Shown in pieces: positions 1 to 43,508 of a stretch of DNA of 43,508 nucleotides (positions within the stretch are counted from its first letter, which is position 1; each line of letters begins with the position of its first letter). A program made the translations under genes and the position numbers. The notes under the pieces are model-generated. The model was not told where the DNA came from and made no database searches. It saw nothing but the letters and a program-made list of their open reading frames with translations. This DNA is from Pseudomonadota bacterium (lineage in GTDB: Bacteria; Pseudomonadota; Gammaproteobacteria; Steroidobacterales; SZUA-146), in NCBI GenBank assembly GCA_039028935.1, contig JBCCHD010000032.1, positions 1 through 43,508 on the forward strand, written 5' to 3'.

Positions 1-399
1 CGCCCATACTAACAGGTCTTCATCCACGTTGTTGATGCTAGCGAACATGCTGGTTTGCAAGATGCTAAATTCGTTGGGATCAAGCAACTTTTGCATAAAG
101 TTCGACCCGTAGCCAATCAACACGACAAGCCCGATCGCGAGTGCAATGCCAATAAGTTTTAAGGCGAAATATCCAACGATCGCACCGAGGATGCCGCCAA
201 CGATCGTTCCGGCCGTCGCGGTCGTGTAAACGATCCCACTCGACCACCCCTGGGCGACGGCAAACGAGTATGAGTATTCACCAGCAAAGAATGCAGCGAT
301 CAGAAACAACCCGGCGATCCAGCCGTTGTTGTCGTTCTCCGAATCTGAGGGCTTCTCCCCGCTTTTATGAATTAACCAAAGCGGTATCAAGTCCTTCAT
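1..399 (-). CDS. Membrane protein, N-terminal part (runs off window start)
   Basis: A minus-strand frame opens at ATG 399, sharing ATGA with the recombinase stop, and stays open to base 1 (133 codons). It encodes a short acidic, Asn/Asp-rich N-terminus, a first membrane span near residues 27-46 and a long Gly/Ile-rich hydrophobic stretch near residues 61-95. The last part is encoded by the 114-bp sequence also found at the window end. Here the frame continues into a soluble tail of no recognised family; at the window end the same frame continues into a thermonuclease domain. The nuclease version is probably the true gene on a circular molecule, and the tail encoded by 1-106 an alternative. 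It is the third gene of an operon with the recombinase and the 86-aa protein. Confidence 0.7.
   Translation of the reverse strand, partial: MKDLIPLWLIHKSGEKPSDSENDNNGWIAGLFLIAAFFAGEYSYSFAVAQGWSSGIVYTTATAGTIVGGILGAIVGYFALKLIGIALAIGLVVLIGYGSNFMQKLLDPNEFSILQTSMFASINNVDEDLLVWA
107..220. repeat. 114-bp direct repeat, first copy (circularisation overlap?)
   Basis: Bases 107-220 are identical to 43395-43508. The match stops abruptly at base 106 (c here, a at 43394). It encodes the hydrophobic stretch of the membrane protein. Exact identity at a window end suggests assembly overlap of a circular molecule, but the unmatched first 106 bases mean this is not a plain terminal repeat. Confidence 0.9.
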
Positions 400-1184
400 T
401 GGGCGTCCTCTAGCGCCGGCGTCGCCGGCGCGCCCAATGTCTGACGACGATACTGCACATGCCGCATGAAGTGGCCGGTCTCGGTGTTCAATACCTTCGT
501 ATAGATCACCGTCGATTCAATATTCTTGTGGCCTAACCAGGCTTGCACAATATTGACCGGCACAAAGTGAAGGATCTGATTCACAGCAAAGGAATGTCGG
601 AACGTATGGGGTGTCGGCCGAAAGGGAAGCTCCAGGTCGGCCGTCCATTTGTCGATACGGTTCTGCACGGTTTGTGGGGTGACTGGAAAAAGGCGATCTT
701 TCTGCCCTGGCCGATGGGTGACGATGAAACGCTTAACGCGTTCGAGGAATTCAGGATCTGGTGTCGGGACAACTCGTTGCAGCGCCCGGGCGTTGACCTT
801 TTTCGGTCGCCCTACTTTCTTCTGCTTCAACGTCTCAAGAGAGACTTCTTCGTATTGAAAATCGAAGTGTTCTGGCGTGAGCGCGAGCATTTCGCTTACG
901 CGCGCACCGGTATGCCACAACACATCCAGCATTAAATAATGGCTGTCGTCGAGTGTTGCAGCGAGCACGCTTTCAATCTCCGGAAGCAACAGATACTTCG
1001 GTAATTCCGGATGCTGCTTGAGCGCAACCGGCCGTCGATCGATCAGCCGTTCCCAATTGATGTCAACGATCGCTTGCGCATCGAATAGGCGCGCAGCGTT
1101 CACCGGATGCAACACATCGGGTGAATTCACTGGCACAGTAGAATGCACTGGAACGACGGCGTTGCCGTCGACCAGGCTATTCAT
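396..1184 (-). CDS. Tyrosine recombinase/integrase
   Basis: A 262-aa site-specific recombinase of the phage-integrase family. Visible catalytic residues are Arg in TGARVSEML (about residue 95), His-x-x-Arg in HTFRHSF (193 and 196), His in LGHKN (219) and the nucleophile Tyr in STVIYTKV (228). Only about 60 residues precede the catalytic domain, so the usual N-terminal core-binding domain is short or missing. ATG 1184 was chosen because it overlaps the upstream stop (1177-1179); the frame stays open to 1271 but would run over that gene. A plasmid recombinase of this size could resolve dimers or mediate integration; no att site was recognised. It is coupled to the next gene by ATGA at 396-399. 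Confidence 0.88.
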   Translation of the reverse strand: MNSLVDGNAVVPVHSTVPVNSPDVLHPVNAARLFDAQAIVDINWERLIDRRPVALKQHPELPKYLLLPEIESVLAATLDDSHYLMLDVLWHTGARVSEMLALTPEHFDFQYEEVSLETLKQKKVGRPKKVNARALQRVVPTPDPEFLERVKRFIVTHRPGQKDRLFPVTPQTVQNRIDKWTADLELPFRPTPHTFRHSFAVNQILHFVPVNIVQAWLGHKNIESTVIYTKVLNTETGHFMRHVQYRRQTLGAPATPALEDAQ

Positions 1185-1437
1185 AGTATTGCTCGGCGTC
1201 GCGGTAATCGCCGCCACGAAGATTCGTATCGCTGTAGCGGGGACCGCCAGCGGAACGGAAGTAAGCGCCAAGTAGTCGCTTCGCGACGAGTCCGACCACG
1301 ATCAGGCCAAGGCCGATGAGCGTATAGGTAACGAACTCGGTGAGATCCGCGTCGAAGCCAGGGAGCTTGCTGATCAGCAAGGCACCGACCAGGACGACGA
1401 GCATTGCAACATGCAATTTAATGATCAGTTTGAACAT
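1177..1437 (-). CDS. Small two-span membrane protein
   Basis: An 86-aa protein with two predicted membrane segments (about residues 3-23 and 34-52) and a polar Gly/Tyr/Asp-rich C-terminus. A very strong Shine-Dalgarno (AAAGGAGGTG) lies 4 nt before ATG 1437. It overlaps the recombinase start by 8 nt, making it the first clear gene of a membrane protein-recombinase-nuclease operon. No family recognised. A membrane partner for the recombinase or the membrane nuclease is possible but is inferred only from the operon. Confidence 0.75.
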   Translation of the reverse strand: MFKLIIKLHVAMLVVLVGALLISKLPGFDADLTEFVTYTLIGLGLIVVGLVAKRLLGAYFRSAGGPRYSDTNLRGGDYRDAEQYYE

Positions 1438-1481
1438 GAAGCACCTCCTTTGAGTCGGTTAGTAAAATCATCGTTATTCAT
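1425..1481 (-). CDS. Possible 18-aa leader ORF
   Basis: ATG 1481 has an excellent ribosome site (AGGAGG 5 nt upstream) and opens an 18-codon frame that runs over the Shine-Dalgarno and start of the 86-aa gene, stopping at TGA 1427-1425. The arrangement would allow translational coupling or attenuation. It may equally be chance, since the sequence is short and has no homologue to compare with. Confidence 0.25.
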   Translation of the reverse strand: MNNDDFTNRLKGGASCSN

Positions 1482-1494
1482 TTGGCCTCCTAGC

Positions 1495-1513
1495 GTTGAA
1501 TAACACATTCAAC
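1495..1513. promoter_or_regulatory. Inverted repeat upstream of recombinase operon
   Basis: GTTGAAT and ATTCAAC form a perfect 7-bp inverted repeat with a 5-nt spacer, just upstream of the leader ORF and the recombinase operon. A repressor operator is the likely role; no binding protein is known. Confidence 0.4.
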
Positions 1514-1557
1514 GGTTCAACCATCAATGGGTCCCGTTGAGTGTTACGAAACGCGGG

Positions 1558-2172
1558 TCATTTCAATTCCAAATACCCTTCCCTTTGCATCGTCTCCTGC
1601 ATGTCCGCGTGGGTAGAGCACTCTACCCCGCCGACTGTCCATTCGTGGCGCGGCTCTGAACGCGCCTCGAGCATCAAAATACACAACTTCGTATCAGCAA
1701 CATTGGCCGTCACGCGGTACTTGTTGCTGCTATCCAAATACTGAATATCGATGATTTGCGTTATCGACTCGCCGATGACTTGGAAAACAAAAGCGGGCCG
1801 TGGTTCATCGATCGGCACTGACCATTGCTGTTCAAGGGTATCGAGCGGCACGTCTCGATCGCCGCAGTCTTCGCCGGCGGCGAGCCAGGTGTGTTCACCG
1901 CTGGCTTGATCGGGAATCAGTGCAAAGGCGAATTTGCGATGGCCGACGTCTTCGATCGTCGCGAGCACTCGATAGCAATCACCGGCATCGCTGTCGGGCG
2001 CTTCGTCCACCAGCGCAACGCTCTGCCCGATGACTCGATAAATGAAATCGTAGTCCGGCTCGATCTCGTACCAAGCTGCTTCGGATACATATGGATTCCG
2101 AGCGGGTTGCTGTGCCTGTGCAAAGCAGGCAATCAACAACGTCGTCGAAAGCAGTAGCGATCGTGCAATCAT
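1558..2172 (-). CDS. Secreted protein with an internal duplication
   Basis: A 204-aa exported protein: the N-terminus is a typical Sec signal peptide with predicted cleavage after AQA (residue 20). The mature part holds two related units of about 65 residues. Unit 1 runs from YDFIYRVIGQS to AAGEDC; unit 2 runs from FVFQVIGESI to VGGVEC. Each ends in an H-x-W-x-x-G-G/E-x-C pattern, and the Cys residues may form disulfides. ATG 2172 has no good ribosome site of its own. A strong AGGAGG upstream instead serves a two-codon ORF (ATG GCC TAA at about 2189-2181), suggesting re-initiation. No family recognised. Confidence 0.75.
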   Translation of the reverse strand: MIARSLLLSTTLLIACFAQAQQPARNPYVSEAAWYEIEPDYDFIYRVIGQSVALVDEAPDSDAGDCYRVLATIEDVGHRKFAFALIPDQASGEHTWLAAGEDCGDRDVPLDTLEQQWSVPIDEPRPAFVFQVIGESITQIIDIQYLDSSNKYRVTANVADTKLCILMLEARSEPRHEWTVGGVECSTHADMQETMQREGYLELK

Positions 2173-2535
2173 GTCGGGTTTAGGCCATCGGCCTCCTCAA
2201 GCGTTTTTTCGGTTAATTCAGTCCAATATCGTCCAGTCCGCCAAAAATCTTAACATTATCTCTAGGATAATCCCAAATCAGGTGTCCAATAAATCCGCTC
2301 GAGCGGATCCCTGCAGGACGCCGGCGCCGGCGAGCTCGCGCGGATCCACCAGCTGACCCCGTGGCGAAGGCCTCCGTCACGAAACCCTGCAATTTACAGG
2401 GTAAAACGCAAATCCTGAACGCAGGATGACAAAGCTGGAAAATCCGAAAAGAGCGAGCAAAGTGGATTAGGGATTCTATAGAGTATTCCCTAAATGCGAG
2501 TAGAATAGGAAAAACGCGCCTACAGGAGACTTTCG
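2173..2535. other. Intergenic region with clustered 6-bp palindromes and hairpins
   Basis: No gene is supported here; it separates divergent genes. Between about 2296 and 2355 there is an unusual run of 6-12 bp GC palindromes (CCGCTCGAGCGG, GGATCC, CCTGCAGG, GCCGGCGCCGGC, GAGCTC, GGATCC, CAGCTG). Downstream are two short hairpins, ACCCTG with CAGGGT and ATCCTG with CAGGAT. The right end carries the promoter of the 154-aa gene. Confidence 0.6.
2501..2524 (+). promoter_or_regulatory. -10 element plus GCGCCTACA start motif
   Basis: A -10-like TAGAAT (2501-2506) is followed after 9 nt by GCGCCTACA (2516-2524), which runs directly into the ribosome site AGGAG before ATG 2536. The same layout recurs at seven other promoters here. 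The -35 is not clear. Confidence 0.5.
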
Positions 2536-3000
2536 ATGAAATGGATCGCTCACCACGGAGCATCGCTCAAAGCATTTCACCAGACCCCGGCTCTGGTCGA
2601 CGTCTACGTGTGCGAATCCGATTTGCACACCTACCTCGTCCTGGGTGAACGTTGGGACAATCCGGCCGCATCGATCACCAACAACTTCCAGCCCTACGCG
2701 ACGCAGGTCATGGAATGGCTCGATATCGATCCTGGTCGAGTGATTCTACTCGAGCTGTATCGTCGGCCGGTCGATCATCCCCGTTACTTGAATCAGGACG
2801 AATACACACTCGATCTGTTCTGGCCTGATAACAAGCCCGTGTTCTCACAGCAGAAGTGGCGACCGCTTAATGACGAGCTGCGCGAGCGCATTTTGACGAC
2901 GCTGTGTGAGCAACACCAGGTGACATTTTCATACGAGTACAAAGAACTCGATGTTGATCCCTGGGACATACCGGGAAACCAGTCGGGCCAATTCGACTGA
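2536..3000 (+). CDS. Hypothetical protein, 154 aa
   Basis: A soluble, acidic, Trp/Tyr-rich protein with no signal peptide or membrane span and no recognised domain. ATG 2536 has a good ribosome site (AGGAG, 8 nt upstream) and a recognisable promoter with the plasmid's GCGCCTAC motif. It is the first of three plus-strand genes in a region otherwise read on the minus strand. Function unknown; a real gene on frame length, ribosome site and promoter. Confidence 0.75.
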   Translation: MKWIAHHGASLKAFHQTPALVDVYVCESDLHTYLVLGERWDNPAASITNNFQPYATQVMEWLDIDPGRVILLELYRRPVDHPRYLNQDEYTLDLFWPDNKPVFSQQKWRPLNDELRERILTTLCEQHQVTFSYEYKELDVDPWDIPGNQSGQFD

Positions 3001-3137
3001 TTCGACGCGAATATCGCGCCGCACAGTGCTCTCAAATTAAAAAAGCAGCATCGTTCCCCCAACGAGAACACACCAGCGCTTCATTTGAAGCGTGTTTTAC
3101 GCGTGAAATCGCGAATTCCGTCTCTAACGATTCTGAG

Positions 3138-3159
3138 TAAGATAGTCCACTGCGCCTAC
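3138..3159 (+). promoter_or_regulatory. -10 element plus GCGCCTAC start motif
   Basis: TAAGAT (3138-3143) is followed after 8 nt by GCGCCTAC (3152-3159), directly before the AGGAAAC ribosome site of the gene starting at 3171. Confidence 0.45.
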
Positions 3160-3170
3160 CAGGAAACAAC

Positions 3171-3479
3171 ATGCAAGAAACAATCGCGCTCAAGGATCGA
3201 ATCGTCGCGGAGTACACAGCAAGACGCCAAGGTTGCCTATCGCCGTTTATGACAGTGAATGGCATTGGATGGGGAACAGGGTTCGGGATCGCCTATTCAG
3301 GCGAGGCCGATCGAGTCATGCACAACGCAGCAAAGTTGCTGCTGCACATGGCGAGGCTTCGCATCGAGTCAGAAAGCACAGCGGATGAATTCGAGGCCGC
3401 AATTGAGGCAATAGTCGATGGTGACGACAGCGACTTGAAAGCCGATGCGCGTGTGCTCGTCTCTTGCATTGCTGGATAG
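3171..3479 (+). CDS. Hypothetical protein, 102 aa
   Basis: A small soluble protein with a Gly-rich middle (GIGWGTGFGIAYSG, about residues 31-44) between two mainly helical segments, the second acidic. The start is supported by AGGAAAC 8 nt upstream of ATG 3171 and by its own promoter. It is followed after 18 nt by a membrane-protein gene on the same strand, probably co-transcribed. No family recognised. Confidence 0.65.
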   Translation: MQETIALKDRIVAEYTARRQGCLSPFMTVNGIGWGTGFGIAYSGEADRVMHNAAKLLLHMARLRIESESTADEFEAAIEAIVDGDDSDLKADARVLVSCIAG

Positions 3480-3497
3480 ATCGTTCAGGCTAGTCCG

Positions 3498-3971
3498 ATG
3501 AGCATTGCAATCGAAAACAACACGGGGTTTGCAGAAGCAAAGCCTGTTGTATACGCCCTACTCTTACCCATCACGTTGCTGGTCGTGGCATCGTTTATGC
3601 CCTTTATTTTCAACATCCATACCGGCGTCATCGTCGCCGGCTTGAGTTTCCTAGCAACGTTTTTTTGCTTGAACGCAGTTCAAGAGCGAATCGTATCGAT
3701 GCCGCACGACGTGGGGCTTCGGTGGATTCGCACACCGCTTTTGATCTTCGTTGGGGTATGGTCGATCGCTCTTTTGGTGGCCGACAAGACGCAGAGTTTT
3801 ATCGCGATCATGCCTGCATTTGCGCTATCCGTTATCCCAGGATTGTGGCCACTCTTAAACCGATCCGAAGAAGGTACGCCAAAGCCAAGACGCTTGAGCT
3901 ACCTATCGACGTTCTGGATTGGTTTTCTGGCCTACATGATTTTGGTCGCGTCCGGCGTACCGTCCTGGTAG
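3498..3971 (+). CDS. Four-span membrane protein, paralogue of a T4SS-operon gene
   Basis: A 157-aa integral membrane protein with about four hydrophobic segments (roughly residues 18-38, 41-58, 80-110, 136-155). It is clearly paralogous to the 156-aa protein at 14537-15007 in the transfer operon. Shared features are an LP-x-TL-V-ASF-P start to the first span, an IHTGV motif, a VQ-x-x-I-x-x-MP loop and a GLWP motif before a charged loop. The relation suggests a role in the envelope or secretion apparatus, but no named family is recognised. It ends nine bases before the end of the convergent 69-aa gene. Confidence 0.8.
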   Translation: MSIAIENNTGFAEAKPVVYALLLPITLLVVASFMPFIFNIHTGVIVAGLSFLATFFCLNAVQERIVSMPHDVGLRWIRTPLLIFVGVWSIALLVADKTQSFIAIMPAFALSVIPGLWPLLNRSEEGTPKPRRLSYLSTFWIGFLAYMILVASGVPSW

Positions 3972-3979
3972 AGCCTCAC

Positions 3980-4189
3980 CTATTCGCCGAATAGATCACC
4001 GATCGGGGGATTGTCCGGATCGTCGTAGCAAACGTGGCAATAGTAGTTATTGTCACGCTTCATGCGAGAAAACATCAGACCGTTTGGAAGCGTGGCCCAC
4101 TGGCCGCTGCCTACAACGTTAGGATCGTTGGTGCAGACGTGGAGGATGCACCGAGGGTTAGAGCAGAATTTGGAGTCTTCATAAAACAT
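3980..4189 (-). CDS. Small Cys-rich protein, putative zinc binding
   Basis: A 69-aa soluble protein with cysteines at about residues 9, 14, 19, 51 and 54, arranged as C-x4-C-x4-C and a distal C-x2-C (YYCHVCYDD) with nearby histidines. This resembles a zinc-ribbon-like metal site, though no specific family is recognised. It lies 58 nt after the end of the upstream membrane-protein operon and may be its last gene. The ribosome site is weak, so translation may depend on coupling or the start may differ. Confidence 0.6.
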   Translation of the reverse strand: MFYEDSKFCSNPRCILHVCTNDPNVVGSGQWATLPNGLMFSRMKRDNNYYCHVCYDDPDNPPIGDLFGE

Positions 4190-4247
4190 GGTCGCCAGTC
4201 AGCTTGCATGTTTTTGAAGGCGACTGCGGCAACCGGCCGCACACTTC

Positions 4248-4496
4248 TCACTTAGCGGTTTCGATCCAGCGTTTGCGAAAAACGTGTTGAAAGTGATTTA
4301 GCTCCATGAAGACAGCAATCAGGAACGCGCCGATGTAGAGCGGTACGGCCCAACTGGTTGCACCGAACAGCGCGAGTAGCGACGCGACAAAGATAACGTC
4401 CATGCCAATCATGGCGGTTTTCTTCATTGGGCCAATGATTGCTTTGGTGCCCATGACTATGAACATCACTAACATTGCGAACACAAATAGAATCAT
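4248..4496 (-). CDS. Small membrane protein, 82 aa
   Basis: A hydrophobic protein with two or three predicted spans (about residues 2-22, 33-47, 50-65) and a basic C-terminal tail. ATG 4496 overlaps the stop of the glutaredoxin-like gene (ATGA 4493-4496), so it is probably made by translational coupling and may form a complex with its neighbours. No family recognised. Confidence 0.7.
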   Translation of the reverse strand: MILFVFAMLVMFIVMGTKAIIGPMKKTAMIGMDVIFVASLLALFGATSWAVPLYIGAFLIAVFMELNHFQHVFRKRWIETAK

Positions 4497-5278
4497 GTCT
4501 CTTTATCCTCATCGTTTTCTGTATCGTCGGGTTCGCTCAGTTCTTCAAACACGCAGTCTGCTTCCTGCCCTTTCGGAGTGACTTTTGCACACTCGAAGTC
4601 ACTTGCAGTGAAGCCGTCCATTCGCCGACCAATAAATAAAAGTATAGGCACGCCTCGCGCATCCAGCTTTTTGTATTCACGCTTTCCACGCGTCGAGGTT
4701 GTGATGTCGAGCACCTTATGGGCGATTCGAGCATCAACCAGGTGCGCAACAGCTTCGTCACACGGGGCACATAGCGGCCCCGTATACACCGTAACGATGC
4801 CCTTCTTCGCATAGAATGGCGGCCTGTAAATACTGTGCTGAACACTGTCCAGCACCGGCACCATGCCATTCTCAAGCGCACCCCGAACTTCGTTTCCCGC
4901 GTCTGTTACCTCTTTCAATCCTTCGTTAACTGCTTTGAGTGTATCGAGCAGCGTTCGTTTCTTTTCTTCTTGCGCAATCGCGAGCTCGTTGACACCGAAC
5001 ACGATGCTAATCACTACAAAGGCCATCGGCAGAATGCGGGAAATCCTTAGACCGATGCTCTTAAACACGGGCACGACGCAACGTAAGTATCCTTTGTGCA
5101 GTGCGTACCATGCGCCCGTTATGACCAGCGTCGCCAGCCACCAGGCCGGCGCGCCCGGGCGCAACCAGGTCAGCTCGAGACTCGAGAGCGACAGCGTTGA
5201 AATGCCAATCGCGGTGATGAAACCAAGCGCTGCGATTGACAACAAAGTTAAGGCGATCGTCCGAAAAGAATACGTCAT
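4493..5278 (-). CDS. Membrane-anchored glutaredoxin/thioredoxin-like protein
   Basis: A 261-aa protein with three hydrophobic spans in the first 100 residues, a helical charged linker and a C-terminal thioredoxin-fold domain. The domain starts at GIVTVYTGPLCAPC, with the redox CAPC at about residues 170-173, and continues through a V-P-I-L-L-F strand with the cis-Pro expected of this fold. A charged acidic tail follows. It would catalyse thiol-disulfide exchange at the membrane; which face the domain lies on cannot be read with confidence. ATG 5278 was chosen, 11 nt after the upstream stop; ATG 5302 and a TTG at 5311 are alternatives overlapping that gene. The substrate could be a plasmid envelope or pilus protein (inference). 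Confidence 0.72.
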   Translation of the reverse strand: MTYSFRTIALTLLSIAALGFITAIGISTLSLSSLELTWLRPGAPAWWLATLVITGAWYALHKGYLRCVVPVFKSIGLRISRILPMAFVVISIVFGVNELAIAQEEKKRTLLDTLKAVNEGLKEVTDAGNEVRGALENGMVPVLDSVQHSIYRPPFYAKKGIVTVYTGPLCAPCDEAVAHLVDARIAHKVLDITTSTRGKREYKKLDARGVPILLFIGRRMDGFTASDFECAKVTPKGQEADCVFEELSEPDDTENDEDKET

Positions 5279-5288
5279 TGCCGTGTCT

Positions 5289-5678
5289 CTACTGAGGCGC
5301 ATTGGCAACAAGCGAATCGGTAGTCATACCGAAACGGCGTGATGTTGCGAAGCGAATAGCGATCGTTGCGATTGGAATCGACACAACGAAGGCAGCTAAG
5401 TTAAGCCAGCGTTGAGCGTAAAGCTCTATCAAAATCCGGTTGTCTTCGGCAACACCGGGGAACGCCAATGCCGCGTAGGTTTTGTCGATCGGAACCCAAG
5501 AGACAGCAAAGTACATCAATGCAACGATGCCCATAATGCCGAGTGCCCCGCCTAGGAACATGACGATTTGATGCACACCGCGAAGCGGTTGCTGAGTTGT
5601 GTAGACGAACCAGGCCAGCGAGCCAAGAGCAGCAGCGAGGATCACTGTACCGAGAAGGACGAAGATTGCTGACACCAT
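5289..5678 (-). CDS. Integral membrane protein, 129 aa
   Basis: Three or four predicted spans, with a polar segment between the second and third and a cytoplasmic-looking Arg-rich tail. First gene of the operon continuing into the glutaredoxin-like protein and the 82-aa membrane protein. The frame is open to a TTG at 5702 with an in-frame GTG between; ATG 5678 is preferred because the promoter motif GCGCCTAC lies only 14 nt upstream. No family recognised. Confidence 0.7.
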   Translation of the reverse strand: MVSAIFVLLGTVILAAALGSLAWFVYTTQQPLRGVHQIVMFLGGALGIMGIVALMYFAVSWVPIDKTYAALAFPGVAEDNRILIELYAQRWLNLAAFVVSIPIATIAIRFATSRRFGMTTDSLVANAPQ

Positions 5679-5692
5679 GCGAACGCTCACTT

Positions 5693-5739
5693 GTAGGCGC
5701 AAGAGCAGTCAGTTTAAGAGCAATACCACAATATTGCAA
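5693..5739 (-). promoter_or_regulatory. Promoter of the membrane-glutaredoxin operon
   Basis: A -35 TTGCAA (5739-5734), 17-nt spacer and -10 TAAACT (5716-5711) are followed after 10 nt by GCGCCTAC (5700-5693). The -35 overlaps TTGCAATATTG, a near copy of the perfect palindrome upstream of parA, suggesting shared repression. Confidence 0.6.
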
Positions 5740-5761
5740 TTACGCAACGGAATAATCGGGA

Positions 5762-5797
5762 GTGGTTTGTCGGCGGGACCTGCGGTCCTCAAACCAC
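5762..5797. repeat. Bulged hairpin element, copy 1
   Basis: GTGGTTTG pairs with CAAACCAC (8 bp). Inside, GGGACC pairs with GGTCCT around a TGC loop, and the unpaired TCGGC bulge sits on one side. Two further copies (9096-9133, 40024-40059) keep the architecture with compensatory changes in both stems. It lies between a terminator and the promoter of the glutaredoxin operon. Confidence 0.75.
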
Positions 5798-5817
5798 GAC
5801 ATTTATTGCTGCCAAAA

Positions 5818-5845
5818 AGAAAGACAATCCGAGGATTGCCTTTCT
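5818..5845 (-). terminator. Intrinsic terminator
   Basis: AGAAAG-a-CAATCC and GGATTG-c-CTTTCT form a long hairpin with a 2-nt loop. On the minus strand it is followed by TTTTT. It ends the two-gene unit of small membrane proteins at 5870-6253. Confidence 0.75.
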
Positions 5846-5869
5846 GAAAAAACCTGGTGCTAAAAAGCG

Positions 5870-6001
5870 TTAGGTGTTTTCGGGGTGTTGATCGGCGAAC
5901 TCATCGTCATCGTCTTTGTGAGACAGAGAAAAGAGATAGCCGATCAATCCAACAACGGCGCATAAGCCTAAGCCTAGTGCGATGTACGCTGGAATATTCA
6001 C
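5870..6001 (-). CDS. Very small single-span membrane protein, 43 aa
   Basis: A GTG-initiated frame encodes one hydrophobic helix (about residues 3-25) followed by an acidic tail with the run KDDDDE. It lies 9 nt after the upstream 80-aa membrane protein and just before a good terminator, which supports a real two-gene unit. A purine-rich AGGTAGGG upstream can act as ribosome site. No family recognised. Confidence 0.55.
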   Translation of the reverse strand: MNIPAYIALGLGLCAVVGLIGYLFSLSHKDDDDEFADQHPENT

Positions 6002-6010
6002 ATAACTACC

Positions 6011-6253
6011 CTACCTTTTACTCTGTTTTGTCTTACGTGTTCTTCGTGGCCGAGTTAAACCAACGAACAACAAGACGATACCGACTAGCACAGGTATAAC
6101 GCCGATCCAGTCTCCTTTTAGCATGATGGCTAAGAGTCCAGATCCGACGAGTACCAGGCCCAACTTTCGACTATCTTCCCGCAAGGTTTTTACGGAAATC
6201 AGTCGGCGCTTTCGCAACGCTACAAAGAGTCGACCAAGTTTAGAATCTAGCAT
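6011..6253 (-). CDS. Small two-span membrane protein, 80 aa
   Basis: A basic N-terminus of about 30 residues, two hydrophobic spans (about residues 30-45 and 50-66) and a very basic C-terminal tail (TRPRRTRKTKQSKR). The in-frame extension to 6289 is less likely because ATG 6253 has a plausible GGAAAC ribosome site. First gene of a pair with the 43-aa membrane protein. Function unknown. Confidence 0.6.
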   Translation of the reverse strand: MLDSKLGRLFVALRKRRLISVKTLREDSRKLGLVLVGSGLLAIMLKGDWIGVIPVLVGIVLLFVGLTRPRRTRKTKQSKR

Positions 6254-6300
6254 GATGTTTCCGATCTTTTGCGTAGAACAGAAACCCATCCGAGAATGCC

Positions 6301-6329
6301 TGAAGGCATCCGTAAACGAATGGCCTTCA
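6301..6329 (-). terminator. Hairpin after the 141-aa gene, possible terminator
   Basis: TGAAGGC-at-c-CGT and ACG-a-at-GCCTTCA form an interrupted hairpin between the 141-aa gene and the next minus-strand gene. It lacks a clear T-run, so Rho-independent function is uncertain. Confidence 0.35.
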
Positions 6330-6382
6330 AGTCCTACTAGGTTCTTTGAGCACTATTGCTCACTGACCATTATACGCCCGAT

Positions 6383-6808
6383 TTACGGGGTAGTCGAAGT
6401 GCTCTGAGGGGCCGGAACGGTCGCCACAGACGCCTCATAGACCGCGTATGCGCCCTCTGGCGTCAGACAGCCGTGTACGTGCCGATCGGCCGGTAGATCG
6501 CTCCAGGAGACGCTTACAGCGCCCTCCTCCCCGATCCGGCTTATGTCGACCAAACGCACCGGCCTCGCCCCTGGGAGCGTGCGTGCGTGCTCTCGGTTGA
6601 TGAAGCCGAGCCAGCGGACAAAACGGCGCTCTCCATCGGGCAACAGGTATCCAACGGTCTCCGAGCGAGTCTCGTCGGTGAGCTGGATATTTCGCTTGTT
6701 CTGCTGTCGATTCAATACGAGGCCAATCATAGGCCGGGTACTGTATACGCATACAGCTTCAATCGTCCACGATTGCGAGCTAATGGCGGGCCTGGGTTCG
6801 AGGCTCAC
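6383..6808 (-). CDS. Hypothetical protein, 141 aa
   Basis: A soluble protein with a GTG start (6808) preceded by AGGA 6 nt upstream. The central region (about residues 45-115) is strand-rich; the C-terminus ends in a low-complexity Pro/Ser/Thr tail. An internal ATG at 6730 is an alternative without a ribosome site. No family recognised. It sits back-to-back with the structured leader of the plus-strand 63-aa gene. Confidence 0.55.
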   Translation of the reverse strand: MSLEPRPAISSQSWTIEAVCVYSTRPMIGLVLNRQQNKRNIQLTDETRSETVGYLLPDGERRFVRWLGFINREHARTLPGARPVRLVDISRIGEEGAVSVSWSDLPADRHVHGCLTPEGAYAVYEASVATVPAPQSTSTTP

Positions 6809-7109
6809 AGCGTCCTATCGACGGTGTGAACCTGGCCGTGGGTAGGCGGGATTTGATGCGATCCGTCTTTCACCATGCCGGACACATGCCAGTCTTACTT
6901 CGCCGTTTCGATACATCGCCGCGAGGTCATGCGGGTTCGCCGCGTGCCCCGTGGGGTTGAATAAATGGATGGGGATCAAAGAGCGACGTGCTTGCAGTCA
7001 ATCAGGCCGTGTCCTCGCTACGCTGCGGGCCGCACCAACCTGGTGACAGCTTCGCTTATCCGGCGCTCTGCAAAAGACCCCACATTCAACCAACCACGGA
7101 GCAAGACTC
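6809..7109 (+). promoter_or_regulatory. Long structured leader, copy 1
   Basis: No gene is supported in these 301 bases. The part from about 6994 to 7047 is nearly identical to the leader of the paralogous gene at the other end of the window (42104-42050). The core GTCCTCGCTACGCTGCGGGC (7011-7030) recurs in the leaders of the methyltransferase and the large ParB-like gene. Confidence 0.65.
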
Positions 7110-7301
7110 ATGGCTAACAAAAAACCAGACCTTTACGCTTACACGATCATCGAGACTGCCGGCGAAGAAACCAAAGACTTTTGGCAACGTGTCGGGTCAG
7201 CATGGAGAAACCAAGACGGTTCGATCAACGTTTCACTGAACGCCCTACCCGTCAACGGCCGGTTGCACATCCGCGAGCCGAAGGCGGACGATGAGAGCTA
7301 A
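7110..7301 (+). CDS. Small conserved plasmid protein, 63 aa (copy 1)
   Basis: A 63-aa protein with the pattern L-Y-A-Y-T-I, then FWQRVGSAW, then DGSIN and a PVNGRLHIREP strand. It resembles small conserved proteins of conjugative plasmids that carry a similar FW-x-x-VG-x-x-W pattern; their function is unknown. It is paralogous (roughly 70 % identical by eye) to 41794-41985, and the two share their leader sequence, so a whole gene-plus-leader unit was duplicated. GAGCAAG before ATG 7110 is the ribosome site. Confidence 0.8.
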   Translation: MANKKPDLYAYTIIETAGEETKDFWQRVGSAWRNQDGSINVSLNALPVNGRLHIREPKADDES

Positions 7302-7312
7302 CCACTCTCACC

Positions 7313-7345
7313 AAGTGCCCCCCGCTCTTTAGCAATCGGGCACTT
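7313..7345. terminator. Inverted repeat between convergent genes, possible terminator
   Basis: AAGTGCCC and GGGCACTT pair with a 17-nt loop between the convergent 63-aa and winged-helix genes. There is no clean T-run on either strand, so its function as a terminator is uncertain. Confidence 0.35.
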
Positions 7346-7357
7346 TGAATCGGATGG

Positions 7358-7714
7358 TCAGGGCATAGCCCTACCATTCGATTCCACGTATTCACACAGC
7401 TTCTTAAACACGCGCTTACCTTTTGGCGTGATCCGAATCGAGCGATCCCGCGCGTTACCATGTTTGGTCACTGTCTCGACCAGCCCAGGTCCCTTCGCTT
7501 CTTTGTCAGCGCGACCTTTACCAACGTGGAGCATGGCCTGAACCACGCGCGCGTATTCCTGGTTGCGCGAGCCTCCGGCAACTTCGGCCATTGTTTTACC
7601 TTCGTGCTCGACGAAAAACATAAAATCGCGCAACTGAGAAATTTTGATAATGCCTGACCGCTCTAGGCTATCGAGTAACTTGTGAAGGTCCGTGAATTCA
7701 CGATTTCCATTCAT
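7358..7714 (-). CDS. Winged-helix (MarR-like) DNA-binding protein
   Basis: A 118-aa protein with a helix-turn-helix region (about residues 25-60, ending SRNQEYARVVQAML) and a wing ending in RITPKGKRVFKKL, the hallmark C-terminal part of MarR-type winged helices. It is likely a transcription regulator. ATG 7714 has AAAAGGAAT upstream; the frame upstream overlaps the preceding gene. Last of three minus-strand genes after the methyltransferase leader, so it may control that unit (inference). Confidence 0.7.
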   Translation of the reverse strand: MNGNREFTDLHKLLDSLERSGIIKISQLRDFMFFVEHEGKTMAEVAGGSRNQEYARVVQAMLHVGKGRADKEAKGPGLVETVTKHGNARDRSIRITPKGKRVFKKLCEYVESNGRAMP

Positions 7715-7719
7715 TGCTT

Positions 7720-7980
7720 TTATTCCTTTTCCATGGAAGTCGTCGTTGGCTGATCCGGCCAAGGGCCTAACACTGCATCGATAACTTGGAGCCAGTTTAA
7801 CCGCCTAAACGCGGGATTCGTATGTGTCGCGAGTGACCGCCAGAAAAGGAATATCAGTTGATCTTCTTGTTTCCGTCCTCTACACCATAGGTGCCACTCA
7901 CCTTTCAGCGCCATGCGCTGTTGTGGCGCTAGAGGCGTCTGCGTCTCTAGCCACCACGTAATAACATTGCACCCGATCAC
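7720..7980 (-). CDS. Hypothetical protein, 86 aa
   Basis: A Trp-rich small protein (WW, WHLW, FLFW) with a GTG start at 7980 overlapping the methyltransferase stop (GTGA), a sign of translational coupling. It ends six bases before the winged-helix gene. No family recognised. Because of coupling it may act together with the methyltransferase. Confidence 0.55.
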   Translation of the reverse strand: MIGCNVITWWLETQTPLAPQQRMALKGEWHLWCRGRKQEDQLIFLFWRSLATHTNPAFRRLNWLQVIDAVLGPWPDQPTTTSMEKE

Positions 7981-8771
7981 GCGACCGCCTCAAATAAAGA
8001 GCCTTGCTCGCCCGTGCAATCTCTGTCGCGAAAATCAACACAAGCCAGCTCAACAACGGGCTTAACGCCCTTCCAAGACTCGGCGCAAAAGCTGGTATCA
8101 ATTCCCATGCCAATGTCTAAGGCCAAACCTGTTTGCTCACAAAACGCCTTGTACTTATCCGACTCTCGCCGCTCAAAGCATTGGACACCGGAATATTGAA
8201 AACCGCTTGATTGCTGCGGGATGATAAAAACGCCTTCGTCTGCGATCTCGCTCGCAACGTCAATCACTTTGAATTCGGCTTCGCCGCCGTGATAACGCAC
8301 GCCTTCACTGCCTCGAAAGGTTCTGACGCGTCCGAACGGTGGGTTACTGATCGCGCTATGAAACCGGCCTAGCTTGCGCAACGCCTCGACGTCCGTAACG
8401 TCCATGCAAATCCAGGTCGCTTCGGGAACCAGCTTCTTTCCAATCCGCACATACTCGGGATTGATCTCGACGCACGTCACGTCCGCGCCTCGATGCCTCA
8501 GCAGCGTTGTATAGGCCAGTACGCCAATACCCGCGCAAAGGTCGATGATCCGCCGCCCTGTGTTGTCTGGTGCCGTACCAAGCTCTAAAGCAGCTTCCCA
8601 CGCCAAATCCAACGGCGTAAAAAACGCACCGGCGTCGCCGTTGATGGTGTTCGCACCTTCATGGTAATTCGCAAAAACAAACTCTTTCTCGTCGTCTGTC
8701 AGTACGTCCTTGTCCAGCAGTTCCATTGCCGCCTGATGATTCCGTGATTCTTGCTTAGTAAGTTTAGCCAT
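7977..8771 (-). CDS. DNA N6-adenine methyltransferase-like protein
   Basis: A 264-aa Rossmann-fold methyltransferase. Motif I is IIDLCAGIG (about residues 75-83), preceded by FFTPLDLAWEAA, a target- or cofactor-associated stretch common in type I/N6A enzymes. The acidic end of strand 2 is CVEINPEY (100-107), and catalytic motif IV is NPPFG (143-147). No restriction partner is nearby, so an orphan methylase that protects the plasmid or marks host DNA is likely. ATG 8771 has a GAGGGG ribosome site; the longer frame to 9140 reads through the conserved leader. Leader-driven expression suggests use soon after conjugative entry (inference). Confidence 0.85.
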   Translation of the reverse strand: MAKLTKQESRNHQAAMELLDKDVLTDDEKEFVFANYHEGANTINGDAGAFFTPLDLAWEAALELGTAPDNTGRRIIDLCAGIGVLAYTTLLRHRGADVTCVEINPEYVRIGKKLVPEATWICMDVTDVEALRKLGRFHSAISNPPFGRVRTFRGSEGVRYHGGEAEFKVIDVASEIADEGVFIIPQQSSGFQYSGVQCFERRESDKYKAFCEQTGLALDIGMGIDTSFCAESWKGVKPVVELACVDFRDRDCTGEQGSLFEAVA

Positions 8772-9147
8772 TGCTGTTCCCCTCGGTTTCGTGTGTTGAG
8801 CGTGAGCGCCATGCGCCATCGCTCCTGCACGACTGGCGAAGTCTGGGGTAGCAAATGGAAAGGGAATGGTGCGGGATGGAGGCCGCTGGTGCGGCCCGCA
8901 GCGCAGCGAGGACACGGGCAACGACTGACCCGGTTGACCTTGAAATGCGCGAGTGGCGAAGCCCTTAGCAATTCTTGAGAGCGCGTGAATACGCGCGTAA
9001 AACAGGTAGGCGAAAACAACATCGCTTTCGCGTTGTTGGCCTAGCCCTATGGCTTTATTCCTTGACGGTAGACTGCTTAAAGCAGACTGCTTACCGCCGT
9101 TTGTAGGCGCGGGATCAAAGATCCCCAAACGGCTGTGCATGACACTC
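8772..9147 (-). promoter_or_regulatory. Long structured leader, copy 2 (methyltransferase)
   Basis: A 376-bp region without a credible gene. It holds the leader core (8887-8915) and several hairpins: the bulged element at 9096-9133, an inverted repeat at about 9067-9094 and GCGCGT with ACGCGC near 8983. With the leader of the ParB-like gene it also shares GCTAAGGGC and TTGCTACCCC blocks (minus strand). Confidence 0.6.
9096..9133. repeat. Bulged hairpin element, copy 2
   Basis: GCCGTTTG pairs with CAAACGGC, and the inner stem GGGATC pairs with GATCCC around AAA. The bulge TAGGCGC is on the same side as in copies 1 and 3. On the minus strand this bulge reads GCGCCTA, the plasmid's promoter-associated motif. 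Confidence 0.75.
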
Positions 9148-9345
9148 CTATTTGTTGTGGCGATCGCCGGGAGCCGCTCGCTGCTCTCGGTTCACGCGAT
9201 CTCGAATTTCCTCTCGATCGACACGCATATCGCGTGGTGCTTTCGTTCCAAGTCGTACTTGGTTTCCTTTGACGCCGAGTACCGTGAGTTCTACTTCGTC
9301 ACCTATGCAAATCGTCTCCCCGATTCGTCTGGTAAGAATGAGCAT
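9148..9345 (-). CDS. csrA: CsrA/RsmA-family post-transcriptional regulator
   Basis: A 65-aa RNA-binding protein that represses or stabilises mRNAs by binding GGA motifs in leaders. The full family signature is present: [38 protein letters not shown] and VDREEI, matching the usual length of 60-65. ATG 9345 has a perfect GGAGG ribosome site 5 nt upstream; the in-frame extension to 9384 lies in the preceding gene. It is the last gene of the ardC-164 aa-synthase-csrA unit. Plasmid-borne CsrA homologues are known to rewire host behaviour; here the target set is unknown. Confidence 0.95.
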
Positions 9346-9355
9346 AAAGCCTCCA

Positions 9356-10729
9356 TTAGAAGCTCGAACTGTCGATGGAGGCACGGGTATCGCTGTCGCG
9401 ATAAATCATGCGGTAGTCGTCGACGTCTGAGCTGCGACATTCATAAAGTTCAGCCTCTACAGGAACGAATGGGCGCGACAACTGCGTTGTCGTGCATCCT
9501 GAGAAAGCGGCTCTGATGGTGTTATCGAAACCACGCCTGAACCGCGTGATCTCGTCTTTAGGCATGATGATGTTGACTAACACCGTGCCATTTTCAGTAA
9601 GTCGTGACTTGACCAACTGAAAATACTCGAGCGTGAGCAAGTGGGATGGAATCGAGGTTTCGTGGCTGAATGTGTCTAACACAATCAGGTCGTACGAAAC
9701 GTCACTTGCAAGCAAGAACGCTCGCGCATCGGATACGGTCAGATCGAAGTCTGGCGAATCGATGCCAAGAAACTCTGCGCCAATCTCGTTGAGCGCAGAA
9801 TCAACATCAACGAACTTTATCGTTGTGTCGGTAGTATCGCGGCCGCGGCCGAAGGTGAAACCGCCAGCTCCTAAAACCAGTACAGATTTTGGCTTGAGCG
9901 CATCGCGGCCTTTGAAGGCGCGATCTTCAAAATACTCGATGTACTGATGGCCTTGGTCATTCGCGTTAGTACGGCTTGCAGAACTATCGTTAATGTCTAA
10001 CACAAGCGCCCCGTCAGCCATGTCGACGGTGCGGTAATTGGCGAACGGAGTCGTTCGCATAAATGTCGAATTCTCAAACGCAACGTTGAGAAAAACGACA
10101 ATCGCACTGACACAAAGTGCGATGACAAACTTGTACTCGGTGCGCGTGCTTGGGATCAATAAGTAGGCGATCAACAAGAGCGCCGAATCAATGGCGATGG
10201 CCCAACCAACGCCGAGGTAATACATGATGACCAATGTCGTCAGCAGCCCACCGACGACGTTGCCCCAGGTGCTTAGATTCAGGGCATTACCGGCTTGCTC
10301 TGAGGCGTGCTCTCCCCGCGTGTAGTTAATCAAAATAACGACCGTCTCAGCCAGCAAGTAGACGATCGGCGCGAGGATGATAAGGACATAGAAAGCGACC
10401 GCGACCAGTTGCGGTAATACCTTCAAGGTGTATTCAAAAAAGAATCCAGCCGCGACATAGGAAAGCCCGACGCCGGCGAGCAGCGCGACCGCGCCCAGGT
10501 TGCGTTGCAGTCGAGCAGCGTGTCCGTCTTTCAGCAACCCACCACGCCAGTAGCCGGTTGCCAGCGCAGCAAGAAAACCCGTAACAACAAGGCTGGTGAT
10601 AATAGTATTCGAGCCAACGAAGGGAACCAGTTGGCGCAATGCAATCATTTGCAGAGACACGCTCACGAAGCCTTCCACGATCAATATGCCGATCGTGAGT
10701 TCGCGAGTTAAGGCACGTTCGGTATTCAT
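9356..10729 (-). CDS. Membrane spermidine-synthase-like protein
   Basis: A 457-aa protein with seven or so N-terminal spans (residues about 12-220) and a C-terminal SAM-binding Rossmann domain of spermidine-synthase type. Motifs are [13 protein letters not shown] (284-296), FVDVDSAL (306-313), VSDARAFL (332-339) and [10 protein letters not shown] (346-355), followed by [14 protein letters not shown]. This is the layout of proteins annotated as fused MFS/spermidine synthase. Polyamine synthesis is not certain, because the usual substrate-binding residues cannot be verified by eye. ATG 10729 overlaps the upstream stop (ATGA), and csrA follows after 10 nt. Confidence 0.8.
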
Positions 10730-11220
10730 AAGAACGGCCAGTCCGGATGCAACGCTTTGAGGATTTGCGGATGAAGCGGGAACGTTTTTGGCGATCGATG
10801 CTCTTGGGATTTAGATCGGTTCTTATGCGAAAGGCGCTGAACAAAGAGATAGGTATCGTCACGCTTGACCAGCTCGCCCGATCGGATCTCGCCTAACGAA
10901 GAAAGCGCGGCGCGCTGCTTTGCCGCGTAGTCGTTGTAGATCGATTTATCGATGTCGGTAGGCACGGCCATGCTTACCAGCTTCACGACTTGTCCGTTTC
11001 TAATCGCGGCCCAATGTTGTCCTAAACTCTCATCGCTCAAGTAGTGCCTCCACGCTGAAAAATATGAGAAAGGATCACCCGAAGGTGATCCTTTCACAAA
11101 ACGCCAAATCCACGGTCGCTCTAAAAAGAGTTCGGTGGAACGCCGTAATGGTTTCAGCCGGAGCCTAACCACAGTCCAAAACCTCGCCGCGCGAGGGCTA
11201 ATGACTGTGTGCGCGATCAT
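10726..11220 (-). CDS. Hypothetical protein, 164 aa
   Basis: A basic N-terminal third, rich in Arg and Trp (RFWTVVRLRLKPLRR), and a soluble C-terminal part with a His/Lys-rich tail. Start and stop both share ATGA with neighbours (ardC upstream, synthase downstream), strong evidence for a coupled operon. Odd: codons for VKGSPSGDPFS lie in a perfect 12-bp hairpin with a TTCG loop on the coding strand, which looks like a terminator. No family recognised. Confidence 0.6.
   Translation of the reverse strand: MIAHTVISPRAARFWTVVRLRLKPLRRSTELFLERPWIWRFVKGSPSGDPFSYFSAWRHYLSDESLGQHWAAIRNGQVVKLVSMAVPTDIDKSIYNDYAAKQRAALSSLGEIRSGELVKRDDTYLFVQRLSHKNRSKSQEHRSPKTFPLHPQILKALHPDWPFL
11068..11095 (-). terminator. 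Terminator-like hairpin inside an ORF
   Basis: GAAAGGATCACC and GGTGATCCTTTC pair perfectly over 12 bp. The minus-strand RNA has a stable UUCG loop, followed by an interrupted T-rich stretch (TCATATTTTTC). It lies inside the 164-aa gene about 120 nt after ardC, so it could attenuate transcription into the synthase and csrA. Confidence 0.5.
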
Positions 11221-12122
11221 GCGACGTCTGTCTTGCGAACGGTTTGTTCGATCTCACCGCCATTCATAAGAAAGCGATGAGCAAGAGACGCAGCCGCAGC
11301 AGCACGAAAAAAATAACGCTCGTCGTTCTCGAGTGCGGACATCCAAGATTGCAGATAGGACGCGTGATCGTCGTACCGCCCTTGAATGCCAATCTCAGCA
11401 CAGCCAAAGGCAGCACCGAGTTCCGCAACAAGTTCTTCAAACGCTATGGCTTTCTTATCGCTTTCAGCTCCGGTAATTCGCGGTCTCGCCAGTCGGCTTT
11501 TGTGACCAGTCGAATGTATCAATTCGTGGATTAGAACCCCTGCATACGCGGGGCCATCTACGAATTGCCGAACCAGGTGTACTTCGTCCGTCGAGGGCCT
11601 ATAGAAACATCTATTCCCTCCGCGCACGATGCACAAGCCAGTGGCTTTGCAGTACACAGAAGCGATTTGGTCTACTGCGTTAACGATCTCCGTTTCTTCA
11701 TACTCGCGAATCTCCGGCTGTTGAGGTAAGTCCTCGAGGCCGTCAATCTGCGCGATGTTGAAAACAGTGAAACGCTTCAACATTGGAAAGGATTGTTCTT
11801 CCGTTCCGCCGTTGGGTGTATCTACTTCACGCGTGAGCGTTTTGTAGTACACGCAGCCGACACCTTTTTCGCCTTTTCTAACTCGCCCACCGAGCGCTTG
11901 CGCTTGCTTGAAAGTAAGCCACGCGTTGTGCTCGTAGCCGAAATCATCCATCGCCATCCAGAGAATGACGATGTTGATGCCTGTATAGCCGTCTTTCGTC
12001 GACCAATTGAACGGCATCGTTGCTACGCCGGTATGCTCCCATTGTTTCCGCCAAGGCAGATCACCAGATTGCATACGTTCGAGCAGTTTGCGAGTTAAAT
12101 CTCGCTGCACATTAGTAGTCAT
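11217..12122 (-). CDS. ardC: ArdC-type antirestriction protein
   Basis: A 301-aa two-domain protein. The N-terminal part (about 1-125) matches the ssDNA-binding ArdC domain (DWRKQ-type W-R-K-Q-W start, YTGINIVILW, FKQAQALGG-x-VRKGEKG). The C-terminal part (about 145-290) is a zincin-like metallopeptidase with HELIHSTGH (199-207; His 199, Glu 200, His 203) and a downstream FEELVAELGA helix. ArdC protects incoming single-stranded plasmid DNA from host restriction. ATG 12122 has a GGAG ribosome site; the longer frame to 12206 lacks one. First gene of an operon with the 164-aa protein, synthase and csrA. Confidence 0.93.
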   Translation of the reverse strand: MTTNVQRDLTRKLLERMQSGDLPWRKQWEHTGVATMPFNWSTKDGYTGINIVILWMAMDDFGYEHNAWLTFKQAQALGGRVRKGEKGVGCVYYKTLTREVDTPNGGTEEQSFPMLKRFTVFNIAQIDGLEDLPQQPEIREYEETEIVNAVDQIASVYCKATGLCIVRGGNRCFYRPSTDEVHLVRQFVDGPAYAGVLIHELIHSTGHKSRLARPRITGAESDKKAIAFEELVAELGAAFGCAEIGIQGRYDDHASYLQSWMSALENDERYFFRAAAAASLAHRFLMNGGEIEQTVRKTDVA

Positions 12123-12210
12123 GTTGTCTTCTCCAACCCCTGAAAAGCCGAGGTGCGCGCGACGCCGGTAGGCATCTACAAATGAAGGGTACGATGCGCC
12201 CCTCAAGTGT

Positions 12211-12438
12211 TCAGTTGTCTAAACTGGTCACCTCCTGATCCGAGTCGTGTCGAAGAAGGCACGAAGTTCGAGTGCGTATCTCATCATCCGTTGGGCGTTC
12301 GTCAATAAATGCGTAGGTTCCGTTGTCATAAAACTGCAAAAATCCCCATTCAATTTCTGCATCGGTTTGGTTTAACTTCGGTGGATGTTTCCACCACACC
12401 AAACGTTCTGTGACAACAAGTTGATCCTGATCGCCCAT
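12211..12438 (-). CDS. Hypothetical protein, 75 aa
   Basis: A small acidic soluble protein with a Trp/Tyr-rich centre (WGFLQFYDNGTYAFID) and no membrane span. It lies 88 nt upstream of ardC on the same strand and may be the first gene of that unit. The ribosome site is weak. No family recognised. Confidence 0.5.
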   Translation of the reverse strand: MGDQDQLVVTERLVWWKHPPKLNQTDAEIEWGFLQFYDNGTYAFIDERPTDDEIRTRTSCLLRHDSDQEVTSLDN

Positions 12439-12529
12439 TTATAAACTTCGTCGATAATATTAGTTCCAGATCGTTAGCAATCAGTGTTCATCAATTCGTC
12501 CGACAGGTATAAACTCGTCAGCAGCCCTT

Positions 12530-12547
12530 AGCTGTGCTCGCACAGCT
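12530..12547 (-). terminator. Hairpin at the end of the transfer operon
   Basis: AGCTGTGC and GCACAGCT form a perfect 8-bp hairpin 5 nt after the stop of the last transfer-operon gene. There is no T-run, so termination may need Rho. Confidence 0.4.
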
Positions 12548-12552
12548 TCGGG

Positions 12553-12780
12553 TTAGGAGGTCTCGACCCTGTAGGCGCAGGTAGAGGCCTCCGCCTTTCC
12601 CTGCCCAGGGGCGTTGTGGTGAGAAAGGACCCGGTTGAAATGGGCTTGCGCTTGCTCAAGCACCTGATTTCGGTCGGGTCCTGTGAAAGTAATTTCATCG
12701 CCACGTACAGTCCTGCTTACTGACCAAAGCCCATCTCTCGTAGGCTTTACATCATTGATTTTCAGACGAATCCCGACCAT
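12553..12780 (-). CDS. Hypothetical protein at the end of the transfer operon, 75 aa
   Basis: A small soluble protein with a short strand-rich start (IRLKINDVKPTRDGLWSVSR) and an amphipathic helix (about residues 35-55). ATG 12780 overlaps the stop of the Cys-rich protein (TGATG), so it is translationally coupled and closes the type IV secretion operon. The C-terminal codons happen to include a TGCGCCTACAG string. No family recognised. Confidence 0.6.
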   Translation of the reverse strand: MVGIRLKINDVKPTRDGLWSVSRTVRGDEITFTGPDRNQVLEQAQAHFNRVLSHHNAPGQGKAEASTCAYRVETS

Positions 12781-13505
12781 CAATTGTTGCCTGCTAGTAC
12801 GTCCTCGCAAAGCTGCGGGTTGTCTTCACAGATCGGGTGAACGAAATCGGGCGCATCCCCTTCGTCCTCGTCCGAAGTATCGTCCTCGGCCAGCGCGTCA
12901 TCGCACAATCCGGGGTTATCGGCGCAGATCGGCGGTAGATCGTCGTCAATGGGGCCTGGCTCAAGCTCTGAGCAGTCCGCTTCGGGGTTTTCAAGGCAAG
13001 CCTCTAGCTCGGCCTGGGCGAGCGCAGCGGCTTCCTCAGCGGCTTCATACGCCGCCTCGTCTTCCTCTGTGGGGCACAGATAGGGAGCGTCGATACAAAT
13101 CTGAGGGGTCAAGCTGAATTCCGCTGGTTGAGGGCCAGCCGAGTACGCAACCGCCTCCGGCGAGTTTGCTTCGGCATAGGCCAAAGCGTCGTTCACAGCA
13201 CCGTCGGACGTGTCCCAAGACGGCAGTCGTGTGCAGTAGGACCGAACATGGAAATGGCTTCGGTGACGCTTGAGGTAAATCAGCGGCGGTTGCCAGCATT
13301 TGACGAATACCGATGGGCACTCACCTAGAACGAATCCAGTTGTCGCGCACATCAAGAATGCGCTGGCCATGTCCTTCTTGTTGTCGTCGTCGAAGTCGTA
13401 TGGCCCTGCAACAGCAGGCGGCGCAGAGAGGGCAAAACACAGTCCTAAGACTGTGAGTAGTCCGGCAAATCTACGTGCCGGTCGATGCGAGTTGAGGTTG
13501 TTCAT
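12780..13505 (-). CDS. Exported Cys-rich acidic protein of the transfer operon
   Basis: A 241-aa protein with a Sec signal peptide (cleavage after AVA near residue 33). A first region holds several Cys residues (MCATTGFVLGECPSVFVKCW), followed by an acidic, Ala/Glu-rich low-complexity C-terminus. Within it the motif I-C-x-D-x-P-x-L-C appears three times (ICIDAPYLC, ICADNPGLC, ICEDNPQLC). It could be a distant TrbM-like periplasmic transfer protein; this is weak. ATG 13505 has a strong GGAGG site and overlaps the lipoprotein gene by 35 nt. Confidence 0.7.
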   Translation of the reverse strand: MNNLNSHRPARRFAGLLTVLGLCFALSAPPAVAGPYDFDDDNKKDMASAFLMCATTGFVLGECPSVFVKCWQPPLIYLKRHRSHFHVRSYCTRLPSWDTSDGAVNDALAYAEANSPEAVAYSAGPQPAEFSLTPQICIDAPYLCPTEEDEAAYEAAEEAAALAQAELEACLENPEADCSELEPGPIDDDLPPICADNPGLCDDALAEDDTSDEDEGDAPDFVHPICEDNPQLCEDVLAGNN

Positions 13506-14181
13506 ACTCGGCCTCCTTATCAAAGTCGAATGGGGTTAGAGATAGAAGATAACGACCGTTGTGCTCACCGGTCACATAAACCAAAACGCCCTTGGGCGGC
13601 GCCAACGAATCACGATGGCTGCCCCATGAAGCGGTTTGATGAATTACAGTCTTATCGATGCCCTGGCCGATCATCCAGTTGGTGACGGCCTCGGCGCGTT
13701 GCTGTGCGAGTTTCGCCGTTCCGACAAAACTCTGTCCATGCGAGTGACCCATCACCACGTAGTGATTACCGTCTTTGTGGTGCTTCACGATGTCACGTAG
13801 CACCGGCAGTCGTTCACTCGGCAGCACGGACGATTCGTTGTAGAACGGAATGTAGAACGGGTCTGTGACGTGGGGTACTGACACAATGGCTGCTGGCTTC
13901 GCATCAGCTAAAGCAGGTTGCGCTTCGCTAACCTGGGTTTGAGTCGGGACGCGATCACCGGCGCGCATGTCGCGGGTAATGGCGGCAAGCTCTGCTTCTC
14001 GAGACGAAGGCGCTGCAGACGATTGCGCACCGGACTTCGGCACGGTCAAATCGCGATAAATGATTCGCTCATTTTGCTGCGACTTATAGTCTCGGGATTT
14101 GTAGTCAATCGGATCTCGCTCAACGTTCGTGGCACACGACGCAAGCAAAAAAGTGGTAAGAACAAGAGCAAAATATTTCAC
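13471..14181 (-). CDS. OmpA-like lipoprotein of the T4SS operon
   Basis: A 236-aa lipoprotein: signal peptide with lipobox LLASC (Cys 16), a polar linker of about 90 residues, then an OmpA/Pal-like peptidoglycan-binding domain. The domain shows a YVVMGHSHG strand-turn, LAQQRAEAVTNWM helix and a final ASWG-x-HRD segment. It probably anchors the outer-membrane secretion complex to the cell wall and may fill the place of the small VirB7 lipoprotein (inference). It is coupled to the upstream PilL-like gene by ATGA. Confidence 0.8.
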   Translation of the reverse strand: MKYFALVLTTFLLASCATNVERDPIDYKSRDYKSQQNERIIYRDLTVPKSGAQSSAAPSSREAELAAITRDMRAGDRVPTQTQVSEAQPALADAKPAAIVSVPHVTDPFYIPFYNESSVLPSERLPVLRDIVKHHKDGNHYVVMGHSHGQSFVGTAKLAQQRAEAVTNWMIGQGIDKTVIHQTASWGSHRDSLAPPKGVLVYVTGEHNGRYLLSLTPFDFDKEAEYEQPQLASTGT

Positions 14182-14537
14182 TGTGCGCCTCCTAGGAAAA
14201 GCTCAAAAGAGACGAGCTTGTGTTCGTTGTCGATTACTACTGCTTGATCGTCCAGCGTAATAGCGAGAAGTGCATCTTCAATAGTCATTACGCGGCCGTT
14301 CGGAAGTGCAGCGGGTAGCGATTGCAAAGCGATCGCACTGGCCTCGCGCGGCGCATTACCGCCTAACGCAAGTCGGTAGCCATGTGGTTCTAAGAACCAG
14401 TCCGCGGCCTGGGCGACAGTGGTGATATGGCTTGGCAGCTCAAAGCGCACTTGAGCTTTTAATCCAGCGGAAGACGCGAACGCACTCGATGAGATAAGCC
14501 AAGTTGACGCTAGAGCGATAATCAGAAAATTCTTCAT
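14178..14537 (-). CDS. PilL/TcpQ-like periplasmic protein
   Basis: A 119-aa exported protein with a signal peptide ending at AFA (about residue 19). The mature part contains a compact domain (VAQAADWFLEPHGYRLAL ... MTIEDALLAIT ... KLVSFE) resembling the N-terminal domain of PilL/TcpQ proteins, which interact with secretin-like outer-membrane complexes. ATG 14537 overlaps the upstream stop (TAATG) with GGAG upstream; the frame to 14660 is an artefact. Together with the OmpA-like lipoprotein it makes this T4SS operon unusual. Confidence 0.65.
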   Translation of the reverse strand: MKNFLIIALASTWLISSSAFASSAGLKAQVRFELPSHITTVAQAADWFLEPHGYRLALGGNAPREASAIALQSLPAALPNGRVMTIEDALLAITLDDQAVVIDNEHKLVSFELFLGGAQ

Positions 14538-15007
14538 TACGACAATACTCCAGCAATAATTAGGGTTAGATAGACACCAGTCGCGATAACTGCGCTGGTC
14601 ACGTATTCCATTCGACGCTTGATGATTTCGTTCTCGCGGGATTTGCGAAAGATCGGCCAAAGGCCGGTCAGCATGGCAAGCAAATAACCGGGCAGAATTT
14701 TTCCGATGCTAGTGAGGTCATCGAACGTAACTAAAGCGATTAGCCAGGTAAGGGTAAGCGCCGTGAACGGGAAACTCACACAAACCTGTGCGGGTCCGTA
14801 TGGCATTTCCTCGATGTTCTGTTGAACACGATTTAGGAAAAAGAAAGTTGCGGCGCAAGCGAGCACCGCAACAGGTACGCCAGTGTGGATACCCCACACT
14901 GTTGGGAGGAATGAAGCAAGCACAAACAACGTCATCGGTGGCAGTGCCGCGAGGACAACAGGCCGTGCGATGTCGAAGTAAGATTTCACCTCAGCGGTTG
15001 CTAGCAT
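14537..15007 (-). CDS. Four-span membrane protein of the T4SS operon
   Basis: A 156-aa integral membrane protein with about four spans (residues 18-36, 39-58, 78-108, 134-155) and a charged cytoplasmic loop after GLWPIF. It is paralogous to 3498-3971. It overlaps the end of the VirB10 gene by 17 nt and has AGGA before ATG 15007. No VirB/Trb equivalent is recognised; its place between VirB10 and the PilL-like protein suggests a structural role in the channel. Confidence 0.75.
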   Translation of the reverse strand: MLATAEVKSYFDIARPVVLAALPPMTLFVLASFLPTVWGIHTGVPVAVLACAATFFFLNRVQQNIEEMPYGPAQVCVSFPFTALTLTWLIALVTFDDLTSIGKILPGYLLAMLTGLWPIFRKSRENEIIKRRMEYVTSAVIATGVYLTLIIAGVLS

Positions 15008-16262
15008 AATCCTGTCCCACGGTTGCCCAAGGCGTGATGTATAGTTCCTCGGCTATGTAGACGCGGATGGGTGTACCAGGTCGCAACGTAATCGTTGGCA
15101 CCAGACGCAAATACTTTTGCGCAAGCGGGGCAAACTCACGTCGCGCCGACTCGCCTATATCACCGGCAAACGTATCATCGCTATTGAAACCAGTACCGGA
15201 ACGGCTGGTTTCTGAGCTCAAGACAGCGTAAGCAGCAACACCCAGGAATTGCGCAAGGAAATGTCGGTTAACCTTGTCCTTGACGGCCGCAACGCCTTCT
15301 CGATCCAAAGCGTATTGACGTGAAAAGTTCAACTTGTGGCCGTTGGGCAGTACCACCCAATTCACGGTCAAAGCCATACGCGCCTGGATCGGCTCGTTGA
15401 CGTTACTGATTCGCAGCGATCGACCATCGATCGTCGAACCTTTCGGAATCAGAATATAACGATTGCTCACGTCGTAAACGTCTTCAATGATGCGAGCACG
15501 AAATGGACCCACGTAATCACTAATGATTTTCTGGTCGAGAACACCTCGAATGACCGTCGTTACCGGCAAAAGTTTCTGGCCTTCTTGTGGCAGACCGTCA
15601 ACGGAGTTGGAACGGGTATGGCCTAGCTCAAGTGGTATTTGCGGTGCAGCCGCAGTCGAGCCAGCAGCAGGAATAGCGCGAGCGCCGCCCTGCTCTATCT
15701 GCGCCTTGTAAGCGTTCGCGCGAGCGATTTCACGACGGACATTGGCAATCGTGTCGTTGACACTGGCCTGCCGGTTCGGGGTCAAATCGGCCGTTGAAGC
15801 CGTCTGTATTTGCGGTCGTGTCGAAGGGGACTCGAAGCCTAAATCAAGATCGTAGTCATCGTATCTAGCGAGCCGGACGCGCTCTAATTCCTTTTGCTGC
15901 CACTCGTCAACTTGCGGCTGTGCAACCGGTGCGGGGTTGTTTTGCTCGTCGCGCTGACCGCGCAGGCTTTCAATCAAACTCTCGCGGGGATCTTCATCGC
16001 GGGTTTGCTGATTGCGTTCCGCTCGATTAAGGCGATTAAGAAAGTCCTCATCTTCTTGTTCTGGCGACTGGCGAGTATCAACGGGTCCTCGCTCTGTTTG
16101 TTGCGTCGTTACCTGTGTGCCGCCGCCGACCAAACGCATGATCGTGCCAATACACAACACAATCAGGAGCGCAGCAAGGATGAAAATACCAGTTCGTTGA
16201 GCCTTACGATTGTACGTTGAGGGTTCTTCCTCAATCGTTTCGTCTCTGTCATTGATAGCCAT
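14991..16262 (-). CDS. virB10: VirB10/TrbI-family T4SS core protein
   Basis: A 423-aa protein spanning both membranes in the T4SS core complex. It has a short cytoplasmic start, one membrane span (about residues 26-46), a long Gln/Arg/Pro-rich periplasmic linker, and the C-terminal TrbI domain (about 230-415). That domain contains GVLDQKIISDYVGPFRARI, YILIPKGSTIDG and VVLPNGHKLNF. Usual length and order for the family. It senses ATPase energy and links inner and outer complexes. It follows VirB9 after 14 nt. Confidence 0.93.
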   Translation of the reverse strand: MAINDRDETIEEEPSTYNRKAQRTGIFILAALLIVLCIGTIMRLVGGGTQVTTQQTERGPVDTRQSPEQEDEDFLNRLNRAERNQQTRDEDPRESLIESLRGQRDEQNNPAPVAQPQVDEWQQKELERVRLARYDDYDLDLGFESPSTRPQIQTASTADLTPNRQASVNDTIANVRREIARANAYKAQIEQGGARAIPAAGSTAAAPQIPLELGHTRSNSVDGLPQEGQKLLPVTTVIRGVLDQKIISDYVGPFRARIIEDVYDVSNRYILIPKGSTIDGRSLRISNVNEPIQARMALTVNWVVLPNGHKLNFSRQYALDREGVAAVKDKVNRHFLAQFLGVAAYAVLSSETSRSGTGFNSDDTFAGDIGESARREFAPLAQKYLRLVPTITLRPGTPIRVYIAEELYITPWATVGQDYASNR

Positions 16263-16276
16263 AGTTGCGCCTCAAA

Positions 16277-17134
16277 TTAGTAAGCGCCGCTAGTAGCGGA
16301 ATCTTCGCGAGTGACAGTGATCTTCGCTTTGTTGTAGCGAAGGACGAATTCAGGGTAAAGGCCAGCGAGTTGATAAACGAGTTGATCTGAATCGTAGTCG
16401 TACTCGATCAGTTCTTCCTTGTCCTGAACGATCGCGGTGATCTGCATCAGACCTTTGTTATCGGTGTTAATCCGAACATAGGTCCAGCGACCGTCGTCCC
16501 ATACGTCTGTGACATTCGATTCGTTGAAGAAAGATTTGCCGCCCTTCCAACTGTATCGGGTATAGATTTGCGTGCGATAGGCGTGTAGCGCGTCGAGCGT
16601 CGCTTGCTCGCCGGCTTGCCGAGCTGCTTGCACTTGCTTTCGTTGAAATGAGAGCTGGTTGCGGAGCTGCCCGTTCTCACGTTCAACCTTCGATTCCCAA
16701 CCCATCAGTTCGCCGCCGTCGATACCCTGTTCAGCGACAATGCGGACGCAAATATCTGCGCCGGATTTCACGCGCTTAACGAGGAAGTCATAGGACGTAT
16801 TGGATTTGCTAACGGCCGTGACGGTTGTTGTCCCACCTTCGTTGTTGCCGAAATTCTTGGGCTTGATAAACAGGTGAATGTTCTCCCCGTCTACGTCCCA
16901 AAGCTGCGGACTACCAGGCACAGGTTTGCCCTGAATAGGCTCGGGCAAAATGATGTGCGTGCGTTGATGCAACGAAGCGGTCACCGTATAGAGCTGGTAC
17001 GGTTGCCACTGAATTTCACGACAAGGCTGAACGTCAGCCGCATGTGCGCTACCTACTACCAACAAGGTTAACGCGCCGAACAACCCCTGTAAGGCCGAGG
17101 TGCGCGAGGTTAATTGAGCGAGTCTACGTTTCAT
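16277..17134 (-). CDS. virB9: VirB9/TrbG-family outer-membrane core protein
   Basis: A 285-aa protein with a signal peptide ending at SAHA (about residue 33) and two beta domains. The N-terminal part contains the family pattern of a nonclassical PG-DP-LWDVDGEN-x-H-LFIKP strand set; the C-terminal part contains YSWKGGKSFFNESNVTDVWDDG and an ILR-like PEFVLRYN. ATG 17134 was preferred because a GGGAGG site precedes it; the ATG at 17149 in the VirB8 stop (TAATG) would also be coupled. It forms the outer-membrane ring with VirB10. Confidence 0.9.
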   Translation of the reverse strand: MKRRLAQLTSRTSALQGLFGALTLLVVGSAHAADVQPCREIQWQPYQLYTVTASLHQRTHIILPEPIQGKPVPGSPQLWDVDGENIHLFIKPKNFGNNEGGTTTVTAVSKSNTSYDFLVKRVKSGADICVRIVAEQGIDGGELMGWESKVERENGQLRNQLSFQRKQVQAARQAGEQATLDALHAYRTQIYTRYSWKGGKSFFNESNVTDVWDDGRWTYVRINTDNKGLMQITAIVQDKEELIEYDYDSDQLVYQLAGLYPEFVLRYNKAKITVTREDSATSGAY

Positions 17135-17148
17135 GTATGGGCCTCCCA

Positions 17149-17976
17149 TTACTGATTGTCCGAAAAGTCTTCGTTCTCTTGATAACTCACGATCTCAAGA
17201 CCGATAGGGTTTTCTCGCAACCATGCAATGCCCCCATCTTTGTTTGTTATCAGGTTGATTTCGCGATCGGTCATCAATCGCCATTCGATAGTGATGAATT
17301 TCTTATCTGGTGCGCCCCGCTCTGCGCCGGTTGGCAAGAACTCTTTGCGTTGCACATAGATATTCGTTCGGTAAACAGTCGACTGAATGCCGCCAGCGAA
17401 AAGGGCGTTGTTGTCCTGGTCGAAGTGGTCGATCACACCGACCTCATAAATGACGGAACCGTGTGAACGGTTGCTACGAATATCAGCGGCGCGCTGCGCC
17501 GCGTTAAAGCCTGTCTCGCTAGTGAAGTCCGCCTTTAGGCGTGGCGACAAGAATTCCATTACATAGCCAAAATCGGAGCGGATCGTTTCTGGCTGTTCGG
17601 AGAATCTACGACGCACCCATTTGCTAAGGATCGATTCGACAGTCGCACCAAGATAGGTGCGCTTTTCCTGGGTCTCAGAGAGGTCGATATTCCACGTACC
17701 GGAAGGGTCCATCTTCACCCAAGCGACTTTGTAGTTAGAAGCGAGGTCAGAAGACATCTGCGTGAGCTTGAACGCCATGACGAGTACAACAACGATCAGG
17801 CCAAGGCAAATGAGAAACCAACGATTCCGATCGGCCGACAACTCGGCCGCTCGAAGAACGTCCTTGGCTCTGCCAACATCTTTGGCAGTACGAGGCTTTA
17901 CGGAATTCTCGTAAGCCTCGTCTTGGTCTACTTGTGGATTCAATTTAGTCACGGTTGCCCTTTGTTGTGTTGCCAC
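17149..17976 (-). CDS. virB8: VirB8/TrbF-family inner-membrane protein
   Basis: A 275-aa protein with a cytoplasmic N-terminus of about 50 residues, one span (WFLICLGLIVVVLVMAFKL, about 52-70) and a periplasmic NTF2-like VirB8 domain (about 90-260). It matches TrbF in length and layout. VirB8 scaffolds assembly of the secretion channel. Next to virB9 and virB6 as expected. Confidence 0.88.
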   Translation of the reverse strand: MATQQRATVTKLNPQVDQDEAYENSVKPRTAKDVGRAKDVLRAAELSADRNRWFLICLGLIVVVLVMAFKLTQMSSDLASNYKVAWVKMDPSGTWNIDLSETQEKRTYLGATVESILSKWVRRRFSEQPETIRSDFGYVMEFLSPRLKADFTSETGFNAAQRAADIRSNRSHGSVIYEVGVIDHFDQDNNALFAGGIQSTVYRTNIYVQRKEFLPTGAERGAPDKKFITIEWRLMTDREINLITNKDGGIAWLRENPIGLEIVSYQENEDFSDNQ

Positions 17977-17989
17977 TTTGATTCACCTC

Positions 17990-19021
17990 TTAGCGGGATG
18001 TCGCAGCAGCTCGCCTCGCTGCACCGCCAAAGCCTAGGGCTGCGGTACGCGCAATAGTTCCAACGGCCTGACCAAAGCCACCCACCCCACCAGCTAACGC
18101 GGTTGCGAAGCGGCCAGTAGAAATCAGGGAGAGGATTGCAATAATCAGGAGCGATAAAAGACCGCCGATTTCATCGACGTTAGGAATCGGGAAAGCCCGA
18201 TCCGGTCCAACTGGCGAATCTAACGGAAGTCCGAAATAACTCGCGAAAAGCACCAGAACCAGAACAAGATTCACACGCGCTATCACGGCATAAAGTAAAA
18301 AGCCGACCATGAAACGAAGCCAGCCATCGAACAAGAAAGCAGTTCGCTCAAAGAGCAAAAACGGAATGAACATCCAGCCGATGAGTTTCGATAGTGCGAA
18401 ACCCCATACCGCCCAGGCGACCGCGAAAAACGCCAAAATGCTAAGAATCAGCAGCGTTCCAGAAAGCAACATCGTCGCGAACGCAATCTTAATGCCGTCC
18501 CAAATACTGGTGTCTTCGTGGGTAATCGCAGCAATGATATTTTGAATGTACTCGGTGACAAAAAAGACATCACCAGTCCCAACGATAGGCTCTTGAATGG
18601 CGGACGCAAAGTCCCCCGACCAACTGAATAGAGCCGATGTAACCGGCCCGTAGAAATCAAGTAAGGCACGGACAATGGCGATCAGAATGATCGCCTGGAA
18701 AACATCGATCAGTTCACCGGCAAGTAACATGTACTTGGCGATGACGGTAACAAGTTTGTAGATAACCCCGAATAGAAAGAACGCCTCGATGAAGGCAGCA
18801 GCATTAGAGCCAGGTGCAAGAACGGCATCCAGTAAATCCTCAACAGAGTCCAAGAACGTACCGAATGCTGTGTGCGCATCGCCGTAGTCTGAGTAGTCAC
18901 CAGCAAACGCAGTCGGAATGAAGAACACCAAGTACGTGATGACGGCGGCCGAAATAACCGCGAAGCGGTTTATGCGCAGTTCGATGGCGCGTTGCTGTAT
19001 AGGGTTCAAGGGAGTTTGCAT
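17990..19021 (-). CDS. virB6: VirB6/TrbL-family polytopic membrane protein
   Basis: A 343-aa protein with about six to eight hydrophobic spans and a Gly/Ala-rich C-terminus, typical of the VirB6/TrbL inner-membrane channel component. ATG 19021 has a GGAGGGG ribosome site and overlaps the end of the upstream gene; the frame to 19054 has none. Position between the VirB5 region and VirB8 also fits. Confidence 0.85.
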   Translation of the reverse strand: MQTPLNPIQQRAIELRINRFAVISAAVITYLVFFIPTAFAGDYSDYGDAHTAFGTFLDSVEDLLDAVLAPGSNAAAFIEAFFLFGVIYKLVTVIAKYMLLAGELIDVFQAIILIAIVRALLDFYGPVTSALFSWSGDFASAIQEPIVGTGDVFFVTEYIQNIIAAITHEDTSIWDGIKIAFATMLLSGTLLILSILAFFAVAWAVWGFALSKLIGWMFIPFLLFERTAFLFDGWLRFMVGFLLYAVIARVNLVLVLVLFASYFGLPLDSPVGPDRAFPIPNVDEIGGLLSLLIIAILSLISTGRFATALAGGVGGFGQAVGTIARTAALGFGGAARRAAATSR

Positions 19022-19572
19022 CGTGAATGCCCCTCCCCGAATATTTCTTCGCAAGCGGATACCAACTCACGTTTGTTGGTTATAGCGATGATGTTCTTAA
19101 CTTCTATGATCTCTACGTTTAAGCCCTGACGCGAAATGACACCAGCCGGTTTGTCACCGGCAAAGTAGTCGCGTGACGCTTTGTACGCGCTCTCTAGCTC
19201 AGTCAATAAAGCGGTCAGCGCTTTACGGTCGAGTGGCAGGTAGTTGAGTCGCACGAAGTCAATCGTTCCACGCAACCGACCAGCTCTTGTGAATTGCTTG
19301 CTAACGTCTCCTACACATTCCGTTTTCTTGAAAAAGTTTTTGACCTCACCACATACAGCGTCAATCACCGCTTGCTTGGCGTCTTCTTCTTGTTTGAAAT
19401 TGGGATCAAAAGGCTCTCCATCGTCATTTCGCTCGAGACTGTAAGAGACAGTCGAGGCTAGATTGAACTCGCCTAGCATAAGCGGCTCGTCGTTAGCTTT
19501 CGGATCGTCGCCGGTATCCGCGAATGCGGATACCGACATCAGAAAAGCGATTAAATAGAGAGCGGGTTTCAT
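19006..19572 (-). CDS. Exported protein of the T4SS operon, 188 aa
   Basis: A signal peptide (cleavage after AFA, residue 18) and a soluble periplasmic domain with four Cys residues, probably two disulfides. Its start overlaps the TrbJ-like stop (TAATG) and its end overlaps VirB6, so it is fully embedded in the channel operon. No VirB/Trb family recognised; the slot matches accessory genes such as TrbK-type or entry-exclusion proteins, but it is much longer and not a lipoprotein. Confidence 0.7.
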   Translation of the reverse strand: MKPALYLIAFLMSVSAFADTGDDPKANDEPLMLGEFNLASTVSYSLERNDDGEPFDPNFKQEEDAKQAVIDAVCGEVKNFFKKTECVGDVSKQFTRAGRLRGTIDFVRLNYLPLDRKALTALLTELESAYKASRDYFAGDKPAGVISRQGLNVEIIEVKNIIAITNKRELVSACEEIFGEGHSRCKLP

Positions 19573-20453
19573 TACAGGCCGTACTCGTCTGCAAAATTGT
19601 CGTAGCCAACGCCATCATTGGCTTGGCCGATGGCACCTTGTACACGCAATCGCTCTCGTTCGACCGACCGGGCGCGTTGTTGGTTTATCAACAAGCTCGT
19701 TGGCTCATAAAGTTGCAGCTCTTGGTTTCTCTGTTGCATCGCAAGGCTCTGTTGCTTCATCTGTAGCAACTGAATCTGTGCGATCATTTGCAACGTGGCC
19801 AAGTCAGATTGTTCGCCTAGTGAAGCGGCAGCCGCTTGGACAGACGTAATCTGATCGTCTAGCTCGACCATGCGAGTAGTGTTTCTTGCAACGTTTTCGT
19901 GTTGTGCTGCGTAACGACGATATTCGAGGTCCATACGCTCCAAACGCTGGTTCATTGCATCCAACTCACCAGCGGGAACGTTAAGATCATCCTCGTAAAA
20001 ATCCGTGACGTCGGCGGGTATAGGTGAAGCTAACCCTTGGTTTTCGAGAATTTCACGTAGGTCAGCCTCGTAGTCGCCATCGTCGGGATCGAGAATTTGA
20101 GTTAGAGAAATATCGGACACCTCCGCCAACTCGCGTTCAACTGTAGCGATCAACTCGTTCCAATCGTCACCGGAAATAACGTCTTGCAATTGCCGTATCT
20201 GATCCAGGTAATGCTCGTACTCCTGCAGAACCTGGGTGTAGTCAGTAATCATCTGCGTTAGCTGGCTGGTCGAAAGCGCGGTCTGTTGTATAGCCTCAAC
20301 ATAGTCCGCAAGTTCTTGAACGTAGCCGACAATGCTTTGAGCAATGTGGGCGATGTCGACGACCGGAAAGCCGGACGCCTGTGCTCTTTGAACCGGGATG
20401 ACTGGCGTGATAACCATCATCGCAATCATCATCGTGCATATAAATTTGCGCAT
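19572..20453 (-). CDS. trbJ: TrbJ/VirB5-family exported protein
   Basis: A 293-aa protein with a Sec signal peptide (AQA, about residue 26) and a mature part that is almost all helical, with coiled-coil stretches (YTQVLQEYEHYLDQIRQLQD and AQIQLLQMKQQSLAMQQRNQ). Both are typical of P-type TrbJ, the VirB5-like minor pilus component. It follows VirB4 by 2 nt, the normal TrbE-TrbJ order. Confidence 0.83.
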   Translation of the reverse strand: MRKFICTMMIAMMVITPVIPVQRAQASGFPVVDIAHIAQSIVGYVQELADYVEAIQQTALSTSQLTQMITDYTQVLQEYEHYLDQIRQLQDVISGDDWNELIATVERELAEVSDISLTQILDPDDGDYEADLREILENQGLASPIPADVTDFYEDDLNVPAGELDAMNQRLERMDLEYRRYAAQHENVARNTTRMVELDDQITSVQAAAASLGEQSDLATLQMIAQIQLLQMKQQSLAMQQRNQELQLYEPTSLLINQQRARSVERERLRVQGAIGQANDGVGYDNFADEYGL

Positions 20454-20455
20454 GG

Positions 20456-23062
20456 TTAGGCAACCTCCTCAATGTCGTCGTCAGTGGGTTTAACGTAGTC
20501 TTCGTCCTCAAGTCCGAGATCGATAATCGTTCGGTGAATACCTTCCTCGAAGCCGTAAGCATCGATGTTCTGGCGTCTGATAACTGCATCAGACGGTTTG
20601 GAAGTCGAGATCACGTATTGCTGTGGTTCGACTTCGAGAATCACTTTCTTTGCGATACCGAGATCGCGCTGAATGATGAACGCTTCGCGTTTAGGCGTAA
20701 GCGTTCTTATAGCGTCGCACTCACCATCGGTGAGCTGGAATGTTTCTTTGTATAGCTCGACGTCCATTTGTGGATCGGCCATGAAGAAAAATGTCGAAGC
20801 GGCCGAACGAACGGCAGGCCAGTGCTTGAGGTCTTTGAACTCCTGGGGACTCTGACTCCAAAGACCAACGCCGGCGAGGTATTTACCCCACGTCCGAACC
20901 GCGTTGCGAATGATGTATTCCTGCACATACGGGATCTGCAACAACACATGCGCTTCGTCGACATCAAGGTACTTCGCCAAATGGCGATACTTCGGATTTT
21001 CAAATAGGCGAGTTACGCGGAAGAAAATCTCGGCCATAACCAGCGGCAACAAAATTGGATCGTCTTTGATTGCTTTGAGGTTGTAGGCAACGGCCCGCTG
21101 GTTGATGCTGCCTATAGTGTCGCGAGGCGAATCGAAGTATTGAGCGTACATGCCGTGGTGTTCGTCGCTCTCGCCGTGAATCCAGCGCGACAACTTCATG
21201 CGCAAAGATTCAGGGCAATGCTGAACAACAGTTGAGAGGCGACGGTAATGCGGCTCAAGATTGATGACCGCGCGAATCGCGCGGTCCAGCGACTTTTGTT
21301 CTTCGGGCGTGACCCGCTTCATTTCATCGTTATCGTTAGTCGCGAGCATCATCATAATTTGCGACTTGTAGTGCTGAATAAACCCGGTGTCGCCCTCCCC
21401 TCTGCACACAGCAAAAGAGTTAAAGCCCACGCCATCGCCCTGCTCGAGCTCGAATACGCTGCCGTCCTGACCGAAGGACTGCGCGACTGGCGTCATGCCT
21501 TCGTCAACATCGATGCCGTGTATTGACCCACCGTACTTTGTGAAGTGTGAGCCAACAGTATTTTTCAGGAATGACTTTCCGCTTCGGATCGGACCGATCC
21601 CGATCACGACAGCGCGACCGTTCACAAAAGGTGAGTAATAGAATGGCGTGCCATCGTCACCGACAAAGATATAAAGCGCTTCTTCTGGTTTATCCGGCGA
21701 TCCCAAATCGGGGACGGCCTGTTGGCCGTCGCAAGGCTTGTAGAACAGCGAAGATGCTGCGTATTGCGTCGTTGTAAATACAACGTCTCGCAAAGAATGT
21801 TCTCGGCCCGCCGGTTGCAGGGTTTTGAATGCGCGCGATAACCCGGCATTCTCCCAACAGGTATTTAGCGAAGCGCGATCGGCGCTTCGCTTGAGCGTCA
21901 CTGACATATCGGAAAGGGTCTTGGCATCGTCGGACCAGGTGACGATGTACGAATGCACATTCGCCCATCCGTCATCGATCATTTCCGCTTCGCCCAGGTC
22001 TTCGAGTGCCTTCTTGATCGCGGGCTTCATAAGCTCGCGGCGTTCCAACTCTGTTGGCGTCTCACCTTTCATCAACGAACGAAAATCAAGCGCGCGTCGA
22101 TTAAGTTCCCGTTCTCGCGCACCGAACATCATTGACGCTTGCAGTCGGCTCATGCCGTGCATTCGCGTCATCAACAAGTAGTTACCCTGTAAGCGCACAG
22201 GTGCGCCTTTACGGTCGGCCCAAAAGCCCCAGGGCACGTTATTCGCACCAAACCGATTCACCGCTAAGAAGCGTGCATAGGTCGGCGTTGTGTTGTGCAA
22301 CTTGACGGTATCCATGTTGCGTACCGTCATAAGACTTATGTCGCCGTCTGGTAACGCGACATCCCAACTGCCTTCTGGTGCCTCAGCCTTGTATTCGTCG
22401 CTGAGATAATAGGGTTCAAGATTAGAGACAAATTTCATGTGCGCCCAAATCTCGTCTTTCGACATGATTCGCGGCGACAGTGTTGTATCCCAACGCTTTT
22501 GAACGTCGGAAAGAATGTTAGTTAGCACTTGTGTTTGTCGTTCCAACTCCTCGAAGTAGCAAACGACGCTTTCGACATTAGAAAAATGTCGTTTCACGAT
22601 GTCCCGAGAATCCGCCGAGACGATGGCCTTTGCCAAGTGCATAAACAAAGACCCTTTGTCGAGCTGCGACAAAGACTCGTCCGGCAACACCTCGAAGTAG
22701 TGAACAAGGGAGCTTGAAGACAAGCTCTGCTTGTTCACGAAGGCTTCGCGGCTTTTAGACAGGCGGTGGGAAATCGTGTGGTCGCGATCTCTGAGGGCGA
22801 CAGTCGCGCCGTCATAGTGCGCGTAATACTGAGTCGCAATGACCCCTTCATCTAGCTCTTGATAAAGAGCGCGGCCGATGTAAGCAAGCCCCTGTAGATC
22901 TTCCGCAATCAAACCGTCAGGGTCACGACCCTGTAGTTCGATTGCACCGATCAGCGATCCCTTCTTGGTGAGCACGAAATCGCCGTACACGGCGAGTTCG
23001 TTATGCACCTCAGAAATTGCACCAATTTCTTTCGCTTGAAGGGGCTTCTTACTTCTAGCCAC
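20456..23062 (-). CDS. virB4: VirB4/TrbE-family ATPase
   Basis: An 868-aa ATPase that powers pilus assembly and substrate transfer at the inner membrane. Walker A is GPIRSGKS (about 490-497), Walker B KYLDVDEAH (about 698-706), and the CagE/TrbE N-terminal domain covers roughly 1-430. Full length for the family. ATG 23062 lies 12 nt after the pilin stop. It is the largest gene in the window. Confidence 0.95.
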   Translation of the reverse strand: MARSKKPLQAKEIGAISEVHNELAVYGDFVLTKKGSLIGAIELQGRDPDGLIAEDLQGLAYIGRALYQELDEGVIATQYYAHYDGATVALRDRDHTISHRLSKSREAFVNKQSLSSSSLVHYFEVLPDESLSQLDKGSLFMHLAKAIVSADSRDIVKRHFSNVESVVCYFEELERQTQVLTNILSDVQKRWDTTLSPRIMSKDEIWAHMKFVSNLEPYYLSDEYKAEAPEGSWDVALPDGDISLMTVRNMDTVKLHNTTPTYARFLAVNRFGANNVPWGFWADRKGAPVRLQGNYLLMTRMHGMSRLQASMMFGARERELNRRALDFRSLMKGETPTELERRELMKPAIKKALEDLGEAEMIDDGWANVHSYIVTWSDDAKTLSDMSVTLKRSADRASLNTCWENAGLSRAFKTLQPAGREHSLRDVVFTTTQYAASSLFYKPCDGQQAVPDLGSPDKPEEALYIFVGDDGTPFYYSPFVNGRAVVIGIGPIRSGKSFLKNTVGSHFTKYGGSIHGIDVDEGMTPVAQSFGQDGSVFELEQGDGVGFNSFAVCRGEGDTGFIQHYKSQIMMMLATNDNDEMKRVTPEEQKSLDRAIRAVINLEPHYRRLSTVVQHCPESLRMKLSRWIHGESDEHHGMYAQYFDSPRDTIGSINQRAVAYNLKAIKDDPILLPLVMAEIFFRVTRLFENPKYRHLAKYLDVDEAHVLLQIPYVQEYIIRNAVRTWGKYLAGVGLWSQSPQEFKDLKHWPAVRSAASTFFFMADPQMDVELYKETFQLTDGECDAIRTLTPKREAFIIQRDLGIAKKVILEVEPQQYVISTSKPSDAVIRRQNIDAYGFEEGIHRTIIDLGLEDEDYVKPTDDDIEEVA

Positions 23063-23074
23063 TACACACCACCA

Positions 23075-23395
23075 CTAAATGCCCTGGATTGCGATAATCA
23101 TTGCCGGAATGTTGACGATGATTAGCGCGCCGATCACAACGCGGCCGATCCAGCCAAGAGATTCGCCGCCGCGTGTACCGAGCATCCAGACGCCGACAGC
23201 CAGTGCGAGACCGATGATGGGTACGACCAGGCCGAACGGACCTTCAAGGAAGTCTACGAACTGTTGCAGGAACGTACCGATAAACGCGAACAGACCATCG
23301 TCCGGTGCGCCAATATCAGTTGCGAAGGCAGATGGAGCAGCGACCAACAAGGCCAGCGTTGCCATCACGCCCATTCTTCGATTTTGAGTATTCAC
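23075..23395 (-). CDS. virB2: VirB2/TrbC-family major pilin
   Basis: A 106-aa prepilin: signal peptide ending APSAFA (about residue 28), short polar region, then two hydrophobic helices separated by a Gly-Arg turn, as in TrbC/VirB2. GTG 23395 is preferred because GGAGGAG lies 9 nt upstream; the open frame to 23500 overlaps the VirB3 gene. It forms the conjugative pilus. Confidence 0.83.
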   Translation of the reverse strand: MNTQNRRMGVMATLALLVAAPSAFATDIGAPDDGLFAFIGTFLQQFVDFLEGPFGLVVPIIGLALAVGVWMLGTRGGESLGWIGRVVIGALIIVNIPAMIIAIQGI

Positions 23396-23442
23396 TTGTA
23401 TTACTCCTCCACGATTTAAGGTTGTAGTGCTGGCTCCCACCA

Positions 23443-23772
23443 TCACCGTTGCTTCTCCCGAACGACAATGTGAATGGGTTTGCGCCGCGCGCTCTCCCAT
23501 AGGTTCACGTTGTCATTCCAGACGGATAACCAAATCTTGAGACCGCGCACGTCATCCTTGTGGATGGCGTACATCGGTATGAAATAAGCAGGGGCGAGAA
23601 TTAGAATTGCGAAGAAGGTTCGCGTCGCGGCATACATGCCAACACACAAAACGACACCTAACAGGAACAAGCCGGTCGGCATACCTGCCATCGTCGAGAC
23701 GTCGTTAAAGACAGCTCGATTCTTAGTAGCGCTATCTACTTGGTGTTGGTCATTCTGTTGTTGTTGGTCCAC
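23443..23772 (-). CDS. virB3: VirB3/TrbD-family protein
   Basis: A 109-aa protein with a Gln/Asn-rich start and one hydrophobic hairpin (MPTGLFLLGVVLCVGMYAA and FFAILILAPAYFIPMYAI), then a short soluble tail. This is the VirB3/TrbD layout, and the position next to pilin and VirB4 agrees. GTG 23772 was chosen because GAGGGG lies 10 nt upstream. First gene after the main T4SS promoter. Confidence 0.75.
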   Translation of the reverse strand: MDQQQQNDQHQVDSATKNRAVFNDVSTMAGMPTGLFLLGVVLCVGMYAATRTFFAILILAPAYFIPMYAIHKDDVRGLKIWLSVWNDNVNLWESARRKPIHIVVREKQR

Positions 23773-23869
23773 GACATAAAGTCCCCTCAAACATTTACAG
23801 CGCACGTTCCAAACTGTGCGTTGTTGTCTGATGCTCTATGCGTGTTTCTAGCGCGTTGAAACGATCAAG

Positions 23870-23914
23870 TTAGGCGCAGGGTGCATAGAACACCTCTGAT
23901 CGATCGCGTATCAA
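23870..23914 (-). promoter_or_regulatory. Probable promoter of the virB3-virB10 operon
   Basis: TTGATA (23914-23909), an 18-nt spacer and TTCTAT (23890-23885) are followed after 7 nt by GCGCCTAA (23877-23870), a variant of the recurring start motif. The 5' leader to virB3 is about 100 nt. The upstream 150 bases, to the virB11 stop, are AT-rich with a direct repeat of TGATAA (about 24013-24034) and no gene. Confidence 0.5.
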
Positions 23915-24066
23915 GCAAGATAGTAATATTGTTATTTTGTTCTGACAAGCATTTTCGTAGCTTGTGCTTAACCTTGCCGTCAGTTCGTTCTACCCCGATC
24001 AAATATTAGTCACGATTTATCACAGAGTTATCACGGTTTGCCGGCCAATATTTTATTTCCGTTTTT

Positions 24067-25176
24067 TTAGCTTCCTCGATCAAATCCATAACGCTTTGCA
24101 AGTCCTAAGACTAAAGAACCCTCAAAGCTATCGGGGTTTTTCGTGTGAACGCCTTGCACGTAATCAAAGCCCCACAACTCAAACGTCTCATTACCCCGAA
24201 CTTCTGTAATCGAAACAATCACGCGTCCGACGTTTGGAACCTTCTCAGCTTGAATTAGCAAATGCAAGTTGCTTCTAACCTGCGATTCAACATAAGAAAC
24301 CTCGAGTCCTGTAGCGCCTAGAAAGTTTTGCAAACGCAGTAACGCATCGAAGCAACTGTTTGCGTGAAGCGTCGAGGCACAACCGTTATGTCCAGTGTTG
24401 ATCGCTTGTAAAAAAGCAGACGCCGCGTTCATGTCTCGAATCTCACCGACAATAATCCGATCAGGATTTTGTCTCAGCGCAGTCTTGATGAATGCGGGCA
24501 TCGACGTGTCCTGGGCATCGCCCTCGTCTTTCTTCCGATTGGCAGAAACTAACTGCACACAGTTAGGCACGCCGATTTTCAATTCCTCGGTATCTTCGAC
24601 GGTCACTACGCGCTCTTCTTCTGGAATGAAGCTGCTTAACACGTTAAGCAGCGTCGTCTTACCGGAGCCGGTTGAGCCGGATACCAAAATGTTCGAGCGA
24701 ACTTTTACGGCGAGTTTTAGAAACTCGAACATCTCGTCAGTAAACGAGCCGCCCTGTCGAAGATCGCTCGCAGTCAGAACGCTTTTCGGGAAAATGCGTA
24801 TGCTCAATGAGCTTCCGCCTGCCGACCAAGGCTTGAGAACACCGCAAACCCTCGACCCATCTGGAAGCCGTGCATCAACAATCGGGTGATTGAGCGGATC
24901 GCTCGATTGACCCGTGTTAGTCGCGATCATATGAATCAGCGTTTGCACGGCTTCTTCATTTTTGAAGGTCGCATCGACCTTCTCTATCTGCCCTCGCCGC
25001 TCGATGTAGATCTGGTCGAATGAGTTGACCATGATTTCTGTCACCTGCGGGTCAGAGAAATATTCAAAGACCGGCGCCAGATACATTTCGACCAGCGACG
25101 CGGACGATGTGCTCATAACGTCGGTTTCACCGCCGATATGCTCGATGTCCTTCGGATTGAATTTGTCGTTGCTCAT
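24067..25176 (-). CDS. virB11: VirB11-family T4SS ATPase
   Basis: A 369-aa hexameric traffic ATPase. Walker A is GSTGSGKTT (167-175), the Asp box VEDTEE (194-199), Walker B IIVGEIRD (241-248) and the His box TGHNGCASTLHANS (261-274). It is complete and of normal length. Unlike most VirB/Trb operons it lies upstream of the main operon promoter, coupled (ATGA) to the relaxase candidate, so it is expressed with DNA processing genes. Confidence 0.96.
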   Translation of the reverse strand: MSNDKFNPKDIEHIGGETDVMSTSSASLVEMYLAPVFEYFSDPQVTEIMVNSFDQIYIERRGQIEKVDATFKNEEAVQTLIHMIATNTGQSSDPLNHPIVDARLPDGSRVCGVLKPWSAGGSSLSIRIFPKSVLTASDLRQGGSFTDEMFEFLKLAVKVRSNILVSGSTGSGKTTLLNVLSSFIPEEERVVTVEDTEELKIGVPNCVQLVSANRKKDEGDAQDTSMPAFIKTALRQNPDRIIVGEIRDMNAASAFLQAINTGHNGCASTLHANSCFDALLRLQNFLGATGLEVSYVESQVRSNLHLLIQAEKVPNVGRVIVSITEVRGNETFELWGFDYVQGVHTKNPDSFEGSLVLGLAKRYGFDRGS

Positions 25177-25916
25177 GGGTTTAGCGCCTCAAGGTAGTCA
25201 AAGCGGAACCGCGAGCGGATAGCTTCGCTATCCGCCTTCGCCATGACCTGGCTATCGCCATCCATCTGCGCGCGAATCTTTCCGTACTTATCGCGAAAGT
25301 GTACGGGCCATTGGGGTTGATCGAAGCGACGCTTATACCCATCACAGAGGGATTGCGTCGGAAAGACGTATAAGACGCGCTCGTAGAGCTGCGCCTTCAT
25401 GTTCTCGATGTGATCCATGAAGCCGAGATAAATCCGACTACGGCTTTTCTGAGTGAGTTCGACTTCCAGTGCCAGTACGTCCTGATCGTCCGTCACAAGC
25501 GCGTCAGGCCGTTTCTGCTGTTCGATAGTGGTAATCATGCGTTCCGACTGGAAGTCGAACGGAAGCGCGATCCCTGCCCCCTTGATGTCGATAATGGCTC
25601 GCTGAACGCTCAAGGTGTGGACGGTCGTGGAATTCACGACGCGCGATGGCGTGGCGTGATAACGCTCTGCCTTCTCAGACAATCGAGCCGCGTATTGCTT
25701 GCCTTGGAAGTTCAGCATCCAAAGTTGCTCTTTGAGCAACGGATGCCGGACGATTTCAAACAGGCCGGATTTCTTTAACGATAGGAAAAAGCTGTTCTGA
25801 TTTTTACTGTTGATGCCAAGGGCACCACACAAAATGCTGCGGGTCGCCACATGAAATTCGAGCATCCAGTGAATGACAAAATCACGCTTTTCGTCGAATC
25901 GTGCTCGCTTATTCAT
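25173..25916 (-). CDS. Replication-relaxation protein, candidate MOBC-type relaxase
   Basis: A 247-aa protein with an N-terminal winged helix (about 10-60) and a C-terminal restriction-endonuclease-like region: RPDALVTDDQDVLALEVELTQKSRSRI gives Asp, Glu-x-Glu and a downstream Lys in PD-(D/E)xK order. This matches the replication-relaxation family that includes CloDF13 MobC, a relaxase without the usual HUH Tyr. No HUH relaxase is encoded elsewhere in the window, and the gene sits beside the hairpin-rich region opposite the coupling protein, all fitting a MOBC system. ATG 25916 has GGGCGGGG upstream. Coupled to virB11 by ATGA. Confidence 0.75.
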   Translation of the reverse strand: MNKRARFDEKRDFVIHWMLEFHVATRSILCGALGINSKNQNSFFLSLKKSGLFEIVRHPLLKEQLWMLNFQGKQYAARLSEKAERYHATPSRVVNSTTVHTLSVQRAIIDIKGAGIALPFDFQSERMITTIEQQKRPDALVTDDQDVLALEVELTQKSRSRIYLGFMDHIENMKAQLYERVLYVFPTQSLCDGYKRRFDQPQWPVHFRDKYGKIRAQMDGDSQVMAKADSEAIRSRFRFDYLEALNP

Positions 25917-25943
25917 GCCGCCCCGCCCATCCAAAATTGACCA

Positions 25944-26083
25944 GTTGTAGAACTACAACTTGGGTCAATTGAAGCGCCGTAGGCGCGAATTTTTTCGGCG
26001 GTTGTAGAACTACAACGCGAGCGTGGAACATTCCTGAAAATCCAAATTCGTGAAACATGAGCGGCCAGTTGTAGTTCTACAAC
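25944..26083. repeat. Three 16-bp operators beside the relaxase gene
   Basis: GTTGTAGAACTACAAC occurs at 25944-25959 and 26001-26016, and its complement form GTTGTAGTTCTACAAC at 26068-26083. The first lies 28 bp upstream of the relaxase start and is embedded in a larger palindrome (TTGACC at 25937 with GGTCAA at 25963). Spacing between copies is 57 and 67 bp, so no strict phasing. Confidence 0.85.
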
Positions 26084-26087
26084 CGCA

Positions 26088-26690
26088 GCCCGAACGATTG
26101 TTCGGGCGCCCGCTTGTGTGCTTTCGATGAACCCCGATTCAGCAAAATGCCGAGTCCATTTTGCAGGGTTCATGCTCTGCTGAAAAATCCGCGAAGCGAG
26201 ATTTTTGCACGCGGCGTCGAGACCACTTTGGGGCGGTAGACAGCTACGACGAGCCGCGCGTGAGCACGTCCAGTGCGAGCGAAAGGAGCCGCGTCCAGCG
26301 GCGGGGCCAATCCTCAAATTGGCCCTCTCGGGCAAGATCGAGCGGCTTCGCCGCCGAAGGAAATGGAGTCGCCCCAGCGACGGAATGACCGGTCTTGTCT
26401 GCGCCTCCTGGCGCAGATGCGAGGCCCTAGCCGAGCACCCAGGAGTACGTGAGCGCCCTAGCGCGAACGAGTGATCGGAGGCCCCCCGGCCGGAGAGAGC
26501 GGTGCTCCGCACCCGCGTCAGATGGGAGCGCCAGCGAGCAGCCTGACCACCCGTTTTGAGGGTCGACCGTCCAGGGAGATCGCGAAGCGACAAGGCGCAA
26601 AAACCAAGGAGGAACGACGCGGTGCGCCGCAGCCCGCAAAGCGGGTGGTCAGGGTGCGAGCATCCCTGACGCGGGTGCGGGTGAATTTTT
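26088..26690. other. Hairpin-dense non-coding region (oriT or structured RNA?)
   Basis: Hairpins follow one another: GCCCGAAC/GTTCGGGC (26088-26107); ATGAACCC/GGGTTCAT enclosing GCAAAAT/ATTTTGC (26127-26173); AAAAATC/GATTTTT (about 26184-26206); GGCCAAT/ATTGGCC (about 26307-26326); TCTGCGCC/GGCGCAGA (about 26397-26416). A nested pair of long-range repeats, 13 bp (26509-26521 with 26666-26678) outside 12 bp (26542-26553 with 26642-26653), closes before ATTTTTCG. A 317-codon frame across it has no family signature and is Arg/Ser-rich, so it is rejected as a gene. Confidence 0.65.
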
Positions 26691-26860
26691 CGTGAGTGAG
26701 GCGTCCAGCCGAGGGGTAGAAAAAGAGGGTATGCCAGGAGCCCTAGCGACGGAAATACCCTTGAGACGTAGTGGCGTCCAGCAAACGCAGTCTCTTGAAA
26801 CGATATTTTTCGCGCCGAAAAATTCGTTTGTGAGCATTGTCGATAAGGCAATGTGAATGC

Positions 26861-26940
26861 TTTCATATGGCAGATTATATGGGAGATCGCATAGCAGTTT
26901 CAATGCAAACCCAAAAAGGCATATAATCTCCCATATGAAA
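26861..26940. repeat. 21-bp inverted repeat, candidate oriT or operator
   Basis: Bases 26861-26881 and 26920-26940 are inverted copies differing at one position, separated by 38 nt. They contain CATATGG and AGATTATATG blocks and are AT-rich compared with the flanking GC-rich DNA. Just upstream is a perfect ATTTTTCG/CGAAAAAT hairpin (about 26803-26821). Position between relaxase and coupling protein fits an origin of transfer. Confidence 0.6.
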
Positions 26941-26957
26941 TGCCATGTCGTTGAGCA

Positions 26958-27043
26958 GTTGTAGAACTACAACCGCCCTGCTCTACGACAAAGTTGTAGA
27001 ACTACAACCGAGGCCAAACCTCGGAAAGTTGTAGAACTACAAC
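26958..27043. repeat. Three 16-bp operators before the coupling-protein gene
   Basis: GTTGTAGAACTACAAC occurs at 26958-26973, 26993-27008 and 27028-27043, with a regular 35-bp period. They lie 85-170 bp upstream of ATG 27128 and probably control the coupling-protein promoter. The regular spacing differs from the relaxase-side triplet. Confidence 0.88.
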
Positions 27044-27127
27044 CGCGAGCGGAGACGATATCAGCGCTGAGGTAGAACGCAAAATGAGGCTTGAACAACG
27101 GGTAAACGAGAAGGAGGATAGCTAGGT

Positions 27128-29065
27128 ATGCAAGAGCTAGCTTTGCAATTTCTGGACTGGTTTTATGACTGGGTAAACCCGTGGTACTACCTCTGCGTCG
27201 CGCTGATTTTTTTCGGCTTCGCGTTGCTTGGCACACGCCCATTTGTCGTGAACCAACTCGACAAATATTCCCTCGGCGAATTGATCGTGATCCGAATTCG
27301 GCAGGTGTGTGGCTATGGCGCAATCTTCATATTTTTCATACTGCCAGCTTTCGTGTTCTACGTTGGGTGGGCCATCACCCAAGAACCGACTGCGCTGTAT
27401 CTCGAAAAATTTGCGCGTTTCATGTGGAACGAATATCTCGATATTTGGACACTGCCGATCATTGGTTGGCTCGCCGGATTTCTGTTGTCGCTGCTTCACG
27501 CACGCGTAATTGTTCCACGCTGGTCATCGCTGAAAAGGCGATGGTCCGTGAAACAATCCGGCGACGAGCTGAGTGATATTCGTGCCATGAAGGGCAAGAT
27601 TGAGACCAACCAATACGACCCGACGAAGCACTACAAGAAGGGGCATATTTTTTACGGATTGGATAAATCCGGAAAACCAATTTACGACACGGACGAAGAT
27701 TGGCGCGAGCGACATCAACGGTATGTCGGGCCGACACAAGTCGGTAAGGGTATCGAGTTCGGGGTGCAATTAGACCAGGCGATTCGCAAGGGATATTGCG
27801 TGATTTTTGTGGACCCCAAACCGGATAAACACGCTCGAGCGATCATGGCAAAAGCCTGTGAAGCGACAGGGCGTAGGTTAGTCACTTTGGATTTGCGCGA
27901 CGCGGGCAAAGGCAAATACGCGCCATTCGCCGGAGGCGATGCGCGAGACCGTAGGGCACGACTGCTGCATGTGATCGGTCTCGCCGACACCGGCGGTGAC
28001 GCGGATTACTACAAAGCGAATGAGCGTGAGGTCATCGACGCTTTGTTCGGTAAATGGGATGGCACAGTAGGCCATCTACGCAAGCTGCTCAACGATCCTA
28101 AAGTGCGTGATTCGGTGAGCCGAAGCCGTAGTTACATCAACGAGATTATGGCGATTTCGACGTTCCAGACGACGCCAGCGCGTCCTGGCTTCTCGGTTGA
28201 ACGTAGCTTGCTTGAGGACGCGGTTGTTTACATTCGCGGCGACCTGGACGACACCGTTGTTAACAGCATCACGACCAGTCTGCTCATGGAGATTGTGCAA
28301 GAGCTGAAGCGGCTGCACACGCAACGCAAGACGCATTGCTTCGTAGCGATCGATGAGGTTGCGTTCTTGATCTCTGAGAAAGTCGCAGACGCACTAGCGA
28401 CGATTGCGGGATTCAACGCAAACATGGCGCTTGCTTATCAATCCGAAGGGGATCTGTTGAACCTCAAGGACAAAACGATGAACGCGCGAGCGATTTCGCA
28501 GCGCGTGAAAGTCAATTGCAAGACCTCGCTGTATTACATGGCGAAGGATGCGGAAACCGCAGAAGTGATGGCCGAAGAATCCGGCACCATTCAAAAGTCC
28601 GTCACGTTCAGTCAAGGCGTCGATGTGGGTCGCCACCAGGAAGAAACGTGGGAGAACAAACGCTCAGTACGCAAGGCCGAAGAAAACCTAATCACGCCGA
28701 ATGAGGCGATGATGTTGCCGAAGCAAGTAGGGATTCTGTATCGGCCGAACGAACTGGCAACCCACGTGTTCACGTCCTGGGTCAGCGTCGATCTGGATCG
28801 ATACGGCGAACAGGCTTCGCCGGTGCCGCAAAAGGACGCCTCAGACGGAGCAGGGCGCGCGGAGAGCGATTTGAAGGACGAGAGCGAGCCGGTAGAGGCA
28901 GAAACCGCCTCAGACGCGCATACAGAGGCAGCAGAGGATACAGACGAGCCTATGGACCTTGGCGACGGCTTAGACCTGCCAACAGGCCACAGGCGCAAAC
29001 ACGCGCCTTCTGCGCCTCGAACGAAGTCGATTGATATTGATGATTTTGGACCGAAAGGATCGTAG
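27128..29065 (+). CDS. virD4: VirD4/TraG-family type IV coupling protein
   Basis: A 645-aa inner-membrane ATPase that brings the relaxosome to the secretion channel. Three to four N-terminal spans (about 18-36, 62-86, 105-123) precede the motor domain. Walker A is GPTQVGKG (201-208), followed by the VIFVDPKPDKH strand, and Walker B is HCFVAIDEVAF (403-413). The last 85 residues are acidic and low-complexity (Glu/Asp/Ala), a likely substrate-recruiting tail. AAGGAGG lies upstream of ATG 27128. Divergent from the relaxase, as MobB/MobC-like pairs need a dedicated coupling protein. Confidence 0.93.
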   Translation: MQELALQFLDWFYDWVNPWYYLCVALIFFGFALLGTRPFVVNQLDKYSLGELIVIRIRQVCGYGAIFIFFILPAFVFYVGWAITQEPTALYLEKFARFMWNEYLDIWTLPIIGWLAGFLLSLLHARVIVPRWSSLKRRWSVKQSGDELSDIRAMKGKIETNQYDPTKHYKKGHIFYGLDKSGKPIYDTDEDWRERHQRYVGPTQVGKGIEFGVQLDQAIRKGYCVIFVDPKPDKHARAIMAKACEATGRRLVTLDLRDAGKGKYAPFAGGDARDRRARLLHVIGLADTGGDADYYKANEREVIDALFGKWDGTVGHLRKLLNDPKVRDSVSRSRSYINEIMAISTFQTTPARPGFSVERSLLEDAVVYIRGDLDDTVVNSITTSLLMEIVQELKRLHTQRKTHCFVAIDEVAFLISEKVADALATIAGFNANMALAYQSEGDLLNLKDKTMNARAISQRVKVNCKTSLYYMAKDAETAEVMAEESGTIQKSVTFSQGVDVGRHQEETWENKRSVRKAEENLITPNEAMMLPKQVGILYRPNELATHVFTSWVSVDLDRYGEQASPVPQKDASDGAGRAESDLKDESEPVEAETASDAHTEAAEDTDEPMDLGDGLDLPTGHRRKHAPSAPRTKSIDIDDFGPKGS

Positions 29066-29190
29066 ATGCGCCCACTGCCATCCGTGGCTTGAGGCGATTA
29101 GGGAAGCCTCGAATCAAGAGGTTTCAATACGGTACTGTCGCGACGAATGAAATTGTCGCACCCATTTTGAAAATATTTTTCACAAGCGCC

Positions 29191-29206
29191 GTTGTAGTTC
29201 TACAAC
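29191..29206. repeat. 16-bp operator, copy 7
   Basis: GTTGTAGTTCTACAAC lies between the coupling-protein stop and the bidirectional terminator. No promoter is evident next to it, so this copy may serve partition or looping rather than repression. Confidence 0.8.
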
Positions 29207-29227
29207 TGGCGGTAAAACACAGGCAAA

Positions 29228-29253
29228 AAAAAGGAACCCGAAGGTTCCTTTTT
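29228..29253. terminator. Bidirectional intrinsic terminator
   Basis: AAAAAGGAACC and GGTTCCTTTTT pair around a CGAA loop, with A- and T-runs on both sides. It separates the convergent coupling-protein and 139-aa genes. Confidence 0.92.
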
Positions 29254-29287
29254 GTGTATTTGCTATGAAAGCAAACAGATGAGCTCG

Positions 29288-29707
29288 CTATGAAGCGGTG
29301 CCATCCATGTCTACGTGGTGTTCGTAGACACTGTTAGCCAGACAGACTCGGTAGTAGTCAAACATGCGTTTAACAAATACCGTGTCAGGCGAATGCGAAA
29401 TTTCGCAATACTTATCTCGCTTACCTTTGTGGTAGTACAAGATGAGCATCGTTTCGCACTTACTCAAAGCCATCACGTAATCTTCTGCTACGAGAGCTTC
29501 TTTAGAATCGATCGGAATCGACGCTTCAGAAGTTCGGCCAAAGCCACGCGTAACCGGACTTGTTTCATATTCACCGTGAAACGGAGAACAATGAAGACGA
29601 AAGCCATTTTCGAGCAAGTAGTTACACTGCTCGCGAAAACCCAATGATTTGCCAAAGCCAACCTTAGGTGACCGACGAAAATCGTCGACGTGTCGTGTGA
29701 GAAGCAT
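29288..29707 (-). CDS. Hypothetical protein, 139 aa
   Basis: A soluble, His/Tyr/Cys-rich protein (HCSPFHGEYE, YYHKGKRDKYCEISHSPD) with no membrane segment or recognised domain. ATG 29707 has a strong GGAGG site 6 nt upstream; the longer frame to 29749 lacks one. A 12-bp perfect palindrome at 29726-29737 lies in the promoter region. Single gene between a terminator and the par operon. Confidence 0.65.
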   Translation of the reverse strand: MLLTRHVDDFRRSPKVGFGKSLGFREQCNYLLENGFRLHCSPFHGEYETSPVTRGFGRTSEASIPIDSKEALVAEDYVMALSKCETMLILYYHKGKRDKYCEISHSPDTVFVKRMFDYYRVCLANSVYEHHVDMDGTAS

Positions 29708-29725
29708 AAAAGCCTCCTTACAATT

Positions 29726-29737
29726 ATCACATGTGAT
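29726..29737. promoter_or_regulatory. 12-bp palindrome upstream of the 139-aa gene
   Basis: ATCACATGTGAT is a perfect palindrome 19 bp upstream of ATG 29707, placed to act as an operator. Binding protein unknown. Confidence 0.4.
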
Positions 29738-29855
29738 TATTGATGCCACTTTTCAACTAGCCGAGAGTGACGGTTGCTAGTGCTTGCAAATGTAGCAAAA
29801 AACGCTTGATTTTTCACTCGGGATTCGCGTGGGGTAGCGCGAATTGAGATAGGCA

Positions 29856-30104
29856 TCAGTTGATCGAAACGGTTTTTAGAATCTCGATTGCTTTGTCTCT
29901 CACTGCAACGACACGATCAATCGTTGAGACATCAAGATTCGATTTCAGCGCTGCGGCCGCTAGTGAATCGATCTGTAAGAACAGTTCGCGAAGGGTGGCC
30001 TGGTCGATCGGCGATGATTGACTATCGTCAATTTCACGACGCAAATCTGCGAGTGCTGCGCGAGCACTCTGCAAGATTATTTGACCGTGATGTAGCCGTT
30101 CCAA
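29856..30104 (-). CDS. Hypothetical helical protein, last gene of the par operon
   Basis: An 82-aa, almost wholly helical acidic protein beginning with a TTG codon at 30104, 6 nt after the preceding stop. Heptad-like Leu/Ile spacing suggests a coiled coil. No family recognised. A real gene on context and composition; the TTG start is a guess. Confidence 0.5.
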   Translation of the reverse strand: MERLHHGQIILQSARAALADLRREIDDSQSSPIDQATLRELFLQIDSLAAAALKSNLDVSTIDRVVAVRDKAIEILKTVSIN

Positions 30105-30110
30105 ACCAAG

Positions 30111-30650
30111 TTAGTTCGCTTGTTTGGCGAGTGAGAAAACCGATTCAATGATCGATCGTAGGGGCGTGAGCAATTGCTTTGAAAGTTTCGCGTACTGCTT
30201 GTGCTCTATGGCGTTGTGATCTTTCAAACAGACCAGCTTGCCTCGAGCGGCATCGAAGTCTTGAAGGATCTGCAACACGGCAAGGAACATCTTATTGTTC
30301 CAGGTCACGTCGAAACTCAACCCCGAACCTGGCCGTGACGGTAGTCGTTTTTCCGCCGGTAGATCGTTAAACGCTTCTTCAATGGCCGCTACAGTATCGT
30401 CAAACCGTGTTTGGTTTGAACCAATCAGTTTGACTAACTCCTGCAGGGCGTCAGTCGCGGCCGCATCGTCCTGTGCGGACTTGCGATAAAGAATGCCGAT
30501 GATGCTGCCGCATTTGATGAGGTCTTTGTCTCGCAGCCCCGTATTGAAATCGGTGGCACGGCGATCAAAGATCGTCGCCGCCAGCGGGTCATTGAACGTT
30601 ACCGTTCCGTAGACGTGTGCTTTAGTTTTCCGTTTTGGTGGCTGCGTCAT
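30111..30650 (-). CDS. Hypothetical par-operon protein, 179 aa
   Basis: A soluble protein starting MTQPPKRKTKAHVYGTVTFN, with FDRRATDFNTGLRDKDLIKCGSIIG near the start and a helical C-terminal half. It resembles DUF1845-type plasmid proteins sometimes found with parAB; this is a recall-based match and uncertain. ATG 30650 lies inside the end of parB (overlap 29 nt). It probably assists partition or its control. Confidence 0.62.
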   Translation of the reverse strand: MTQPPKRKTKAHVYGTVTFNDPLAATIFDRRATDFNTGLRDKDLIKCGSIIGILYRKSAQDDAAATDALQELVKLIGSNQTRFDDTVAAIEEAFNDLPAEKRLPSRPGSGLSFDVTWNNKMFLAVLQILQDFDAARGKLVCLKDHNAIEHKQYAKLSKQLLTPLRSIIESVFSLAKQAN

Positions 30651-31530
30651 TGGCTGGTTCGTAGCGTTGTCCAGACTCGACCACTTTAAGTAGCTCAACC
30701 ACAACAGCCTTAAAGCCAGTGTCTAGCGCATCATCCGACTCGCAGGGTTCGCGATCAGGATGAAAGAAGGTGATGAGTGCTTGGGCTTCCTCGCGTGTCA
30801 TGGCGAGGTCGGGTGGAAGCGGGGTATTTTTCTTGGTTTTGTTTTTCGGTTTCTTGTCGCCGGCGTTCTTGGCGTCTTTCTGAGCGGCAAGCACTTCACC
30901 AACCGTCGCGTCTCCGGACGCGAGGTTTTCCAATATCGCCGGACGATTGTCTTCATCGATCTTAGCCAGCGAATGCAAACGCGCCGGATCACGCACGGTT
31001 CCAGTTTCCGCAAACTCCTGCACATCGAGGGGCAGTTCTAACAGTCCCAACATGCGGCTTAACCAGGCTTTATCTTTGCCGGTACTCGCCATAATTTCTT
31101 CGCGTGTAATGCCGCCATCGATGCGGCGTTTCAACGCGCGCGCGAGCTCCATCGGAGCGAGGCCAAGCCGTGAGAAGTTTTCGGTGAGCATATCCATCGA
31201 ACGTTGTTTTTCATCGGTGTTCAATCTCAGCAACGCAGGGATCGTTTCTTTCTCGGCCGCGATGGATCCGCGATACCGAACTTCACCGGCGATAATCATG
31301 TACCGACCAGGTACGTGCTCGTAGACTTCAATCGGTCGGCGAACGCCGTTCGCTTTGATGCTCTCAGTCATCGACGCTACGTGCGCTTTTGTTTCTTCGC
31401 TGTCCCAACTGTGTCGATCCTGATCGGGATCGGGGTCGACGTCGGTCAGCAGCAATTCAACGAGTCGGTCAGTTTCTTCTTGCTCGAGGAAATCTGAGAT
31501 ACCCGACATCATTGTGCTTTTGTCATTCAT
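30622..31530 (-). CDS. parB: ParB/KorB-family partition protein
   Basis: A 302-aa centromere-binding protein. The N-terminal ParB/Srx domain (about 50-130) has the VRRPIEVYEHV and GEVRYRGSI (box II-like) stretches and ENFSRLGLAPMELA. The helix-turn-helix is ITREEIMASTGKDKAWLSRMLGLLELP (about 146-172), and a Lys-rich linker leads to a C-terminal dimerisation region. KorB of RK2 is of this type and represses many promoters as well as partitioning. It is coupled to parA by ATGA (31527-31530). It is the best candidate binder of the nine 16-bp operators (inference). Confidence 0.88.
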   Translation of the reverse strand: MNDKSTMMSGISDFLEQEETDRLVELLLTDVDPDPDQDRHSWDSEETKAHVASMTESIKANGVRRPIEVYEHVPGRYMIIAGEVRYRGSIAAEKETIPALLRLNTDEKQRSMDMLTENFSRLGLAPMELARALKRRIDGGITREEIMASTGKDKAWLSRMLGLLELPLDVQEFAETGTVRDPARLHSLAKIDEDNRPAILENLASGDATVGEVLAAQKDAKNAGDKKPKNKTKKNTPLPPDLAMTREEAQALITFFHPDREPCESDDALDTGFKAVVVELLKVVESGQRYEPANDAATKTEN

Positions 31531-32348
31531 GCGTGAGCCTCCGCGACGTCTTCAAACTTGAATCCGGCGCGCCCTAACAACTCGTTAGCGAACGCTTCAA
31601 TTTCATTGCGAGCAACCTGCGATCCGCGGCCGCGAGCATCTTGAACCGATTGACCATCCTCGGCGGCGCCGATGGCGTCACGCAATCCGAACATGCCCAG
31701 GATCATGCCCGGGCCAATGGATTGCAGTTCCTCAAACACAGCGCGTTGCTTCGTGCTGTTCGGTTCTGGCTGACCGGCAGCATTCGTGCGAATGCCTCGA
31801 ATTCGATTCGGCAAAAAACCCTCGAATTTCAGTCCCGCATTGATCGAACCGCGCACGCTCTTAATCAGGTCCATCACTTCCTTAAACGCGCGTACAGAAT
31901 ACTTCTGTAGTTCGATCGGCGAGTAGACGTGGTTGGATGCGCCAAGCGCGGAAGCAAGCACGGTGCTTGTTGATCCTGGGGTATCAATCAACACCAGGTC
32001 GTAGCGATCGGGGAATTGTTCACCGATGCGTTCCTTGAGACACATCATCACTTTCAAATCCTTCGATTCGGACAGACGCGATAAATACGCATCGGCCGGT
32101 AGGATGCTCAGATTATCGCGAATAGGAATCGGAGTAATCGGCCCATCCTCGACCATCAACTGATAGGTCGTGTCGTGATTTTCGATTTCATCGATGTCAT
32201 CGAAAAATGAGACCGTGAGACTCGCCTGTACGTCGGCATCGATCAACAGGGTTCGGAGTCCATGTTCAGCCGCGTAGTGGCCCAACATGGCGATGGTCGT
32301 AGTTTTGCCTACGCCACCCTTGACTGATGCAACGCTGATTACTTTCAT
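31527..32348 (-). CDS. parA: ParA-family partition ATPase
   Basis: A 273-aa P-loop ATPase with the deviant Walker A KGGVGKTTT (10-18), the switch LLIDADVQASLT (39-50) and Walker B LVLIDTPGS (about 119-127). There is no N-terminal helix-turn-helix, so it is a type Ib-like or MinD-like short ParA. It drives plasmid segregation with ParB. A perfect TTGCAATATTGCAA palindrome lies 22 bp upstream of ATG 32348. Confidence 0.94.
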   Translation of the reverse strand: MKVISVASVKGGVGKTTTIAMLGHYAAEHGLRTLLIDADVQASLTVSFFDDIDEIENHDTTYQLMVEDGPITPIPIRDNLSILPADAYLSRLSESKDLKVMMCLKERIGEQFPDRYDLVLIDTPGSTSTVLASALGASNHVYSPIELQKYSVRAFKEVMDLIKSVRGSINAGLKFEGFLPNRIRGIRTNAAGQPEPNSTKQRAVFEELQSIGPGMILGMFGLRDAIGAAEDGQSVQDARGRGSQVARNEIEAFANELLGRAGFKFEDVAEAHA

Positions 32349-32369
32349 AGGATTTGTCTCTCAGGTAGT

Positions 32370-32383
32370 TTGCAATATTGCAA
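32370..32383. promoter_or_regulatory. Palindromic operator before parA
   Basis: TTGCAATATTGCAA is a perfect 14-bp palindrome followed by a half copy (ATATTGCAA to 32399). Related CAATATTG sequences overlap the promoters at 5729-5736 and 32722-32729, suggesting a second regulon. Confidence 0.55.
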
Positions 32384-32406
32384 TATTATCATATTGCAAG
32401 AACGCA

Positions 32407-32664
32407 TCAAGCAAAACTATGATCCAGCTCGACACCGGTCATGCCGGTGGACTCCGCCCAGGTCATTGCTCGGTGCGGATCACGCATCATTCGGATGCCG
32501 CCGCGAAATGTGTGAATCTCGAATTTTTTTCGTGCGCCCTTCGCATGGAGCGCGTACTGGTTGATCGTTGGGTCGTACTCAAGAATGAGTTTGAATTTTT
32601 CGCCGTCCTTGATTCTCTGCTTGAGTTCGCCTTCAAGAATTGTCAGTTCGGATGTTTCAGACAT
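32407..32664 (-). CDS. Hypothetical protein at head of the par operon, 85 aa
   Basis: A small soluble protein: a helical start, a strand pair (FKLILEYDPTINQYALHA) and KKFEIHTFRGG, ending with AMTWAESTGMTGVEL. Such genes precede parA in other plasmids, but no named family is recognised. It may regulate the par operon. GATGAGAG lies before ATG 32664; 58 nt with a palindrome separate it from parA. Confidence 0.65.
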   Translation of the reverse strand: MSETSELTILEGELKQRIKDGEKFKLILEYDPTINQYALHAKGARKKFEIHTFRGGIRMMRDPHRAMTWAESTGMTGVELDHSFA

Positions 32665-32702
32665 GGACTCTCATCTAGTCATTGGTTAGTCGGAAGGTTC
32701 TC

Positions 32703-32766
32703 GTAGGCGCAGGCAAAACAACAATATTGCCATATGATAACTCTGTACGAGTTGTAGTTCTACAAC
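32703..32766 (-). promoter_or_regulatory. par operon promoter with 16-bp operator
   Basis: -10 TATTGT (32726-32721) is followed after 10 nt by GCGCCTAC (32710-32703). The operator GTTGTAGTTCTACAAC (32751-32766) covers the region just upstream of the expected -35, and CAATATTG overlaps the -10, so two regulators could act here. Confidence 0.55.
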
Positions 32767-32911
32767 TTCGTGAGCGAAGCGAGCGCTTTAACCAGGCCGA
32801 TAGGCCGAGCAAGTTGTGTAGTGCCGTAGGCTGAAGTTGGCGTGGCTTGCCACGACATTAATTCTGCGCGAAGCGCCATTTTCTTCGAGGCTGTGTAGTG
32901 AACGCTGAAAC

Positions 32912-33181
32912 TTATCCACCGTTTTCGGTCGCTAATATCAGGCCAGTAACCTATAGGAAGAATTTATATAGGATATATAGGATTGTGCCCCAAACTGGTC
33001 TCTGGTTTCGCCCCAAAGTAGTCTCTGAAAACGCGACCATAGCGCCCCAAAGTAGTCTCAGAAGCGCCCCAAAGTAGTCGTGGATAACTTCGGTTCTCCA
33101 CCGACTTACACACAACAGCGGGCCGTGAAAATAGTCGTTTATTTTCAATAGGATAGGGCAAAAGCGCCCCAAAGTAGTCTC
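32912..33181. other. Iteron-type replication origin (oriV)
   Basis: Five 16-bp direct repeats GCCCCAAAGTAGTCTC lie at 32987 (two mismatches), 33010, 33044, 33066 (final bases differ) and 33166. DnaA-box-like TTATCCACC (32912-32920) and CGTGGATAA (33079-33087) flank and interrupt them. An AT-rich stretch with three TATAGG repeats (32951-32984) would be the unwinding element. repA begins immediately beside the last iteron. Confidence 0.88.
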
Positions 33182-33186
33182 TACTG

Positions 33187-34359
33187 CTATCGAGCGTCAG
33201 GCTTGAGCGATAGGAGCCGCTTTTTCGCGACTGGCGGCTTGCTGTGGGCAAGGAACATGCCTCGGTGATCGATCTTGAAACGCGCTTCCGGATAGACCAC
33301 GTAGACTTGCTTCAAGGTGTCTTTGAACACCTCTCTGAACTTCCTCAGACGCTTGTAGTTCTGTCCGAATTGCTCATGCAATCTTGGCCAAGGGATGAAC
33401 TGATTACGCTCAGGCTTTACCCTGTGAAGCCTCTGCGCGAGCCAGGTGTAGATGTCTAAGCCCATCGCACTGTGCGAGAGCCGAGCGACGGCCGTTTCAT
33501 TCAGCGGAACCGCGTGTTCGAGCAAGCTATCGAAGTAGTCTTGGCTGAACGTCACAATGCTAGGCCACAATACGCGTTGGTTTTCGTGGCTGGATTCCCA
33601 TAGCTCGAAACCCTTAACGATGTCGGCCTTCACGGTACGCGGTCGGCCGTTAACCATCATGCCGAACGTCAATCGACACGCTGAGAGGCGTGAGAGCTGT
33701 TCCTTGACGATTTTGACGTTCTGGCCCTTGTGAGCCAAGCCAAGCCGCTTAACGAAAGCGGTGAGGCTGTCACCTACCTCGACGTGTCGCGACTGATTGA
33801 GGACCGCAAGCGTGTTGAGGTGATACAGGGCTAACCGGGCCTTCGGTCCAAAGGGGAGCGGTACGCGAACCATTTTATCGCCGTCGAACGCTTCACCGGC
33901 TGTCAAAGACAGGTGTGCGTCACCTTGCACCCGTGACCAGGTGTCGAGGCCCTTCGGGTCTCGATACGGCAAGACGGTCTGACACAAGACGGAGTGTTGA
34001 TAAACAATCTCGTCGGGTTCTTCATAGGCCAGTAGATCGCCCTGTAAGACGCGTGGCGTCTTCCTGGGCTTCTGTTCAACCGGAACGTTGGGTGTCGCCT
34101 CCGGCTCTGGTACGGGGCCTAAGAGGTCTTCTGTGTCCGGAGCGGGGATCGTCGCTTTGACGCGCAGCGTCGGCGATGGCTTGGCGAGTTTCTTCATGCT
34201 CGGCGTATTGAGTAAATCGCCGATGGCCTGGGGGCCGTTGTTCTGAGATTGTCTGCGTCGGGATGGCGGGGTCGCGGCGTCCTGCTCGATTTGAGAGTCT
34301 AGCTCGCGCTTCAACTCATCAAGCATACGCTGTGGATCGTCCCGCTTCTCGTCAGTCAT
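33187..34359 (-). CDS. repA: RepA-type plasmid replication initiator
   Basis: A 390-aa initiator with a long charged, Pro-rich N-terminus (about 1-105), then the conserved plasmid RepA domain. Visible blocks are VLCQTVLPYRDPKG, VRVPLPFGPKARLALYHLNT, VGDSLTAFVKRLGL and MGLDIYTWLAQRLHRV. It binds the iterons directly beyond its 3' end. ATG 34359 is preceded by a promoter with TTGCAC and TATAGT and the GCGCCTAC motif. That the gene reads away from copG and ends at oriV is typical. Confidence 0.92.
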   Translation of the reverse strand: MTDEKRDDPQRMLDELKRELDSQIEQDAATPPSRRRQSQNNGPQAIGDLLNTPSMKKLAKPSPTLRVKATIPAPDTEDLLGPVPEPEATPNVPVEQKPRKTPRVLQGDLLAYEEPDEIVYQHSVLCQTVLPYRDPKGLDTWSRVQGDAHLSLTAGEAFDGDKMVRVPLPFGPKARLALYHLNTLAVLNQSRHVEVGDSLTAFVKRLGLAHKGQNVKIVKEQLSRLSACRLTFGMMVNGRPRTVKADIVKGFELWESSHENQRVLWPSIVTFSQDYFDSLLEHAVPLNETAVARLSHSAMGLDIYTWLAQRLHRVKPERNQFIPWPRLHEQFGQNYKRLRKFREVFKDTLKQVYVVYPEARFKIDHRGMFLAHSKPPVAKKRLLSLKPDAR

Positions 34360-34374
34360 ACATTTTGTGCTTCT

Positions 34375-34422
34375 GTAGGCGCAGAATTTCCGCTACTATA
34401 CACTTCATCCAAGTTGGTGCAA
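34375..34422. promoter_or_regulatory. Overlapping opposed promoters of repA and the RHH gene
   Basis: On the minus strand TTGCAC (34422-34417), 16 nt, TATAGT (34400-34395), then GCGCCTAC (34382-34375) lead to repA. On the plus strand TATACA (34397-34402) is a -10 for the RHH gene with a weak -35. The two -10 boxes share four bases, so RNA polymerase cannot occupy both. Confidence 0.55.
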
Positions 34423-34432
34423 ATAGAACCAA

Positions 34433-34627
34433 GTGAAAAAAATTGCCGAAGAATCAACGCAAGTAAGCGCAACAGTTCCCACGAATTATGCGGAACTCCT
34501 AGACGAGATGGGTGAGGAAGATCAAACCAACCGCGCTAGGCATGTGCGATTAGCGATTCAGGATTACCTCGAAAAGCACGGGAAGCTCAATACCCTATTT
34601 GACGCGCAACCGCGCAAGGCCAGTTAA
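34433..34627 (+). CDS. Ribbon-helix-helix (CopG-like) regulator
   Basis: A 64-aa protein with the RHH pattern: strand VSATVPTNYAELLDEM, a second helix NRARHVRLAIQDYLEKHG. GTG 34433 has no Shine-Dalgarno, so translation may be leaderless-like or weak. Divergent from repA with overlapping promoters, it is probably the copy-number repressor. It ends overlapping the primase stop by 4 nt (convergent). Confidence 0.7.
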   Translation: MKKIAEESTQVSATVPTNYAELLDEMGEEDQTNRARHVRLAIQDYLEKHGKLNTLFDAQPRKAS

Positions 34628-35547
34628 GCCGCGTCTAGTCCATAGAGTTTATTCACCGTCCGTCGAACGTAGTCTTCGACGTGGCCGGACTTGCGAGAAT
34701 TGAGCGAAGGACTCGCTTCAAGAATCGCAATCATTACCTGCTCTGCAACGTAGCCTTTCTCGCGCATGTTCTTGCCGATTGTCCAATCGGCCAACGACAA
34801 ATCGAGCTTCTTGCCGAAGCGTCCCATCAAGCCATGCAGTTCAGAGCGGTAGAATTCGGTAGGGTCTTTGAGGTCGTAGTAGGGCGTTTGATTGTCGTTG
34901 CGCGCGGCCTTTAGTCGCTCGATCTCCGCGAGCTGCGCGGCGCGTTCTTCTTCCAGAAGCACCTTACCGGCTTTAACCAGCTCAACGATGGCGTCGCTAT
35001 CGATGTGCTCACCGGCGCGTGTCGTGCTCTCTGAGAGCTTCACAAACGGGAAGTGACCACTGTCGTTCACATACTGAGGCTTTCGATTCGTAAAGCCGAC
35101 CAGACGTCCGAAGTGTCGCCAATCGGTGCTATTAGGATCGCCGCGAAAGCGACGCGCCAAGGTGCGGCCGATGGCGCTTGCGAGATCCGCATCGATCGGT
35201 TCATTGCTCACACGCACCCAGGCTTGAAAGTTCAACGGACTGGATTCAACGACAGCGGCAGGTTTGATACCTGCCCGCTCAATCTCCATTAAGCTGCTGA
35301 CGTTCAAATCGTCCATAAAGATAAGGCCCTGGCTGCCGTTTGGACGAATGAAAATGTGGTTGCCAGAAGCATTCTGGCCTTTTAGCCACCCCAACGACTT
35401 GAGTAGGGTGTCTCGATCCCATTCGCGCAGCATCATTTTCGCGTCTTCTTCGCCCTGTTCAGGGACTAAAACGCCAATCTCAAAATCCTCGACGCCCATC
35501 GCGTCAAGCTGACGAATGACGTTGCGACGCGTGAGATCAGTCGCCAT
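34624..35547 (-). CDS. RepB-type DNA primase
   Basis: A 307-aa protein with an archaeo-eukaryotic-type primase domain of the RSF1010 RepB family. Blocks are GNHIFIRPNGSQGLIFMDDL (catalytic DD near residues 92-93), AAVVESSPLNFQAWVRV and DPNSTDWRHFGRLVGFTNRKP. A C-terminal helical part (about 195-305) may be a PriCT-like region. It would prime lagging or incoming strands. ATG 35547 overlaps vapC; it is third in the vapB-vapC-primase operon, an unusual pairing. Confidence 0.83.
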   Translation of the reverse strand: MATDLTRRNVIRQLDAMGVEDFEIGVLVPEQGEEDAKMMLREWDRDTLLKSLGWLKGQNASGNHIFIRPNGSQGLIFMDDLNVSSLMEIERAGIKPAAVVESSPLNFQAWVRVSNEPIDADLASAIGRTLARRFRGDPNSTDWRHFGRLVGFTNRKPQYVNDSGHFPFVKLSESTTRAGEHIDSDAIVELVKAGKVLLEEERAAQLAEIERLKAARNDNQTPYYDLKDPTEFYRSELHGLMGRFGKKLDLSLADWTIGKNMREKGYVAEQVMIAILEASPSLNSRKSGHVEDYVRRTVNKLYGLDAA

Positions 35548-35929
35548 CTTGCATCCAGTTATCGACAACCAGGTTCGGCACACGTCCGAATTCTCGGTCG
35601 TTGTTCGTCACAATGGGTAGATCGAGTGCCAGCGCGTGCGCAGCAATCCAAAGATCGTTAGGGCCAATGATGTTGCTCTTGATAGTCATGCGAAGCTCGG
35701 CATACGCCTTTGCCTCGGCTTCGCCAATGACGGCAATGGCAATGTTGCCCAAGAACAGTTCTAGCTTTGCACGATTCTCGACAATGCGTTGACTGTTCAA
35801 ACAACCGTATTCAAGTTCGCCCAGCACGACGCTGGAAATGCAGCACTTGTGTAGCGGTTCGTGAGCGACCATTCTCGGATGCCGATTCATCAGGTAGATG
35901 CAGGTATCCGAGTCGAGCATTGCGTTCAT
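35537..35929 (-). CDS. vapC: VapC toxin (PIN-domain ribonuclease)
   Basis: A 130-aa PIN-domain RNase. Acidic active-site residues are seen at Asp 6 (MLDSDTCIYLM), Glu 38/40 (GELEYG), Asp 92 (IGPNDLWIAAHAL) and Asp 111 (TNNDREFGRV). Complete and normal length. Coupled to vapB by ATGA (35926-35929). Stabilises the plasmid by post-segregational killing. Confidence 0.93.
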   Translation of the reverse strand: MNAMLDSDTCIYLMNRHPRMVAHEPLHKCCISSVVLGELEYGCLNSQRIVENRAKLELFLGNIAIAVIGEAEAKAYAELRMTIKSNIIGPNDLWIAAHALALDLPIVTNNDREFGRVPNLVVDNWMQDGD

Positions 35930-36201
35930 CCGTCAAAACTCGCTCGTCGTGAATCTTCGCCGAGGTCTTCTTGTTTCGCGGCCAAAACCGCGTCAACGAA
36001 ATCATCGTCCACCGGCTCCATGTTGGCGAATAACTCGTCCCAGGTTTTGTAGCGCGGTGTGAGGATCAGCGCCCCGCCGATTTGTCGAATCGTGACCTCA
36101 TCGCAACCGTCCGGAAAGCGAAATTTTTTCGGTAAACGCACGGCCTGGGACTTCCCGGCCATGAAGACTTTTGCGCTGTCTGTGGGTTCTGTAGCTGCCA
36201 T
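35926..36201 (-). CDS. vapB: VapB antitoxin (AbrB-fold)
   Basis: A 91-aa antitoxin with the AbrB/MazE DNA-binding pattern AKVFMAGKSQAVRLPKKFRF and a C-terminal toxin-binding tail (DDFVDAVLAAKQEDLGEDSR). GGAGG lies 7 nt before ATG 36201. Probably represses its own operon. Confidence 0.93.
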   Translation of the reverse strand: MAATEPTDSAKVFMAGKSQAVRLPKKFRFPDGCDEVTIRQIGGALILTPRYKTWDELFANMEPVDDDFVDAVLAAKQEDLGEDSRRASFDG

Positions 36202-36226
36202 AAAAACCTCCGTTTTTCAGGCAACC

Positions 36227-36291
36227 AGTATAGCGCAAAAAAGATGTCTTAAAAAGATATATCGACCGAAAAAGGGTTGTAGAACTACAAC
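36227..36291 (-). promoter_or_regulatory. vapBC-primase promoter region with 16-bp operator
   Basis: -10 TATACT (36232-36227) with an AT-rich spacer upstream. GTTGTAGAACTACAAC at 36276-36291 lies about 45 bp upstream of the -10, and ends just beside the stop of the 57-aa gene. So the toxin-antitoxin and primase operon seems to belong to the same regulon. Confidence 0.6.
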
Positions 36292-36294
36292 TTG

Positions 36295-36468
36295 CTAGGG
36301 ATATAGCCCGTATTCCAGCTCCCTAAGTGTGCGCATGTAGTCGCCACATATGGGAGGTTCGTCTTCTTTCTGAACGGGCTTTGGGTCGGGGACCAGCGCC
36401 AAGGGCGCGCGGTTATTGGCTTCGTCTTGCATGATGTAGGCGCATCGGTTTTCTTGAGCATAGAACAT
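36295..36468 (-). CDS. Small protein, 57 aa
   Basis: A short frame starting MFYAQENRCAYIMQDEANNR, with a Pro/acidic centre (VPDPKPVQKEDEPP) and a helical end. ATG 36468 has AGG about 10 nt upstream. The N-terminus resembles that of the 69-aa Cys protein (MFYEDSKFCSNPRC) only faintly. No family recognised. Confidence 0.5.
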   Translation of the reverse strand: MFYAQENRCAYIMQDEANNRAPLALVPDPKPVQKEDEPPICGDYMRTLRELEYGLYP

Positions 36469-36560
36469 AGTCGATGCCTGCGAAATTTGTTATTAGAGAA
36501 ATGTGAGCAAGATGTTTTAGCGTCAAGACATTGACGCCTGCGCCGATAATTCATAAGCCC

Positions 36561-36848
36561 ATGACTGATAAATTCACAATTTACGCAGCGCCGCGATGCG
36601 AAAACGGTGGCTACTGGATACGCGATAGCGTTCCTCTCTACATGAAAGAATTTGCATCGCTCGATGCGATGGAAGCCTATTGGTTAAAGACCATTAAACC
36701 GGCTTCCTCAACTCGCAAAGGATTAGCTTTCGAGTTGGCGATGGTCATCACCGAAAATAGTAACTGGTCTTTTCACCGGCAACGCCGCTACGCGGATAAG
36801 CCGATTCTGCAACCGAAAGTTACGCAAGCGAACGTCGCGCAGTGCTAA
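36561..36848 (+). CDS. Small hypothetical protein, paralogue 1, 95 aa
   Basis: A soluble protein with FTIYAAPRCENGGYW, PLYMKEFASLDAMEAYW, FELAMVI and RRYADKPIL. All four blocks recur in the 93-aa gene at 40375-40656, so the two are clear paralogues. Start at ATG 36561, where the homology begins, rather than at 36531. Ribosome site weak. Function unknown. Confidence 0.7.
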   Translation: MTDKFTIYAAPRCENGGYWIRDSVPLYMKEFASLDAMEAYWLKTIKPASSTRKGLAFELAMVITENSNWSFHRQRRYADKPILQPKVTQANVAQC

Positions 36849-36871
36849 AAAAAGGGCGGCTTTCGCCGCCC
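36847..36871 (-). terminator. Intrinsic terminator
   Basis: GGGCGGC and GCCGCCC pair around a 4-nt loop, followed on the minus strand by seven T. It ends the large ParB-like operon and overlaps the end of the convergent 95-aa gene. Confidence 0.88.
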
Positions 36872-36900
36872 AAGTCATAGGTGGAAGGAGTACGTTGCAC

Positions 36901-37089
36901 CTATGAACGCGAGGAACCTTTGTCGTTGTTCCAAGCCACCAGGACGTGTCCGATGGCTTGTTCGATCTCTGTCATTAACTCCCAAATATCGCCTATGTCG
37001 GTGTGCTGCTTGTCCTCGCACTCCAAACGAAAATCCGCAATCTCAGTGCTAATCGCACTGAGACCGCGAACCGACTCGTCAAGCCTCAC
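36901..37089 (-). CDS. Small helical protein, 62 aa
   Basis: An acidic helical protein (SAISTEIADFRLECEDKQ ... IWELMTEIEQAIGHVLVAW) coupled to the ParB-like gene by ATGA (37086-37089) and followed by a terminator. No family recognised; probably works with the upstream protein. Confidence 0.6.
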   Translation of the reverse strand: MRLDESVRGLSAISTEIADFRLECEDKQHTDIGDIWELMTEIEQAIGHVLVAWNNDKGSSRS

Positions 37090-38960
37090 GCTTCATCCTC
37101 CTGCTGAAACGTTGAGGGCAACCAAGTCTCTCGAATCGCCTTTTCCTCGTCGGTAATGTCGCTCGGCATCCGTCCGTTAAAGAACGTATCGAACGTGGCA
37201 ACCAACCCGCCTTTCTTCGCTGAACCGTGCTGGCTCGTCCAGTCTTCACCGAACAAGTCACCGCCGAGGGTCAACAACGTGTCGCGTGTAACCCGCTTGA
37301 AAAAGCCTTCGCCCGTAGGACGCCATGAGGCGGCGTAGTCGGGCGATAGATCGTCCAGTACCGCTTCAACCAGTGTGTTGCTTTCGTCGTATGCCCCGGC
37401 TGTGAAAAGCGCTGACACGCAGTAGGTCAACAAGGTCTGCTTGCGCTTGGGCGTGAGCTTGCGCAACGCCGCAAATCGCTCGCCGCTGTCCTCAATGTCC
37501 ATCCATTCGGTGAACAACTGATTCCGCGCCTTGCTGAGTGCTTGACCGGCAACCGTTTCTTGATGGGCTTCGTCTGTGGGTTCCACCACATCGAACCGCG
37601 CATCGATAGTCCGAGACTCATACGAGTACGGGTTCAATACCTGACTGCAAAGGGTGTAGAGCAGAATGTCACTGGCTAACGCCGGATCACCGATCAACGC
37701 CGCTTTCGCAATTTGGCGACGATGTACGCCAAGGTCTTGCACCAGTGCATTCGGCATCCCTGTGCTGACTTCGGCCTTGCCCTCGCCGCTGGCTTTGGAC
37801 TGTTTACGCGCTTGTGCGCGTGTCACGTAGCCTCGCGCGATTTCCAGCTTGCCGCCATGTGTGACATAGAGAAAACACGTTGCACGTTCTTTGTCGCTGT
37901 CGCTGTATTCGCGAAACCCATCGATTTCCGATTCAAGCTCGCCAATCGTTTCGGTCAACGCGTCGAACTCGGCTTCGCTTTCGTCCGTCCAGTCACCATC
38001 GGATTCTTCCAGAGCGTTTTGATCTGCAATAGCCTTCTCTAAACGCTTGGTGAGGTCTTCCGGTACGCCAACCGGCTCCGGTTCGATCCTGTGATATTCG
38101 TGCGACGGAAAGTAGCTGTCAGAGAGGATTGTGGTGTTCGCCCAACCTTCTTTCTTCTTCAATCGTTCGGCTGATGCGTCCAGCTTGGCTTGTGCTAACG
38201 CCTCCAACAACTCGCGATCTGGCAAGTGGTCATAGTCGGAAAACATATCGTTGATGACTGTGCCACCGGCTTTCTGATACGCCGCTACGCCGACGAACTT
38301 CGCCAGCCGACCATCGGAACGCTCGGCCTCGCCGGTTAATGCGCGCTTAACCATGTGCGCGTGACAGTGATTGCCCAACTCCTTGAACACTTCGACTTGC
38401 CGCTTCTTTGAATCAGCCAACGTAAACGCCATGACCGTTTGCAAATCAACGTCGCCCTTGCGGTATGCCTTCAAGATGCACGGTGCAACCTGAGCCAGCT
38501 TGAGACGTTGGGCTACGCGCTGCTTCGGTAGTCCGAAATGCAACGCTATCGCCTCCTGATCCATGCCCTCCTTGAGCATGTCCTGCATAGCTGAACATTC
38601 GTCAATCGGGTGCATCGCCGCTTGCAAATTCTCAGCCAGCGAAACGGCTGTAAGGCTTCCGCTTTCCTGCACTCGGCACGGCACTGGAAAGGTCTCGTCA
38701 AGTACGCCGCTTTTGACGTTTGCGCCTATCGCACTCCAACGCCGACCACCGGCATGAACGCCGTATGTACCGTCTTCGTTTGGGGTCACGATCAGGTTTT
38801 CCAGAATAACGCCGGTCTCGCCAATGTTGGCGATCAGGGCTGCGTCGTCTGCTTTCTCCGGCGATACAACGCGGACGTTAGCTGCGCCTTTGCGCAACAG
38901 ATTCCACGGAATCTCGACGGTATCAGACAGTTGTATGGCATTGCTTTGTTGTGTACTCAT
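37086..38960 (-). CDS. Large ParB/Spo0J-like protein, 624 aa
   Basis: The N-terminal 190 residues carry a ParB-type domain: IPWNLLRKGAANVRVV, YGVHAGGRRWSAI (box with GG-RRW), SLAENLQAAMHPIDECSAM, then a helix-turn-helix (MDQEAIALHFGLPKQRVAQRL). A long C-terminal part has no clear domain, apart from a helical acidic stretch. Such big ParB-like proteins are common in leading regions of conjugative plasmids and are distinct from the partition ParB at 30622-31530. ATG 38960 follows one of the four conserved leaders. Confidence 0.82.
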   Translation of the reverse strand: MSTQQSNAIQLSDTVEIPWNLLRKGAANVRVVSPEKADDAALIANIGETGVILENLIVTPNEDGTYGVHAGGRRWSAIGANVKSGVLDETFPVPCRVQESGSLTAVSLAENLQAAMHPIDECSAMQDMLKEGMDQEAIALHFGLPKQRVAQRLKLAQVAPCILKAYRKGDVDLQTVMAFTLADSKKRQVEVFKELGNHCHAHMVKRALTGEAERSDGRLAKFVGVAAYQKAGGTVINDMFSDYDHLPDRELLEALAQAKLDASAERLKKKEGWANTTILSDSYFPSHEYHRIEPEPVGVPEDLTKRLEKAIADQNALEESDGDWTDESEAEFDALTETIGELESEIDGFREYSDSDKERATCFLYVTHGGKLEIARGYVTRAQARKQSKASGEGKAEVSTGMPNALVQDLGVHRRQIAKAALIGDPALASDILLYTLCSQVLNPYSYESRTIDARFDVVEPTDEAHQETVAGQALSKARNQLFTEWMDIEDSGERFAALRKLTPKRKQTLLTYCVSALFTAGAYDESNTLVEAVLDDLSPDYAASWRPTGEGFFKRVTRDTLLTLGGDLFGEDWTSQHGSAKKGGLVATFDTFFNGRMPSDITDEEKAIRETWLPSTFQQEDEA

Positions 38961-39338
38961 TTCAATATCCTCGCTAATGGATTTAGGTTTTTACTCGCGC
39001 CAGCGGTGCTTGCGCCCCGCCATGCACCCGCGCCGCGTCGCAAGTAAGACCGGGGTAGCAATCTGCAATTGAGCGCAACCAAAGCCGCACGCGACTCGCA
39101 GCGCAGCGAGAATCGAACGGGTGTAGGGGCGACGAAGTGAACTCGGTTGCAGAGCGCGAGGGCAGCGCCCTTAGCGATGCGTCAGGGATCAAAGTGGCTG
39201 TGCAACAGTCCTGCAGGGATGAGCGTTTAGCGAACCACGTCGAGCGCGACGATTGCACTGCAATCGTGACGCCCTGTTGCTTATATAAATCAGCGCGATA
39301 AAGTGAAGATCGCGCCTACATAAAACGTCCTGAATCTA
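38961..39338 (-). promoter_or_regulatory. Long structured leader, copy 3 (ParB-like gene)
   Basis: No gene is supported in these 378 bases. Shared with the methyltransferase leader are the core CTCGCTGCGCTGCGAG (around 39096-39111), GCTAAGGGC, TTGCTACCCC and a TTTGATCCC block. The core itself can fold (CTCGC with GCGAG). A perfect CGATTGC/GCAATCG hairpin lies at 39250-39266. The right end also holds the plus-strand promoter for the 87-aa gene. Confidence 0.6.
39297..39319 (+). promoter_or_regulatory. -10 element plus GCGCCTAC start motif
   Basis: GATAAA (39297-39302) is followed after 9 nt by GCGCCTAC (39312-39319), 19 nt before ATG 39339. Confidence 0.45.
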
Positions 39339-39602
39339 ATGCTCCAAAACATTCTCAAACCGCTTCTCGAAGATAAATTGCTCGTTAACCTGGTCATTGC
39401 ATTTGCAGTGCTCGGAATGATTGATACGTTTTGGTACAAGCCAAAAGTAGCCGAAGAAGAACGACTGGAAGCAGAACATCGAGAACGTTGCACGGAGATC
39501 GCTCGAGAGCTTATTCAAAGCGGTGGCACTAATTACTATCGAGAATTTGAAGTAGGCGGTGCATTGTTTAGCTGCAAAGGAAAAGTCCCGAATTTCGGAT
39601 AA
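39339..39602 (+). CDS. Small membrane-anchored protein, 87 aa
   Basis: One hydrophobic segment (LVNLVIAFAVLGMIDTFWY, about 14-32) followed by a charged soluble tail with two Cys residues. Probably an inner-membrane protein with the tail in the periplasm or cytoplasm. Ribosome site weak. No family recognised. Confidence 0.65.
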   Translation: MLQNILKPLLEDKLLVNLVIAFAVLGMIDTFWYKPKVAEEERLEAEHRERCTEIARELIQSGGTNYYREFEVGGALFSCKGKVPNFG

Positions 39603-39688
39603 CTATTTCCGCTTTTGTGTCGTGTTGTTGACATACAGGAAATTAGTTTTCGATTAGTCTCCGGCCACCTGCGCCTAGGACGATTGAG

Positions 39689-40021
39689 ATTTTAGAATTA
39701 CTGTTTGCCCTACTCGTTGGGCACGCACTTTGCGATTTTGCTTTGCAACCCGAAAGCATGGCGATCGGAAAACATCGCAACAGACCTGCCACCTTCCAAG
39801 TGTCGAATGGATTTCCGCCTTGGTACGCCTGGCTAATTGCTCACGCATTTATTCATGGCGGCGCGGTTTATCTCATTACAGGACAGTGGATCGTTGGCTT
39901 GGTCGAGACCACTTTGCACGCAACAATCGATTTCGCGAAGACAGAAAATCGGTTCAATTTTCTAGTCGATCAGGCATTACATATCGCCTGCAAATTTGCG
40001 TATGTGGCTGTCTTGTACTGA
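39689..40021 (+). CDS. DUF3307-like membrane protein with a non-standard start
   Basis: A 110-aa hydrophobic protein containing LFALLVGHALCDFALQPESMAIGKH, the pattern of DUF3307 (L-L-x-GH-x-x-x-D-F-x-LQ-x-x-x-MA-x-K), and later WYAWLIAHAFIHGG and TTLHATIDFAK. The homology extends upstream of the first TTG (39743) and ATG, but the frame has no ATG, GTG or TTG back to its stop. ATT at 39689, 8 nt after AGGA, is the best start. A promoter-like TAGTCT and GCGCCTAG precede it. Confidence 0.65.
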   Translation: MLELLFALLVGHALCDFALQPESMAIGKHRNRPATFQVSNGFPPWYAWLIAHAFIHGGAVYLITGQWIVGLVETTLHATIDFAKTENRFNFLVDQALHIACKFAYVAVLY

Positions 40022-40023
40022 TC

Positions 40024-40059
40024 GCGGTTTGTCGGCGGGATCTTCGATCCTCAAACCGC
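40024..40059. repeat. Bulged hairpin element, copy 3
   Basis: GCGGTTTG pairs with CAAACCGC; GGGATC pairs with GATCCT around TTC; the bulge TCGGC matches copy 1 exactly. It starts 3 nt after the DUF3307-like stop and lacks a T-run. Confidence 0.75.
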
Positions 40060-40374
40060 TGAAACGAGAGGAATGCTCTCGAGGCGCGCGTGAGCACGAC
40101 CCGAGAGCATCCCGTATTCGCGTTGGTTTCGTGTGAGCGACGTACATTTGACACGCCACCTGGCGAATACCCCAATGCACTCAGCAGGTCGCTCCTGGAT
40201 CAGCCTCCCCGCGTCCGGATTTCCAACCCTCGCGCGTTTAGTTTCAAAGAACGCTCTCAAGTGAGGATGCCAGCAAGATCATGCGTTGGTGCTTGGAGTG
40301 TATCAGCCACTGCAAAAAAATGACCAAATCCAGCAAATTCATTGGGTTTTCGGTATGGTGGCAGCGTACTGGCT
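40060..40374. other. Intergenic region without a supported gene
   Basis: Short frames on both strands look like noise. One long hairpin, ATGCTCTCG with CGAGAGCAT around an 18-nt loop (about 40073-40110), follows the bulged element. Nothing else was recognised. Confidence 0.5.
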
Positions 40375-40656
40375 ATGACCCAACGCTATTCAATATTTGC
40401 AGCGCCACGCACAAAGGAAGGCGTCTACCGCTTCACTGAATCCAAGCCGCTGTACCGAAAAGATTTCGCGTCCCTCGACGCGATGATGGAATTCTGGCGC
40501 ACAGATATTCGACCCCACACTACTCAGCGCGTCGGCGCTGAGTTCGAGCTAGCGATGCTTATCTGGCGCACGGGCACTGATTGGGTATTCCATGAGCAGC
40601 CGCGTTACGCATCCGAGCCGCTGCTGACCAAAGAACATTTGGTCTACAAACCTTAG
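40375..40656 (+). CDS. Small hypothetical protein, paralogue 2, 93 aa
   Basis: Shares YSIFAAPR, PLYRKDFASLDAMMEFW, FELAMLI and PRYASEPLL with the 95-aa gene at 36561-36848. ATG 40375 begins at the homologous residue; no strong ribosome site. Soluble; function unknown. Confidence 0.7.
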   Translation: MTQRYSIFAAPRTKEGVYRFTESKPLYRKDFASLDAMMEFWRTDIRPHTTQRVGAEFELAMLIWRTGTDWVFHEQPRYASEPLLTKEHLVYKP

Positions 40657-40679
40657 CGCGGCCAGCGCTATGCAGCGAG

Positions 40680-41066
40680 TCATTTCATTTGAATGAGTTG
40701 GATGAGATTACCGCAAGTGTCATCGAGCACTGCCATGTGAACGGTGCCGGCGTCCATAGGCTCTTGAGTGAAGTTAACGCCAAGACCAGCGAGGCGTCCA
40801 TGCTCCGCCGCCAAGTCATCAACTTGGAACGATGCCGCGGGAATGCCGTCTGCTACGAGCGCCGTTTTGTATGGGCCAACGGCAGGATGCCCAGCGGGTT
40901 CAAGTAGCAGTTCGGTACCGTCTTGATCTTCTGGCGAAACGACAGTGAGCCAACGCGCGTCGCCAACTGGCACGTCGTTCTTAACGACAAAACCAAGTTT
41001 GTTGGTGTAGAAGTCTTCGGCGTGAGCCTGGTCATCTACAAAGACTGTTGTTACATAGATTCTCAT
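40680..41066 (-). CDS. VOC/glyoxalase-family protein
   Basis: A 128-aa vicinal-oxygen-chelate fold protein: RIYVTTVFVDDQAHAEDFYTNKLGF (first beta-alpha-beta unit), WLTVVSPE, ASFQVDDL and VHMAVLDDTCGNLIQLIQ. Such proteins detoxify or modify small molecules, often with metal. It has an ideal AAAGGAGAT ribosome site and lies 13 nt after an ArsR-type regulator, forming a cargo operon. Substrate unknown. Confidence 0.88.
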   Translation of the reverse strand: MRIYVTTVFVDDQAHAEDFYTNKLGFVVKNDVPVGDARWLTVVSPEDQDGTELLLEPAGHPAVGPYKTALVADGIPAASFQVDDLAAEHGRLAGLGVNFTQEPMDAGTVHMAVLDDTCGNLIQLIQMK

Positions 41067-41079
41067 GGTTATATCTCCT

Positions 41080-41370
41080 TTAAGAAAAATCGTCGGTTAA
41101 AGCTCCGATCGCCTCACGCAATGGGCCTTCGTTAATCGAATGTTTTTTTGTGCGCCCTTCCCACGTCACCTCAATCAGTGAGGCTCGTTCCAGCATGTCT
41201 AAGTGCTGTGAAACGGTCTGACGCGAAAGCGTCTTACCGTCTCTCGCGAACGATCCCGCACAGATCTCAAAAAGCGATTGGTTAGCCTTCTGTTGTAGTG
41301 AAACCAAGATGCGTCGCCGTTCTACGTGGGCGAGCGCCTTGAACACCAGGTCAAGCTCGCCGTCATCCAT
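41080..41370 (-). CDS. ArsR-family transcription regulator
   Basis: A 96-aa winged helix: VFKALAHVERRRILVSLQ, LSRQTVSQHLDMLERASLIEVTWEGRTKKHSIN. No metal-binding Cys pair is seen in the recognition helix. It likely represses its own operon with the VOC gene via the palindrome at 41380-41401. Confidence 0.88.
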   Translation of the reverse strand: MDDGELDLVFKALAHVERRRILVSLQQKANQSLFEICAGSFARDGKTLSRQTVSQHLDMLERASLIEVTWEGRTKKHSINEGPLREAIGALTDDFS

Positions 41371-41379
41371 GCCGGATAT

Positions 41380-41401
41380 TATGCAGTATTTCTACTGCAT
41401 A
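41380..41401. promoter_or_regulatory. Palindromic operator of the ArsR-VOC operon
   Basis: TATGCAGTA and TACTGCATA form a perfect inverted repeat with a 4-nt spacer, 10 bp upstream of the ArsR start. Typical place and size for an ArsR operator. Confidence 0.6.
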
Positions 41402-41740
41402 TCAATACTCGCTCGCTAGCATGATGGTCAACACGCGTCGCGTGATGGTCGGGTCGGCTGGATTCTCGCTGCCGTATTCGTAGTTATTGTCGTAGTAATC
41501 GATCTTCCAGAAGAAGCGATTGCCGGCATAATCAAATGCCCCGAAATCGTGCTCGTTGTACGGGTCGTTGCCGTCTTCGCCGGCATCGAAATCCGCGAAT
41601 TCGCGGACCTGTTTAGTGATGGCTTTAATCGCCTCGGGTCCAAGGTTGGCAACGCCGGCCGTCAAGACCGCTTTGCCACCGAAGGTGAGCGTTGAACGAA
41701 ACATATCGTTCAGCTTGGCAATACGTTCGGTTGTTTCCAT
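41402..41740 (-). CDS. DUF3768-family protein
   Basis: A 112-aa protein with RIAKLNDMFRSTLTFGGKAVLTAGVANL, NEHDFGAFDYAGNRFFWKIDYYD and TRRVLTIMLASEY, all conserved in DUF3768, a family found mostly on plasmids and conjugative elements; function unknown. GGAGG lies before ATG 41740. It follows the 63-aa paralogue with a terminator between, so expression may be by readthrough. Confidence 0.85.
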   Translation of the reverse strand: METTERIAKLNDMFRSTLTFGGKAVLTAGVANLGPEAIKAITKQVREFADFDAGEDGNDPYNEHDFGAFDYAGNRFFWKIDYYDNNYEYGSENPADPTITRRVLTIMLASEY

Positions 41741-41752
41741 AGTGGCACCTCC

Positions 41753-41778
41753 AAAAAAAGGGCGGCCCGAAGGCCGCC
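41753..41778 (-). terminator. Intrinsic terminator or attenuator
   Basis: GGCGGCC and GGCCGCC pair around CGAA, with seven T on the minus strand. It separates the 63-aa gene and the DUF3768 gene in a gap too small for a promoter. Confidence 0.85.
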
Positions 41779-41793
41779 GTAACCGCGAGCTGG

Positions 41794-41985
41794 TTAAGAC
41801 TCGGCTTCGTCCTGCTTCGGAGCACGAATGTGCAACTTGCCGTTCACAGGGAACGCGTTAAGGACGATGTTTATGGAGCCGTCTTGGTTTTCCCAGGCGG
41901 AACCTACACGCTGCCAGAAGTCTTTTTTGTCTTCGCCGGTTTCGACGATGGTGTAGGCGTAGAGGGTTGGTTTTGAATTTGACAT
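41794..41985 (-). CDS. Small conserved plasmid protein, 63 aa (copy 2)
   Basis: Paralogue of 7110-7301: LYAYTIVET, KKDFWQRVGSAWENQDGSIN, FPVNGKLHIRAP. ATG 41985 matches the start of the other copy. Its leader also matches that of copy 1. Function unknown; both copies intact. Confidence 0.8.
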   Translation of the reverse strand: MSNSKPTLYAYTIVETGEDKKDFWQRVGSAWENQDGSINIVLNAFPVNGKLHIRAPKQDEAES

Positions 41986-42111
41986 GGTTCTTACTCCGGT
42001 CGTTAAGTTGAATTGCGGACCCATTCAAAAGCGCCGAGCGAGAGAGCAAGTCACCAGGTTGGTGCGGCCCACAGCGTAGCGAGGACTCGGCCTGATTGAC
42101 TTGCGATCGCG
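41986..42111 (-). promoter_or_regulatory. Structured leader, copy 4
   Basis: Bases 42104-42050 match 6994-7047 almost base for base, including GTCAATCAGGCCG, the core and CACCAACCTGGTGAC, a palindrome-like block. It precedes the 63-aa copy 2. Confidence 0.65.
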
Positions 42112-42543
42112 GTGCTTAGGGTTTTCGCACTACTGATTCAACACGTCCGGAAAGAACGTCAAACGTCAGTACCCTCTCCTACACTCGAGACCGTGATAAA
42201 GACTCAGCGTGTACCGCCGCCAGAATGTCGGCGCAATGCACACAACGCGGCTCGCACGGCAAGCCGGTTAAAGCAGAAAGAAAGAAACCAGGAACAGCGG
42301 TTTGCGGCCGAAGATGAGCATCTTCAAATCTTGGTACTACTGCCGATAACAACAACTAACGTTGACAGGCTTGTTAGTCATAATCGGACAACGATTGTAT
42401 ACTTCAATCAGTTGGCTAGTGAGCTGCGCGACCGCGCGCCACGGATGTTAACCAACGACTTCCGATTAACCCCAAGCGTGAATCGAAACGGCACGGTGCT
42501 GTCGCTCTCCACGCTTGGCCACAACAGACGGACCGACTTATGA
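42112..42543 (+). CDS. Doubtful ORF, 143 aa
   Basis: A GTG-initiated frame with a basic, Arg/Gln/Thr-rich product and no family pattern. Its only support is the ATGA overlap with the lipoprotein gene and the lack of a better frame. If it is not a gene, 41986-42539 is a long non-coding region upstream of the lipoprotein. Confidence 0.3.
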   Translation: MLRVFALLIQHVRKERQTSVPSPTLETVIKTQRVPPPECRRNAHNAARTASRLKQKERNQEQRFAAEDEHLQILVLLPITTTNVDRLVSHNRTTIVYFNQLASELRDRAPRMLTNDFRLTPSVNRNGTVLSLSTLGHNRRTDL

Positions 42544-43001
42544 AGGGGATACTATTTGGGGCAATAATTGCAGTAACGCTGCTTGGCTGTGCAACGCATC
42601 AGGCATTCATCGAACCGACGCCGGCGAGCACTGACGAGCTCGCGACCTGGCACTTCTCGACAACGGAGGACAATAAGCTAACTGATTGCGGCGCGAGCAA
42701 CGTGTACGAAATCAACGTCACCATGACACCGCAAGGTGAATGGGATTCCACCATCAAGATTAGGGCCGTCGATCCTCATCGATATCGGGCCTATTGGCGA
42801 AACAAGATAACGGCGACTCTGCACCTCGAGGACGGTAACGCCCTTGCATTTGTATTGATGTCCGACTCAATGAAAGCGCACACCAGAAAGACGTTCACGA
42901 CGTCGGGGCAGCAGCCCGCGGCCGTCGACGTCTTTGACCAGGTGAAGCGAGCGCAGTTGTCAGTAGAGCATGAGTGTGAGGGGCTTAAAATAGCGCCTTA
43001 A
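42540..43001 (+). CDS. Lipoprotein, 153 aa
   Basis: A signal peptide with lipobox LLGC (Cys about 17) and a mature strand-rich domain with three further Cys residues. No named family recognised. It converges on the nuclease gene, with which it overlaps by 4 nt. Likely an envelope protein; an entry-exclusion or immunity role is possible but unproven. Confidence 0.7.
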   Translation: MKGILFGAIIAVTLLGCATHQAFIEPTPASTDELATWHFSTTEDNKLTDCGASNVYEINVTMTPQGEWDSTIKIRAVDPHRYRAYWRNKITATLHLEDGNALAFVLMSDSMKAHTRKTFTTSGQQPAAVDVFDQVKRAQLSVEHECEGLKIAP

Positions 43002-43508
43002 CACCAGTTCTCGCGCCGGCCGCGCCAGACGCGGCCGTGCCCTTCCACGACAATCAAATCATTCAGACTTACACCGTCGACCAGGACGGTCGCGATCCAT
43101 CGTCCGTAACGATCCTCGTTCGGATCGATGTTCACCAAGCTCACCGTTTGCGCTCGACGCAATTGTTCAACAGTGAATTCTTTTGCGGCGCGTGCCAGCT
43201 CCTTTTCTCGCTCGCATTTCGGTTCACTCAATTCAGGAGTATCGATGCCACGCAATCGAACCCGCTGAAGCTCGCCGTTGTGTAGGATAGTCATTGTGTC
43301 ACCGTCATAGATGTTCGCTACCTTTTCGACAACGTAAGGCACGTCGCTGTGAAAGGTATGCGAAGCAAACGCCGTTTGCACCAGACTTAATAGACCGTAG
43401 CCAATCAACACGACAAGCCCGATCGCGAGTGCAATGCCAATAAGTTTTAAGGCGAAATATCCAACGATCGCACCGAGGATGCCGCCAACGATCGTTCCGG
43501 CCGTCGCG
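42998..43508 (-). CDS. Membrane-anchored thermonuclease (SNase) domain, runs off window end
   Basis: The C-terminal part is a staphylococcal-nuclease-like domain. VANIYDGDTMTIL supplies the metal-binding Asp, VRLRGIDTPEL holds the catalytic Arg, Asp and Glu, and EDRYGRWIATVLV holds the second catalytic Arg. A GTG at 43411 could start a short form, but it lacks a basic N-region and the frame stays open to the window edge. If the 114-bp repeat is an overlap, the frame joins 399-221 into one 229-aa protein: two spans plus a periplasmic nuclease. The seemingly cleavable TAFA after the last span is notable. Confidence 0.82.
   Translation of the reverse strand, partial: ATAGTIVGGILGAIVGYFALKLIGIALAIGLVVLIGYGLLSLVQTAFASHTFHSDVPYVVEKVANIYDGDTMTILHNGELQRVRLRGIDTPELSEPKCEREKELARAAKEFTVEQLRRAQTVSLVNIDPNEDRYGRWIATVLVDGVSLNDLIVVEGHGRVWRGRRENWC
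43395..43508. repeat. 114-bp direct repeat, second copy
   Basis: Identical to 107-220 and reaching the last base of the window, as expected of a circular-assembly overlap. Confidence 0.9.

Follow-up and report, generated by a model that had tools for sequence, protein, structure and literature searches.

The 16-bp near-palindrome GTTGTAGAACTACAAC occurs in nine exact copies in the DNA analysed here, and these copies are probably operators and centromeres of the plasmid's own KorB-like ParB, which would control transfer, the par operon and the vapBC-primase genes. In this reading of the sequence, dimers of ParB would load at the nine palindromes, and bound ParB, like KorB on RK2, would act both on the site and over neighbouring DNA. 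In this way it would reduce transcription from the relaxase-virB11 operon, the coupling-protein gene, the vapBC-primase genes and its own par operon. ParA would use the same ParB-DNA complexes for partition. What we infer here is ParB as the binder, together with repression, sliding and partition.

The window is an entire contig of 43,508 bases, from a host assembly of 91 contigs and 4.1 Mb that is 96.9% complete. It carries the backbone of a conjugative plasmid, with a MobC-type relaxase, a TraD-like coupling protein, VirB genes, parAB, and RepA_C together with iterons (five iteron-like repeats, starts at 32987-33166). The relaxase gene is divergent from the coupling-protein gene. Its product is a candidate relaxase that scores 77 bits against NF041423, under the cut-off of 200, and matches Pfam Replic_Relax, also under cut-off; MOBC typing is given in several records of the relatives' plasmids. 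A search for plasmid relatives by the DNA of the relaxase-coupling-protein gap found none. All features are listed in Table 1.

Table 1. Positions of the 16-bp sites and of the features around them in the window.
Feature	Position	Strand	Location or basis
Site 1	25944..25959	+	28 bp before relaxase ATG (25916)
Site 2	26001..26016	+	85 bp before relaxase ATG (25916)
Site 3	26068..26083	-	152 bp before relaxase ATG (25916)
Site 4	26958..26973	+	155 bp before coupling-protein start (27128)
Site 5	26993..27008	+	120 bp before coupling-protein start; 35-bp period
Site 6	27028..27043	+	85 bp before coupling-protein start; 35-bp period
Site 7	29191..29206	-	behind coupling-protein gene, before terminator-like hairpin
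Site 8	32751..32766	-	87 bp upstream of first par-operon gene
Site 9	36276..36291	+	75 bp upstream of vapB
Probable oriT (inverted repeat, TGACCACCC arms)	26538..26657		between sites 1-3 and 4-6
Two 21-bp inverted arms, TATAAT box in each	26861..26940		repeat and promoter scan
VirB11-type ATPase	24067..25176	-	gene directly after relaxase; domain/profile matches
MobC-type (replication-relaxation) relaxase candidate	25173..25916	-	NF041423, Pfam Replic_Relax, relatives' typing
TraD-like coupling protein	27128..29065	+	domain/profile matches
AcaB-like protein, 197 aa	at 30111		weak AcaB match, below cut-off
ParB/KorB-like protein, proposed binder	30622..31530	-	ParB_N, HTH_ParB, KorB above Pfam cut-offs
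ParA-type ATPase	31527..32348	-	domain/profile matches
85-aa ORF heading par operon	32407..32664	-	no relative found
RepA_C replication initiator	33187..34359	-	domain/profile matches
Ribbon-helix-helix (RHH) protein, 64 aa	at 34433		DNA-binding domain
RepB-type primase	34624..35583	-	overlaps PIN gene; ORF list, domain matches
PIN-domain (VapC-type) toxin	35537..35929	-	domain match
MazE/VapB-type antitoxin	35926..36201	-	first gene behind site 9; domain match

The initial annotation had reported nine copies, all between genes, and our motif search recovered the same nine exact matches. All nine are intergenic within 24067-38960, a region of which 17% is intergenic by a hand-chosen gene list. 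The same places also match on the opposite strand with two mismatches, owing to the AA/TT centre. When up to three mismatches are allowed 0.18 matches are expected, and the 18 found on both strands were reached in none of 100 shuffles. Beyond the nine places the window holds no match at this level, in agreement with the earlier observation that 1-25.9 kb is free of copies. Further, the 16-mer is the most repeated palindrome with 7-bp arms in the window, and in 20 shuffles no family exceeded one copy. The finer placement first described, with a 35-bp period before the coupling protein, copies beside the starts of relaxase-virB11, par and vapBC-primase, and a copy at 29191 that lacks a promoter, was likewise found: no promoter-like match lies near site 7, and a terminator-like hairpin (29228-29253) follows it shortly.

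It had also been considered that the 16-mer might be common in host chromosomes. An exact search of the host assembly places all nine copies on this contig, and the exact 16-mer is absent from the other 195 of 196 genomes searched, which excludes a host uptake, restriction or chromosomal motif. The sequence outside the 16-mer differs from copy to copy, and a mobile repeat is rejected for this reason. Replication iterons are excluded as well, as the iterons are a different repeat. With regard to a viral origin, 19 IMG/VR contigs carry one match each, never paired, which we take for chance. Matches in Prevotellaceae, which form a 41-42 bp tandem array, were left aside.

The proposed binder matches Pfam PF02195, PF17762 and PF08535 above cut-off, and the nearest PDB sequence is RK2 KorB (E 2.9e-19). 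Its gene lies directly after parA, with an overlap of 4 bp. At the position of the CTP-binding motif, GERRxR or a variant of it, the protein reads GEVRYR in the alignment; RK2 KorB has GARRYR in the published description. Searches of plasmids, viral contigs and 396 genomes of the order turned up no ParB close to this one: all plasmid matches are below 60% identity, and within the order the highest identity among the matches listed is 45%, in an alignment that covers part of the protein. No plasmid was found to carry both a close relative of the window ParB and the same 16-mer. Specificity residues of ParB and Noc are known (PMC7383237), but the site of the window could not be predicted from them.

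To compare related plasmids, 19 relatives were picked by their coupling protein or relaxase and scanned for palindromes with 7-bp arms, blind to the motif of the window. A family of at least three copies is present in 15 of them, two copies in three, and no repeated family in one. With 20 shuffles for each of 20 records the maximum family was one, except for L044 where it was two. In L047, which is among the 15, the family that ranks first is GC-rich and unrelated, and the parS-like family of this plasmid has seven copies. The sequence of the palindrome differs per lineage; it usually precedes the coupling-protein gene, and copies often fall within parB or next to it. At least seven distinct palindromes are seen: TTTCCGAwTCGGAAA, TTTCAGAwTCTGAAA, TTCCCGCATGCGGGAA, TTTACGATCGTAAA, GTTTCACGCGTGAAAC, TTTCGCwwGCGAAA and TTTGGCGCGCCAAA. 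Of 17 relatives tested, 11 have a copy inside parB or at most 300 bp from it, eight of the 11 being one clade, where 3.7 would be expected at random places; the parB of the window has no copy inside or within this distance. Four plasmids fetched later all have such palindromes upstream of traD. Only L092 adds much among them, since the ParB accession of L095 is that of L044, while L093 and L094 are similar to L032 and L047. Members of the family occur in patient isolates of Pseudomonas aeruginosa and Serratia.

ParB is present in 18 of the 19 relatives, counted with a model built from 14 of the ParBs that it then found, and the one relative without ParB has no repeated palindrome. Among the regulators followed, which do not include the RHH protein, only ParB is common to the palindrome carriers. 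Some relatives show other patterns. L043 has different, non-palindromic 12-bp repeats upstream of traD, and L082 has a ParB together with only an AT-rich pair. Further repeated palindromes of other kinds also occur in the relatives, and a repeated palindrome alone therefore does not mark a ParB site.

The chromosomal-type parS consensus is TGTTNCACGTGAAACA, and the O_B consensus of KorB is TTTAGCSGCTAAA. Neither is found in the window beyond chance: the former matches one place with three mismatches (1.36 expected), the latter two places, both with two mismatches (0.73 expected). As a group, the half-sites of nine hand-picked relative lineages resemble GTTTCAC, with a summed score of 43 against a mean of 27 for random letters, and 0 of 20,000 random trials came up to this level. 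G865 has near-canonical arms, GTTTCAC/GTGAAAC. The half-site of the window, GTTGTAG, matches GTTTCAC in four of seven positions, which 23% of random ones do equally well and which is not significant. The earlier proposal that the encoded ParB is the binder, made by analogy with KorB, stands in part: the nearest structure, the parS-like palindromes at corresponding places in relatives and the ParB shared by the carriers argue for it, while the window's own half-site does not add to them. In Pseudomonas asuensis and P. luteola the arms of the window recur with a GC centre, GTTGTAGGCCTACAAC, as three copies that directly follow a distant parB. Identity between the window ParB and that of P. asuensis is 17%, and P. 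luteola is not an independent case, as the two Pseudomonas ParBs are 91% identical.

A different regulator of the plasmid could instead have the sites as its operators, and ParB would then bind elsewhere. The RHH, AcaB-like and 85-aa proteins are all encoded among the sites, and the first of them contains a DNA-binding domain. We consider this unlikely, however, as the half-sites across the family look like parS. The 197-aa protein is only weakly AcaB-like, below cut-off. The AcaB-like protein, with the gene that precedes its own, occurs in 12 of 19 relatives, among them the single one that lacks ParB and has no repeated palindrome; in the other seven, some of them fetched in part, the AcaB-like protein was not found, but five of these have a palindrome in at least three copies. 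A search of the plasmid collection at E 1 with the 85-aa ORF gave no match. A structure search with the 197-aa and 85-aa proteins gave no useful relatives.

That the copies are centromeres (parS) only, with no regulatory role, appears improbable. Arrays of this kind do exist: palindromes follow parB in two Pseudomonas plasmids whose ParB belongs to another clade, with a 12-bp core six times in L088 and 24 times in L089. In the window, however, eight of the nine copies stand 28-155 bp ahead of a gene start (relaxase, coupling protein, par or vapB), and none beside parB. It is just as hard to favour a ParB that binds the sites and activates the transfer genes rather than repressing them. The model for this is BisDC of ICEclc, where, as described in PMC7423338, the ParB-domain protein BisD controls conjugation genes and, with the DUF2857 protein BisC as its partner, activates ICE promoters. 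A conserved gene pair follows parB in 12 of 19 relatives, annotated in two of them as AcaB family or TIGR03761 ICE protein, but models of this pair match nothing in the window. The window shares a ParB-domain protein with BisDC; the DUF2857 partner is not recognised, with no match among the 20 window proteins scanned. Further, the traD-side sites stand behind a TATAAT box (26922-26927, 30 bp before site 4), though this box has no scored -35 element, and sites precede par and vapBC as well. The minus-strand TATAAT arm in 26861-26940 does score as a promoter (11/12).

If ParB is the binder, its sites would link control of transfer with faithful inheritance. Six of the nine sites are grouped in threes on either side of the inverted repeat at 26538-26657, which is the probable oriT, and the transfer origin would therefore sit inside a ParB-bound region. 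A tentative extension, which we hold to be rather doubtful, is that the partition complex covers or insulates oriT and so gates inheritance versus conjugation. It would also have ParB and its site change together many times across the family while the layout was kept, giving orthogonal ParB-operator pairs. In this plasmid family ParB appears to own sites upstream of the coupling-protein gene whose sequence differs per lineage. If true, nature provides ParB-site pairs in which changes of specificity can be studied, and competition of partition and transfer for one DNA stretch around oriT becomes testable.

For KorB of RK2, the way in which a ParB clamp silences over long range has been worked out. 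New here is the comparison across relatives, with lineage-specific palindromes at corresponding places that are parS-like as a group; among the papers listed in the searches made there was no published report of the palindromes in this kind of plasmid. Like the window, RK2 (IncP-1) has a ParB-family protein next to ParA and one palindrome in many copies before transfer, partition and maintenance genes. It differs in that the window has GTTGTAGAACTACAAC instead of O_B, sites that bracket a probable oriT, and a MOBC-type backbone. A KorA/TrfB domain, that of KorB's partner repressor, is found in none of the 20 window proteins scanned. A possible second motif exists in the window. In the comparison with IncU RA3 and PromA, plasmid records annotated korB/parB reach 36% identity to the window ParB over 58% of the query; some of these are presumably PromA plasmids. 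With chromosomal parS and Noc sites the palindromes of several relatives share GTTTC arms, whereas the arm of the window is GTTGTAG. Finally, MOBC plasmids (Drgb7, pSP14-1) and pMET1-type mobilisation regions resemble the window in having adjoining relaxase and coupling-protein genes, T4SS genes and oriT-like inverted repeats upstream.

All nine exact copies of GTTGTAGAACTACAAC reported in the initial annotation were recovered by a motif search of the window, and all nine lie between genes according to the gene list that we chose (see the table). No further place in the window is within three mismatches of the 16-mer (0.18 expected), and the sequences flanking the nine copies are unlike one another. 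In the host assembly, GCA_039028935.1, all nine exact matches are on one contig, whose full length is the window. No exact copy is present in the other 195 genomes searched, two of the same genus and the others of the same order. Neighbouring sites are 57, 67, 35 and 35 bp apart, distances that are no integral multiples of the helical repeat and fit independent loading better than a phased complex.

Positions of the 16-mers and of other features in the window
Feature	Position	Surroundings or remark
16-mer, sites 1-3	25944, 26001, 26068	28-152 bp before relaxase gene; virB11-type gene next after relaxase
16-mer, sites 4-6	26958, 26993, 27028	85-155 bp before coupling-protein gene, opposite strand; 35-bp period
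16-mer, site 7	29191	behind coupling-protein gene, ahead of terminator-like hairpin
16-mer, site 8	32751	87 bp before par operon
16-mer, site 9	36276	75 bp before vapB, first gene of vapB-vapC-primase
Inverted repeat, TGACCACCC arms	26538-26657	between sites 1-3 and sites 4-6
TATAAT box	26922-26927	precedes sites 4-6
Minus-strand promoter	26903-26874	scores 11 of 12
TCATATGGSA, exact	26863-26872, 26929-26938, 32728-32737	near divergent transfer promoters and par promoter
TCATATGGSA, one mismatch	36346-36355	near vapBC
Five iteron-like repeats	32987-33180	GCCCCAAAGTAGTC, first copy varied; adjoin replication initiator gene
Second ParB-like protein	37086-38960	624 aa, HTH_ParB domain
Similar ~105-aa pair	36531-36848, 40342-40656	likely paralogues, judged by eye
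Similar membrane-protein-like ORFs	3498-3971, 14537-15007	~157 aa, judged by eye
ArdC-type antirestriction protein	11217-12206	ArdcN and zincin-like domain

Repeated palindromes are also found in most relatives of this plasmid. We studied 19 relatives: 16 plasmids, several of them represented by stretches of some 40 kb, plus three genome contigs. They were picked by coupling-protein or relaxase similarity, and one clade dominates the set. The plasmids come from Pseudomonas, Marinobacter, Bermanella, Vibrio, Eleftheria and enterobacteria, with 24-40% identity to the window proteins. A scan blind to the window motif (7-bp arms, gap 0-6) found a best palindrome family of at least three copies in 15 of the 19. 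The best family has two copies in records L044, L045 and L082 and one in L043; with 6-bp arms, L045 has eight. When each of the 20 records, the window among them, was shuffled 20 times with its dinucleotides preserved, only L044 gave a family of more than one copy (two).

The sequence of the palindrome varies by lineage. TTTCCGAwTCGGAAA, frequently extended by an outer G/C pair, is found in eight records (L030, L032, L033, L034, L040, L041, L042, L046), while L029 has a different centre. L047 has seven copies of a parS-like family, TTTCAGAwTCTGAAA, its top family being a GC-rich element. The others are TTTCGCwwGCGAAA (L038, L045), AGTTTACGCrGAGTAAACT (L044), TTCCCGCATGCGGGAA (L031), TTTACGATCGTAAA (L081), GTTTCACGCGTGAAAC (genome contig G865) and TTTGGCGCGCCAAA (L039). 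Further repeated palindromes, of unassigned kind, occur in other relatives too.

What is shared is the place: 15 of the 19 relatives have one copy or more upstream of the coupling-protein gene, within the relaxase gap or its remainder. The two Vibrio plasmids are exceptions, with copies inside the coupling-protein, parB and topA genes among other places, and some 25 bp ahead of parB. L043 is another, having no copy upstream of that gene; non-palindromic repeats of 12-bp period (ACCCGTTATT and its complement) lie upstream of its traD at 3512-3608. L082, where no relaxase gene was found, has an AT-rich pair, one upstream of traD and one upstream of parA.

Several observations point to ParB as the candidate binder. 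A palindrome lies in or at most 300 bp from parB in 11 of the 17 relatives with parB in their stretches (L039 and L043 were left out), against 3.7 expected at random; the 11 are eight members of one clade, two Vibrio plasmids and G865. In the eight (L029, L030, L032, L033, L040, L041, L046, L047) the palindrome falls within the parB coding sequence, where it specifies a conserved VSDSET-like linker. Nine relative half-sites, hand-picked by us, sum to 43 against GTTTCAC, where random letters average 27 and none of 20,000 trials reach 43. Neither O_B nor parS occurs in the window beyond chance. ParB is present in 18 of the 19 relatives, in 17 within the scanned stretches and in Eleftheria in the remainder of the record; since 14 of these ParBs built the model, only those of L081, L082, G865 and Eleftheria count as independent. 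The sole relative without a ParB, L043 (25.5 of 30.4 kb searched), is also the sole one without a repeated palindrome. An AcaB-like protein, which with a ribbon-helix-helix protein is a rival candidate, occurs with its preceding gene in 12 of the 19 relatives, L043 included.

Four plasmids obtained after the hypothesis was formed all carry palindromes ahead of traD. L092 has three (6-bp arms), L093 five with one more in parB, L094 four and L095 two. ParB is annotated or found in L092, L093 and L095, while the L094 stretch has none. The ParB accession of L095 is that of L044, and L093 and L094 share sites with L032 and L047, leaving only L092 as an informative addition.

Other results count against ParB. 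The window half-site agrees with GTTTCAC at four of seven positions, which 23% of random ones equal. The window parB carries no 16-mer, and no close relative of its protein was found in plasmids, genomes of the order or viral contigs. L082 has a ParB and at best the AT-rich pair. On balance the 16-mers are candidate ParB sites, with binder and direction of control putative.

Elsewhere, sites with GTTGTAG arms are found next to parB, as an array in Pseudomonas asuensis shows. One genome from each of 84,980 species was scanned for pairs of GTTGTAGnnCTACAAC separated by 27-57 bp. Three stretches matched: two belong to a Prevotellaceae tandem array, and in the third, from P. asuensis, three GTTGTAGGCCTACAAC lie immediately behind parB. 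P. luteola has the same arrangement and a ParB 91% identical; where ParB is 42-43% identical to it, the array behind parB is of the TTGTCGTATGCATACGACAA type. The P. asuensis and window ParBs share 17% identity. The Prevotellaceae assembly (L035, L036) has a 41-42 bp tandem array with GTTGTAGGCCTACAAC. A P. psychrotolerans plasmid (L089) has a long parS-like array behind parB, 24 copies of TGTCGT-6-ACGACA at 4098-5843, mostly 72 bp apart.

The inverted repeat of the window is probably an oriT, judging from its place and from the oriT of pMET1, which lies upstream of mobB and has its nic sites within an inverted repeat (PMC2262945). Arms of the TGACCACCC type, picked from repeats noticed earlier, were found by script in the relaxase-coupling-protein gap of 8 of 17 records (window, L031, L038, L039, L043, L044, L045, L081); the remaining nine, which comprise the Pseudomonas-Marinobacter clade and G865, gave none. 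In L081 sites again lie on either side (3120 and 3155, 4129 and 4153) of the repeat (3628-3721).

The position of sites 4-6 behind the TATAAT box would fit blocking more than activation. A promoter scan there scored only the mirrored minus-strand promoter, directed through the putative oriT towards the relaxase. TCATATGGSA, a motif found after the fact, has eight places in the window with one mismatch allowed (2.7 expected) and might be the operator of a second, KorA-like regulator.

The relaxase of the window is similar to MobC, a member of the replication-relaxation family (NF041423, score 77 bits, under the curated 200), and the replication initiator has a RepA_C domain. The ~157-aa ORFs have no Pfam match and could be entry exclusion proteins.

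KorB-type regulons are already known. No paper came up in a literature search by sequence for three of the palindromes, each in two forms or lengths, and among the MOBC plasmid descriptions listed (10 of 191 in one search, 9 of 9 in another) the titles and abstract openings mention no such repeats. ParB is a candidate binder by its likeness to KorB, the nearest solved structure by sequence; its phosphate-binding motif reads GEVRYR in the alignment. On RK2, KorB loads at O_B and becomes a closed CTP clamp that reaches promoters as far as 1.5 kb away; KorA locks it (PMC11790492).
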